Shown here piece after piece: positions 1-64,000 of a DNA stretch of 64,000 bases. The translations under genes and the position numbers were made by a program. The stretch spans positions 14,560,863 to 14,624,862 of the forward strand of contig JAJEKV010000036.1 in NCBI GenBank assembly GCA_021234155.1, in the 5' to 3' direction. The notes beneath the pieces were generated by a model. It saw only the letters and a list, made by a program, of their open reading frames with translations, ran no database searches and was not told the origin of the DNA. The stretch comes from Isoetes taiwanensis. Taxonomy: Eukaryota > Streptophyta > Lycopodiopsida > Isoetales > Isoetaceae. The stretch's first letter is position 1; each line of letters begins with the position of its first letter.

Positions 1-906
1 TTTGGCAAGCGAGAAATGTAATAGTAATTAATAAAAAGAGCGGAAGCCATAGGTGAACAATTTAAACCCAATGCACGTTTGTGCTTTCGGGGATGAAACA
101 TTTTAATCAAACCCATTTTTAAGCTAGATACTGGGTTACAAGCTTAGAATTCCTTACTATAGTATTAAAAGCACAAAATTCCATGTTTCGAAAACTATCA
201 TAGATGTTTCCAATTGCATGCCAAGAGATACAAGAGCAGCAAGTCGGTATCAATAGTTAAATATCCAATGCCTATCGGACATAATAACCAAATAAAAGGC
301 CCTTGCATCCTTAAAGGAGAGCATACAGCATATAGCAAAAGTATTGCATAACTACTAGTTATGCTTTGAGCCATACATTCTCTTAGGAAAAAGTAATAGC
401 TATCACCTGAGAAACAAGACTTTGAGAAAGAAAGACCACAGTTTTTGCTAATGTCTCCATCGATTCTTTCATTATACTAAGTGTGCAATCCAATCCAGTC
501 TTCAGAAAACCTTTATCTTCAAGCAAAACAGAAACAAAAAAATGACAAAGACAGGAGAAGCTCGGTACCTAGCCAATCAACATGATATTAGCATAAGAAT
601 GGTAATGCATAAAGGGCCAAAAGGTACAATGGGACTTCTCGGTTTATCACCATTCATCCCTTGTAAACCTTTTGCCCTGCATGCTTGAAAGATAAGGTAG
701 AAAAAGAGACTTGCACTTAAAGTATTATTGAATGATGCTCACAGTCATAATACATAGGAATACAATCTGAAATTCAGTTAGAGCCATAGCTAAAATAAAT
801 AGACCTGTATTATGACAAAATACCCCAGGTCCATGTTCGATTAACTCAAAAGGAGCTAATTTTCCAGACAGTTTCTAGTAATCTACCGGATTTAAGTTTA
901 AGGATT
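1..906. other. Non-coding or intronic DNA with one small exon-like segment
   Basis: No long open frame is seen. On the minus strand, 476-407 looks like a short exon: it is preceded by an AG (478-477), followed by a GT (406-405), and reads in one frame as IMKESMETLAKTVVFLSQ and a few more residues. It may belong with the exon-like pieces at 918-1527. I do not recognise the protein. The rest of the stretch shows nothing I can name. Confidence 0.3.
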
Positions 907-917
907 AAAGGAAATAC

Positions 918-1527
918 CTGAAATTCTTCTTGAGCAGAAGAATACTCTTCTTCTTGTTGTGTTTCAGGTACTAATAGCTCAGTAACAGAATCTTTGTCAT
1001 GAAAATTATTGTGTAGACTGCTGGAACCTCCACTGTATTTTTTGTTGCCATTAAAGGCCTTAGCTCCAGATGAGTTTCTCTTCTAACCCTTATCTCCCTT
1101 ATGACCAGCCATGATTTTGTTGTATTTAACAAACTCAGAATCAAATAAGCAAGCAAGAAATTCTGCCCGTATGAACTCCTCTCTCAAAGCTTCTTTGTCT
1201 GAACTAGACGTAAGTGGGTTTTGGTCCGAATCCAAGTTCCACATTTGAACTGTATTGGGATTCCTAAATTATCAATGAACCATAAGTTAGGATTATGAAG
1301 TTTCGAGGCAACTAACTCAAAAAACCAACACGCACGAAGAAAATTCGTCAAGCATATATGTTACTGGGATATAGGCTAGATCCAAAAAACCAATCTTACC
1401 GGATCTGTAGGAATAATGTAAACTGTCAAGCGCTTGTGTAGAAATACATGAGAAAGGTCATATTCACCATGTCAGAAGACTCAACCGGGCCCCGATTAAC
1501 AAGCCTAAGGTTAAATCTATCCTCCAT
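918..1527 (-). pseudogene. Unidentified minus-strand gene remnant (two exon-like pieces)
   Basis: Two minus-strand pieces look like exons. The first starts with ATG at 1527 and ends at 1400 before a GTAAG donor. The second runs 1263-918 between a TTTAG acceptor and a CAG|GTATTT donor. If spliced, the frames join and include WNLDSDQNPLTSSSDKEA and REEFIRAEFLACLFDSEF, hydrophilic and exon-like. Each piece carries one in-frame stop: TGA at 1428-1426 and TAG at 1085-1083. The putative ATG lies only 33 bases from the target-site duplication of the neighbouring MULE, so insertion of that element may have separated the gene from its promoter. I do not recognise the family. The alternative is a coincidental open stretch, but the matched splice signals argue for a real, probably dying, gene. 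Confidence 0.35.
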
Positions 1528-1559
1528 ATCTCTGGGGTCTTTGAGCATGAGAGAAAACT

Positions 1560-1568
1560 ACTTTTTAG
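1560..1568. repeat. Left target-site duplication of the MULE
   Basis: ACTTTTTAG, identical to 8796-8804 beyond the right end. It shows that the element is a single transposition event and fixes its ends to the base. Confidence 0.88.
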
Positions 1569-2222
1569 GGGTGAAAATATCCTTACCTCGGTTTTGGTGA
1601 TTCCCTACCGGAATCACAAACCCCCTAACGGGATCCGCGTGGGAGGCCCGTTTCGTGCACACCGATGCAACTTAATAAAATCAATACTGCCCCGCTGAAT
1701 CACAATGAATACACCGGATGGAATCACAACGTATTTATACCTCTGAAGGAATCACGGCGACGGAATACGACCGGCCTGACGGAATCACCACGGAATTATT
1801 CCACGCGATGGAATCACGGGCGTTGCAATACCGGATGGAATCACCACGTGAGGATTCCACCCCGAAGGAATCACGCCAAGGAATACCGTCGGACGGAATC
1901 ACCACGGAATTATTCCACGCCATGGAATCACGTCGTAATACCGCCGGATGGAATCACCGCCAGGGATCCCGCGCACGTAATCACCACCTTGCAATTCCCC
2001 GGACGGAATCACCATATTCGATTCCGTTCGATGGAATCACCAACATCGCGAATCTTGGGCCCGTGGAATCACCAAAGTCGATTCCACCGGACGGAATCAC
2101 TTCCACGACCATTCCTCCGGCGGAATCACCTGTCTGATTCCTTCGGACCGGAATCACCAAGCAAAATCTGATTCCGTCCGGTGGAATCCGCGTCGCCCGT
2201 GAATCCACCGGATGGAATCACC
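1569..2222 (+). repeat. Left terminal inverted repeat of the MULE, made of GGAATCACC-type units
   Basis: The reverse complement of 8249-8795 can be followed through this segment, with insertions and deletions: shared landmarks are the terminal 19 bases, a GAGGCCCGTTTCGTGCAC block, and an AAGCAAAATCTGATTC block near the inner end. From about 1680 inward the repeat consists of dozens of imperfect copies of GATGGAATCACC and its partner GGATTCCAC, spaced irregularly at roughly 15-30 bases. The open frames that cross it in several phases are a by-product of this repeat and are not genes. Confidence 0.85.
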
Positions 2223-2449
2223 TGTGGAATTCTCCAAACGAATGCATGTTACGTGCGTCGCAACATCAAGACCGCATTCATGGACGGATCGGCCCGGTAG
2301 TGGTGTCGTCGTGAGTCCAACTTCGCCGAATTTAAAAACGTGCATCCCCGCACCCTTTTGTGTACCATCGCGATGGAATCACCTCCTCTATTCATCCGAG
2401 GGATTCACCTGGCATTCCTCTGCTCTAGGACGGCATCGGGGAGCTCGGG

Positions 2450-4335
2450 ATGGATTTGGACGAGAGGATCGAGGAGGTTAGTGCCTGAAACAACTGATTT
2501 GCATGTCCTTGCAGCGGGGCAAGCTCTGATAGCATTTTTATTGACAGCTGCAATCAGGCATTTGGCAAACAGACCTGCGAAGGGGGCATTTTGATCACGA
2601 TCGACCGCCACGGGTTATGTTAGAGCACCCGAGTCACGAACCCGGAAGGAGGAGGTACTCAACCGGTTTGGGTGTGCCACATTCCCACCTCACGGGTTGG
2701 GGATTTCATAGCCAGGGGAGCAAAAAGTGGGGAAGCACCATGCAGTTTCTACATAAGAAGCTCTCAAAGAAATAAAGAGCTATCCAAACCGGGCAAAGGT
2801 TCATATTTGACTTTGAAGAGGTGTGAATTTCCTTTCCCTAGCTTGTGATAATTTATTTGGATTTTAAAGCTTGTCTGATTCATTCCCTGTGCAACAAAGG
2901 TACTGGTGTGTCTTTGGGCGGAAGACAATTCCCGAGAACACTCATGTTGTTGAGGATCGGCGTCCCCTCGAGGCCAAAGAAGGAAGAGGATTGAGAGGGG
3001 AGAGTGTTAGAAGGGGTTGCCAATGTCATTTTACTTTGAAACAGCTCTATCTTCTTCCCAATTGCACTCAAATTACCTATCACAAATGGGATCATGTGAA
3101 CAAGCAAGGTGCAATCGCCATGGTAAAGCACAACCTATTGAGAAAGGGTTGAGGTATAGGCTAGCAATCATGCTCTCGCTTTGAAAAGAAAGAATGGATC
3201 AAGCGAGGGCTAGTGCACTATATAACACCTAGAATGGTGATGAACATCCACCAGGAGAGGGTGAACTTGAAGAAAGAACTGGTTGGTTTGGAGGGTTGTG
3301 TAGGGGCGACATGTTGAAGATGCATGATGTCTACAATATTGATAAATTGGTGGCTCGAAATGTATGGAAGTTGCATGAAGACCAAGCAACAAGCATCAAC
3401 ATGTGGGTCCAACAACACCAAGATTGTGTCTTCCACTACGAACAAGGTGACATCTTTCAACTTGGGGTCATGACTCCCATTCAAAGGGATGCCATGGTGA
3501 GATTCGGAAAGGATAGAGCTATATGCCTTGACTCCACCTACAAGACAAACGAGAAGAGGTTTGGTTGCTCTTTTTTAGGTTTCTTGGAAATTAGGTTTGC
3601 TAAAGCGTGTTTCTATTTACATAGGTATTACCTCTTCACTCTCATTGGATTCGATGACCACTTCAATGGGCTGCCACTGGCTTGGATAATCACGAATACC
3701 CAAAAGAAAGAGACAATAGCTAGATGGTTGGAAGCTATGAAAGTGTGGATTGAACATCACGACGACACTTGGAAGCCCTCATGTTTTATCACCGATTCTT
3801 GTGACGCTGAAGTACAGGCGATAAAGAAGGTAACATTGTTTGCTAGTTTTCCTCATTTTCATTCTAGCTTATTTGGTTCCATACTAACCCATGTGTCAAC
3901 TTTCCACCTCCACCATAGGTTTTTTCCTCGGTGACGTGTCAACCTTTGCATCCGCACGTGAGGAGAGATTGGTTGAAGTGGTTGACAAAGAACGTGAAGA
4001 ATAAAGATTTGAGGAACCAAATGTTCAAGGAGTTGGGGCGAGATCATGTATGGAACAAAGTGTCCCCAGGTAACAATGAGTATGGGGATGATTACATACA
4101 AAATGTTAGAAGAGGCTTGAGGAAGTTGGAAGCATTAAAGAGAAAGTACCCACAATATCCAAAGTTGGCGGCCTACATGAGTCAAGAGTGGACTCGCTTA
4201 ACATTTGTGATTGGGTCCCGCCACAAGAATGTTTCCCCATTCCAATCAAGAAACCAATGCTTTAATAGAGGCTTCGCACAAGGCACTAAAATTGCCTTCT
4301 CGGATTTCCAAGTCCCATTAAAGGGCGAAGGATAG
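2450..4335 (+). pseudogene. Decayed MULE/FAR1-type transposase
   Basis: This is the transposase that would cut and re-insert the element. A possible first exon starts at ATG near 2453 (MDLDERIEE) and meets a GTTAGT donor. A second block (about 2871-3150) holds the N-terminal DNA-binding type region, with RRGCQCHFTLKQLY and a THY-like HKWDH segment. The catalytic core (about 3300-3830) has the first Asp in CLDSTYKT and the second in FITDSCDAE, as in MULE transposases. A likely intron (3830-3918, GTAACA to CATAG) joins AIKKV to FSSVTCQP and then VRRDWLKWL; the usual Cys-x-x-His-like pair after this block is not intact. The last part ends at a stop at 4335 without a visible SWIM zinc finger. Several stops separate the blocks, so it is most likely inactive. 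Family assignment is firm; exon limits are not. Confidence 0.7.
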
Positions 4336-5140
4336 ATTGGCTACTTCACATGCTTGTCCATGATGTGGAGACCCACATGGCATACTCTAGGTAATTCTTG
4401 GACCCACTCCCCATCAAAGCGTCTGGGTGGGGGATGTGTGAAACGTTGGAGACCTTCCACGGGAATCCTTATGCACTCACAACCGCGTCCCGAAGGTATG
4501 GCGGCAGAAATTGGCGGGACCTCTACGGTCTGCGACTCGGGAGCGGCCTTCTTGACTCTCAAGCACGCAATCCTTGGCGCCTCAAGAAAACCGAGGTCCT
4601 ACGGCGGCGCCACGATTACGAAGCTAGTGGGGGGGCGATCGCCATGCACGGAACTCAGCTACAAATCGTAAGAACATCCATCGTTTGGTTTTTACGGTGA
4701 ACATGATTCTTACGATTTATAGAGCCGCGGAGGTTGCGGACCTGATGATGATATCTTTGGAAGCTAGCGCGATGGTTTTGGGAAGCAAGCGCCAAGAGGA
4801 AGAAGATCGAGAGCCTCCGCGAGGACGGCATGCTAGGAATTATGATTCAATACGAAGAGGATGGCTGGTCGTGGCGAAGTATGATTAAGTCCGTGGAATC
4901 ACCCCCCTGGGCCTAGATTTTAAGCCCTAAATTGTCCGTCGGTGTAGCCACGAGGTGGCGGTTTCATTCCTGTTGCGTACGTCAGTTAAACGTCCGTCCG
5001 AGTGGCAGTCCTTTGACGTGACCAAGCAATTAATGCCTACGGCATGCAATGATGGGGGCGGGCATTCCATTGGATGGAATCACCAGCTTGTGATTCCACC
5101 GGATAGAATCACCCGCCGAGAATCACCCACCGGATGGAAT
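4336..5140. other. MULE interior with a second block of terminal-type repeat
   Basis: Overlapping open frames at 4354-4900 give no recognised protein; one (4398-4700) includes GRNWRDLYGLRLGSGLLDSQ and could be captured coding DNA. From about 4890 the GGAATCACC motif of the terminal repeats returns, densest at 5068-5145 (GATGGAATCACC several times). Confidence 0.4.
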
Positions 5141-5448
5141 CACCTACCCACACTCACGACCATTGCCAGACAAATAGTTCTCTATTTTTTGAATGGACGG
5201 CATATTCGAATATTCACGTTCAAAAATTTCGAAACAGATTCGCGCTAAATTACTTTCAAATTCAAATTCAAATGAGTTCAAAGTCTGAAACATTCCTGAA
5301 TCACCTACCCACACTCACGCATTGCCGGACAAATAGTTCTCTATTTTTGAATGGGCGGCATATTCAATATTCACGTTCAAAAATTTGGCAAAGCAGTTAA
5401 ATTACTTTCAAATTCAAATTCAAATGAGTTCAAAGTCTGAAACATTCC
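5141..5448 (+). repeat. Two-copy tandem repeat of about 160 bp
   Basis: 5141-5301 and 5302-5448 are imperfect direct copies. Both begin CACCTACCCACACTCACG, pass through ACAAATAGTTCTCTATTTTT and end with AAGTCTGAAACATTCC. The second copy lacks a few short blocks. They sit directly behind the internal GGAATCACC block. Confidence 0.8.
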
Positions 5449-8248
5449 GGAAGTCAGATTAAACCCAGCAATGCTGGTATTTTTGCTGTTATATTCACAG
5501 TTTCTCACATACATAATAAAAATTCAAGGCCCATGCACCCTTAAACGGGTCATGGGGCCACCGTTTTCCTCTCAATCTCCCCTCGTGCAAGTGGAAGGTG
5601 GTTCTTCTTTGCTTTACCACGGTCTCCGTTTTTGTAACATCACTTTGCAAATGAGGACCTCGTCACGTCGATCTCAAAGACGCCCAAACCATTTTGGAAG
5701 CATCGACAACCTGCAACTGGGAAAATTAGCACGAAGTTCGAATAGACTAGATAAAATTGGACACATATAAATACCCACAGATTGCTCTTTGGTGTTGCAG
5801 ATATCCTGCAAGAACCACTTCACGAAACAGATGGTGTAAATTCCGCAATCACAGGTGTTTTCTGGCGAGGGACCTTCAGAGACGCGGCCGCATTGTGCAA
5901 TCTGGGCGACTCAAAACTCCACCTCTTCATAACGTCGGAAACAAATCTGGGGCCAAAGGAATGAGAGAAACCCAAAAATTGACCTGAAAGGGGCATAATT
6001 TTAACTTACAATGTGGCTAAACAAAGGTAAGCTCGAAAGCATGCCCGACATTGAATCCAAAATGGAGCAACACCTGACCGAGTGCGGGCCGCAGGGCATG
6101 CATCAGCGTCTGAAACCAATATGAACAAGCTCCGGTGATTCTTTGCAAACAATTGCCAAACCGAATTAAGGTTCAATTGCCCATGAATGGATTTAAAACG
6201 GATTCTTTACACGCCATGATCGAAGTAATAGAACCCGACATTCTCGCATCCGCCAATTACCGCACGATGAACGGTTTAGGGATTAATTTAGCAAAATGGA
6301 TCATATGAACCGGATTGACCTTCCAAACTGATGCAGAAAAAGCCCAAAGGCCGCAGGGATGCCGCGAAAACATGCCGTGATCTTCGCTTTGGGGAATGGA
6401 ATGTATCAAGGCCCCGCAGAGACCACATAGTCGGCCCGAATCAAAGCCTTGTGATGCTTTCGGGTAGTGCTTATAAGACTGACTTACATTAGATAGGCAC
6501 CAACCCATTCTTCGTGATTACGCAATCCACATCATCACGGGACCTGAACTGTCGCGAAATCTTGGTGAGAAGTTGCCATACACACGAAATTACGGCTGTT
6601 GATGATTTCTTGCCCACTCGAATGGTACGTCTTTGCTTAGTGTCGATGGGTATTTAAATGTAAAGTTACTGGTCCACCTCCCTAAAGAAGACCTGATTGA
6701 TAAGAGAACATCAATTAAAAAGTTGGCTTCCGACCTATGCATCATGGGGATCTCAATTAAAGTGCCCTCCTCTTCCGGGATGGAGCTCGGGATCGGGAGT
6801 CCTCTTGAATGAATTGCCTCACGGAAACCTTCAATGTAGCCGGAGGTTTCAAACACTATATGGTTAGGGGCAAGATACTCCTCATTTTTTTTGCCCCTCT
6901 TCTTCCTTGGGTTTTCGGGGAGCTCCGAGTGGGAGCTTGCACACTTTCCCCCTCGAGGGGGATGCAAGATCTCCTTGGGCCTGTCGGCGAGTTCCTTGCT
7001 AAAATCATCATTCTCTACCTGAGCTTGCTCTCCGGAATATGAAATCTCTAGCCTTCATCTCTTCAATCACAAACCAAAACTCGGTGGCGATTTTTTTCTA
7101 ATTGCTTCCCTCTTACGCTCCTCCAAAGTTTCCTCTACCGGTCCCGCCTTATCTCCACCTGATTGACCCAAGGACCTCATAGCAGGATTAAGAAGTCCGG
7201 TGCTCAATCACGTCCTCCGCCATAGCCTCACCCTGCGCTTTGCCTCACCAAAATCCGCCTAAGATTATCTTTTGCGCCACGGATAATCTTCATCCCAAGG
7301 CCCGGCCCAGCTTCACCAATTCAAAGTTCCTCTTCCTTCGCTCATTTCTCGAGCAAATGGTTTCCGACCTCTTGCCAATGGCGGGCAGCCTTGTAATCAT
7401 TCGTCATGGAATGCTTAGCGAACTGTGGATCTCCGTGATCCCATTTTTGGAGTAATCGCTACTACAACCACCGAATAAACAATACCACCGCCATGCCGCC
7501 CGATCCAATTTCCAGCCGATTTCAGCATCCATGTATCCTGTTATCCTCGGGAGGGTTCTCCACGGCATCCTCTCCAAAATCTTCTGCTCTCGGTGTTGAA
7601 CTTTTCCTTTGCATCCTTGCACTCATTCTTTTCTTTACTTACCGGCTCCCCTTCCAAAGACACAGGAATAATTCGCCGCTCGACTAGCAAAGCGCTGCCG
7701 CACGGATGCAAGATCCGCCATCTCACCCGCGGCTCCAACCGCTCAAAACCTGGAGGAAATTTAGGAGGGGAGTCCACCTCCCGAATCGACCCGGCTCTTC
7801 CGACAACGGATTGTTGGCAAAAGAAATTTGAAAGCGGAATTGGCGGAAGATTCTGCACTGGAAGTTCTCATTAACGAGGTTCCGGGCTTTGATCCATCTC
7901 AAGCGGCCCGAGCGAAAAGGGACAAGAATTCGAAAGGGAGGGAGGAAATCCGAGGCGCCGCATCGGGGAGGAACGGAGGCGGGAACGGCTCGAGAGAGGG
8001 CTTTTTTTACGCCAATCTGTGGTGATTCCTTTCGAGAGGATCACTATCTTCAGGAAAGACGTGGCATGCAAGTGATAGGACAATGAACATGCAATCATTT
8101 CCTTGTCGCCTTAATACGGTAATAATAATACCCGTCGGACATTCAATTCAAAAGCCGAGCCACGAATTTGGCACGGCTTTTATATCAAATATCCACGGCA
8201 CCGATTTAATGGACCGGTAGCACCGACGGCTGGATCGCCCTTCGGCGG
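5449..8248. other. Unidentified cargo of the MULE
   Basis: About 2.8 kb between the tandem repeat and the right terminal repeat. No complete gene is seen. Exon-sized open stretches exist on the plus strand (5782-5964, with ITGVFWRGTFRDAAALCNLG) and, in a run, on the minus strand (8098-7871, 7858-7541, 7622-7404, 6967-6590; the last includes YIEGFREAIHSRGLPIPSS). The base composition is richer in G+C than the flanking DNA. Captured host fragments, as in Pack-MULEs, or a decayed second element gene are both possible; I recognise no family. Confidence 0.3.
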
Positions 8249-8795
8249 CGGTGATTCCATCCGGTGGATTCCGGCGACGCGATTCCACCGACGAATCAGA
8301 TTTTGCTTGGTGATTCCGGCCAAGGAATCGATTGTGGTGATTCCGTAGAGGAATGGTCGTGGGAAGTGATTCCGCCCGGTGGAATCGACTTTGGTGATTC
8401 CGCGGACGGTGATTCGCGATGTTGGTGATTCCATCGAACGGAATCGAATATGGTGATTCCGGGCCCGGAATTGCAAGGTGGTGATTCCGTCGTGGATCCT
8501 CGGCGGGTGATTCCATCCCGTATTACGACGCCGTGATTCCATCGGCGTGGAATAATTCGTGGTGATTCCGCCCCGACGCAACCTCGGGCGTGATTCGCCG
8601 GGCGGAATCCTCACGCGTTATCCATTCCATCCGGCCATTCTACTGCTTGTGATTCCGCGGGGCGGTATTGATTTTATTGCCGCATCTGTCGTGCACGAAA
8701 CGGGCCTCGCAGACGGATCCCGGGGGGTTTGTGATTCCGCGGTAGGGAATAACCTCGATGGAATCACCAAAACCAGGGTAAGGATATTTTCACCC
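8249..8795 (-). repeat. Right terminal inverted repeat of the MULE
   Basis: Inverted counterpart of 1569-2222: it shows the same unit in the opposite orientation (GGTGATTCC reads on the plus strand) and the same order of landmark blocks. It is about 100 bp shorter than the left copy because of deletions of repeat units. Confidence 0.85.
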
Positions 8796-8804
8796 ACTTT
8801 TTAG
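8796..8804. repeat. Right target-site duplication of the MULE
   Basis: ACTTTTTAG, perfect copy of 1560-1568. Confidence 0.88.
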
Positions 8805-9294
8805 GTTAGGAAAAAATTAAGTATACGGAGATATAAATGTTTATACAGAGTATAATGGTTAGAAATGTCAAATCGGGTTAGGTGTGATTTACCAACCACC
8901 ATTGTACAAAGTGTAGCTATGTAAATGTCTACAAACACTTGGGTGAAACCTAGAATATTGACCTCCTAGCATATTTAGATGTCCCAGCCATACCATCTAA
9001 CTTAACAAAGTATGGGGCACTTTCGGACAAAAGCCTAGTTATATTCCAATATTGAAGTTGGGAGATAGAAATTTACGGAAATAAATTCTCTAGTTAGATT
9101 CAATAGACCAATGCAACCATCTAACTGATATTGTATCTTTGTTTTATCTCAACATGATTTCTTATCTGAAGTAAAATTACCTTTGAATAATATCAATACA
9201 TTAGCTTAACTATTGAATAATATCAATACATTAGCTTAACCATTGTAACTACTTGTAGCAATTCAACATTCAAAAAAGAGATCGATCCAAATTT
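8805..9294. other. Intergenic DNA with a short tandem duplication
   Basis: No gene is seen. At about 9185-9243 a 29-base unit containing GAATAATATCAATACATTAG is repeated twice in tandem. Confidence 0.6.
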
Positions 9295-9644
9295 TGTTCA
9301 TTATAACCACAACTTGAACTTACAGAACTTGCAATACTTATTCTTGGTCCGACAAGACTAATGCCGAACCATCTCATTGCACTGTTTAAGAATACTGAGA
9401 TCCGTCGGCCTGGGCGAACCGAGCTGATTCAAAATGGATTTAACTCCATTTGATTCGGCCCCATGGATGCCAAATATTATATACCTAGGCTTTCTAAAAA
9501 AGCCTCGTTTCTAGAAACAACATGCTTATAATCTTAAACCTTAGGGATAAACATTTGTCCCTTATCTAGGTCTAGGTTAGTCTCTAAACCATGATTATAA
9601 TCATATCTTGTCATGATCTTAACTTGTCATGATCAATTACAACA
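9295..9644 (-). repeat. Candidate 3' LTR of the copia relic
   Basis: On the minus strand a purine-rich stretch (GAAGGAGGAA) ends at 9645 and is followed by TGTTGTAATTG. The candidate LTR ends about 350 bases later with AATGAACA, giving matching TGTT...AACA termini. No second LTR is present to prove the limits. Confidence 0.45.
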
Positions 9645-9789
9645 TTCCTCCTTCATGACAAGCAACAAAATAATAGACTGTCACAGTATCAGAGATTGAG
9701 TATTTACCTTGAGAGATAGAATAAATGTTGTAGCTCCCTGACTCCCAAAGATTAATTTGAACTTGTGAAACTTAACTTGTGGTAATGCC

Positions 9790-10330
9790 TTTGTTAACAC
9801 ACATCCGCAATTTGATCTTCGTGATTTATGTGTTCAATCGAGACACAACCTTTTGCAACCAGTTGTCGAATGAAATGCATATGAATTTCTATGTGCTTTG
9901 TTCTCTGATGGAGGACAGGATTCTTAGTGATAGCTATACAACTGAGGTTGTCACTTAATAATACAGTAGGGCCTTGTTGCACAACTCCAAGTTCTCTTAA
10001 TTGTCTTCTAGCCCACACTATCTCTTTTCCGGATGTAGTGGCGATATTCTTCTTCAAAGAAATGGCATAGCTACACTTGTTTGTTTCTTTGACTTTCAAC
10101 TTACGATCCTCCTCCTAGCATTAGAGTAAACCCCGAAGTAGACTTTCTGTAGTCTAAATCTGATGCCCAATCAGCATCATAGTAGGCCTTTAGTTGAAGA
10201 TCATTATTTGAGAATGTGATCCCTTGTTCCTGTGTACCTTTCAAAAACCTTAGAATCCTCTTTGCAAATCCCAAGTCTTTGTGACACGATTACTTGCATA
10301 TCTACTTAATAGACTAATGAGAAAGCTATG
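9790..10330 (-). pseudogene. Copia RNase H fragment
   Basis: The minus strand encodes the RNase H end of a copia polyprotein. Around 10,270-10,130 one can read a KGTQEQG and YYDADWASD-like segment. At 10,099-9,794 an open frame contains VLLSDNLSCIAITKNPVLHQ, then RTKHIEIHMHFIRQ and EDQIADVC, which is the conserved C-terminal block of copia RNase H, where the element protein would end. At least one frame break lies between the pieces. Confidence 0.8.
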
Positions 10331-10341
10331 TCCAGTCGAAA

Positions 10342-11723
10342 GTGCAATTTGTGATGGTGAAGGTTGGAAGACATGGCTGGAAATTTCCAGTCTTGTGCAG
10401 GACTCCATTTCTAATAGAAATATTTATAAGGCCTTATCTTGACATCACAAGGGAACGAGAGCACAAACAAAGGATCCAAATTGGACCATGGAAGGTAAAG
10501 GATATAGTGTGGCCAAAGTTTATTCCATGTTGCTGTGTGACCAAAGTACTAAAGTTGCCAATCAATGGGGCTGCTCAGAATTGGAAGCCACTCGGGTTAT
10601 TAGGAAAGGGTGGAAACTACAATGTGCAAAGAAGGTCATTCTCTTTAGATGTCTTCTCCTGAATAGAAGTCCGAAGTCCAATGCATATAGGGCAAAAGTA
10701 CAACAAACTTATTTCGCATGATGTCCTTTAGGTTGTGGTTAAGCCGAGTCCTCTAGCCATATCTTTATTTGTCCTTGGCTGACCCCTTTCTGGAATTGGA
10801 TTGGCACTCATATAGGTTCTATTCCAGCTACTGAACATGATCTATTCGATTTTCTTGCAAATACTTCCCCCGTTATGGATACAATTAGATCATTATATCT
10901 GTGGGTAGTTTGGAAACACAGGAATAATGTGGCTATTAGCCACCATTCTCCAGATCTGAATTTCCTTAAGACAACTCTTCAATTAGAGTTGGCAGATCAA
11001 ATTATGGCTCCTGTAATGAGCAGGGGGTGTAATTATGATAAAAGTTGGGATGCTTTGGGCTCCTTTCAAGGGTTCTATGCATTCTTTTCTTCTTATTTCA
11101 ATAACCTTTCTGATGTTGCTAACAGAGTATCTAGTCAAGAAGTACCATGAAGGCAGCCATGTGAGGGAGGTTCCGGAAGACACGAAACCCATGTCTCATC
11201 AGGAGGTTTTGGCAGCTCTACTTTGGGTCAAAACTGAAACAATCATGATTCGAACCTTGAAGCGGGTACTGATGGACGAAGATATCTGGCAATTCGAACA
11301 GGAGCTTAAGCCATACTTCGAGGAAAAACTTGGCATCTGTGTAGGAGCCCGAGAGTCGTGGATTCTTCACATTTTGGATGCTTCGTATATGGGGCTACCA
11401 ACTTGACTATCTGCTGTTCAAATACACAGATCAAGCCTTTGCAATCATAACTTTAGATGGAGTTATAGATGAATGAGGCAGCAGCAAACAAAACTTTGAA
11501 TCCCTTTTCTTAGTGACTTGCTCATAACTATATTTCTGGTTTTATTGTTTCTAAACTTTCAAACAGTATTTGAACTTAGTTGAATTTTCCTACTTTGGAG
11601 AGTTAAGGCCAATTTTCAAATCATGGCCTTCATATAATGTAGTTTCACTGCTCTTTTGTATTACTATGTATTACATGTAATATAATACCACTGCCGTTCC
11701 AAAAAAAAAAAAAAAAAAAAAAA
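10342..11723 (+). mobile_element. 5'-truncated LINE with 23-base poly-A tail
   Basis: The 3' end of a plant non-LTR retrotransposon, plus strand, nested in the copia relic. It shows the zinc-finger RVT-type region: KGYSVAKVYSML (from about 10,490), AKKVILFRCLLLNRSPKSNA, then a Cys-rich stretch (CPLGCG at about 10,720, HIFICPW) and SLYLWVVWKHRNN (10,875 on). A tail ORF runs to 11,406. The element ends in an unbroken A tract at 11,701-11,723. AAAGTG occurs at 10,339-10,344 and again at the end of the A tract (GTG at 11,724), so it is a possible short target duplication. The RT domain itself is absent through 5' truncation. Confidence 0.75.
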
Positions 11724-11739
11724 GTGACATAGAGTAGAT

Positions 11740-12755
11740 AGCCAAGCAATTACCTGTATAGAGTATTAGCCATTTCTTTCATCTCAGTTTCTGTTCTTGG
11801 TGACATGGATGCTGAGATTTTGTGTCCTGGAAAAAGAGGCATTTCAGCAGTCTTGCAATTCATCATTCCAAATCTCTGAAGTATTCCCTTTATATTTGAT
11901 GTTTGTGTCAAGATCATTATCTTATGTTCCCTATCCCTTTTAACTTCAATTCCCAAAAACTTCCTCAGCTCACCCAATCTATCATCTTAAATTTGTCTTT
12001 CAAAGTTTGTTTGCATACATCCAAATAATTTATATCATTGTCACCATTATACAGTCATCTACATATAAAGCAATTATACAAGTTTTGCCTTGATCTCTTC
12101 TAACATACAAGTTCCCATCACTTTGAAACTTCTCAAATCTATTCTCTCTTAGAAATTTATCCATGCAAAGATACCACTGTCGAGGTGATTGCTTTAACCC
12201 ATAAACTACTCTCTTTAATTTCCATACCATGTTGTGTCCTTGTTCAAATCCCATAGCTTGCTTCATAAATATTTCTTCCTCCAAATTAGCATTCAAGAAT
12301 GCAGTACTCACATCCATATGATGTACTTCAAAATTATTTGCATTTGCATAAGCTAGCAACATTCTAATACTTGCAAGTTTGACTATAGGAGAAAATGTTT
12401 CATCAAAATCTAAACCCCTTTTATGTGAATATCCCCTTGCAACCAGTCTAGCTTTGTAAATATTTGATTTTCCATCTAGTCCAGTCTTTAGTTTATAGAT
12501 CCATTTATTGTCTACAATATTCCTGTCACTAGGTTTCTTAATTAATTCAAATGTCCCTATCCTTTTAAAAGCTGAGAGTTTCTCCTCCATTGCAAGTTTC
12601 CAGTTTTGTGCTTCACTAGAATTTATGGCCTCATCATAGCTGCTGAGCACATGTGGTTCAATAATTACCATTATATGGCTTAATTCCTCCTCCTGGTCAT
12701 GATCATCAATTAGCCTTAAGCTTCTTCCTTCAAACTTATTATGTACTACTATGTC
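11740..12755 (-). pseudogene. Copia reverse transcriptase fragment
   Basis: The open frame from 12,671 (extendable upstream to about 12,755) encodes a copia RT: the entry region AMEEKLSAFKRIGTFELI, NKWIYKLK, KARLVARGYSHKRGLDFDET, MDVSTAFLNANLEEEIFM, KRVVYGLKQSPRQW, and the active site LYVDDCIMV. A frame break near 12,030 is followed by GELRKFLGIEVKRD and ANTLYRQLL-like sequence (11,977-11,740). All catalytic landmarks are present except that the frame is interrupted. Confidence 0.85.
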
Positions 12756-12828
12756 CCCTTTTTATACTACTTTTATACATTAATATAATACAGCCATCAA
12801 TAAAAAAAAAATAAAAAAATAAAACAGG
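12756..12828. other. A/T-rich junction
   Basis: Low-complexity sequence with long A runs (12,801-12,825) between the copia relic and the palindrome at 12,829. Confidence 0.5.
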
Positions 12829-13149
12829 GTGCTGCGCACGAGGGGTTGCCCTCCAGTGCCGCGAAAGTGTGCTTTCATGGTTTCTTCATCATTTTGTGTC
12901 GAGTCCTTTTCGTTTGTCATAGGGTGTCATTTTCTTAGGGCAGGAGTTTTGTTTATGAAGCTATGAAGGTCAATTTATAGAACTGAGGGAGGAAAGAATA
13001 ATATTTCAAACTAATTTACATAATTAATATTGTGCAACGAACAATTCTACGATTTACAGGCTGGCGGGTGTAGTTCTGCCACCTATAAATGACAAATCAT
13101 TAAAAAACAAAAAGCATGCAACCTTTTCCCTTCCTCTATATCCCTAAAA

Positions 13150-13507
13150 CAGGCATGCATCAAACATGGTCGTGAAGGTCGCATGCCTTTAGCTTGCATT
13201 TCCTGAAACAACTTATAGCTTTATCATCCTCCTTAGTCTGGGCATATCTTGCAATCATGGCATTCTATCAAAGGCAATCTTTACATCTAGGACACTACTG
13301 CAACATGCTACTAATAATTGTCTCACAATAATGTCCAAAGACAATTCCACAAGGCACTTGCAGGGCATTAAATGATACGCTGTCCGTTCCACCCACACCT
13401 TTTAGTTGCATTGCCCTAAACACCAGATTCATCCATTTTAACCGATTATTTATACAAGCCGGCACCATAATGTTCCAAGAGATAACATTTCCTTTTGCCA
13501 TATTCAA
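13150..13507 (-). pseudogene. Fragment of a pentatricopeptide repeat (PPR) gene
   Basis: PPR proteins are organellar RNA-binding factors. The minus strand encodes the repeat pattern typical of plant PLS-type PPRs: AKGNVISWNIMVPACINN, VFRAMQLKGVGGTDSVSFNA (13,507-13,295), followed after a break by AMIARYAQTKEDDKAISCF (about 13,262-13,200). About three repeats remain, with stops between them. No start, organelle-targeting peptide or end is present, so this is a captured or left-over fragment and not a working gene. Confidence 0.65.
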
Positions 13508-13510
13508 GAA

Positions 13511-16368
13511 TGTAAAACATTTTTAAGCATGTACATACAAGTTCCACGGACCACCACATGCAAAATAATTTAAATTCTCATGTTTGTGCCGACCTTAACA
13601 TGAATCCGCAAATTCGATTGAAATTTGTCAAAGACTTGTTCTAGAGCCTCCAATTCTCAAGAAAATGTACATGAACTCATAAACTAGACAGAGGAACACG
13701 AGATATGATTGTCCTAGACTTGCTAGAATTCCAGACACTAGTGGCAACCCATTACAAGATCCTTGCATCATGTATCATGTCGAATTAAATTGGATTGTGA
13801 AGCTTTAGATAAGGTAGTCGCCATTGGATTGAACTCGGGTTTGATTCCCGTGCTCATGTCATATTGAAATTCCGGCTATGTTTGAGTGTTGTATTGTATA
13901 TATTGGAATGTTTGCTGCCATGTTTGAGTGATGTATTGTATTAGTATGACACTATATTGTATAGATACCAAGATGCTTCTATACTATCTTAACCCATGGT
14001 GTGTGGTCTTCAAGTGCCCCGCTTAAAATCCCGGGTGAACACGCGCCGCTTTGACCCCGAAAGACTTCACAAGGGCGGAATACACGCATGAACAAAGTCC
14101 TTGCATTGTCAAAATTGAAATAAAGTCTCACAATAATGTTATTCGTTAAATATTATACTATTCGTTGGGCCAAATAAACTGAATTAAACCAAATTTCTTT
14201 TGCCGCCACTTGGAGATTGTTGTGAACCGTAAATCGCCTGCAAATTTGGCTCATGAATCCCATGTGTCCGCACTTTGTGCACATTTTTTTGAAGTCATGG
14301 CCATATACACGGGTCCCAATGATCCTTTATTTTGAAAACCTCGGTGTTAAATTTATTGAAGTAATTTGTACAACAAATGCCCAAAGATTGCCGGGCAATA
14401 TATCAGTGGTAACCTATATTCAATTACAACCTCATGACACCAACAATGTTGATTCGCCTCCCGTTGAAAACCTTTGCATCATGGTAATATGTGTCGTTTG
14501 CTTGCTCTTGGACGCCAAAGATTCATGGAAGCTAAGTGCAAGATAGCGCATAATGTTTTTTCATAAGCACAAATATAGCTTCCAAGCTCAATCCATAAAC
14601 TTCCTTTCTCATGAGAGAACGCTGGAAGCTATTAGCCAATGGCTCCATGAATCCAATGATTAGCTTCCGGCTAAAAGTAGATGCATAAAAAGGGTTAGCT
14701 TAATATGGATTATCATTTGATCAAAGTCCCAAGAAAATTTTCAATTGGAAACAGCTTGTCAAAAGAGATATCCTTGGCTTGGAAACAGAAGCCCAATTGT
14801 TTTTGAATATTGACTTAGTAGAGAGAAACAGATAACCCGCACAGCTTTCCTCAACAGAGATATCATCAAGTGATAAGACTTCATCCGAAAGCCTCGCCAT
14901 GATGGAATCAAGCAAAGAAACCAAAAACTTTTATAAAGATACCATTTGGGAGCAAGTGCCATATTTTCCATGCATTGTGTAGAACAATAGCTGCCCGAAA
15001 AGAATACAAGAATATTTAATAATACAGATTATAAAAGAGCAGTTTTGAACCGCTTCAAAGGTATGGAAAAATAGTAGGAATCGAATTCTATTCCTTTCCA
15101 CTAAAAAGAAAAAAGAGGAAGATGCTCTCATTGGAGGTTTCATGGTAGCACAATCGTAAATGTTTTATCTACTAATTAAAAAATAATGTGAACCTGCTTC
15201 AAATGATCGTCTCAGAGCATCGTAATGATGCTTGTTGACAGTGCCCCAAATCCATTCACATCATCTAGCACCCGTAAATAATGAAGGGAGAACTGGCCAT
15301 GTAAACCGCAAGGGACCAAAATGATGGATGGCATAATAGACTTCACCCTTCAAGACGAGCCTCTATTAACTCCACTTCCTTCATAAGAAATTCTTCGACA
15401 TCCGGCAAAGGAGTGGCACTATATCAACAAAAGTACAAGTATACTTCAACTCGATGGAAGGATCGGATCAAACCGCATGGATCCATAACAAGTTTAGAAT
15501 GATATTAAGACAAAGAAATGACAAGCAAATGAATTAGAGGGAATATTCAAGTAAAAACTTATTACATGCATTTGATAATATCACAAACCTCAAATTTCAA
15601 GTGCTAAAAGCTCATGTGCAATGTAAAGGCAATCATTATGGCATATAGCCGCAGACGCCTCATACAATCCAATTGCCTCTCAAGTCAGTAAAGGAAAATT
15701 TGAGTAATGAGAAACCAATTCTCATTAAGATCGATCTCATACTGAGTGCCCGTGAGTTTCAAAAGGGCAAATTTCTTTTCAGCGCCAATCGTGACGCTAC
15801 TTAACATTCTCAAACCATTACCTTGTTTAAAAACTCTAAAAATAACAGGACATCTGACCTTATTCTAACTATTGTAAGAAATAGGAATGCCACGCCACGA
15901 AATGCTTGAGAAAGCTCCAAGGTCGCTCACGAGTGGATGAGGATGCACCCTCGCACAAACGATCATAGCATCTTTCAACCATCAATACTAGACACAAGTT
16001 GTTAGAGAAAGACCTTGATACAACTCTCCCATAATAAACCATAATCACCCTTAAAAAACATGAACAAAGAACTTTGAAATCATTGCACATATGGCCATTT
16101 CTCGCTTGATGTCATGTCCAACATTTCCATTCAAGTGCTTAAGAAATCATCTAACAAGAGTAATTGACGAATACCTCTAGGCTTTCATGAATAATCAAGA
16201 CTAATTGTTTTGCAAGTGACTAAACGATGCAGCTTTCCGATTTAAAAAGGAGCTCAATATTCGCATTTATGCTCCCTCCATCGAGAATGTCCTTCTCGAA
16301 TAAAAATTGCAATCAACTATATGTACTTTTTGATCATGCACAAAAGGCTAATACTTACCAAGAAAATA
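13511..16368. other. Interior of tract A without a recognised gene
   Basis: Only short open stretches occur. Minus-strand 14,924-14,721 (MARLSDEVLSLDDISVEESC) looks exon-like but is not recognised. At 13,806-13,851 the sequence ends in GGTTTGATTCCCG, one mismatch from a tRNA B box, and may be a tRNA-derived SINE relic. The rest shows nothing I can name. Confidence 0.35.
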
Positions 16369-16739
16369 TCATAACCAAATTTCGATCGTGTGCCTTTGCC
16401 TTTGCAAGACTTCCTTTTTCTTCTTGGATCTAAAATGAGCTTCCATATCATACACAAAACAGCTCAATTTATCCCCACCAAACTCATGTCTAGAGATAAG
16501 GTTTTCCTTCTCAAATGCCTCTTCAAATTCCAAAGTTGATTTTTCAACCTCTAAAATTTGAGGATTCAACCTACAATGTTTTTGTCAACAATTTGCTAAC
16601 CTCGATATCAATGTCAAAACCTAAATACGCAAGTAAACAAAAGAAACAAAGAAAAGATGAATACGCTTTTATATTCTACAAAACAAAGCAGATGAATCTC
16701 TCAACTATAGTGTAAAAAAGACACCCACCTTCTTCATAG

Positions 16740-17160
16740 GTCCAAGTCCAAAGATTTTTATCCCGAGGGTGCGCCGACTCCATTGTTGATTCAAATCTTG
16801 CAGCTTGCAAGATCTTTTCAATAATAGAAAAGCAAAAGGTCGCTATATTTCCGCATCCAGTTTGTGCACATGCCATCAAATCCCTCCTCGTTAAAGAAAT
16901 CGGAATTGCATATCTTTGCACCGGAGTAGGCTTTTCATATTTGCACAATTTAATATTTTGAAATAGAACTGCATGTAAACCTAGATATGCGTAACTCTCC
17001 AAAGGTACCGGGTGCATTACTTCCATGGACTTCAACCGGTACATCTTCATATTTGTCAAAGTCAATACCTATATTTTCCCTTTCTAAAACACGATATGAA
17101 GGACTTCTAGCAACTTCGCTCTCCTACCTCTTCCTCTACAAATTTTCTAGTCAGCCTTCT
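16740..17160 (-). pseudogene. Fragment of a DED1/DDX3-type DEAD-box RNA helicase gene
   Basis: The minus strand encodes the N-terminal half of the helicase core of plant DED1-like proteins. Reading from 17,110: ERENIGIDFDKYEDVPVEV, then in a shifted frame CKYEKPTPVQRYAIPISL (the Q motif), RRDLMACAQTGCGNIATFCF (motif I). In the intact family motif I ends GSGKT; here Ser-Gly-Lys-Thr has become Cys-Gly-Asn-Ile, so ATP binding would be lost. The similarity fades after about 16,800. Truncation, frameshifts and the changed Walker A all mark it as a dead captured fragment within tract A. Confidence 0.78.
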
Positions 17161-17214
17161 TCCAAAGAAGATAAGCATTAATAGAATCACCACGAAAGTC
17201 ATAACCCCTCGGAT

Positions 17215-17620
17215 GTTGTATTCCACTTTGATGAGATTCCACTCCATCCGTGATGCATTAATATTATTACTATAACGCTGCGGAGTTGCATTCCAAGCTT
17301 ATGTGTGCATTCCAATCTCCACCATTATTTAAACTACCGTGACGTGTCTCCAAAGAAAGATTCCATCCGGAATCGGGTGTTCATTTCCTCCAAAGAACAT
17401 TCCATCCAGAAATGGCAAATTCGCTCCCGTCCGTAACTAACAAGTTCATTTGCAATAGCATACCATCCGAATCTGGCGGGATCGCTTCCCCACAAGCATT
17501 CCATCCAAAAATCGGGTGGTGCATTCCCTCCAAGAGCATTCCAATCGAGTTGGGCGGATTCGCTCTCTACAACGACATTCCATCCGAGAACCCCATCTCT
17601 GCGTACGACTTGAACTAGCT
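17215..17620. repeat. Diverged array of CATTCCATCC units
   Basis: CATTCCATCC or a close variant recurs at irregular 30-60 base steps (for example GATTCCATCCGGAATCGGG at about 17,350, then near 17,398, 17,460, 17,500, 17,540 and 17,575), commonly followed by GGGTG or TCGCT. Its style resembles the GGAATCACC arrays of the MULE ends, though the unit differs. Confidence 0.55.
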
Positions 17621-18142
17621 TCATGAGTACCGCTTCCACCCATTTGCACCAGCCCAGCCCGAGTTACCCCAATTAGACTACGCTACATGAGCACCATCTC
17701 CCCAACCCGTTGTAACGTTGCTAACGCCTTGCCCTCCATACCATGCATTTCCCAAAAATAATTTGCATTTGTATTTGCAAACAAGAGGTTGCCGATTATA
17801 ATTATTCCAAGCATACTCGTTTGCATAAGCATCCCTGTTTGCATTCCCATTATGAGCAATCATTCATGAGCAAGTATTCCATATTCTTGTTTAAAGGAGC
17901 ATAAGCTCGATCGGGATGATTTTACCCGGCAATCAATTACTAATCGACCGATCTTAGCAAAGGAAAAAATACCTCGATATTGCAATACATTTTCAAGAAA
18001 GCGGCTCAAAGGCGATCGTTATTTGCCAAGACACCATCGCCCGAACACCTTACCCGGTTTCCGTGAGTGGCTGCCCAAAGAACGAAATGACCGCCCAGTT
18101 ACATAGAATAGTGGGTTTGGAGCAAATCATTGGAATATTCCT
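17621..18142. other. Right part of tract A without a gene
   Basis: No long coding frame or recognised motif is seen; short open frames give no family. Confidence 0.5.
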
Positions 18143-18216
18143 GGGCATATACTAGCATATACTTGAAATATGCCACAAACCCATATAAACAAGGGTTTGC
18201 CCCTTAGGGGCAACCC
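18143..18216. repeat. Palindromic end block P1
   Basis: An inverted repeat GGCATAT...ATATGCC is followed by a common AAACCCATATAAACAAGGG spacer and the hairpin GGGTTTGCCCC / AGGGGCAACCC. About 75 bases; a close homologue is at 26,610-26,694. Confidence 0.8.
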
Positions 18217-19621
18217 AAAAGAGGTTGAAAGCATTGAGCAACAAGGATGGTAGAAGGAGTAGTGTGGATCGGCGAAGTAGGCGAATGCCATTTGGAGTAA
18301 CTCGATTTGTGTAATTAAGAGATATCAACTGCTACCACATTGGCTTAAGAACACTCAAAATATTCATGTCATCCGTGGCTTGAATTTATACATTTCTAGC
18401 ACGACAGCCCAATCCTTGTACACACGTATTGCAGAAGGTCAGCTTGCATTTGTAGTTTTGGCTTAGAGTTTGTTTGTTGTTCAGCCTTTTGTGCAACTAT
18501 GTTTATTTTCACTTTGTATAGCTAGGGGGTGTCAAACGGCTGGCACTTTAACTTTGAAATATTGAAGTAATGTATGTTTAATTTTATACAATTCTAGCAT
18601 GCGAACGAAGCTTCAAATGTAAGGCGCATTTTATTAATCTCTAGTTCGAAAGAGGATGTCAGGTTTGTATTGGCTTCAGGCTTACTACCTAATGAAACCA
18701 TGTGGCATGACCATGTACTCATGGGAGCCGTCGATGGAGAGTATATTCCATATATTCTACTCCGTCAATGCCCCATGATTTTTGGACACATAAAACAAAA
18801 GCTAAAACCTAAGGTCACTATCAAATTGTACAAATATTCACATCTATTCCATACCTATGTCCACAAAATATGTGCATGCAATTCAAAACTATAGCTCCAC
18901 ACAAATATACATGGATTTGCAACCCATAGCTCTATACACAAAAAAAAGTCGCAAGTTCTTCAAGTAGGCATGTCTTCCATTCTTCTCTTGCTGCAGCCCA
19001 TACTTTCGAATCATGGCCCTTCTCACACCTCCACCTCATGGAGCTCTTCAAAGAACAGAGCTCTACACAGATTGAGATGTGACCAAAGGGCGCCTCTTTC
19101 TAACACTGCAGAGTTGACACCTTGGCTCTCCAGAAGACCCATAGATACCTGAATTCGGTCTAGTGTGTTCGCTAATGCTACACACAACTCCCGACTCACG
19201 CACACACGTTTCTTCACATTCCTCTGCCAGCCCAAACTAGTCAAGAGATAAGGACTCCTCTCCTCTCTTGACATTCCACCACCGATCGTGCATCTAATTT
19301 GATTTATACTTTGTCATCACTAATAATAATGATATCTCGTTCCCTATTGTGGAACACTCGCCTTTCGTCTCCATCTACAAACATTACAATCAAACATTAG
19401 GAACATTCATAAGAAAAATTATTCAAATAGTAGAAATCTACCACATCATAATGCATCAAACTCAAAATCATGCATATAAAGAGGAATGTATGAAGCATCC
19501 ACAACTGGGATATCGGGAGGCGATGGTCGCACTCCGTTGTCTACACGAATAAACTCGTCCCCGCTACTACCACGATTGCACTGCCTTCTCTATCCTCAAA
19601 GGTATCACCAGCGTCCCAAAA
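18217..19621. other. Region downstream of the Rep-like gene
   Basis: No recognised gene. The minus-strand frame 19,274-19,023 (with RELCVALANTLDRIQVSMGL) is compact and could be a detached C-terminal piece of the HUH-type gene that lies upstream of it on the same strand, but I cannot confirm that. Confidence 0.3.
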
Positions 19622-21056
19622 CTACCTCCTTCTTTTGCCTATTCGCTCAACAGGCATGATTCCAGGTTGGCTGCCAAACAAGGCCATTCTCACATCCTTG
19701 TAGGCACATCGTTCAGGGGCTAGCATTATGCACCATGCCGCCTGCACACACTCAAGGAAAATGTATGCCGAATTATTGGGTAAAACCCATGAGCTTGCCA
19801 ACCTGAACTTCGTTGTCTGCAACATTGACTTCACAGTGTGCACGAAAGAGGCCGTTTTAAATCTGCCAGTATGATACAACAAGTAATGAAAGGCTCTTCT
19901 CATAATGTTGCGATTGTCAAGCATAATCACATGCTTGATATCCCCAGCACCATAGAGGGCATATATTTCTTTCCCAGATCTCACATGCTCAGTCGTAACA
20001 TTGTGCATGTGGACCTTAAAACGAAGCTTGCCTATATCTTTTAGGCAGTAACCAACTATTTCCTCGAAGCAATGCAGTCTACTTCCCGTCAAGGCCTTGC
20101 AAAGGATAATTGCTCCGGCGGGTCTACTATCCTTCCATCATAAGAAGTTTTTGATCTTAACATTTACGCTTGGCCTACAATCTCATAACGGACTGCACAT
20201 GTAAGTGGTCCATAGACGATCCTCGCTCCAAGGCCACGACCCCAACCTCACAGTTCTGCTCCAAGAATTCTACCATTCTGTCATACAAGGGCACATGAAC
20301 ATTTGCACCTCCAAAGACTATTGTGACGGTAACATCCAAGGCCGCAGGCACATCGACGACTTCCTCATTAGGACCGCTCGCTATGTCGTCGCTCACATGC
20401 TCTTCCAACACACTATGGATCTTCCTCGGTCTACCTCGTCCATGCTTCCCCCCTCTACCTTTGCTCACGTATGTCCTTCCATCTCCCTCAGACTCTGGCA
20501 TACTCCCCTCTTCCAATGAGCACCTAGCAATGACACCATCGAACTTGACCTGTTTTTTTTCTTCCTCTCTTCTCACGACCTCCCCTTCCCCTCTTACTCA
20601 CGCCCTCTCTATTTGTTGGATATAAAGCCGGTCTTCAATCTTCAAATACGGCAGCAGCCTCAACAGCCTGCCTATCACCGCCATCATGCCATTGGCAGCC
20701 TCAGCACTTCTTTTTGCAAGCACGACATCTTCCCTTGAGTGCTCAGCCCGCTGTGCATCACCCCAACTCAAGGCCTCCTGAAATCTACCATCCCCCTCAG
20801 GAACAAATTCCATGCTCTTTGTCCCTCCTGCTCCCCATGTTATGGCAGGGCCTCTTCTCTCCGCACACTTCCTTCTAGATTCCCTTGCTTGCTCATCCCG
20901 TGCAACCGCTCTCCAATCCGGTTGTGAAATACTTTTCCCTGCATCCATGCCTCCGCCAAATGCCATAGCGTGCATCCCGGCAAAGACCACAGGAATGGGC
21001 ATGTGATACATCCTCACCTTTAGCCTCGCTGTTCGACGCAGATGCATGCCCGACAC
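19622..21056 (-). pseudogene. Broken Rep-type HUH endonuclease gene (Replitron-like candidate)
   Basis: HUH endonucleases nick one DNA strand with a tyrosine during rolling-circle replication or transposition. On the minus strand, 21,056-20,175 is one frame with a single internal TGA (20,600-20,598). It holds a helical N-terminal part (ANGMMAVIGRLLRLLPYLKI), an AT-hook-like GRGGKHGRGRPRK, a beta strand DVTVTIVFGG (motif I position), and ALERGSSMDHLHVQSVM, whose HLH is the HUH metal site (codons at 20,207-20,193). After a frame change and a TGA (20,140-20,138), the next frame carries SRLHCFEEIVGYCLKD, whose YCLK is the catalytic motif III (Tyr codon 20,050-20,048), about 48 codons behind HUH as in Rep proteins, then KVHMHNVTTEHV and a C-terminal part ending at 19,622. 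Order and spacing of the motifs are the case for the call. No helicase domain is seen. It could instead be an endogenous Rep-like sequence of other origin. Confidence 0.62.
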
Positions 21057-22036
21057 TCCTTCTTACACTCATAATTCCTTCCCTGCATGATGGCAAACAG
21101 AAACAAGCTCCCCCCCGTTCTGAATTCCAATGCTTCTGCTTGGATTCGGATCTCTGCCTATCATAAACTACGTGGCATCATCAGGCTCTCAAGCAAGAGG
21201 GCAAGAAACAAAAAAATACAGCCGAGAGCTTTTGGGTATCAGCAAATGTCTACCGAAACAGCCGAGAGCTTTTGGATATCAACAAATGTCTGCCATGGAC
21301 CGGCTCTACAACAATATCTCTGTTCGATAACAAAACCAGGAGCGGGGACCAATTCATAGCTCGACTTCCTCTCTTTCTATTCAACCCAATACTTCTCTCT
21401 GCACTCAGAAGCTCTGCGTATCAGGAACATAACAAAAGCATTATCCGGACCCGATTCACACTCCACTTCTTCTCCGTCCATTCACAATCTGACGGCATCA
21501 AATGCTAAAAAGGGTACAGAGGCCCAATTCCTTTCCCTACCTTGCACGCCACAAAGAATCCGCTAACCCTCGCCCATCACGGGTTTACAAAGATCAAGCC
21601 CAAAACCTCTGTTTCCATGCTCAATTCCAGTGACAACCAACACCTCCCCGTTTCCCGATGATCAGAAGACACAAGCACAACAAATCCTACTGACAGAAGA
21701 AAATCATAGACAACACTCACCAGCGCTCCGAGCACACACCCAGTACTCGATTACATTGGCATGCCCCCATGACTCGTCCACTCAATCTCCATACAATCTC
21801 CGGACCTTTCTCTTTCTATTTCCAAACCATGCACTCAGCAATCCAACTCCATCTCCCTCGGAACCACGTAACCCATCCCCCCGCTAGTAAGCAGCTCAAA
21901 CCCAGGTTAAAAAATACCTTGAACATACTATTTCATATACACACGACCACGAAATCTAGGCAAAATCATGCGTGAAATATGATCCCCAAATACGAAACGA
22001 AATAATTGGAAATTCATTGAGGTCGAGAAAAAACAA
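21057..22036. other. 5' flank of the Rep-like gene, with a 40-base direct repeat
   Basis: C/T-rich sequence without a recognised gene. At 21,218-21,254 and 21,258-21,294 a unit beginning ACAGCCGAGAGCTTTTGG occurs twice with a 40-base period. Several short open frames are non-descript. Confidence 0.5.
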
Positions 22037-22539
22037 CGTGCTGCGCACGGAGGGTTGCCCTCTATGGCCCGAGGGTGAAGTGGCTTAAATTAAATCCACA
22101 TGTGACCTGACAATATACACAAGACTAGTTATGGAGAATTCGTGGAAATTGCCATCTTTATAATATTTTTGATCCATAATGTTACACGCCTTTTTACCGA
22201 CCGAGCTATTGCCCACATCATCATGCTTTTATGATCTTGGGGATCGTGAATGTGGTAGGAGGACGTTATCCTATTTCAGTGCCCGATCATATCCAAACTA
22301 AAAAATTGCCCACCTTCGATGGGGATTCCATGTGATTGCACATGAAGAGTATACTTAATGTGTATAGTATTTTGGTTGTAACACACTCTATGTCCTATCA
22401 CAACACGAAGAAGGTTTTTTGGGGTGATATATAGTTTGTGCAATTTTTTATGTCGTAAACTGCTTCCTTTTATCTTCCTTGGCATCTTGTCAAATATTCT
22501 ATGGACATTGTCAAGCATTCTAGTTTCCACATACTCTTA

Positions 22540-23014
22540 AGAGCCATAATGGATTACTCCAAGTTCATCCAAATGATATGTCATTGGCAATGTTTTGCAA
22601 AAAATACTCACAAAAGTTACTTTGTTTACCCATTTGCAACCTTACTACAACCCATCAAAAAGTTAGCATTGAGCAAGCATAATATTGTATCTGGACAAAA
22701 GTACTTATTAAAACTATTGCTATCCTAAGAACCATAGGGGATTACTCCAAGTTCATCCAAATGCTATGTCATTGGCAATGCTGCAAAAAAGCTCACAAAA
22801 GTTACGTTGTCTACCGACCACGCAAACTTACTACAACCCATTGAAAAGTTATCATTGAGCAAGCATCATTGTGTCTTGACAAAAGTACTTACTAAAACTA
22901 TTGCTATCCTAAGAGCCATATGGGATTACTCCAAGTTCATCCAAATGCTATGTCATTGGCAATGCTGCAAAAACACTTACAAAAGTTACTTTGTCTATGC
23001 ACCTGCAGGCTTAC
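22540..23014 (+). repeat. Three-copy tandem repeat, period about 185 bp
   Basis: Copies start at about 22,540, 22,729 and 22,912, each opening AGAGCCATA(A/T)(G)GGATTACTCC or similar, followed by AAGTTCATCCAAATGCTATG and TCATTGGCAATG. The first two copies run full length to AAAACTATTGCTATCCTAAG; the third stops after roughly 100 bases. Confidence 0.85.
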
Positions 23015-26000
23015 TGTCATACATACATATAATAAAACAAGACAACCAAATCATAGGAGCTGGCACAAATCTGGAATCCTCACAGCCTTTGTTTTAAGAA
23101 GGGCACAACTGCTTTGGGCTCTTGAATTCCGTGAGCATTATCCCGCGACCTCCGGGTTTAAGATATTTTGTACCCCAAAGGACAAAGGATTTTTGGCATC
23201 CAGATATGATCCCCGCTTTTAATTGCTACGGATATAAGCGAAAAACATAACAGAAATAAATATCGGTCTCCTTTCAAAGACTTTATCTCGCAGATCTTGA
23301 TGCAAGGTCGCCTTTTTGTGTGGAGCAAGATGGAGGCGGAGGTCGGAGCAAAATAGGGGCACAACATTGGGCTTTGGAACCACCGAGTCCGCAAATGCAA
23401 AAAGGAGTTCAAAAAATGAAGCTAAGAACATGGCGAAAATTTTGAAGCCCCCGCCCAATTCCTTTCCTTTCGATTGGGACCATGCCTTTCGATTATCCAG
23501 ATTTGCCAACTCCTCGCGGGATTGAATCCACGAAGGCCCTCAAAATTAAGCTCTATAATGAAGCGTTGAAGCTTTCAAACACCGGACTTAGAGATACCGA
23601 GCTCGTGTCACCGCACTAGTCCCACATGACGAAAAAACAAATTAAGAAACCAAAGCCATATGAATCGCATATAAAAGTGCATATGTACCCCAAGTCATTA
23701 CACTAGATATTACGTGTTTCTAATACCACTTGTAAATATTGTTAGACCGCAATCAAAGTAAAAGTTCAATTGTTCTCAAGCCCAAAGTTACTTGTATAGA
23801 TATTTATTTATCCCTACTATGTAAATTTTGCTAGACATTTTTACATTCGGCAATCAAAGTATAACTTCAATTGTTCTCAAACCCAATTGTGTGTGCTAGC
23901 AAATTTTGTTGCGACTATGCAAATACTTAAACTTAACAACCTTTAAGTGGCACTATTTTTCACTTGGGAGTTGCCAAATTGATCGCTCGCTTTGGCTTTG
24001 ATTGAATCATTATAGTGTGTCCCGAAGTTTAATTGGTATTTGGTATTTTATGTTATAAAAGGTAGAGTGATGACAAATTGATCTCCATTTTAGTTCTTCA
24101 CGATTTATTCATTAAATAAAGTTGCATTTTAAATAGAGCAACATTGCTCGAATTTGCATGCAAGGAAACTAAATGCCGTTTAAGATTACCAAGTTGATTG
24201 TAAATTCCTTGGCGAAGGTAAACATTGCGCCGGATTCCTTTGTTTTAAGTACCCTCAAAGCTCCAACACTTACAGCTTTAGTTCTTCGATTATTCACACA
24301 AACGTATTTGTTGCAGCTTTGATGGTCTCATCTTCTAAAGTCGCATATTTGGCAACGCCATTTAAGCGCTTTTCTTGAATTGTTGAATCTGCTCATGTCC
24401 TTCTCGAATCCGTGTCATATCCACAAAGTCAAAGTTGTCATAGATCTCCATGAACATTTTCCCAGTTTTTGCACCATCAAGGAAAGAAAGTATGAATAAG
24501 AACTTTTCTTATATGTTTCATGCCGTTGATTTCTCGAAAAGTTCCCTAACAATTTCATCTATGTTTTAGCCAATAACATCAACTTCTATTACAAAAGTTG
24601 CAAAGAAATACATGTTTCTGTAATTCTGCGGGGGACGCCTTAGTGTCGCTTTTGTGCACCGCCATACATTCCCCTCGACGACTCACGGCTCACCGCACAA
24701 GTAGAAAAAAATCCTTGCAAAGCGCCCAGTTGATTGTACCAAGTTCTCGCAGTCCCTTAAAATGAAACTCAAGCCCCGATTGTCCACATTGGGAACAAAC
24801 CACAAGGAATCCCAAGTTTGAATGTGTAGATACATCGAATGTGCTATCTCACTTTCTAGTCATATTATAGTTCGATCCGCTTGGCACTAGGCACCGATGA
24901 AGAATGCCACTGGATAACCATAACATAGAAAATGTATTTGTGCCATTATAGAAAGATCCGACATTTTCTCGAACCGTTCTTCATCCCCGAACATTCATAG
25001 ATAATGATTCGCTTCAACCTAGAGAGATTCACCACCTTCTCGACAGTTGTTTTGCCAAATATTTCTCCGTCCGTTCTTTCTAAAACACAACACCAACATT
25101 TTAGCTAGCTAATCCCGAACTAAGTGTCTTTGTCAAATAGATGCATTTTCATTACCCATTCATCAATAACAAATCCTTGAACTGCCGCTTTGGGGCTCTT
25201 GCTCTTCTTGTGGTATTTTGCGGGCCTCGAGTCGCATCGGCTTCACCACCGACGCGTTTCTTGTGTCTTTCTAACTCAACCTAAACAAGCATTTCAACCT
25301 TGAATTCAAGACCGAATTTTCAAGTTATTCTTCTCAAACGAATAAAACTTACGGTGAAGCATGCTTCGGATCCAAGAACACAACTCGCAGAACCCGCTCA
25401 ATGACTACAAACTCCTTTTGCTCATCAAACTTAAATATTAAAGGCCGGATCAAGATTGAGCATTGCTTAAAGCTTACATCCTAAAATAGTGCAAACAAGT
25501 TTATACCGGTTCGGGGTATACTCTACTCCATCTTTCACTTTCAAGCTCACAATTTCGAACTTATCTTTTAACTTTTTCTCGTTGAGGACCTTCAGTCGTT
25601 CTACATACTTGACAACCGCAAATTACAAAAACAGATTAATTTCATGACATAACATATGATGCACAAGACTACAAAAGAACTTAAATAGCACCTTTTGCAA
25701 TTATTGCCTCGCTTGGTTGAAGAACCCCATTTGAGGACACATGAAGCGACTCTTAGGTGCGCTTGTTTGAAACCGAAAAATCGAACACTTTATGAGGACT
25801 TTATTGCGGTATGCACAAAACTAGAAATGTGAACTACAATTCAGCCCTTTGGCCAAGTGGTTAGTACGTAAATCACTTACTTTAAACGCCACCGGGGACC
25901 GGCTAACATTTTTATCTTCATCGCACTTATGACCGCTTGCCGTGTTCATCCGATGAATACAAAGCCTCAAGACACCACCGTCCAACGTAACTTAGGAAAC

Positions 26001-26609
26001 TACTCTAACAGTTGAAAAGAAAATAAATATAATTTGCTAAGCAATCGAAAAGAACGAAACTTACAAAGGAATATAAGATTTCTTCCAGATCAATCTCAAA
26101 CGGCTCTTGTTAACGAGAAATACCACCGAAATGGTATATGTAGATTTAGACATTGGAACATCTCCCCGCACCGCCTCCACTCCTCGTCTTGCCGCTGCAA
26201 TAAAACGCTACCGTATCGCCGATCCAAGATGATCCTAAAGCGTAAGCTAATCCGAAAATTGAAGGCAAGTTCTAGTTTCTAAGCTCCATAAACAAATCTC
26301 GTTATGCTTCCCTAGCTCGCCATAGCCAAACAACAATCGCCAGAGCTCATAAGCGGAAATGATGCAGGCACCCGAACAACCGATTAGATGTCAAAAAAGA
26401 CACCGAGATGGAACGAAGGATGAAAGGGAGGGATGGAGGAGAGGTAGAATCTCCATCCTCACGTCGGCTCCCGCTTTTTCGACTCATTTCTCTCATGCCG
26501 ATGGCCTCCATGCATCCAAACTTCCGGTTAGCCGGTATGCACAAAGAGTCACCGGGCAAATGTGGATGACCTAACATTTACAGCTCATAGCAGGTTTTTA
26601 GCAGTTTTT
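23015..26609. other. Interior of tract B without a recognised gene
   Basis: Mostly A/T-rich DNA with scattered short open frames. On the minus strand near 24,560-24,310 a degenerate stretch reads like old coding sequence (MFMEIYDNFDFVDMT-like with frame breaks) but gives no family. At about 25,857-25,870 TTGGCCAAGTGGTTAG matches a tRNA A box; the matching B box is poor, so at best it is a SINE or tRNA relic. Confidence 0.4.
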
Positions 26610-26694
26610 GGCATATTCTAGGTATATGCTAGCATATACCATGAATATGCCAAAAACCCACATAAACAAGGGATTGCCCCCCTAGGGGCAACCC
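26610..26694. repeat. Palindromic end block P2
   Basis: GGCATATT...AATATGCC encloses a perfect 20-base palindrome, GGTATATGCTAGCATATACC (26,621-26,640). After a 19-base spacer comes a second hairpin, GGGATTGCCCC to GGGGCAACCC (26,670-26,694). It is homologous to P1 and ends only 104 bases before the start codon of the remodeller gene. Confidence 0.85.
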
Positions 26695-26798
26695 AAAAAA
26701 TGCAAGTACACCTTTTTTGTGTCATGATACGTGGCAAAATTTAACTGGTAAAAAAACGACAATAGGGCAGCTATCCCGCCTTGGTCGTAGTAGCAGCT

Positions 26799-27028
26799 AT
26801 GGAGGTGGAGGGCGAGGCCTCTCCTCAACCCGCTAGCTCCTCTGCGGCCTTCTTCTCAGCCTCTACCGAAATCCAGGAAAATGGGTCTGATTCGCAACTT
26901 CATTTGGGAGAAGAAGAACCATTACACGAAGAAGAAGAGGACGAAGATGAAGAAGAAGAAGAAGAAGAGGAAGAGGAAGAAGAGGAGGATGAAGAGGATG
27001 GTCTAATTGGAGGCGAAGCCCAAATGGT

Positions 27029-27061
<33 letters not shown>

Positions 27062-30000
27062 TGCAGAAGACATCGGTGAAGTAGAAGATGATGATCAAGA
27101 GCAGGTTGGAATAGACGAAGAAGAGCAGGTTGGATTAGAAGAAGAATTAGAAATGGACGCAGAACCGGCAGTGGAAGATGAAGAGGAAGATGAAGATGAA
27201 GAGGAAGAGGAGGATGAGGAAGATGATGATGATGATGAGGAGGAGGAAGAAGTAGCAGAGCAACAACCTCGCATAGCAGAATCAATTGCAGAAGAAATAC
27301 CTGTAGTAGAAGATGCCCTAGCAGAAGACGATGATGGGGGCAGTAGAGCACAGCAGGTGGAAGAGGAGGATACTGAAGAATGGGACATCGAGAGTATGTC
27401 AGAAGACCAACTTGAGCAACTGAAAGTTTTGTTACAGGCTACGGGTTGTATCTTAAGGGGCATGCCATTGCCACGAAATTTGTTGCAGTCAGTTGGCGAT
27501 GTGCATGGACATTGGGCAAGAAACCAGAATATGGCAAGTCCAGCTCAGGAACAGGTTGAATGCAGCCAGTTTAACACCAGTGAAGATAGTTTGATAGATT
27601 TTTGTTTGAACCTGAAAGAACAAAACGATAGGACTTAAGAAAACCAAATTTAGCAGTATAACGCATTCATAAAGGGGAGCAATGCATCTACAAGTCCCAC
27701 TATTCTATCGTAATTGAATCATGATGGTGGATGGAGGCGGAAAGTGGGCATATTTTGCTTAGAAATTTTGCTATGCATGTTGTTGATATCCAGGAAAAAT
27801 GATTAGAATTTACTTAAACAAGCTCTTCACAATGCTGAAAGACTTGTGTTTTTATGATGCTTCTTTATATTTGATTTTGATGCTTGTATTATTTCTAAAG
27901 TACTGTAGCATATAGTGAATATATGCACGTTCACATGTGTTTGACTAAAATATTTTCTGTCCAATAGATTGCGAATTCAATGGAAGAAAGAACAGACAAA
28001 GGTATGTATGTGCGCCATTTCTGCATGTGTGGCATGTAGGAGATTGTTGGTTTATTGTCGTAGATGCATTTAAAGTTGATCAGAACATGTAATGCTGGGA
28101 GTTAAACTTTTTAGCATTGACATTGCTGTTTTTATTCCCTTCTCTCTTTTCTGGGATCTGCAGTTAGCAAAAGTAAAGAAAATGACAAGGGGCCAGGGAT
28201 ATCAGATATTCTACAGGTATGTTTTCAATTTTCTTATCTGAATATGGCATCATAGGAGAGGAACATTGCTATTTCTCTTTCTCATGCTCTGGTTTGTAGA
28301 AATTTCTCCATCATGGAAGAGTGGGGAAAAATATAGCTTAGATATCAAGTCTTTTTGATTTGTTGTAATTTGTAAATTCTTTAAAAGAATTTCTGAATCG
28401 CAATGTAATGTTTTTCTGGTTATATTTCTCTCGAGTATAGCTATTGTTATTCTATTGGGCATTATTAACAAACAAGCTTGATTAACAAGTCAAACATCGA
28501 ACTGCATTGGCCATGAGGGTACTTGACTGCCTCACACATGCCCTTTGTTCAACTTAAATTTTAATTTTCAGTGTTCTGCATGCCTGATCCTGTTCATATG
28601 CTTTCATAGTTTCTACATTCTTAAACTATCGGTTTCGTTAGATTTTAGCTTTTGTTCCGCTTTTCTCTAGGAAGCTATAATCAGCAACATAATTACATGT
28701 TTGCCAACTTAGCAAGCTATTATTTATCCATATTTGACTGTGCTGTTCTCATCCTTAACTTGTTTTCATGAGTTGCTCCTGCATTTTAGTTTTAGACATT
28801 ACAGTTTGTTATTAAAATCATAGTTTGTTGCAATTTTCAGGATGGATACTCAACCTCTTCTGTTGGAAGTACTCTTGCTGACTTTGAGGATGCAATTGCG
28901 TGCCAGCGTCCAAAGTTCACATCAGCTGCAGCCTTAAAAAAAGAAGAGGACTTTCGGCTTCACAGCAAGGTTACTCGTCGTTTGCAGGAACTTCAGGGTC
29001 AGGTTTCAGATCAAAACATTAGTAAAACTAGTATATAACAACTCAACCATGTGTCCCATTTTTATGTCTGTCCAGTCACCAGTTACAAAGTTATGGAAGT
29101 ACTTGTCATAGTACCTGCATCTTTGGTTGCATATTCCGTTTTCCACTATGTTATACTCGAACATGTTTATTATTTTGGTTAGCTAGCAACATAATGAACA
29201 CTCAATTGCTCTCAACAGTAGACCTGAAATTTATTATTTTCTTTCGACCTCTTAGGTTTGTCACTGGATGTTGGGGAGAATGTGCAAAGAGCTGCACAAA
29301 TTGAGTTACGGACTTTGAAGGTGAGTTTGTAACCAGGATAATGGGGAATAATGTTTGGCACATGGATGTTTGCTAAGGGTCCGGTCACATGATGCCGTCA
29401 ACAGGGTTGGCATGCTGTCAATGACAGAAATAGAAGAGGTCACATGCTAAATTTTGACAGGGAAGAAACCCTGTTGATAGCAGTCCATTCAGCGGGCCCC
29501 TGCATCGGTTGGAAGCATTGCCGTCAACAGGGATTTCAGAGATGAAGACAGATGGATGATTTTATAGCACTTGGCAGCAATCCTCTGCTGGATCACAAAC
29601 AGGGGCGCGAAAATTTCTTGCTTCCTTTGTTTGAAACGTGGAATCCTGAGTCTGATAGGATCATGTGACCCCGAGAAAAAAAAAACGTTAATGGCAACAG
29701 GGAAAAATCACTGTTAGCAGCATCATGTGACCGGACCCTAAATGCTCTTGTTGTCTTTTATTTCTGATGGTTTAGCATTTTCAATATACCAGTTTTGCCA
29801 CTTTCTGTAAGAAATGCTTGGAATTGCAGACAAATCTTATCAATGCACCAGAATTTATATCTTGAAGATAGAGGGCATTCATGTAATTCCAGAAATAGGC
29901 CAGAATACAATCTTTTGGTTGCTAATGCAGTATAAAGGCGTTGCCCATAGTCAGCTCCAGTTAGGCCCATATTTAGGTTCAGACTCATGAAAAGCATGAG

Positions 30001-33000
30001 GTCAAGGAAGCTCTGGCACTTTTCTTATAGGACTCTGTACATTACACTGTAGCATTTTGATTAACCAAGAAGCAGATGCTGTTGGTCTCTGCCTTTGTTT
30101 TGAAGTTGCTGGCCGGGGCTTTAAGCTGTCCTGATCAAAATGTGTTGCATATATTGTTCACTTTTACGGGAATGTGCCGATCACTGCCATTAGACTTTAA
30201 CATCTCTGTGTACTGATCTTCATAGTGCTCAATTATAGGCTCTGAATATGCTTGGTCATCACTTAAGCCTTGATTTTCTAGCTATCTTATTTAACTTAAT
30301 TATTAACATGTGCATTTATTTTGTGTTACAAATGTTGGTGGGATTATAGTTGCTAGCAATACAGAAGAAGGTGCGCTTTGAAGTGGCTGCCGAACAGCAC
30401 TTTCAGCAGCTGTGTTCTAAGCCAGAGACCGTGTTGTTTGATTGGGGACTTATGCGATTGCGGCAGCACTTTGCTGCATTCATGGGAATTCATACTGGAA
30501 GCTCTAGCCTTGGCCTAGAATCTGATGAAAGATTACGCAGAAAAAAAGAATTAGAGGTAATATTCAGTTTGTTCGTCTTTCAAGTGACCTGTGCTGGTCA
30601 TTTATCACGTTTTTATAACATTCTAGAGACAAAAACGAATGGAAGAGGAGGAGCAGGCAAGGATTGCAACAAGAAAAAGGAAGTTTTTCAATGAGTTGCT
30701 AAATTTGGTTCGGGAGTTCCAGTTGCAGTGTCAAGCTACCTCTAAGCTTCAAAAACAACGCAATGATGGCATACTGGTAATAATACTTTGAACCAGCTTA
30801 CTTCATGTTCATGCATCTGGCTTGACATGAACTTCTTGGCATATATGATTGGTTGTCTAATTAATATCACTACATTGCGCCTGAAGGCTTGGCATGCGAA
30901 GCAAAAGCAACGGGCAACACGTGCCGAAAAGCTAAGGTTTCAAGCTTTGAAGTCTGATGATCAGGAGGCATATATGCGAATGGTCGAAGAGAGTAAGAAT
31001 GAACGGCTTATGACTTTGCTCTCAAAAACTGATGATCTTCTCCAGAGGCTTGGTGCCATGGTTCAGAAGCAAAAAGATGCAGAGCCCGAGGATAATTTTA
31101 GGAAGGAACGACATCGAGAAAAGGGAAAAGATTGGGGAAACCTGGAACTTGGTTCTCCACGGCCAAGAATGAAGGAAGGGGAGGGCACAGGGGCAGATGT
31201 GGTCTCTCCAAAGGGAACACTAAGTGGTAAAGATGGGGCAGACGAAATTGCTGGCCATGAGATTGGAAAGAAAAGGGACTTCCTCGAGGGGCAAAGACAG
31301 TACAATTTTGCTGTACATCAGATTGAAGAGAAGGTAAACGTTTCCAAACACCTGATAAATTCTTGAGGAGCTTTTAGTTTGAAAAGTAATTTGATGATTA
31401 AGGTGTAAACTGACATGTGCATCCCATATTGTCCAGGTAACAGAACAGCCAGCAATGTTGGAAGGTGGAGAGCTACGGACATACCAGCTAGAAGGTCTGC
31501 AGTGGATGCTTTCATTATATAACAACAACTTGAATGGGATACTTGCTGATGAAATGGGTCTGGGAAAAACCATCCAGACTATAGCCCTCCTTGCTTATCT
31601 TATGGAAAACAAAGGCTTATCAGGACCACATATAATTGTTGCACCAAAAGCAGTCTTGCCAAACTGGTCACATGAATTCAGCACATGGGCTCCAAGGTAG
31701 GTGTTTTTTGGTTACCTTAGCAATATGGCATGCTGCACGTTTGCTTTTCTGTAAACGTTTTTCATAGGCCATAATGCTAATCTTTTGGACAAACTTTGTT
31801 TTTCAGTATGATAGTAGTAGTTTATGATGGGCGGCTTGATGAGAGGAAGGCATTGCGAGAAGAATACGGACGTCATGCAAAGTTCAACGTTCTCATCACT
31901 CATTATGACCTAATTATGCGATAAGGCATTTTTGAAAAATTAGATGGCATTACATGGTTGTGGATGAGGGTCATCGTCTCAAAAACCATGAGAGCATGCT
32001 TGCCCGAACTCTGGCAGCAGGGTAAGATGAACTTCATTCTTCCATCTCTATCTATCTATCTATTATGGTCTGAAAACCACTCATTTTGAATGTTCGATGA
32101 CTGTCCTCAAGCTTGTTACTTTTACATTGTCTATTTTCTATAGAGAGTACTACAGTACATCTACCTTATGCACAGGGTCACAATTACCTTACTGGATCAA
32201 GAAAAAATTTGTTGACAGAGTTTTCTTTGTTATACCCGACTTTGTCATGTCTCATGAATGTGCAATGTGTAACATTTGAGCTATTGGGACTTATTAGCAG
32301 GTACCATATTAGGCGAAGGCTTCTTTTGACTGGAACACCAATACAGAATAGTCTTCAAGAGTTGTGGTCATTGCTAAATTTTTTGTTGCCAGCTATTTTT
32401 AATTCGAGTCAGAACTTTGAAGATTGGTTCAATGCCCCTTTTGCGGACCGTTCTGAAGTCTCACTTACAGAGGAAGAACAACTGCTTGTTATTCGTCGTC
32501 TGCACCAGGTAGGTTTTGAAAGAAATTTCATTTGAGCTCTTATTCAAGCATGCGATGTTGGTTTCCATGGTAAAAAAAGCCATGTGCTGGCAGCTTTGAG
32601 ATTTCTTGTGTTTTACTGTTCAATAGAAGTTGCTTATGGAAACACAGTCCATCTGTTTTAGTTCAAGGAAAGCTGATTATGGAAGTTTACTGATATAGAG
32701 GCTGATATTAAGTTCGGGAGCCTGAGCTACAGATGATAAAAGATAAATATGTGGATTTATGTGCAGGTAATCCGTCCTTTTCTTTTGAGGAGAAAGAAGT
32801 CCGAAGTTGAAAAGTTTTTGCCTGGGAAAGTTCAAGTTATATTAAAATGTGACCTTTCGGCCTGGCAACGGCTGTATTACCAGCAAGTTATCAGTGAAGG
32901 TCGAGTTGGTTTAGATTCTGGTAAGAAAGTTATTCATCTTATCAATGTATTGTAAAATAAGCTTTTAACACTGCAAAAGAACTTGACTAGATTGTTTTTG

Positions 33001-36000
33001 AGTAAAACTTTCATTCATTTGGCACATATATATTTTATGAGATATATGCTCAGCATTGACGTCTAGCTTGATGCACTTGCTTAGTGAGGGTCTTTTCAAG
33101 GAAGTAGCTAATCAGTTATTAAGTCTCTGGAATAACTTACTTATGAAGGTTATTTGAATACAAGGACAGGAACCAGATTTTGCATTGTTTGGCTTCTAAT
33201 GCCAAAGAGATAGTTATCCGCATGGGTATAATTTTGAATGAAATGGCATTTCATGTTCAACTTTTAAATGAAAATTTGTGACCAGTTCTTGGTGACAATT
33301 ACAACTGCAAGAGCAGCAGCAATAAAATCCAAGGAAGGCTTCCATTCTTGAGTGCAGAATTTACCAGGCAAACTAGAAGTCTCATTCTTTGCTGAATTTT
33401 GTACTTGCAGCGAACACAGTATTAGCGTTGCTTATTCTTGTTAGGTCAACCTATTATGATGACTCAGCAAGCACCTTTTTCCACGTGTGTTACTTAGGGT
33501 TTAGGGTCACGTGTGTTGATGACATGGCTTATCTATAAAGGCCATAGTCACTTAGGGTTTAGCAGGTTCTTTCTCATGCATGCGTAGAGCAGCCTACGCC
33601 CCTTTTTCATCTTTCTCTGTTCCTTCAATTCTCTCAGTCACAGAGCACTTTCATGGTATCAGAGCGCTGGCTTGGAGGAAAGAGTTAGCATCAGTCTATT
33701 CAACAGTTTATTTGTAGATTACATTGAAAAGAGGCTTATCTACCTTCAGAAGAATTGCTGAGGCTTCTCAACAATCCAAAATTCGTCTGCATCAGAAAAC
33801 CTCACAGGATTTCTTGCTAGCTTTGCAAGAACAGAGGAATTTGCCAAGAATTGTAAATTCTGGAGCAAGAATAGTCAGATCCCTTTAATTCTTGCTGCAC
33901 TGGGCCGTTTTTGAGGCTGAGCATGGATATATGCATACCCAAATTCGAAATTACACATGATTTTATGGCATTGAGCCGGTTTGGGTCAGATCTGGGATCC
34001 CAGACTTCATAGTCTGAAGTAATTTTTTTCTAGACTTTTCTTTCCTTGTTAGATCTCTCAGATCTGAGTGCCTGGAGTAGATCTGAGTGCTTGGAGTAGC
34101 CCTATTGACAGATATATTCAGATTTCTTCTACCCAAAATTCTTGAGCCACAGACATGGCAGCCAGTCATGAACCTTGGAAATATTTTCAGCATCCAGTTC
34201 TTGATGGTGATAACTATTTCACATGGAGAGATGCCCTTCAAACCCATCTTAATTTGAAGGATTTAGGTGATGTATTGGGCAAATCCTGGAATCCTCTCAC
34301 CCCTGAAGACATAAAGAAAGACTTCTATGCCCTCAATCATTTGAGAGCATGTGTATCACCAGAATTCATGCGTGATATCAGAGATAAGACCACCTTTCAA
34401 GAAGCCTACAGTATTCTTCACAATGCATGTGTTCATTCAGGTGATGGAAAGCAGCTCTCTCTTCAAGGGAAAATGAGCAATCTAAGGTTGCAAGATTGCA
34501 CAAATATGAGAGATTATATTCAACAATTAAAGGAGTTAGCAGAAAAGTATCATGGAGCAGGTGGTACTATGGATGAGATCAAGCTTATCTTATATGCCTT
34601 GAATGGTTTATCCAAAGAATATCAGCATGTCAAGGATTTTTATCAACTGCAGCCCAAGATTCAAGTATCTTTTCATCAGCTACAGCAGCAACTATATGAT
34701 GCTGAAATCGAACACAAGAAGTCAGCAAATGAAGAATCAGCACACTATTCAAAAGCTAAGTATTCTCCTGCTCCAGCTAATAAATATGATAGATCTGAAA
34801 AAAGACACTTCAATAAGTCTTCTGATGCTGATTCTAGCTCTAAAGATCCTCTCTCATGCTGGTATTGTGGCATCAAAGGTCATATGAAGCGTAACTGCAG
34901 GAAATTAAAGAGAGAGTTTGCTCAATATTGCAAAACTCAGCCATCTCCTCATGCACCTGCAGAAGAAAAATCCACTTCAAATCCCACTTCAACTACTGCT
35001 GCTCATGTATCACATATTGATATTGATATTCTGGAGACCCAATTTCTCAATCTGGCTGCAGAGACCTTGGCAGCAGATGATGTCTGGCTCATTGATTCCG
35101 GAGCCACTAAACACCTAGCAGGAAATTCAGGACTTGTTCACAATCTCAAGTCTTATGATAAGACTCTGGTAAGAATGGCAGATGGTCACATAGAACATTC
35201 AAAAGCCAAAGGAGCTGCTATCCTTCAAACAGAAAATTGCCTCACTTTCAGAATTGAAGATGTGATTCTTGTACCTGGCCTCCTAGTTAACTTACTCAGT
35301 GTAAGTGAATTTGATAAGAAATTAGGCTTGTCCGTGTTGTTCACAGGCGGATTCGTTCACATCTTGCAAAAGAATCCCCTGGCTTATGTCGATCTCCAAA
35401 AGCTTGGACCTATAGCACAAGGATTTCTCAACAAGGAAGGACTTTATGTGCTTCACAATCACTCTGCCACAACAAAAACAGCAAACTCATATACAGCAGC
35501 AGTTCAAACCACTCAAGAATCACTGTGGCATGCAAGGTACGGACATGCAAACCTTTCTGCTCTAGTTTCTGCATCAAAGTATCAAATTGTAAAAGGCTTA
35601 CTAGTTCTCAAAGCGCAAGATCTTCATTGTGCTGCATGCAGGCTTGGCAAGCAAATCCAAGCTCCATATCCAGATCAAGCACAATATCGCGCAGATAGAC
35701 CACTTCAATTGATACACTCTGATATTTGTCATTTGCCAATTGCATCCCTAGGTGGCAGCAGGTATTTTATCCTCTTCATTGATGACTTCAGCCGCTACAC
35801 TTGGATTTATCCCATCAAATATAAATCTGAAGCTTTTTCCATTTATCAAAATTTCAGCAGCCTTGTTGAGAATCAATTCTCAACCACTATTAAGGCATTC
35901 GGGTCCGATAATGCCAAGGACCGATAATGCCAAGGAATACCTGTGACCGATAATGCCAAGGAATACCTGTCTCATGAGTTTGACGACTTTCTACGGTCCA

Positions 36001-39000
36001 AAGGAGTACAAAGGGAATTAATAGTCCCATATGCCCATTCTCAGAATGGCGTCGCAGAGCGCAAGAATAGATCTATTATGGATCTCACACGGAGTATGCT
36101 AAAGCATAAAGCACTTCCAGCCAATTTTTGGGCAGAGGCAGCTGTCACAGCAGTTTACATCTCTAACAGGGCCCCCACTAAAACCCTGAAACTCCAGACT
36201 CCATTTGAAGCTTTGTTTGGAAAAAAGCCTGATGTATCACACTTCAAAGTGTTCGGATGTCTAGGATATGCTACCTATCCTAGGGAAATTCTTCAGAAGA
36301 ATGGAAAGTTAGCTGACAGATCTTTGAAATGTATTTTTATAGGGTATGCAACCAACATGAAGGCATGGCGCTGTTATGATCCTATTGAAAAAAAAGTCTT
36401 CTCTTCCCGGAGCATGGTCTTTGTGGAAGATGCCGTATACTCTTCTGAATTCTATCACCCTGATCAGATAGAATATGACAAGGTCATATGCAACTTGCTT
36501 GATAATGATCATTATACAGAACATTCCAGCCCAGCAAAGCCATCACCACCTACAGTCACCCCTGCTGCCAAAACACTCATGATGCCTTTGCAACCAGCTC
36601 CTCTAACTCTCATGCACAATCCGTATGATGATTTTGCGCCACTAGACTTTGTTGAACCTGTTCCATCTCCAGCATCTTCTACCCATACTCCTGTTCCATC
36701 TCCAGCATCTTCTACCCATACTCCAGTTCAGAATACTCATGCTGCACCACGAAGATCCGCCAGACGCACGCCTTACCAGCTATAGACTATCGTGAAGATA
36801 GTGTCATCCCAGCCAATCTTGCAAGCTCCAGTTTTTGCAATTATGCCTTGATGGCAAAAGTGTTGATGGATTCTGATCCAACAACATATGCTCAAGCAGC
36901 AAAGCATGCTCACTGGAAAACAGCAATGCACGAAGAACTCACCATGCTTAATAAACAGGATACTTGGGACCTTGTTCCAAAACCAGCAGACCATAACGTA
37001 ATAGGCGCAAAGTGGATATTTCGCACCAAATATCATTCTGATGGCACCATCTCAAAGCACAAAGCTCGCTTAGTAGCAAAAGGCTACACACAAGAACAAG
37101 GATTTGACTATAATGAAGTCTTTGCTCCAGTGGTTAGACTGGATACTATGAGAGCAGTGCTAGCATTAGCAGCTCAGAAAGGATGGCCAGTCTACCAAAT
37201 GGACTTCAAATCTGCTTTTCTCAATGGAGAACTAGCAGAGGAGTTATACATGCAGCAGCCCCCTGGATTTCAAGATCCACACTATCCAAATTATGTGTGC
37301 AAGCTAAAGAAAAGCATCTATGGTTTGAAACAGGCACCCAGATGTTGGAACATGAAGATAAATGCATTTCTCATTGATATGAAATATCAAAGGTCCAGGG
37401 CAGATCCTAGCTTATACTTTAAGTTCCAAAACACATTGGTCTCCATTATTTTGCTATATGTGGATGACACCATAATGACAGGGGATGCTGAAGAACTCAT
37501 ACACTCCACCAAAGCTCGCCTCAATGCTCACTTTGAGGTAACAGACTTAGGCTACTTACATTACTGTCTTGGCATCGAAATTTGGCAAACCTCTACAGGA
37601 ATTTTTCTGTCACAACAGAAGTACACAGCAGAACTTCTTGAGAAGTATCACATGTCAGATTGTACAGCCGCACCAAATCCATATGATCCAGGCCAACAAT
37701 TGACATTACACACTGAGGATGAAGCTGTTGATGGCACATTGTATAGACAGCTCATTGGTGCCCTGCTATATCTATGTACCACTCGTCCTGACATTGTGTA
37801 TGCAGTAGGAGTACTCTCTAGGTTCATGACACATCCTAAAGAGACTCATTGGAAGGCAGCAAAGCGAGTCCTTCGATATCTCAGAGGGACTGCTAAAGAA
37901 GGACTGAGTTATACAAGAGTGTTGCATCCTCAATTAATTCTCTACTCTGATTCAGACATGGCATCAACAGACATTGACCATCGAAAATGTCTATCAGGGT
38001 ATATTTCCTTTTTTGGAGGCAATCCCATTAGTTGGAAGTCACAAAAGCAAGAAACTAATAGCATTAGTACAACTGAAGCTGAGCTTAAAGCTCTCACACT
38101 TACAGTTCAAGAAATGCTATGGCTGGTACACCTATTTGAAGATCTTGGCATTCTCACAACCCCTGCAACGATTTATTGTGATAACATTGGGGCTATTCAA
38201 CATGCCAAAGACTATCAGATGCATCTTCAAATAAAACACATGGACATCAAACTCTGCTTTGTTCGAGAACAGCTGCAAAAAGGACAGCTCAATCTTTCTT
38301 ACTGCTCCACCAAAGAACAACATGCTGATGGTTTTACAAAAGCACTTACAGGAAGACACTTTACTGACATGAAACATTTTTTGCATGTTGTACCTGCAGC
38401 CAGTACTCAAGGGGGACATTGATTTCTCCACTGTTAAATTCTTAAATTTTGTCTACTTTCAGCTATGCTGGTCATCAGGGGGGATGTTAGGTCAACCTAT
38501 TATGATGACTCAGCAAGCACCTTTTTCCACGTGTGTTACTTAGGGTTTAGGGTCACGTGTGTTGATGACATGGCCTATCTATAAAGGCCATAGTCACTTA
38601 GGGTTTAGAAGGTTCTTTCTCATGCATGCGTAGAGCAGCCTACGCCCCTTTTTTGTCTTTCTCTGTTCCTTCAATTCTCTCAGTCACAGAGCACTTTCAA
38701 TTCTCATCTCTTGGAAAGCATTAGAATATCCTGCAAATTCATTACCCAATTCATGAACTTTATCATGCGTGCTAGGGAGAGATGGAAAACATATGCTTGG
38801 CACTAAGTTACATCTGAAGACATTACTTTGATGATCCAAGCATTTTGGTTATTTAATTAATTGAACCAGGATGAAGCATATTTGTTTGTTGTCTCACATT
38901 GTCTTCATCATTGTCTAGGCACAGGAAAATCTAAAGGGTTACAGAATACAGCCATGCAGCTAAGGAAGTGTTGCAATCACCCCTACTTGTTTCTTGAAGG

Positions 39001-40285
39001 AACTGATTATGTGGCCCGTGAGCAAGATGAGATTGTGAGGGCCTCTGGAAAGTTTGAACTTCTTGACCGTTTATTACCTAAACTGAGGAGAACAGGGCAC
39101 CGAGTTTTATTATTTTCACAAATGACACGTCTTATGGATGTTTTGGAAAGGTACCTAAATTGGCGAGGGTTTATGTACCTTAGATTGGATGGAACTACAA
39201 AGACTGAAGACCGAGGGTATCTGCTTCAAGAGTTTAATGCACCGGACTCACCATATTTCATGTTTCTTCTTAGTACTCGGGCTGGTGGGTTAGGGCTTAA
39301 TCTTCAAACAGCAGATACTGTAATATTATTTGATAGTGACTGGAACCCACAAATGGATCAGCAGGCAGAGGACAGGGCACATCGAATAGGGCAGAAAAAG
39401 GAGGTTCATGTTTTTGTTTTAGTTAGTGTTGGTTCAATTGAGGAGGAAATTTTGGAGCGTGCAAAATCTAAGATGGGAATTGATGCAAAGGTCATTCAGG
39501 CAGGGTTGTTCAACACAACTTCTACAGGTAAATGGAACTTGTGCGCTTCTGTCTCTTGATGCACTATTAATGTACTGCTTTTCTATGTGAGCTGAATCTA
39601 TTCTATTTGTCCTTTGGTTGCAGCTCAAGAGAGACGGGAAATGCTGGAAGAAATAATGCGGAGAGGAACAAATGCATTAAGTACAGATGTCCCTAGTGAG
39701 AGGGAAATCAATCGCCTGGCAGCAAGATCAGAGGAAGAGTTTCTTCTTTTTGAGGAAATGGATGAAGAGAGGCGTAATAATGAAGGGTATAGGTCAAGAC
39801 TGATGGAGGAGCGCGAAGTTCCAGAATGGGTTTTTCTACGGCCAGAAGATGTACAACAAAGAAGCTTTCAGGCTTCAGTGGATCAGTTATCTGCCAAAAG
39901 GCAGCGAAAAGAGGTTGTATATGCAGATGTTTTAAGCGATTCACAATGGTTAAAAGCTGTTGAGCATGGGGAAGATGTGTCTGAGATGGTGAAATCAAAG
40001 CTTTCAAGGAAACTAAAAAATCAGGAGATGGAAAATGCTGAGGACATAGAAATAGCACAGTACAGGAGGGTGGTAGATGAGTATGAGACAGAAGCACCAT
40101 CTTCTAGTGCAGACGATTCTCTTATAATGCCCTACATCAAATCAGGTAATACCCCAGACTGGAAAAAGTTACGTAGGAAACGATCAAAATATCAGGAGTC
40201 TGGAGAAGATAGTGCACAAGAGACAGGTCAGGGATCAGATAATTATGGTTCCACAAGAAGCAAAAAGATTGTCAAAAATCTTTAA
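26799..40285 (+). CDS. CHR12: SWI/SNF chromatin-remodelling ATPase, MINU/CHR12-CHR23 type (14 exons, frame broken in exon 10)
   Basis: The product is the Snf2-family motor of a plant SWI/SNF complex, which uses ATP to move nucleosomes in the nucleus. Exons: 26799-27554 (its end is uncertain), 27968-28001, 28164-28216, 28841-28997, 29256-29320, 30350-30556, 30627-30776, 30887-31333, 31437-31696, 31807-32021, 32301-32508, 32767-32920, 38919-39527, 39624-40285. Nearly all borders are GT-AG and phases agree. About 1,326 residues are expected. Order: a long acidic tract (about 40-165); HSA-type [20 protein letters not shown] (about 480-500); motif I DEMGLGKT (about 660); [49 protein letters not shown]; and the SnAC region [18 protein letters not shown]. 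There is no bromodomain, as in CHR12/CHR23. In exon 10 two gaps of 2 nt each give TAA at 31,922-31,924. Intron 12 is about 6 kb because of a copia insertion. The start is ATG at 26,799; an earlier TTG is rejected. Confidence 0.9.
26905..27255 (+). repeat. GAA/GAG-rich coding low-complexity tract
   Basis: Imperfect GAA, GAG and GAT codon runs in exon 1 encode an almost uninterrupted Glu/Asp stretch with a short GCCGAG (Ala-Glu) run at about 27,030-27,060. The complementary strand shows long open frames here only because of this bias. Confidence 0.85.
29377..29738. mobile_element. Tourist-like MITE in intron 5 of the remodeller gene
   Basis: A 362-bp element whose ends are inverted copies: GGGTCCGGTCACATGATGC on the left and its reverse complement on the right (29,720-29,738). 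It is flanked by the trinucleotide TAA on both sides (29,374-29,376 and 29,739-29,741), as expected of PIF/Harbinger elements. Internal sub-repeats of the type CAACAGGG recur (about 29,401, 29,469, 29,526, 29,695). It has no coding capacity. Confidence 0.8.
33439..33653 (+). repeat. 5' LTR of the intronic copia element
   Basis: 215 bp, TGTTAGGTC to CACTTTCA. It contains two CACGTG G-boxes (33,482-33,487 and 33,508-33,513), two telo-box-type TTAGGGTTTAG stretches (about 33,495 and 33,552) and a TATA-like CTATAAAG (33,533-33,540). Confidence 0.95.
33508..33540 (+). promoter_or_regulatory. Core promoter of the copia LTR
   Basis: A G-box CACGTG at 33,508-33,513 is followed 20 bases on by CTATAAAG at 33,533-33,540, with telo-box sequence on both sides. 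This is a plausible Pol II promoter layout for the 5' LTR; the 3' LTR repeats it with one change just before the TATA-like box. Activity is inferred only. Confidence 0.5.
33654..33665 (+). other. Primer-binding site of the copia element
   Basis: TGGTATCAGAGC starts directly after the LTR and is the usual complement to the 3' end of plant initiator methionine tRNA. Confidence 0.9.
34155..36785 (+). pseudogene. Copia gag, protease and integrase (one in-frame stop)
   Basis: The frame starts at ATG 34,155. Gag-type sequence ([20 protein letters not shown]) is followed by a zinc knuckle [14 protein letters not shown] (CX2CX4HX4C), the aspartic protease site [14 protein letters not shown], the pre-integrase block [14 protein letters not shown], and the integrase core with Asp in HSDICHLP, Asp in GSDNAKD and Glu in NGVAERKN. 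At 35,905-35,970 a 16-base unit occurs three times with a net 42-base gain; this keeps the frame but creates TAA at 35,925-35,927, right at the second catalytic Asp. A 33-base tandem duplication at 36,658-36,723 repeats [11 protein letters not shown]. The frame ends at 36,785, where a single-base loss separates it from the RT part. Confidence 0.93.
36786..38422 (+). pseudogene. Copia reverse transcriptase and RNase H
   Basis: This is the same polyprotein in the next frame; the open frame is continuous from just behind the stop at 36,785. RT shows [51 protein letters not shown] and the active site [10 protein letters not shown]. RNase H shows [39 protein letters not shown] and ends [11 protein letters not shown] near 38,345; the protein stops at 38,422, 62 bases before the right LTR. 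All catalytic residues appear intact here, so the element is disabled mainly by the two breaks upstream. Confidence 0.93.
38485..38699 (+). repeat. 3' LTR of the intronic copia element
   Basis: 215 bp, same length as the left LTR. About four substitutions separate them (a C/T in GGC(C/T)TATC, an A/C in TAG(A/C)AGG and two in the T-rich stretch near 38,651). The polypurine tract lies at 38,474-38,484. Confidence 0.95.
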
Positions 40286-43105
40286 AAGATCCTGCTGCAT
40301 GGTTTTGCTTTTGTCTGTTCAAATGCTGGGGTCTCCGTGTATATTTTTCTTGTATAGAAACGAAGCAGATTTAGTTGACCACGCAAGGTGAGCGAACTTT
40401 CATGCCTGCCAAAGGCCAAAGTTTCTGCGCATGGAAAACTAAATATATATTGTTTTTGGCACGCCTGTTCCATTGTTTTGTAGCAGTCATGTGGTCAACA
40501 AATTTTGATTGTCTATGTATACTCACTTCTTGAAATACAAAGAAAATTTGAATCAAATTTGTCCTGGACAACTGAATTTGTCTAGACGCATGCCCCTCAG
40601 GATTGACGTGGTGATGGAGACAACGCTGCCCTTTGGTTGGCATGTTATTTTTTGTGGTTTGGGCGGTCTTTTGTGTGCTGATTCCTCTAGGACAAGGTGT
40701 CATAATTTGTATCTATCACCATTGTTGTATTCAAAGGAGCATTGCTCTCTAATCAATAGACTTGGGACCAAGTTATGACTGCCACGAAAAATATAATCAG
40801 AATTAATGGTCTATCTTACCCTAAACATTTTTCCCATGTAAAATGTTTTAGTGTGGTGATCCACCCTAATTTGGATGGTTGGGATCCACGACATCCAAAG
40901 GCAGAGGCTTATCCATAGATTTCTTCTTTAGGTTTCTTTAGGTTGCGTCCTCCTCGGCAGACTAAGCCCCAACAACAACCCATTCTTCTACCCTCTTCCT
41001 GGCCTTTTTTTCTCATCAACAGATTCCTCCTCTATAGGATCATGTTTCCAATAAAAAACTTGAGCAGCCCGTGGATCAGTTTTCGCATTCCCATCTTCCC
41101 AATGTATTGGAATTTGGCTGGTACTGAAGCCGTTTAGGAGCAGTTAGAACTCAAAATGTCCTTGGTAAGTGACCTTATAGTTTTTCTTTTTGGATTGTGT
41201 AACCATATGTAGATGCAAAAAAAGATTAGGGTGTTTAGCACTGCTTAGGTTTTTGACGTATGTCGTGGATCCAGCCCTAGATTCAATGGCCTACATTAAC
41301 TCTTTGATCGGACGGCCATGAGCATTAAAAAAAAGAGGGTCGAGGAGTTTTTCCCTTCGCTAGTGCTTTGCTATAGGGTTTTGTTCTTTGAGCCTTTCTA
41401 TCAATGCTTGAGACAATGAAAAGCAGCATGCTCAAGAAACATAAGAGCTAGAGCGCAGAAGAAAAGCCATCATTTGCAAACACTAGGTTTCAATGCCTTC
41501 AATTAAAAAAAAAAAGGAAAAAAAAAGAAAGAAAAAGCAAACACTAGGTCTGTTATGGTTGATGCAAACATTAGGGCGTGGGATGTCATATTGCTCCGCT
41601 TCAAGGCACAAGCTTCAGTTGCAATCACCCAGAGATACTTTAATGCGTTATCATAGAGATACTTTAATGCGTTATCATCTGGTCCTCAATCAACTTCGTT
41701 GCTCTATTGAGGTTGACTATTTTTCAATAATAAGTGAGTAAAAACCCTCATTTCGTGCTTAAAATTACTTCATTTCATTTCCCCCTTCTTTGATATGTCA
41801 AATGAGGATGGTGCAAGCGATCAAGAACTTTATCTCAAAACTTAGTAAGAATTCCTCCCATAAGGCCAAGGGATTTGCCAGACTATTTTCGTAGCAATTC
41901 AAAAAAGGGCGATTTGATGAAAAAAATGCTTTGACAGATACAGAGCAGAACGTGTTCAACTTAAATTTTGGCAGCAAAGTGTGGCTAGTGGGACCTCCCT
42001 TCTCTCTAAACTCATCTGACATAAATGCAAGAGTAATGTAGGCAGATTAAAAATAGAAGATGCATATCGCATGACATGGTTAGTCTAAATTTTTGTACTT
42101 TTGATACAATTTGGAAGTGTATCTAGAATCCCTCATACACAATTTGAGCAACTTGCCCTAGGTCTTGAAGCAACCAAGTTACGACTCTTATGAGTAATAC
42201 ATCTTTATCTCATCTTAGATCATGATGATTCAAGGGCTGCAGAATGTATTGTGGAATTTAAAAAGAACTTGAGTAAATTTAAACAGAGAATTGTTAGGAT
42301 CTTGTTGTGAGATGTTATGGAATTTTATATTATTAAGGGATGCAAGGAAATAATAAAAATTAAAATATCATACATGCAGAGTTTATACATCGTATATGTC
42401 GAGATTATACGGACAAATATATTGGTGGTTAATAATAAATATAACGAATATCTTAGTGCATGTGTTGGTGGAGCTTTTTGGAAGGAGACAGATTGTGGAT
42501 GGATTGCTGAAGGAGCTGGTTGTGCGCTGTGATTTGGGAACGTTGCTAGAGTTGTAGGAATAAACGGAATTTTTAGGTGGGGATCACGCCTTACACCTGG
42601 GTTTTCTAGGGTTAGTAAAGTTGTGTTTGATTAAATAGTGATTGTTTCTGGAACCTAGCATGGATTTAGAATTGATTATATGGGCATGGTCATAAACAAG
42701 CATGCATGATTGTATATATAGTAGATATTCATGGATTAAATAATGGTTACGTTGGTTTGTTATTAAGGTGAATGTCTTAAACCCGCATATAATAAATTAT
42801 GAAAAGATAACCTAGTCGAATATGTTAATAAAAAGACGGTTATGTTAATGGTTATTAGATATTCTTAAACGTATTAGTATGCATACTAACATGGATAAAA
42901 ATGTTTTATTGGGCTTATGGTTAAACTTTCCTTGTTGTGTGAAGTGGAACCTATAGAAATTACTTCATGTTGAACTTGCCTTGGAATGTGTGATGATAAA
43001 AATGAGTTATCTATGGTAAAATTCTTTGATATAGATCTCTGGGGCCGGAGTCTAGGTGCGATGGTCTAGACTTGCAGTTACTGCACAGTGCTATGTGAAT
43101 GGTTA
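40286..43105. other. 3' flank of the remodeller gene and intergenic DNA
   Basis: The first few hundred bases are probably 3' UTR. No gene is recognised afterwards. A 24-base unit AGAGATACTTTAATGCGTTA plus TCAT is present twice in tandem at 41,631-41,678. A-rich low-complexity sequence lies at 41,503-41,540. Confidence 0.5.
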
Positions 43106-43562
43106 TTAACAACCAACACATAACTACCATTGACATTAATTAACACAACCATTGGGTCCCACACATTTAAATTAAAAATCCCCTTAAACCCCCTTTGGTT
43201 TGGGTGCATATTCACACGGGGGTGACTCCGGCAACGAGAGTCGCTGGATAGGCATATTCACCCCTTTATTCCTTAATCTACAATCGCACGTAAAGTTCCT
43301 CGCTTTGTGGGGTATGCAAGTACAAAATTTGCTATACCGTATAACAAGATTCGCAAAATACTATAAGATTTCAAGCGTAATACTATATGGTGTTGATTTC
43401 AGACGCGTGCAAAATACAATTATGAGGGCTCTCGCCCCTACATCACCCCCGTGTGAATATGCACCCAAACCAAAGGGGTTTAAGGGGATTTTAATTTAAA
43501 TGTGTTGGACCCAATGGTTGTGTTAATTAATCCGTCAATGGTAGTTATGTGTTGGTTGTTAA
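43106..43562. mobile_element. MITE-like element with about 120-bp terminal inverted repeats
   Basis: The segments 43,106-43,226 and 43,442-43,562 are inverted copies: TTAACAACCAACACATAACT and GGTTTGGGTGCATATTCACA on the left reappear reverse-complemented on the right. The outermost TTAA is present at both ends (43,106-43,109 and 43,559-43,562) and may be the target duplication, as in piggyBac-type elements, or simply part of the repeat. About 215 bases lie between the arms. It has no coding capacity. Confidence 0.75.
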
Positions 43563-45930
43563 TGCAATGGTTGTTATGTGTTGGGGGATTTAATTTTTAT
43601 ATGTTGGATGTTAATGGTTTGTGTTGCAAAAATTTTTTTTGGCCCCTTCGGGGCCTTAGGGACGTCAGAAACCAGAAAAAACCAGAAAAAAACTAGAATT
43701 TATTTGAGGCTTTCATCACCTGTAGCTTTTGAATTTCATCACAATAAAACAAATAGAACATAAGTAAAAGTTACCATAAAGATCGAGCAGATTGATCCCA
43801 TTATTCTGAAAGTCATAAAGTTTGGAACACCCATACACAAACATTTTTCAACTGAAATTTAACAGCAGCCTTTGGCCTCCATGGATTCTTGTGGTGAGAA
43901 ACCAAAGTGGGATACTTTTCTGCTTGTTAGCACAAGGATCTAGAAGCCTCAAAATCTAAAAATGCATGGTAATTTTTTGCAAGCTTCATTCGAAATGAGC
44001 GGTAAAACAATATCCAATAGCGCAATCCAGTATTAATCAACTGGTAGGATGTGAAAGCCTACCAAACCCGGCCGAAAACTTGCTGTTTGACATAGATAAC
44101 TTAACCAAATATATCTATATCATACACTATCAAAAAGATCTCGGAGAGAGCTTTCCAACGCAATAAAAATCATCTCAAACAGAGCTCGATCAAAAGTTAT
44201 GATAAGAAATGTGTTGCCGGGCGGGAACCGCACTACATGCGCCCTTCAAGCCCTTCATGTGCCCATTATGCACCACACACACAAAAAGAGGGCTTTTGTT
44301 GTGAGCCATTGGTTGTTGACCATTATGCACCACACGCACAAAAAAAGGGCTTTTGTTGTGAGCCATTGGTTGTTGACCATTGGGAAAAAAAGGCTAAAAT
44401 CAATGGCTCAGAAATAGTGCACTCTAGATGTACGCATTAGTACATCCATTTGAATACATCACAAAATCATAGGAAAACCTTAGTGAAAAGCATACAAAAA
44501 CACAAAGAAAATCCCCTGTTATTATGCTACATATTGAACATTGGGCGTTGGTACAACGTCATGCACAGTTAAGTGGTCCTCCAATGCCAGACACGTGGAT
44601 GGGTGTGTACACACGTGGTTACCCTGCCTCTATGTCACTGGCCTGATCAGCCGAGTTGATCATGCTCAGACCCAGAGGAATATTGGTTGTAATCTATGAT
44701 GCTATGGTTGCTTATTTATTATTATGTTATCTTGAATGTTGGAATTGAGTTTCAATGGTTGTATTATATATGAGATATTCAGGGTAAATTATGCAAGGTA
44801 CACATGCTTGTTTGGACTATTAATTTGAGTTTCAGGGGCGGGGCTATGGTAAGGTTAAGTTATTGTTATTGGATTGATGCATTATGTTGTTGATGCTTAG
44901 GCATGTCCTAGAACCTCGATCCACACTTAGTCCATGTGACTAATCCCGTGGTTGATGGTGTAAGCAGAAGTGCAAGATACTACGGAGTGTAGCCAAGCTT
45001 CGGGAAGACGAGAGTAGAAATGGGGATTGTCAAATTAATAAACTTGATTATTATTATTATATTTTGGCTTGAAGCTATAATTGTTAAGTTCATGAATTGT
45101 TGTGTGAGGATATTGTTGGTTATGGGGAAATCAAATATTTGGGACCTTGGAGTATAGATATAAAGATTAAATTCTTTACCTAAGTATGCATGAGTTAATT
45201 TCTTAAATTTCTAGGCTTAAGTAGATCCAAAGGTCAAGATTGATGGGATCTCCAGTTACCAAGAGGTTAACTGGCTAGGCCCGTCACAGTTGGTCTTCAA
45301 TATAAGTTGATTGACAAGCTTCTAAGAGTTGTTGGATTTGGCCATAGTGTATTAGACAAATACTAATCGTATTGAGCATGAAGGATCAAATCCATTGTAC
45401 ATTCTACTAATTGAATAACCTATGAAGTATCAAATCCATTGTACATTTTACTGCATTGAATTATCTCTAAGGGTAGAATCAGGGCCAACATGAGGATGAA
45501 GAGCAACAATACATGGAATTGATTTGTCATATGCCCTCTACTGATAGAACTGAGAAGCATTTGCATTTGGGCCTACCTATCGCCAACTCTACACATGGTA
45601 CAATATGTTATGACTTTCTTTTGATGTTAAGCTCTACACTACTTACAGTGGTTGATTCATTTGGCTACAACTGCAGCTCCAAATTCTATAAACTGTATTT
45701 ATAACTAATTACAATATTATATAGTCATTCACCTTGATCATATAGCCTTTCATGATCAATTTCAAGCATAAATTGGGTTTCTGCTTCAGATGCTTGGGAT
45801 GAAAATTGGGAGGATTGCAAAAGCACTTATTCTGGTGGAATATAACTAAACTATATATGCCTGCAAGAATTACTATAATCAAATGTGTTCTTAATAATAC
45901 TCATTTTTATGTGGCATCTGCTCTATTAGC
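43563..45930. other. Intergenic DNA with a 60-base tandem duplication
   Basis: No gene is recognised. At about 44,262-44,380 a unit beginning CCATTATGCACCACAC and ending GCCATTGGTTGTTGA occurs twice in tandem, with a partial third start. TATCAAATCCATTGTACATT also occurs twice near 45,390 and 45,430. Confidence 0.55.
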
Positions 45931-45939
45931 GCCTTAATG

Positions 45940-46770
45940 TAAGATGAAGGAGATTATTCGTATTGTTATGGACTTTATTTGGGGCGGAAATGCAGAAGGA
46001 GCTATGATGAAGGTTGCTTGGGCGAAGTGCATTGAACCTAAGGCAGCTGGAAACCTTGGGATGTTGGATTTTCACCTCCAAGTAAAATGATGATCTTGAA
46101 GTCTATAGAGGCTTCTTGTTGGTAAGGATGATTCTTCTAGTTTGAGATTTTTTACACAATCAATTCAACATTGTCTTCCATGTCATAAGGCTATTATTAA
46201 TTCCCTCCTGCTTTGGGCTTCATCTGCATCCATATCCTAATGCTTTACCCTTTCTAAAGGGGTTGCTTATTGCTTGGGACACTCTCAGATCTTCTTTTTA
46301 TATTAATCCTAAGTTGTCTACTCCATGTTGGTGGATTCCTCTACAAGACACTCCAAACAATGTGCATGAGTGCGATTGTACATCCAAAGACACAACAATG
46401 ATAGGTAGCAGCTGGTCTAAGCATTATTGCAGCTTGTATGAGTCTGGCCATTTCCTGTCATAGGAAGCATTTAGAACAAAATTCTTGTTGTGGAGATGGA
46501 CTCGTATTGCTGGACTCGTATTGCTCCATTGCTGCCACAGGACTTCGGTCCCGCAAATTGAAGTAGCAGCATGGGAATGCCAACAGGGTATCAAGCTAGA
46601 GCGCTTTGTCTCTTCTATTTATAAATTTCTTCTCCATCATGAACCTCGCCTCCATCTAATAGTTGACATCTTCAGATCCTTCAACCACAGTGGAAACGTG
46701 TTTGGATGTGGGTGTGGGATAAGTTGCTTCGTTCCAAGGTGGTTGTTTTTTTTATGGTAAGTAATCCATA
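45940..46770 (+). pseudogene. LINE-type reverse transcriptase relic
   Basis: Read on the plus strand from about 45,940: MKEIIRIVMDFIWGG, then VAWAKCIEPKAAGNLGMLDF, the FIWGG / VAW..C.PK..G.LG pattern found behind the RT core of plant non-LTR elements. Later open pieces (46,263-46,463 and 46,485-46,760) continue in broken frames. No poly-A tail or ends can be fixed. Confidence 0.6.
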
Positions 46771-46923
46771 GATGTCTCAGAGTTAACAACCTGGTTCATA
46801 AAATTGATCATCGGATTTCAGAGCTCTGTCCTCCTTATTATAGAATTTAGGTACTCGATTCTATAAGCATGAAGGACAAGTCCCTACTAACTAATGAGTA
46901 TGTGTGGTTATGAAGATTGCATT

Positions 46924-47174
46924 GGGCAAAAGTATGCTAGTGGGTATCAAAAAAACGCGGCCCCAGCACTTAGATCAGCACCCTGGATGTACTATTCTAT
47001 CATAGTATTCCACTTGTTATTAGTTGGAGTTGTTACATATTTCTATTGATTACCTAATTACCATGTGCTAGTACCAGTAACACCTTAAACAAGCTGCCAT
47101 ATGGGGTGCTATATGAGTGCTGTCAGCATGTGTCCGGACGCCTGCTTTTGATACCCACCAGCATACTTTTGCCC
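46924..47174. mobile_element. 251-bp MITE-like element
   Basis: Its ends are inverted copies of about 28 bp (GGGCAAAAGTATGCTAGTGG on the left, 46,924 on; its reverse complement with one change ends at 47,174). CATT lies directly outside both ends (46,920-46,923 and 47,175-47,178) and could be the target duplication. It has no coding capacity and its superfamily is uncertain. Confidence 0.72.
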
Positions 47175-47178
47175 CATT

Positions 47179-48201
47179 CCCAAGAGATAATCGTAAAAAA
47201 TCAACCAAAATCAATAAGAGCGATCGCTTGACCTGCCAGCCACAAATAGATAATTTGTTTGTGAGATACTATGCGTTTTCAAGTGAAAATTAATTATTAT
47301 GAGAAACATTGTCGTGTTAAGGTACTATTGTTGGAGCTTTGATACATATTGAGATTGTATGTCGAGGCACCCAAATGAAGCAAGTTATGACTGTGGGAAA
47401 TAATGCAATTGAAAGGCATGTGTAGGAAGGAATAACTTAATAGATTATAGTTGCAGGTATAGGTGGGTGAGTCATAGATGGTGTTACCATGGTGTCCCAT
47501 TGTTAATTTCGAGTATGGCTATAATATTACACATATAGGTAAATTAGAAGATAGCATACCCTCCCCCCCCTTCTTAGGGACGACAAACTTTATTCATCAA
47601 TCAAGATATTATAACAAAATAAGATGCAAAGACATGACTATAATCCCAGTGGATAAAATGATCCCACTGAGCACAACCACTTATCTATGCATAGGTATGA
47701 ATCTGAAGATGAACTTCCCATATCAATACCTTCTTCTCTTGATCAAGAGAAGAACCATTATATGCCATGACAATTTTATCTTGTGTCCACTGAAGAAGAA
47801 TCTCATCTATAGTCTTCTTCACTTCCAGAATGACATAGTTTGGGCCATGCATCAGGGTAAATAGCAAGCAAAATAAGATGGCTGCTTAAAGAAGTCCAAA
47901 AAAGGATTAACAATGAAGATCATGCCAACAAAAATCCCTCACACAAGAAGAAGCATTGTTCAATACTCTCAACCCTTTGATACAAGAAGGGGTACATAAG
48001 AGTATTCCATAGGCAACTTTGGTAATTGTTCAACACAACAGATGGAGAGTCCAATAAACGTAAGGCAGACTCTAAAACTAGCGGTTCCAAATCAGTCGTC
48101 GTGAATCTCGATCCACGAAATAAGAAAGCTGATAACAAGAAAGCAAATGTGACTGAAAAGACTGATGAGGAATTGGAATCTAAGACAGTCTCTGCTATTT
48201 C
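47179..48201. other. Intergenic DNA before the Ty3/gypsy element
   Basis: No clear gene. A plus-strand open stretch at about 48,026-48,208 is Lys-rich (DPRNKKADNKKANVTEKTDE) and runs up to the LTR border, so it may be an exon cut by the insertion; I do not recognise it. Confidence 0.4.
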
Positions 48202-48659
48202 CCGTTAGTCCTGTACGTCCTGGTACAGGACTATTCATGCATACGACGGACCAAGTCAAGGCCAAGGACCCAGTTGCTTTCGATGCCAAAGGCCCCGTGA
48301 AAGACCAAGCAACGGACCACGCACGCAAAGGCAGCGCGCAGAAGGCCTTCGAGACAAATGATGCCCCGCCACCGCTTTGCGTCGGCCCGTGTCGGCGTGA
48401 TTCTCGAGCATTTCAAGAGGCACCGCCAGCATTCCTGTCGATCAGGCCTCCTTCCGTGAGTCGGCACCTAAATCACCGAGTGTCTATATTGGGCCAAAGG
48501 CCATTGTACTATATATATGAGTAGAGCTAGCAGTTGAGTTTTTAGATGAGTTTTGAGCCTTGTCTCACTTCAGTTTTCTCTCCATTGCGAGAGCTCATGT
48601 ATCTTCATTGACATCAAGGAAGTTGTTCTCGTTATTGTGATCTTATTGTTCTCTTTTGC
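48202..48659 (+). repeat. 5' LTR of the gypsy element
   Basis: About 458 bp. It aligns with 58,446-58,889: shared blocks include GGACTATTCATGCATA, GACCAAGTCAAGGCCAAGGA, GTGTCTATATTGGGCCAAAG, GCCATTGTACTATATATATG and ATCTTCATTGACATCAAGGA. The first bases (CGTTAGTC) appear mutated from TGTTAGTC of the other copy. ACTATATATATGAG is a likely TATA box. Confidence 0.85.
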
Positions 48660-48766
48660 TTTCTTTTCTCCTTTCCCTTGTTCTTTTTGCAAATCCCGCG
48701 TGACATATTGCCAAACGGCGGCTCGACTGGAGCGCCATCAACGACGCGAGGCTGTTCGGGACATGT

Positions 48767-50420
48767 ATGATACTGCTTATGACATTGAGGGTGGTCTCCA
48801 GAGCTCAGTCGGCACCTCCTACCCCTCGTGCTCATTCTCGACCAGGGTCTCCCCCTGTGTATCGCCATTGTTCACAACCTCAATCTCCACAACATACACC
48901 TGTTCAGCCCACGCCTCACTATTTCCAGACTCCTGAGAGCACCTATATCCATATCCCTTCAGGCCACACCCCTCAGCCATCACAACCTTCTTCACCTCCT
49001 GCTGGGATGGGCTACCATCAAGTGTCTTTTGGCCCTCCCCACGTTCATGAATTTCAGTCTTCTCCATCCTTTCAGCACGCTCTTCCTGTTTACTAAACCA
49101 CTGATCTCAAGCCTAATGAGGAGGGCTCTCATGATCCTTCCCCACCTGATACTACTTTCTTTGGACCACCGGGTTTTTCAGTTCCACCCCCAGGCTCTCA
49201 GCCCCCGCCTGTTCCACCTCTCTATGCTTCTGCATATCCTCCACCAAATCCACTGGGTCTGCGCGCCGGTTCGCCTTCATCTCCAATTCATAATTTGAAG
49301 CTCACTTATCCAACTTTCGGCAACACTAAAGGCAAACCTCTGGATCAGAGTGCTCAAGCCCATATGGAGGAATTCGAAGCCTTGGCCATTCTGAATGGTC
49401 ATGCGCAACCACAACTCAAATTTCATATCTTTTCAACCACGCTCCGAGGCGCCCCTCATCAATGGTTAATGGCCAACAAAAGTCACTGAAAACAAAGTTG
49501 GCATGAAATGAAAACAACCTTCCTTTCTCATTATGGCACCACCGATGATGATCAACTTCTTCTCAAGCAACTCAATGACCTCCAAAGAAGAGCCCACGAA
49601 GTCACCAAGGATTTTATGGGACCGACTACACATTCTCGCCAAGAACTCCGGGGAGTACCCCAATGCAAAGCCAGATTCTTGTCTCCGGTTTTACGGCGGG
49701 CCTTCCTCCTCGCCATTCGACTCATGACCCAGAATACTGCGTCCCCAAGTCTCACGGAGGCGAGCCATTGAATTGGTCAATCACTTTCGGTCAACGTTTC
49801 TTCTGGTGTTGCTCTCCGCGGAACTCCCTTTCATACCCCCGCCATGGTTCCTCGGAATGCAGTCCGACCTCGACAAACAAATCCTCAACTCCACAGATCT
49901 GGTGTCATATTTGCAAATATCAAGGCCATTTGGCAAATGAATGCAACTCATCCAATGGATCTCCTCATTGTAAAAGGTGCAATATGTGCAATCAATGCCG
50001 CGAAAGAATGCACTTTCGTTCTCATCCTACACCCTTTCGGAACAAAATAGTTTTTCAAGTCCGCACCACCTCCACAACAACCGTTTTATCCGCCCGGCAA
50101 TATCAAACTCCACAAATCACAGCGGCGGTATCAACAAGCGGAAGAATCTCAGCAGCCAGGGGACAAGGCAATCGTCCTCCCTTTGATCCTTCAAAGGCTC
50201 AATGTTATCATTGTCATGAATGGGGTCACACCACTCGGCGTGTCCTCAACTTCCTCAAGTTCAAGTCCAACTTCGGGCTCAAATCAACCAGCTTGAGTAC
50301 GTCTTATAGCTTATCAACTCTGGGTGGCCAACGGCAAACAAGGCCCCCGTCCGGTTTTGAGGAAGCCCCCTCGGCCGCCTCAACAACGGCGACCTCAAAT
50401 AGCGATATCTACCTCTAATC
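48767..50420 (+). pseudogene. Gypsy gag remnant with two zinc knuckles
   Basis: The N-terminal part is Pro/Ser/His-rich (48,767-49,096 region). The capsid-type part follows (49,295 on: KLTYPTFGNTKGKPLDQSAQ, GAPHQWLMANKSH, then SHYGTTDDDQLLLKQLNDLQ). Downstream are two zinc knuckles: CHICKYQGHLANEC (CX2CX4HX4C, about 49,904) and CYHCHEWGHTTRR, where the last Cys is lost through a frame change (about 50,205). Several stops and frame shifts break it. Confidence 0.75.
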
Positions 50421-50999
50421 CTATGGATCAACAAGCTCAAGAGGAGATTTATCGGGCACTAAACCCTCGATCCGGCCGGTCCAATTGGGTTGGTCTCCGT
50501 TCGCAGCGTCACACCCGGGCTTCACGCCCTTTGACCATCATACCTCCGCGACCGCGAACCCGCTTTTCTCGCGGGACACCGTCCCTCATGAAGATGATAA
50601 AAAAAGTTCATTTCGCGACCTGATCTTGACAAACTCATGCCTCGTCATGCCTAAAGTAAGACAAAGTATTACAAACTCATGCGGTCGCGGAAGGTCGCCA
50701 CACCGGCAAATGTTCACGCCACCACTAGAGCTCGCGGCGGCGTCGGCGCCGCGATCATCATCCACCGGCTCTCCGGCCCGTATCCAAATATTGCTCTTGA
50801 GGTAGAGCTTCTTAAAGAAGTTTACGCTTCTCTACCCCGGACTTCGGCTCCATTGGACCCTGCGGACCCCAGCTTTCTCATGTTCCTTTGGAACTTCGGA
50901 AGAACTTGCCAAGATCAAGATTCCTTTGAGCCCCAACCACTTATTTTTGAAACTTTGTCCAGCTCTCAAAGACCGGTTACCTCTTCCCACGGTTACGGT

Positions 51000-52925
51000 T
51001 GGGCTGTTATGCGACCTCAACACCCACGGTGCACGCCACGGTGGGCAATCAGCACATCAATCATGTCCAAATTGATGGTGGTAGTGCCGTCAATCTTATT
51101 ACTGATAAGCTCCGGAAGCAATTGGGGATCAAACAATTATACCGTGCTCCCTATGACATCAAGTTGGCTAATGGCCATATCACGCGCCCTCAAGGTGTCA
51201 CTCCTCTTCTCCATATCGGTAGATTGGTGATCTCAAATTCCCCTTGGAATTTGGTGTTTGGAAAGCTGGAGAAGATCCTGGTGATTATGAAATGCTGGTT
51301 GGAAGACCTTTTCTCCGCCAGGCTAAGAGTATTCATTACTGGGCCACGGACCAACTTGTTATCACTGATGGACATCTCAATGCCACAATGGATCTGGAAA
51401 CTGGCAAATTGATCTCTGTTGAGAATGCAGAACCTTCAATCTCAGACATTGACTCTGAAGAAGCACAAAATATTTATCATGTTCAAGCTCCACCCGCGGG
51501 TTCATCTCTCTCATCCTACCCCTTCGGTATCTTTGATCCTTGGGGTGAGATGACGCCGGATCCCGACCAGCCGTGGCTGCTCTCTTGGACCCTTACCTGG
51601 CTTCCTGCAATCGTATTCAATGTCTTGATCATTTTTCAGACACAATCCCTTCTTCGGAGACTGTTGATGTTCATGCCGTCATGAAGCAACCCTTGCTAGA
51701 TGACACTCAGCAGCCTCTTTTCTTCACTACTCAAAATGCTGCTCCTCCTGTCATGCTTCAACTTTCTGCTCATCAGGTTCAGGACACGGAGGTTGTTCCT
51801 CATATTCAAACTCCAGAGGTGGAAATAGTGGACATTGGTAACAATCTATAAAGTACGCGCCGTGACGCTGTTCAAAAAATTCAAACATATTTTTGCCTAG
51901 AGCTACAAAGACCTTCAAGGTATCAAAAAAGAGTTGGGGGAACTCACCATTCCTATCAAACCTGATGCACGCCCCATCTAGCAACGACAGTACAGGCTCA
52001 ATCCAAATTACCGTGACCGCGTCAAGGCCGAAATTGACAAACTCTTAGTTGCTGGCCTGATTTATGAGGTCAAACATTCTGAATGGGCGAGCCCCATCGT
52101 CATTGCTCTCAAGCACAATGGCAAAATCCGTGTTTGCGTGGACTACAGAAAACTCAATCAAGCTACGGAGCGTGATCACTTTCCGCTTCCCTTCACCACC
52201 AAGTTCTCGGCTTAAGTTGCTGGTCATGAGATGTACTCTTTCATGGATGGTTTCTCTGGGTACAATCAAATTTCTATCAAGCAAGAAGATCAACTCAAAA
52301 CTACCTTCACCACCCCGTGGGCACTTTTGCCTATAAGGTGGTACCTTTTGGTTTATCAAACTCTCCTTCAAGCTTTCAGCGTATCATGCTTTCCGTCTTT
52401 CAAGACTTTATGAAGGATAAACCTTTTCTTCAGATCTTTCAAGATGATTTTTCAGCCTACAGCTCTATGGATGATCATTTGGACAAGTTGGAGCTTGTCT
52501 TTCAAAAATGTGATGAATCGGGCATTAGTCTCAATCCTGAGAAGTGCACTTTCTGCGTCACCTCAGGCATTTTGTTGGGTCATGTTATCAGTAAAGAAGG
52601 CATCACCACGGATCCCGCTAAAATCAGTTGTGTACTAAAGGCTCAAGCACCCTCTAATATCAAAGAGACACGATCTTTCCGGGTAAGGTTAATTACTATT
52701 CCACCTTCATTCCTGGACTCGCGCAGCCTAGCTGATCCCATTCATAAACTCACGGGTGATGAATCCACTTGGGCTTGGAATCCCCAAGCGGTAAGCTTTT
52801 CGGCGGTTGAAGTCACATTACCTACTCGAGGCCCCAGACTTGTTCCTCCTCAATGGGACAAGCCCTTCCACGTTCATGTTGATGTCTCGCTTTTGCCATT
52901 GGTGCTGTTCTTTCTCGGCCTATGA
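51000..52925 (+). pseudogene. Gypsy protease and reverse transcriptase remnant
   Basis: The protease site is NHVQIDGGSAVNLIT (about 51,055-51,100), with Asp-Gly-Gly in place of the more usual Asp-Ser/Thr-Gly. RT starts near 51,960: RQYRLNPNYRDRVKAEIDKL, EWASPIVIALKHNGKIRVCV, DYRKLNQATERDHFPLP, MYSFMDGFSGYNQI, then after a shift GTFAYKVVPFGLSNSPSSFQ and the active site FQDDFSAY (Asp-Asp codons 52,443-52,448), followed by LNPEKCTFCVTSGILLGHVI. In-frame stops lie at 51,979-51,981 and 52,213-52,215, and there is a frame change near 52,316. Confidence 0.85.
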
Positions 52926-54590
52926 TGACAACATGGATAAACCGATCCGCTATGCCGGTAGGAAACTCAATCTGGCTGGCGCCAACTACTCGCCACGCGG
53001 GCGAAGCTTTGGGCTTAGTTTTACGTGGTCCAACGTTTCCGACATTATTTGTTGGGAAGCGGATCAAGTTCTTTGTTGATCATCAAGCTCTTCTTTTATT
53101 TAATCAACAAAGCCACGCCCATGGGTAGAATTGCTCGTCCTCAGCTTACGCAAGAATTAAACCCCTTCGAAATTGTTCATAAAGGCGTGCAAGTCTCATG
53201 TGGTACCTGATTATCTTTCCGCATCCACCCCGGATGACCCCCCGCGGGTGTTTCGGCGCTTTCGGACGCTCAATTGTTCCCGGTCACGGCCACGCCCCAT
53301 TGGTTTCACAACTTTTTCAGCACTATCTTCTCAGCGGTGCTCTTCCTCCCGAAGTTCCGGCGCTCTCCCCGGACAAGCTTTCCAAGCCCGTAGCGTGGAG
53401 TTTTCTGAGAGGTCCGTGACTACACCATGGTTGCCGCCATTTATACAAACGCGGTAAAGATATGGTCCTCCGCGTTTGTCCTCCCTCATGAGGTGCCGAT
53501 ATTGTTAAACAAGCCCATGGCGGGCTTGGTGGTGGTCATTTTAGTGGTGACGCCATGCACGCAAAAATTCTTCCGGCGGGATATTTACGGCCCACGCTCT
53601 TCAAAGATGCCCACGTTTATGCTGCGACCGCCGTGTGGCGTCGCCGTGCCGCGTGTGGAAAGCCCAATGCCCCGTGGCGGCTCTTTCCTTTGACGCCGGT
53701 CGCCACGCCACTTCCCTTCAAATGGGGAATGGACTTTGTGGGGCCCATGGACCCACCAGCTGACATACACCCGTGCCAGCTACATTACGGTCATCCGCCA
53801 TTATGCTACCAAATGGGCTAGCTTTGTGCACTTCCCGATAACACTCGCCGCTAGCACAAATAAAGGTTCTCTACACGCACATCATCAATGGCGTTTTGAT
53901 TGTCCCACGGAACTTGTGATAGTGATGGTGGCGTGCATTTGATTAATCATACCATCAAGGAGTCACGGACTATCTTCATTCAACAATGGAAGAGAGTACA
54001 CCTTACTATCCTCAAGGGAATGGCTTGGCTAAAAAGTACCAACAAAACACTCGTTACTATTCTCAAGAAAATTTGTGATGCTTCACGACCGATTGGCAAG
54101 ACAAGTTGGCTACTGCTTTTTTGGCTTTACAACACCGCCAAAATAGCTCACGGCCACACTCCTTTCAAATTGGTTTATGGTCAAGAAGCTCTCATGCCCT
54201 TTGAATATATTCTTCCGACTCTCCGTTTCCAACTTGCTACAAAGACATAATCCACCGGCCGCACTCAAGGAACGGGTTTATCAATTGGAACAGTTGGATG
54301 AACTTAGGAGAGATGCTTACATTCGTGTTCTTCATGGTCAATGCTTTTAAAATCATTGCATGACAAACGCCTTAAGACAAAAAACATTCAAAGAAGGTGA
54401 TTTGGTTCTTCTTTATGATTCTCAAGCTACAAAAATTTTTCCGGCAAGTTAAAATTCGGTGGTTTGGTCCTTATCAAATTATTCAAGCGGTTCAACCCGG
54501 TGTTTTCCCGTTGGCGAGAATTAGATGGCACTCCATTACCTACTACGGTTAATGGCTTTTGCCTTAAACAATTTCATACGAAGCTATAGA
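52926..54590 (+). pseudogene. Gypsy RNase H and integrase remnant
   Basis: RNase H traces are PIRYAGRKLNLAGANYS (about 52,945) and FFVDHQALLLFNQQ (about 53,070). Integrase follows in broken frames: PLPFKWGMDFVGPMD (about 53,712-53,756), ATKWASFVHFP (about 53,805), a DGGVHLINHTIKE trace (about 53,925), HTPFKLVYGQEALMPFEYIL (about 54,155) and, to about 54,590, the C-terminal GPYQIIQ / ELDGTPLPTTVNGFCLKQFH segment. No chromodomain is seen. Confidence 0.8.
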
Positions 54591-54810
54591 TAGTTCTACA
54601 CAAGATGCACCACACAGTTCTGACTCCACAGATAGTGACTAAAAGCGGCATATTTATATTAATAGAGGCAAATTACAAAATGTGAGCATTGCCCACTTAC
54701 TTCCGCTATGAGCAAAGCTCTATGGGCAGTGCCCTATTTACAAAATCCTAAGATTAAAACCCTTCTACTCCGGGTTGGGAGCAGGGTGATCGCGGAGGAT
54801 GTGGTAGTAG

Positions 54811-55029
54811 TTACGCCTCGGATCCCAGCAGCGGATGCACCACCACTTCCATGGGGTTGGTCACAGTGGGATGCTGGGTCATCCCACTCCACTGCACCAG
54901 CCCATCCATAGGGATGCCACGGTTGTGGCACGTCCAGAGATCCAGACAGTTCATCTTGCAAGTGATCCATTCCTGACAATTGCTAGGCATTGTGCAGTTC
55001 TCGTTCAAACCAGCCGCTGCCATACTCAT
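54811..55029 (-). CDS. Small antisense ORF inside the gypsy element
   Basis: A minus-strand frame of 72 codons starts with ATG at 55,029 (MSMAAAGLNENCTMPSNCQE) and includes a Cys cluster, NCQEWITCKMNCLDLWTCHN, before ending at TAA 54,811. It is open although the surrounding sense frames are decayed. Directly upstream on the same strand are TATATAAG (55,074-55,067), a CCAAT-type ATTGG (55,109-55,105) and an ACGT element (CCACGTCA, 55,130-55,123), spaced like a plant promoter. Some plant gypsy lineages carry antisense genes downstream of pol. Protein family unknown; it could still be a chance frame. Confidence 0.4.
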   Translation of the reverse strand: MSMAAAGLNENCTMPSNCQEWITCKMNCLDLWTCHNRGIPMDGLVQWSGMTQHPTVTNPMEVVVHPLLGSEA

Positions 55030-55066
55030 CGTCGTCAAGGGTGTCTCAGCTTCGCCCACTGCTCGT

Positions 55067-55130
55067 CTTATATAGCCCAACCGACGGGAATCCTATCGGC
55101 GTGGACCAATCAGAAAACTCGCTGACGTGG
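55067..55130 (-). promoter_or_regulatory. Promoter-like block for the antisense ORF
   Basis: Minus strand, 5' to 3': CCACGTCA (ACGT core), ATTGG (reverse CCAAT box) 13 bases later, TATATAAG about 30 bases after that, and the ATG 37 bases downstream. The order and spacing are promoter-like; activity is not shown. Confidence 0.4.
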
Positions 55131-56060
55131 TTGCAATGCAAGGCCGTTTCTAAATTGGAATCTTTTCTCCCGCCGCATATCTAGTAATGGTACCTTCTGA
55201 CACCTTCGTTTTAATGATATCCCACTTCGAGTTGCCAGCATTAAAAGACATTCCTTCTTTTCACGCCCGTCGAACATTAATATGTGTACCTTCGCCAGCT
55301 GTCCCATCCGATCGTTTATTCACGTCTCATCTCCACCGTCCATTGCTTTTCCCTTAACTGCTTGGGGACTTAGCCAAAATTTTGCCTCTCAATCGCCTCC
55401 TTCGCATCTATTGCCACCTGGCATCATCAACGGTCGCTGTTTCATTCTCATCATGCCCCTTCGCCAACACTTGTGAGCCCTAAAACCTTTTCGTCATTCT
55501 TTCGCTTTTTTCGTCTTACTCAGCCCTCGGTTTCTCTTTGTTCCTTTACGCGCTCTTTGCCATGGCGCTTCACCCAAATTTCCTCAACTTCAAGCTTCTA
55601 CTCCATGGGATCCGGCTTTTTTGTTCATGATTTTCTCCACACCGACCTTTTCGCTGGCTCGTTGTCCGAAGTGTAGAAGTGGAGAACGCCGGGGCTTTAC
55701 GAATTCTCACAACGGAACTCCCCTCACCACATCCTGAGTAATTGAAGCGGTTTATTGCTCATATTGTCAACAGCCCGGAAGGATCGCTACCCGGTCGATG
55801 GTAACCACCATTTTTGCTCGCTCAAAACTCGATTTGGTATTCCATTCCTCTTGCAGACCTTCTTTATCTTAGGGTCGCATTACGGGACCGGATGTCCTGC
55901 CGTTAATAGCCTTTATCACAACATGCATCGGCTCACAAATATTGCCAAGTCCCGACACTTTTGTCAAGTTTACGTGGCGAAAATTGCTCGGGTATTCTAT
56001 CAAGAACACCCATATCAATAAACAGTTCTACAATGTTGTTATCCGCGGCCATCCACCCAC
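55130..56060. other. Gypsy 3' region without a clear ORF
   Basis: Pyrimidine-rich sense strand with only short open frames. No recognised domain. Confidence 0.5.
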
Positions 56061-56072
56061 ACATCATATTGA

Positions 56073-58312
56073 TTGGCCGCGAATGTCGTTTCTTCGGACC
56101 ATACCTCTTCAGCCTTTGAAGCCTCGGTGGGTGCCCATCTTCAAAGCCCTCATCCGTCATTACCTTCACGGGTCCCATTTCTCATGCATCCACTTCGGAA
56201 TCTTTTTCATTCCCTTCCTCAAAACCAGCGGTCGCACCTTCACGCCCATACTTCTCGGGTCCCCGGCACAACACCACGCGTATTCTTGTCTCTTCTTCTT
56301 CCACGTAATCCATGCCCTCCATTTCTCCTCATGTCTCGACGCGTCCCAGGACAAAACAACAACGGGGCCCTGCACCTCTTCCTCCCCAAAGGGCCCTCTA
56401 TAAATATCAACAGATGTTCAAGCCGTTGTCCCAAGCTTCAAGACTCCCAAGACGCTTTCATGAATGGAGTTCAAAGAGCTGGAGGCATCGGAAAATACGC
56501 ACGTGGATCTTCAAAGCGCCACCACGCAGTTCGGACCACGGAAGACAAACTTCAAGAAAAACACGAGGCTCTTTTGCAGACCCGTGAGGATCTCAAGAAT
56601 GCAAAGATCAGTCCAGCCTCCGCTTTTGTTGATCAACGTGGCTTCGATTTATAAACCACAATTCAGGGAATTGCCGGAGCGAGTCAAGGCCAAGGATAAC
56701 CTCCTGGCGACAAAGACAAAGACCTTGCCAAACTTAACACCTTGTATACAAAGCTTTCTAGAGTTACAACACTCAAGTCCATGACCTTACCGAACGTGAT
56801 GCTCGATCACCTCCTTAGAAGCTCAAATGCTTTCCATCGACCAATTAGCTCACGCCTCTCCAAGATCGCCTCACGGAGGCTAAAGAAACGAAGATCATTG
56901 ATGATGCCGAGATCACATACCCTGGGCCATCCCTCTTCACATGGCATGCTCTCATAAACGTCCGTGGATCACCAATGCCTTACGCTGAAAAAGGAGAACC
57001 GGACCGACCTCGGGCTGTCCAGCTCAGCAAAGGCCATTTCAATCACGGAGAGGCCCAAAATAAACAGGAGGGCTATATTGATATTGCTACCCACATCCCT
57101 CGGGATTTCTCCACTCCCTCCGATTATACGGACTATGTGGTTGCCCGACGCCACCTTTTCCTTCCCGAAGTGGTACGGCCGGGCGGCGGATAATCAACGA
57201 CCACTCCACGGTCTGGATTTTCTAAGGATCGGCGGATCTTTCAGCCGAAGACAAAGGTTTACTTTGTGCCCTCTTGGTTTTTGATCAGGTCAACCTATTG
57301 AAGATCCCGGATTTGGTCATCGTCAAGAAACGTTCACCCAATGGCCTATGTTTTTCATGACTTCTATCCGGCCGAGCATACATGATAAATTCAAGATGAG
57401 GCCCATGTCGTGTTTCGAGCCAACTCCCATCTTTGCTTTGTTATTGGACACTTTCCTGTATTTAAAGGATGCTTGATCGCTCTCCCACTTTTGGGCGGTA
57501 CATGCACGAACTTGCTCATCACTTACCCTGCGGTGAAACCTTTGGAGCGAATGCGGAGAAATTTAAGCGCATCCACGATGATCTTCGGTTTGCCAAATTT
57601 ATATCGCGGCGCAGGGAGGCTGTCAATTCGTGTGTATACGGAAACAAGACCATCCCCACGGGTTGGGTTAATCCTCACATCTATACTCGGCTCTACGGCT
57701 TGAATGGGACCGGTGGTGCGTGCTCTTGATCGGACCTTGTTATTCGTGAGTCGGGCAGCCCGCCCGCGGGCATAGCTCCTCTCCATATGCTTCATTGGGG
57801 TCCCTCCGCCCTCAGGTTTCTCACCTTTGGTAGCGTCTTCCGTTTTGGACCAAAAGTCTGGAAGGCCATCTTTGGAGTGGACCCCCCTGCGGTCTCGGCG
57901 GATCTCGGTGGGATCCGCGTTTTGTCGGGCAGCTCAATTGGGGGATGGTGCCACCTTGGTCCACCGCGACAATTGGATCTATGTGCCAATGGCGTGGTTG
58001 GCAAAGGCTAGCGTCTTTGTTCATGGCCTTGATGCCTTCTTGCGACGTTTCCCTCACCGACCCATACGTTCACCGCAAGCGGCTTACGTGGTTGCTCTCA
58101 AGTGCCTCCTTATGGCTTCCTTAAATCGGCGGCGCCCTATTTTTATTGCAACCCGACGCCCGCGTCGGTGCCTTGGCCCCTCGGACTGCCTTCTCATGGA
58201 GGTGCCGTTCACCGTTCCCTCTAAGATCGCCTTTGAAGACATGGTAAATTTCGGGGATTTCTCCTTGGCCATCCATCCACTTGGGCTTAACACTCGAAGC
58301 TCTTCAAATTAG
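56073..58312 (+). pseudogene. Unidentified sense ORF region 3' of gypsy pol
   Basis: Several plus-strand open pieces follow one another in shifting frames and look like one decayed coding region. 56,073-56,654 ends with a heptad-like stretch (TEDKLQEKHEALLQTREDLK); 56,975-57,193 reads GYIDIATHIPRDFSTPSDYT and VVARRHLFLPEVVRPGG; 57,469-57,729 reads YMHELAHHLPCGETFGANAE and KTIPTGWVNPHIYTRLYGLN; 57,827-58,312 includes HRDNWIYVPMAWLAKASVFV. No signal peptide, membrane helix or known envelope feature is evident, so I do not call it env. It sits where third ORFs occur in some gypsy lineages. Function unknown. Confidence 0.4.
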
Positions 58313-58445
58313 CCCGGGATCTCATTGGCGAATTACCACAATGGCGGCCCTCATTCCCGTGGAGATCACTTTCAAGCTACTTAGGGTTCCACGCCGCCGA
58401 AACACTTCCTCCTTTTCTTCACCGCGAGTGTCGTTTGGTGGGGAG

Positions 58446-58889
58446 TGTTAGTCTGTATGTCCCGTATAGGACTATTCATGCATAATGACCAATGGACCAA
58501 GTCAAGGCCAAGGACCCGGTTACTTGATTAAAAGGCCCCGTGAAGACCAAACAGCGGTCATTCACGCTCAAAGGGCAATACGGCCAAGAGGAGGCGCTCG
58601 GACAAATGACGGCCGCCCGCGTCGGCGTCAGTGCTTGATTTCGAGCATTTCAAGAGGCACCGCCAAAGTATTCCTGCAAAATCAAGCCTCCTTCCGTGAG
58701 CACCGCAAATCCGAGGTGTCTATATTGGGCCAAAGGCCATTGTACTATATATATGAGTAGAGCTAGCACTTGAGTTTTAGATGAGTTTTGAGTCTTGTCT
58801 CACTTGAGTTTTCCATTGCAGAGCTCATGTATCTTCATTGACATCAAGGAAGTTGTTCTCATTATTGTGATCTCATTGTTCTCTTTTGC
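58446..58889 (+). repeat. 3' LTR of the gypsy element
   Basis: About 444 bp starting TGTTAGTC behind a GGTGGGGAG purine-rich stretch. It has the same TATA-like block and the same end (ATTGTTCTCTTTTGC) as the 5' copy. Confidence 0.85.
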
Positions 58890-61800
58890 CAGACCATCAA
58901 GGAAGTGGTCTGGCAGAAAGTGCTCATGCCATCTATGCTACTGCATACTCGATGATCCACGTCACCTGCGTACATTAGCTACCGGATGATATGATGAGCA
59001 AGTCTGCACTTCCCCCTCCCACCCCCAACCTCCATGATGTGCAAGTCAATTCTCGAGCTGATCAATGTATAACCTAAACAACGTAGAAAAGAGTGGGCAC
59101 CCTGCCTTTGGGGGGAGGGGGGGTGCATGCATGCTAAGCATGTTTCATATGGGGCCTGTATAAGGCATTATATAAGTCATAGGGACTCCAATCATATCAA
59201 TCTTTCTGTAGTTTCTCCCTGGGACCATGTCGAAGATTTTGGCAATCTACAAAGCAACAATATAGATCATGTCGTCCGTTTCTATTGTCTTCTATCAAAA
59301 TACACAATGTGATGATATGGTTTATGGTTGAGTGTTTGGGCCTGAGCCTGCTTGTGCAAGTATTCGTACCCTACAATGAGCTGATCATGATTGTGCGATG
59401 GTTAGCAGGGGAATGTGATTATGCATTGGAGCCACTTGTTGACAATCCATGTGAGGGGAAGCCTTCCAGAAGGGCTCTATTGAACTGAGAGGTAAGGATG
59501 GTGACAATCTGTGATCTAGCCCATTTTAAATGTTTCGTGTGCATGCCATCTAAATATATAGCCTTGTCATTTGTAAGACGTAGCCTTTAGTGACATTTGC
59601 CTATGTTTGCTTGGCCTTGCTATTTTTGGCACCTCACTCTGCACTCTACTCGGATCATAGAACTACATCAAGTATTGCTCCCACTGCCCTTGAGAGACGT
59701 TTTCAGTAGGTTGCAGGGTGTCTATGTAGCACGCTTCTCAAAGACATCTTCGGGTGACGATCAACGAGATATAACATTTCCTGACGTGCCTTCTTGCCCG
59801 TGAGGAAAGTTTTGTAGTATCACCAACCTAAGCTAGTACTGAGTATTAAACCATCTGTTCTAATGAAAACATGCTGAACACACAAACCTTCTTATATGTC
59901 TTCTTCCAAGGCATTGTTCGACATTAAGACGGATCGTGTGGGAGGCTATAGAATTTCCTCTAACTCTTCTGATAGAAACTTGGCATAAGCCTCTGCCTAA
60001 CTATAACCCATGCAAAGTTGAGGCATGTGGGAGTGGTCTAGTAATGGATCTGAATCTACTTCCTCATCCCTACTGCTGTTTGTTCCCACTTGCAGATGCT
60101 TGACAAGGTGCTCTATCACAAGCACATAATCAACAACACTGGATCGGCCCCCCTGATTCTCCTATCTACATTGGATCAACAACACTGGCGAGGGAGAAAA
60201 ACGGTCATTGCTTGAGACCATTGCAAATGAGCAAGTCAAATATGTTACACATTTGAATAAGTTGTCTTCAAATAAAGTCTTCTACTGTCTGAAGCTGCAA
60301 TATGTCATCTGCCAGAGGGTTGAGCTTCCTTAATTCCTCGTGCCTATCCTTGTATACAAATCTCCAACAGGCATCACATGTCCTAGCTGTCCGTGCTGTT
60401 TAATGTCATCATATAGATCGATATATGGATCCAACCTGTCAATGAGTGCCTATGATAAAATTGAATCTGCATAATGCGACGACAAAAAGGGTTTTTTATA
60501 CTGGCTCTACACTCTTATCCACATGTAGTAATCACACATTTTCTATGGTGTATGGTTGATTAAGAAAAGTCTTTAGGCATATTCTTCCCCTGAAATAAAA
60601 ATAAAAAATTTCCCCATGTTCATGAGAGTTTGCAAATGAGAATATGATTATTCTTTACTTAAAAGCTACCTCGTGGCTTATTGAAGCTTGATTGCTTTAT
60701 CATATAGCATAAGATATCAAACTTGCATAGAACATTCCCTGTATAGTGACGTGGCTAAAAATGCCAGCCCAATTTAAATCTAATAACCTATCCTTCTTTA
60801 CAAGCCTTAAGCATAAGTACCATAGATCAGCGAGCATCATTGAAATGTATATGAATGAAAACCAAAGGTATCAATATCTTGAATTGCTCATGTTTATTAT
60901 AAAAAACAAATTGGCTGCCATTTGACACAATTACATGTTAGATTTATATAAGACAATAATAAGAAAGAGAATCCGGGAGAGAGAAAAACAACACTCAAAT
61001 TTAGCTAAGGAGTTTATCAATTGTTGGACTTTAGAATGGTTCATAGATTTGGAATCAAAGAAATGTTTGTTGAGGCCGTCGCAATAAATTTCTTCTAAGC
61101 CTTGGGAGTGTGGATGATGTATCTTCCTTATAAATGCACTATTATTGGATATTTTTCACAATAGATTTTAAGCCCATTTCATATTCAGTGAACTAGAAAG
61201 ATAGTCGAAGCCCAAAGATCTTTGTTGTAATTTGCAATGAGATACGTGATGCTTAAATTTTGTTAATTTGCTATGTTATTTTAGTAGGCAGAAAAGCTTA
61301 ATACATTGTTCTACAACAAAAGCGACAACCAAATAAGTTTTACAAAAATCTACCTTTTACGGATGGAGCTTCATAACTCTAGATTCTAGCTGATTTCAAT
61401 ACAAGTAATAGATAGGGATAATGAAGTGATCAATAACCTGGTACTGATGAGGCCTAAATTTTACTTTGCTTTTAATCTCTTTCTATATATAAATTATAAT
61501 TTTGAACGTAAGATATAGTGGTTGAGTGCAATTAAGGTGCAAAAGTCGATGATGGATTTGAAGGCAAGTGAATGATGGGATCTTGACAATGTATTATATG
61601 GTAATTGCACTATGTGGGCTTGAGATGGCCCAACAAAACAAAGCACCCTAATTACTGGATGGTCAAGTTAAACTATGGTAAATCATGGTTATTGCATTGA
61701 ACACAAAATACAGCCCATGAATATGGCAGTCGTTTTAACACGATTGTGCGCGACATACAACAATGCTTGATTTGCAATGTAAACGCAAATAAAACAACAT

Positions 61801-62236
61801 TATACTGCCTAAACTAATCAAACAATGTCGTGTGGCAAAGTTTCTGTCTTTGAAACTCGACATAAAGTTGCGGTGCTGCAAGCGTTTCAGTGGATTCTCT
61901 TTTACCCTGCATTTCAAATGACTTACCAAGCATTCCGATGGATCTATACTCCATGCTATTGAGTTTACTTTGCATTTTGGCAATATACTTGTCGAAGTTG
62001 CACCAAGGAATCCGAACGCCCTAGCTCCCAAAACAAAGGCAAAAATGAATTGTATTGAAATGAATGTGAGAATACAAGATATATATAAAGGGCAATCAAT
62101 AATAATTGCTTCCGTTACCAAGCACTCCTAATTATGCCGTAGCTAATTATGACAAGTGGAGGGTCGTTGCTAGATTCTAATAAAGTGCTTAATCAACATC
62201 TATATGCTGAGTGCTGTAAGTGTTGATACATCACAT
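58890..62236. other. Intergenic DNA without a recognised gene
   Basis: Directly behind the 3' LTR is a perfect hairpin, GCCAGACCA with TGGTCTGGC (9-bp stem, 58,888-58,914). A G-rich run (GGGGGGAGGGGGGG) lies near 59,110. The remainder is A/T-rich with short open frames and no family I can name. Confidence 0.55.
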
Positions 62237-64000
62237 CTAGCAGTAAGATGGTGATCTCAATATCATATAACTTGACACTCCTCCTTGATGAGAGGTCACC
62301 ATCTCCATGCTCAACCTCGCTTGAAGAAAAAGATACATAGCCCTATTTCTTGTTGATCCAAGCAATGGCAGCATTGGCAAGCATAAACAGATATCGGATG
62401 TGGACCTAGAGTTGTTTGTCATATCGCTAAGTGATGGATCATTGTATGTCCATGATGAAAAAGCATCACTACTGTGGCAATATAGAAGGCCATAATCAGC
62501 AATACCGTTCAAGTATCTGAGGATGTGGTTGACCCATTTTCAATGTGTATGTCATGGATCTGCCAAAAATTGGCTAAGAGCTACAAGTCTAGTTGCAAAC
62601 CATGCAATACATGAGGCTGTCAATCAATTGCCGAAATGGAACTTTTTCCATAGAAAGATGCTCAGCATCAGGTTGTGAGCAACCTTTCTTGGTAAGAAGA
62701 GAACCTGGATTCGTAAAGACTTTAGATGAATTGTCAATCAGCCAAGCCAAAGCGCTCAAGCTTTTCTTCAATGTACTTTTGAGAGATATGAAAAAATCCC
62801 TTTGTTTCGATCTCTTGCAATTTCTAAATCCAAACAGTAGTTAGCTTCACCCAACTCTAGCATTGGAAACTTAGCAGCAAGCCTTGTCTTGAAGTCAGCA
62901 ATATGCTCATTATTGCTGCCTATGAGCACAGAATCATCCATGTACAAGCAATGATGAGTAGGAACTTGCCTTGACGGCAGACACAGATATTAGAATCAGC
63001 CTCAATGGGCTGGAATCCTCGATCTCAGAAGAAAGAATCTACGGTCTTGTTCTAAGGACAGGATGCTTGCTTTAACCCATAAAGTGCCTTCGCCAATTTG
63101 CATACTAACTGCTCAACACTACCTTTGACGTAGCCTTTGAGGTTGCTTCATATATATTTCTTCATCAAGTTTGCCATTAAGAAATGCTGTTTTGACATCT
63201 ATTTGATGAACCTCAAGATTGTAATGAGCAAAAAATACAAGAAGAATATGAATGCTCATCATCTTGACCATTAGAGAACATGCTTCCAAGTAATCAATGC
63301 TGTACTGCTATAAAACCTTGTACAACTAAAAGTGAGCTTTGTAGCTGTTGATGGTGCCAAGAGGACGGGGCTTATATCTATAGACCCATTTATTACCCAC
63401 GACCTTCCGATCATGAGGAAGAGGAACCAATTCCCAAGTGCCATCCATTTCATGGTCCATTGCCTGCTGCCACAATGAGGCGCATCAGCACATGAAATAG
63501 CTTCACGATGGCTGGTGCGTTCACTTATAACAGTAGCACCACAAAACTCCATAATGTTGGACATACTTTTATCATAGAAGGCAAACCTCTGAGGAGGAAA
63601 ACACTTCATTTTTTCTTGACCAAGTCTTTTGACTCCTCCCTGATCACGACGATCAAGATCATCTCCTTGATTGCATGGGTCAAAATCTCCTTCTTGATCA
63701 GATGGATCAAAATCTCCTCTGTGATCAGGAAATAGGAGTTAAGCACTGCAGGTTCTGAAACCATGCAGGTGCTGGAATATCAGAAATTGAGTCCAATGGA
63801 TTAGAAATTGCGGCGTCGCCATGCAGAGATATCTCCACATTAGAAGTTTTTGAACCTTGCTGAAATGCAGGGATATCTTCATGAAAAATAACATCTTGAC
63901 TAACCCAAAACTTCTTGGTGTCCAGATCAATCAGCCTATAACGTTTGCATTGGTCAGAAGAACCCATAAAGATAATTTTCTTGCTGGTAGGCTCAAGATT
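62237..64000 (-). mobile_element. Decayed Ty1/copia relic, cut by the window edge
   Basis: The minus strand carries copia pol in broken frames from the window end downward: MGSSDQCKRYRLIDLDTKKF and WVSQDVIFHED (63,967 on, the region between integrase and RT), RT entry traces (QWTMKWMALGNW-like, shifted, about 63,480; KWVYRYKPR in another frame), KALYGLKQA-like sequence (about 63,090), PDAEHLSMEKVPFRQLIDSL then MYCMV (62,670-62,590), and an RNase H trace (GIADYGLLYCHSSDA, STRNRAMYLFLQARLSMEM; 62,512-62,237). Stops and shifts are frequent. Gag and the LTRs are not seen inside the window. Confidence 0.72.

Follow-up and report, generated by a model that had tools for sequence, protein, structure and literature searches.

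Replitrons, transposons reportedly described by Craig in PNAS in 2023, use an enzyme believed to rely on one tyrosine for cutting and joining single strands of DNA, and their transposase gene is not known to carry a helicase. According to a review, they bear an HUH endonuclease and are present in several land-plant groups, with green algae, liverworts, mosses, lycophytes and ferns given as hosts and seed plants as lacking them (PMC10741241). The same review describes elements of 0.9-4 kb that have short direct terminal repeats (5-11 bp), no terminal inverted repeats and a target duplication of 2-8 bp, and lists Helitrons as eukaryotic HUH transposons that are likewise without terminal inverted repeats (PMC10741241).

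The gene analyzed here lies on the minus strand of a 64-kb window of plant nuclear DNA (the window being the whole stretch that was analyzed), and we read it, with a probability of about 0.93, as a dead copy of a Replitron transposase (Rep) gene. Like the Replitrons, it has an HUH domain that can be followed over almost the whole Replitron profile once its frames are read through, and this profile rewards its HxHVQ and YCxK residues; in addition, the gene, whose C-terminal limit is uncertain, yielded no helicase, and its surroundings are plant-like. Unlike described Replitrons, this copy is broken. No element ends were found for it, and terminal direct repeats of 9-12 bases do not exceed chance.

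Reading frames and breaks of the minus-strand gene

All three minus-strand frames were read. The frame that runs from the AT-hook to HLHVQ is stop-free from 21062 to 20178 apart from a TGA at 20600-20598, and terminates at a TAG at 20177-20175, while the YCLKD frame is preceded by a TGA at 20140-20138, is stop-free from 20137 to 19625 and terminates at a TAG at 19624-19622 (Table 1). The earlier note had named an AT-hook, a motif I-like beta strand, an HLHVQ metal motif and YCLKD within 19622..21056, and all four are present there on the minus strand; the tyrosine sits about 47 codons past the end of HLHVQ, in good agreement with the spacing of about 48 codons given in that note. Its count of one stop and one frame change is correct for the HUH domain, in which a single frame change placed, for example, at about 20183-20178 (ahead of the TAG) still leaves at least one stop (20140-20138). 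Over the whole of the stretch the count is too low by one stop, that at 20600-20598, which lies upstream of the domain and is to be counted if the upstream piece is part of the gene. The suggestion in the earlier note that the few breaks point to recent activity of the family gained no support from the analysis.

The three longest stop-free runs on the minus strand of 19622-21062 total 465 codons, a sum matched by none of 2000 dinucleotide shuffles (mean 212, largest 362), and the longest single run, of 171 codons, was equalled in 9 of 2000 such shuffles. The upstream piece is probably the N-terminal part of the HUH gene; it had no match in Pfam (limit E 10) or NCBIfam (limit E 1), and it was left undecided by a codon-usage scan that separated the frames poorly and whose training set consisted partly of the pieces themselves. 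The AT-hook, GRGRPRK, lies within the HUH piece, and no AT-hook model was listed by Pfam for the pieces. Downstream of the gene, the stretch that was read by eye holds, near 19375, a 3' splice site like that of an intron and may represent further remains of the Replitron; the 96-aa piece within it (19313-19026) had no Pfam match (limit E 10).

Table 1. Features of the broken gene and its immediate flanks, in window coordinates
Feature	Position	Strand	Basis or remark
Upstream open piece, 154 aa	20601..21062	-	Frame shared with HUH piece, TGA 20600-20598 between; long stop-free run
AT-hook, GRGRPRK	20421..20441	-	No other RGRP[RK] in any of the window's frames (six-frame reading)
HUH piece, first half of Replitron HUH domain	20178..20597	-	PF21859 profile 2-50
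Beta strand VTVTIVF	20333-20313	-	Within HUH piece
GVVALERG	20243-20220	-	Within HUH piece
HLHVQ	20207-20193	-	Within HUH piece
Broken joint: frame change and stops separating His and Tyr halves	20138..20185	-	Listing of frames and stops
Tyr piece, second half of HUH domain plus C-terminal region of about 110 aa	19625..20137	-	PF21859 profile 88-127
YCLKD	20050-20036	-	Within Tyr piece
Possible further element remains, downstream: short open pieces past TAG 19624-19622	19026..19621	-	Reading by eye, tentative

Profile match to the Replitron HUH domain

Searched separately, the two frames each matched the Pfam family PF21859 (Replitron_HUH), and they did so in order along the profile, with E 1.5e-5 and 25.8 bits for the HUH piece and E 2.1e-5 and 25.3 bits for the Tyr piece. 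The curated cut-off of this family is 28.5 bits, so that each half alone falls just under it and the joined frames are needed to exceed it. The read-through, in which the two frames were joined once with X at the stops, reached 55.6 bits (E 9.1e-15, profile 2-127/128), and PF21859 was the sole family listed for it at a limit of E 10; this limit applied to the Pfam searches of the separate pieces as well, but HMMER filters remove most matches above about 0.1. The proposal that the gene is of HUH and Replitron type is thus upheld by a fit over nearly the full length of the profile and by the weight that the model gives to the named motif residues. As controls, none of six shuffled sequences (three per piece, from 10 made) gave a match, and an unrelated frame from the window gave no PF21859 match and just a weak one to QLQ. 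Apart from PF21859, the pieces contain nothing that convinces as a Pfam domain: the one unrelated Pfam family matched by the Tyr piece (E 0.17) is taken as chance, as are the one PHROGs match of the HUH piece (E 0.13, with none for the Tyr piece) and the one NCBIfam match of the read-through (E 0.094, far under its cut-off).

The contribution of individual residues was measured by masking them one at a time in a 150-residue domain that scored 56.3 bits against PF21859 as baseline. Within HLHVQ, the score changed to 53.7 bits for H46 (-2.6), 56.0 for L47 (-0.3), 50.5 for H48 (-5.8), 54.1 for V49 (-2.2) and 51.8 for Q50 (-4.5), and within YCLK it changed to 50.6 bits for Y98 (-5.7), 51.8 for C99 (-4.5), 57.0 for L100 (+0.7) and 52.2 for K101 (-4.1). 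These losses indicate that the catalytic residues occupy positions rewarded by PF21859, the first His being the weakest among them. Across all six frames, the window contains the bare motif H-hydrophobic-H 87 times, and HUH followed after 40-60 residues by YxxK occurs 5 times with stops ignored and never within one open frame, because the frame is broken in this gene too. We regard such bare motifs as weak evidence that proves nothing alone, and the profile match as the evidence that decides.

Alternative origins of the gene

An endogenous fragment of a geminivirus-like Rep gene from a CRESS-type DNA virus would look similar in outline, since CRESS-type Reps likewise carry HUH and then YxxK, and endogenous copies of these viruses do occur in plants. 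We nevertheless consider a viral source extremely unlikely, given that Pfam listed neither a viral Rep catalytic nor an SF3 helicase model for this gene (limit E 10, four pieces and read-through) against 55.6 bits for Replitron_HUH, and that the PDB sequence searches with the Tyr piece and with the read-through each listed two chains, none better than E 1.1 and not a Rep among them. In viral contigs (queried with the Tyr piece and with the read-through) and in prokaryote contigs, 3, 5 and 14 stretches fit the peptide pattern and none was a confirmed relative, and phage records gave just 3 matches to the Tyr piece, at E 6-7. Plasmids had no match to the HUH piece, and viral and prokaryote contigs are not the expected place for plant copies.

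Descent from a Helitron, which would combine Rep with a Pif1-type helicase, appears exceedingly improbable for what survives of this gene. In contrast to Helitrons, neither the four pieces nor the read-through gave a listed helicase or Helitron model (limit E 10), and on this point we concur with the earlier note, which had set Helitrons aside for want of an SF1 helicase; the sole helicase piece nearby, a DEAD-box fragment about 2.5 kb off, belongs to another helicase type. Domestication of a Replitron as a host gene, which would today be a pseudogene or still serve in part, might be suspected from the fact that one copy only was seen, in one window, where the pieces have no second copy within the 64 kb, and that no element ends were found. 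A frame change and one stop interrupt the catalytic domain of the gene, and no sign of retained function was seen; we regard domestication as very unlikely.

Flanks, surroundings and proposed mechanism

Direct repeats of 9-12 bases shared between the flanks of the dead Replitron transposase gene were compared with single-base shuffles of one flank. Repeats of 9 bases numbered 10, compared with an average of 9.2 in the shuffles, which is not above chance, and at 10-12 bases there were none. Two inverted pairs of at least 14 nt lie in 17-24 kb, neither of them obviously positioned as element ends. On the minus strand, G exceeds C throughout 18800-22000, with the skew ending near 22000, and this stretch could correspond to the span of the element. 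Just 5' of the broken gene, there is also a tandem pair of 37-bp repeats (21218-21294) that are 92% alike.

Two hairpin-bearing sequences were considered as parts of the Replitron and rejected. For a double hairpin at 22062-22030 (minus strand), tried as an element end, a SINE tail was judged likelier because a tRNA-like A-box lies about 130 bases ahead on the same strand; when the window was shuffled, an A-box-like match also appeared in 12 of 100 cases, the folds of the double hairpin are unremarkable (z -1.1 and -1.4), and the motif did not turn up in a scan of viral contigs. The possible tRNA-derived SINE would span 22030-22223 (minus strand), with the A-box-like TAGCTCGGTCGGTA at 22208-22195 and the double hairpin ahead of a T run, and the double hairpin recurs at 12853-12821 (88% over 33 bp) beside a copia fragment. 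The other candidate was a 135-bp repeat in two copies that are 78% alike (18087-18220 and 26566-26698), each combining a large palindrome with a second hairpin that ends in GGGGCAACCCAAAA, for which nothing was seen that links the repeat to the gene.

The window as a whole is plant-like: it contains retroelement domains (copia among them), the transposase domain of a MULE and an SNF2-type gene whose introns are long. The latter is a chromatin-remodeller gene on the plus strand, whose SNF2 (32101-32532) and helicase-C/SnAC pieces (38861-39556 and 39596-40282) are separated by a Copia retrotransposon (33439-38699) whose terminal repeats agree at 98% over 215 bp, presumably a young insertion within an intron of that gene. 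Differences among SNF2 proteins of this kind between plant groups lean slightly toward a fern or other seed-free plant as host, which would fall inside the range reported for Replitrons. A seed plant, such as a gymnosperm whose long introns are filled with transposons, is an unlikely host; if it were the host, the Replitron would lie beyond the reported range, would point to late loss or horizontal transfer, and would be of much greater consequence. A MULE-type DNA transposon occupies 1674-8678, with its transposase domain at 3233-3931 and inverted end arrays rich in GATTCC, and a retroelement at 48453-58889 has a reverse transcriptase domain (52230-52922) and is flanked by direct repeats about 82% alike. 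The DEAD-box helicase gene fragment lies at 16679-17068 on the minus strand (PF00270, E 1.1e-4, under the cut-off); it is taken as unrelated to the Replitron gene and was perhaps captured by a transposon. No Rfam family reached its gathering score in the window, and no tRNA genes were found there.

HUH enzymes are described as cutting single-stranded DNA by a catalytic tyrosine, giving a 5' phosphotyrosine link (PMC13231165). By analogy with this family, the intact protein would adopt the fold of a single-tyrosine HUH endonuclease, in which the two His of HLH and a metal ion would position one DNA strand and the Tyr of YCLK would cut that strand and remain bound to the 5' phosphate. Strand transfer would then release and insert a single-stranded copy of the element, and the AT-hook region would help hold A+T-rich DNA. 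Because no helicase was detected in the gene, we propose that the host would provide both helicase and polymerase. The catalytic domain of the present copy is broken, and therefore this copy is not expected to carry out transposition.

Read as a dead Replitron transposase copy, the gene adds another relic to an already known transposon family, as one further land-plant relic in a group reported in 2023. According to a 2023 review, software for Replitron annotation had not yet been developed (PMC10741241). That a broken Replitron copy can be recognized by profile from two halves is useful for annotation.
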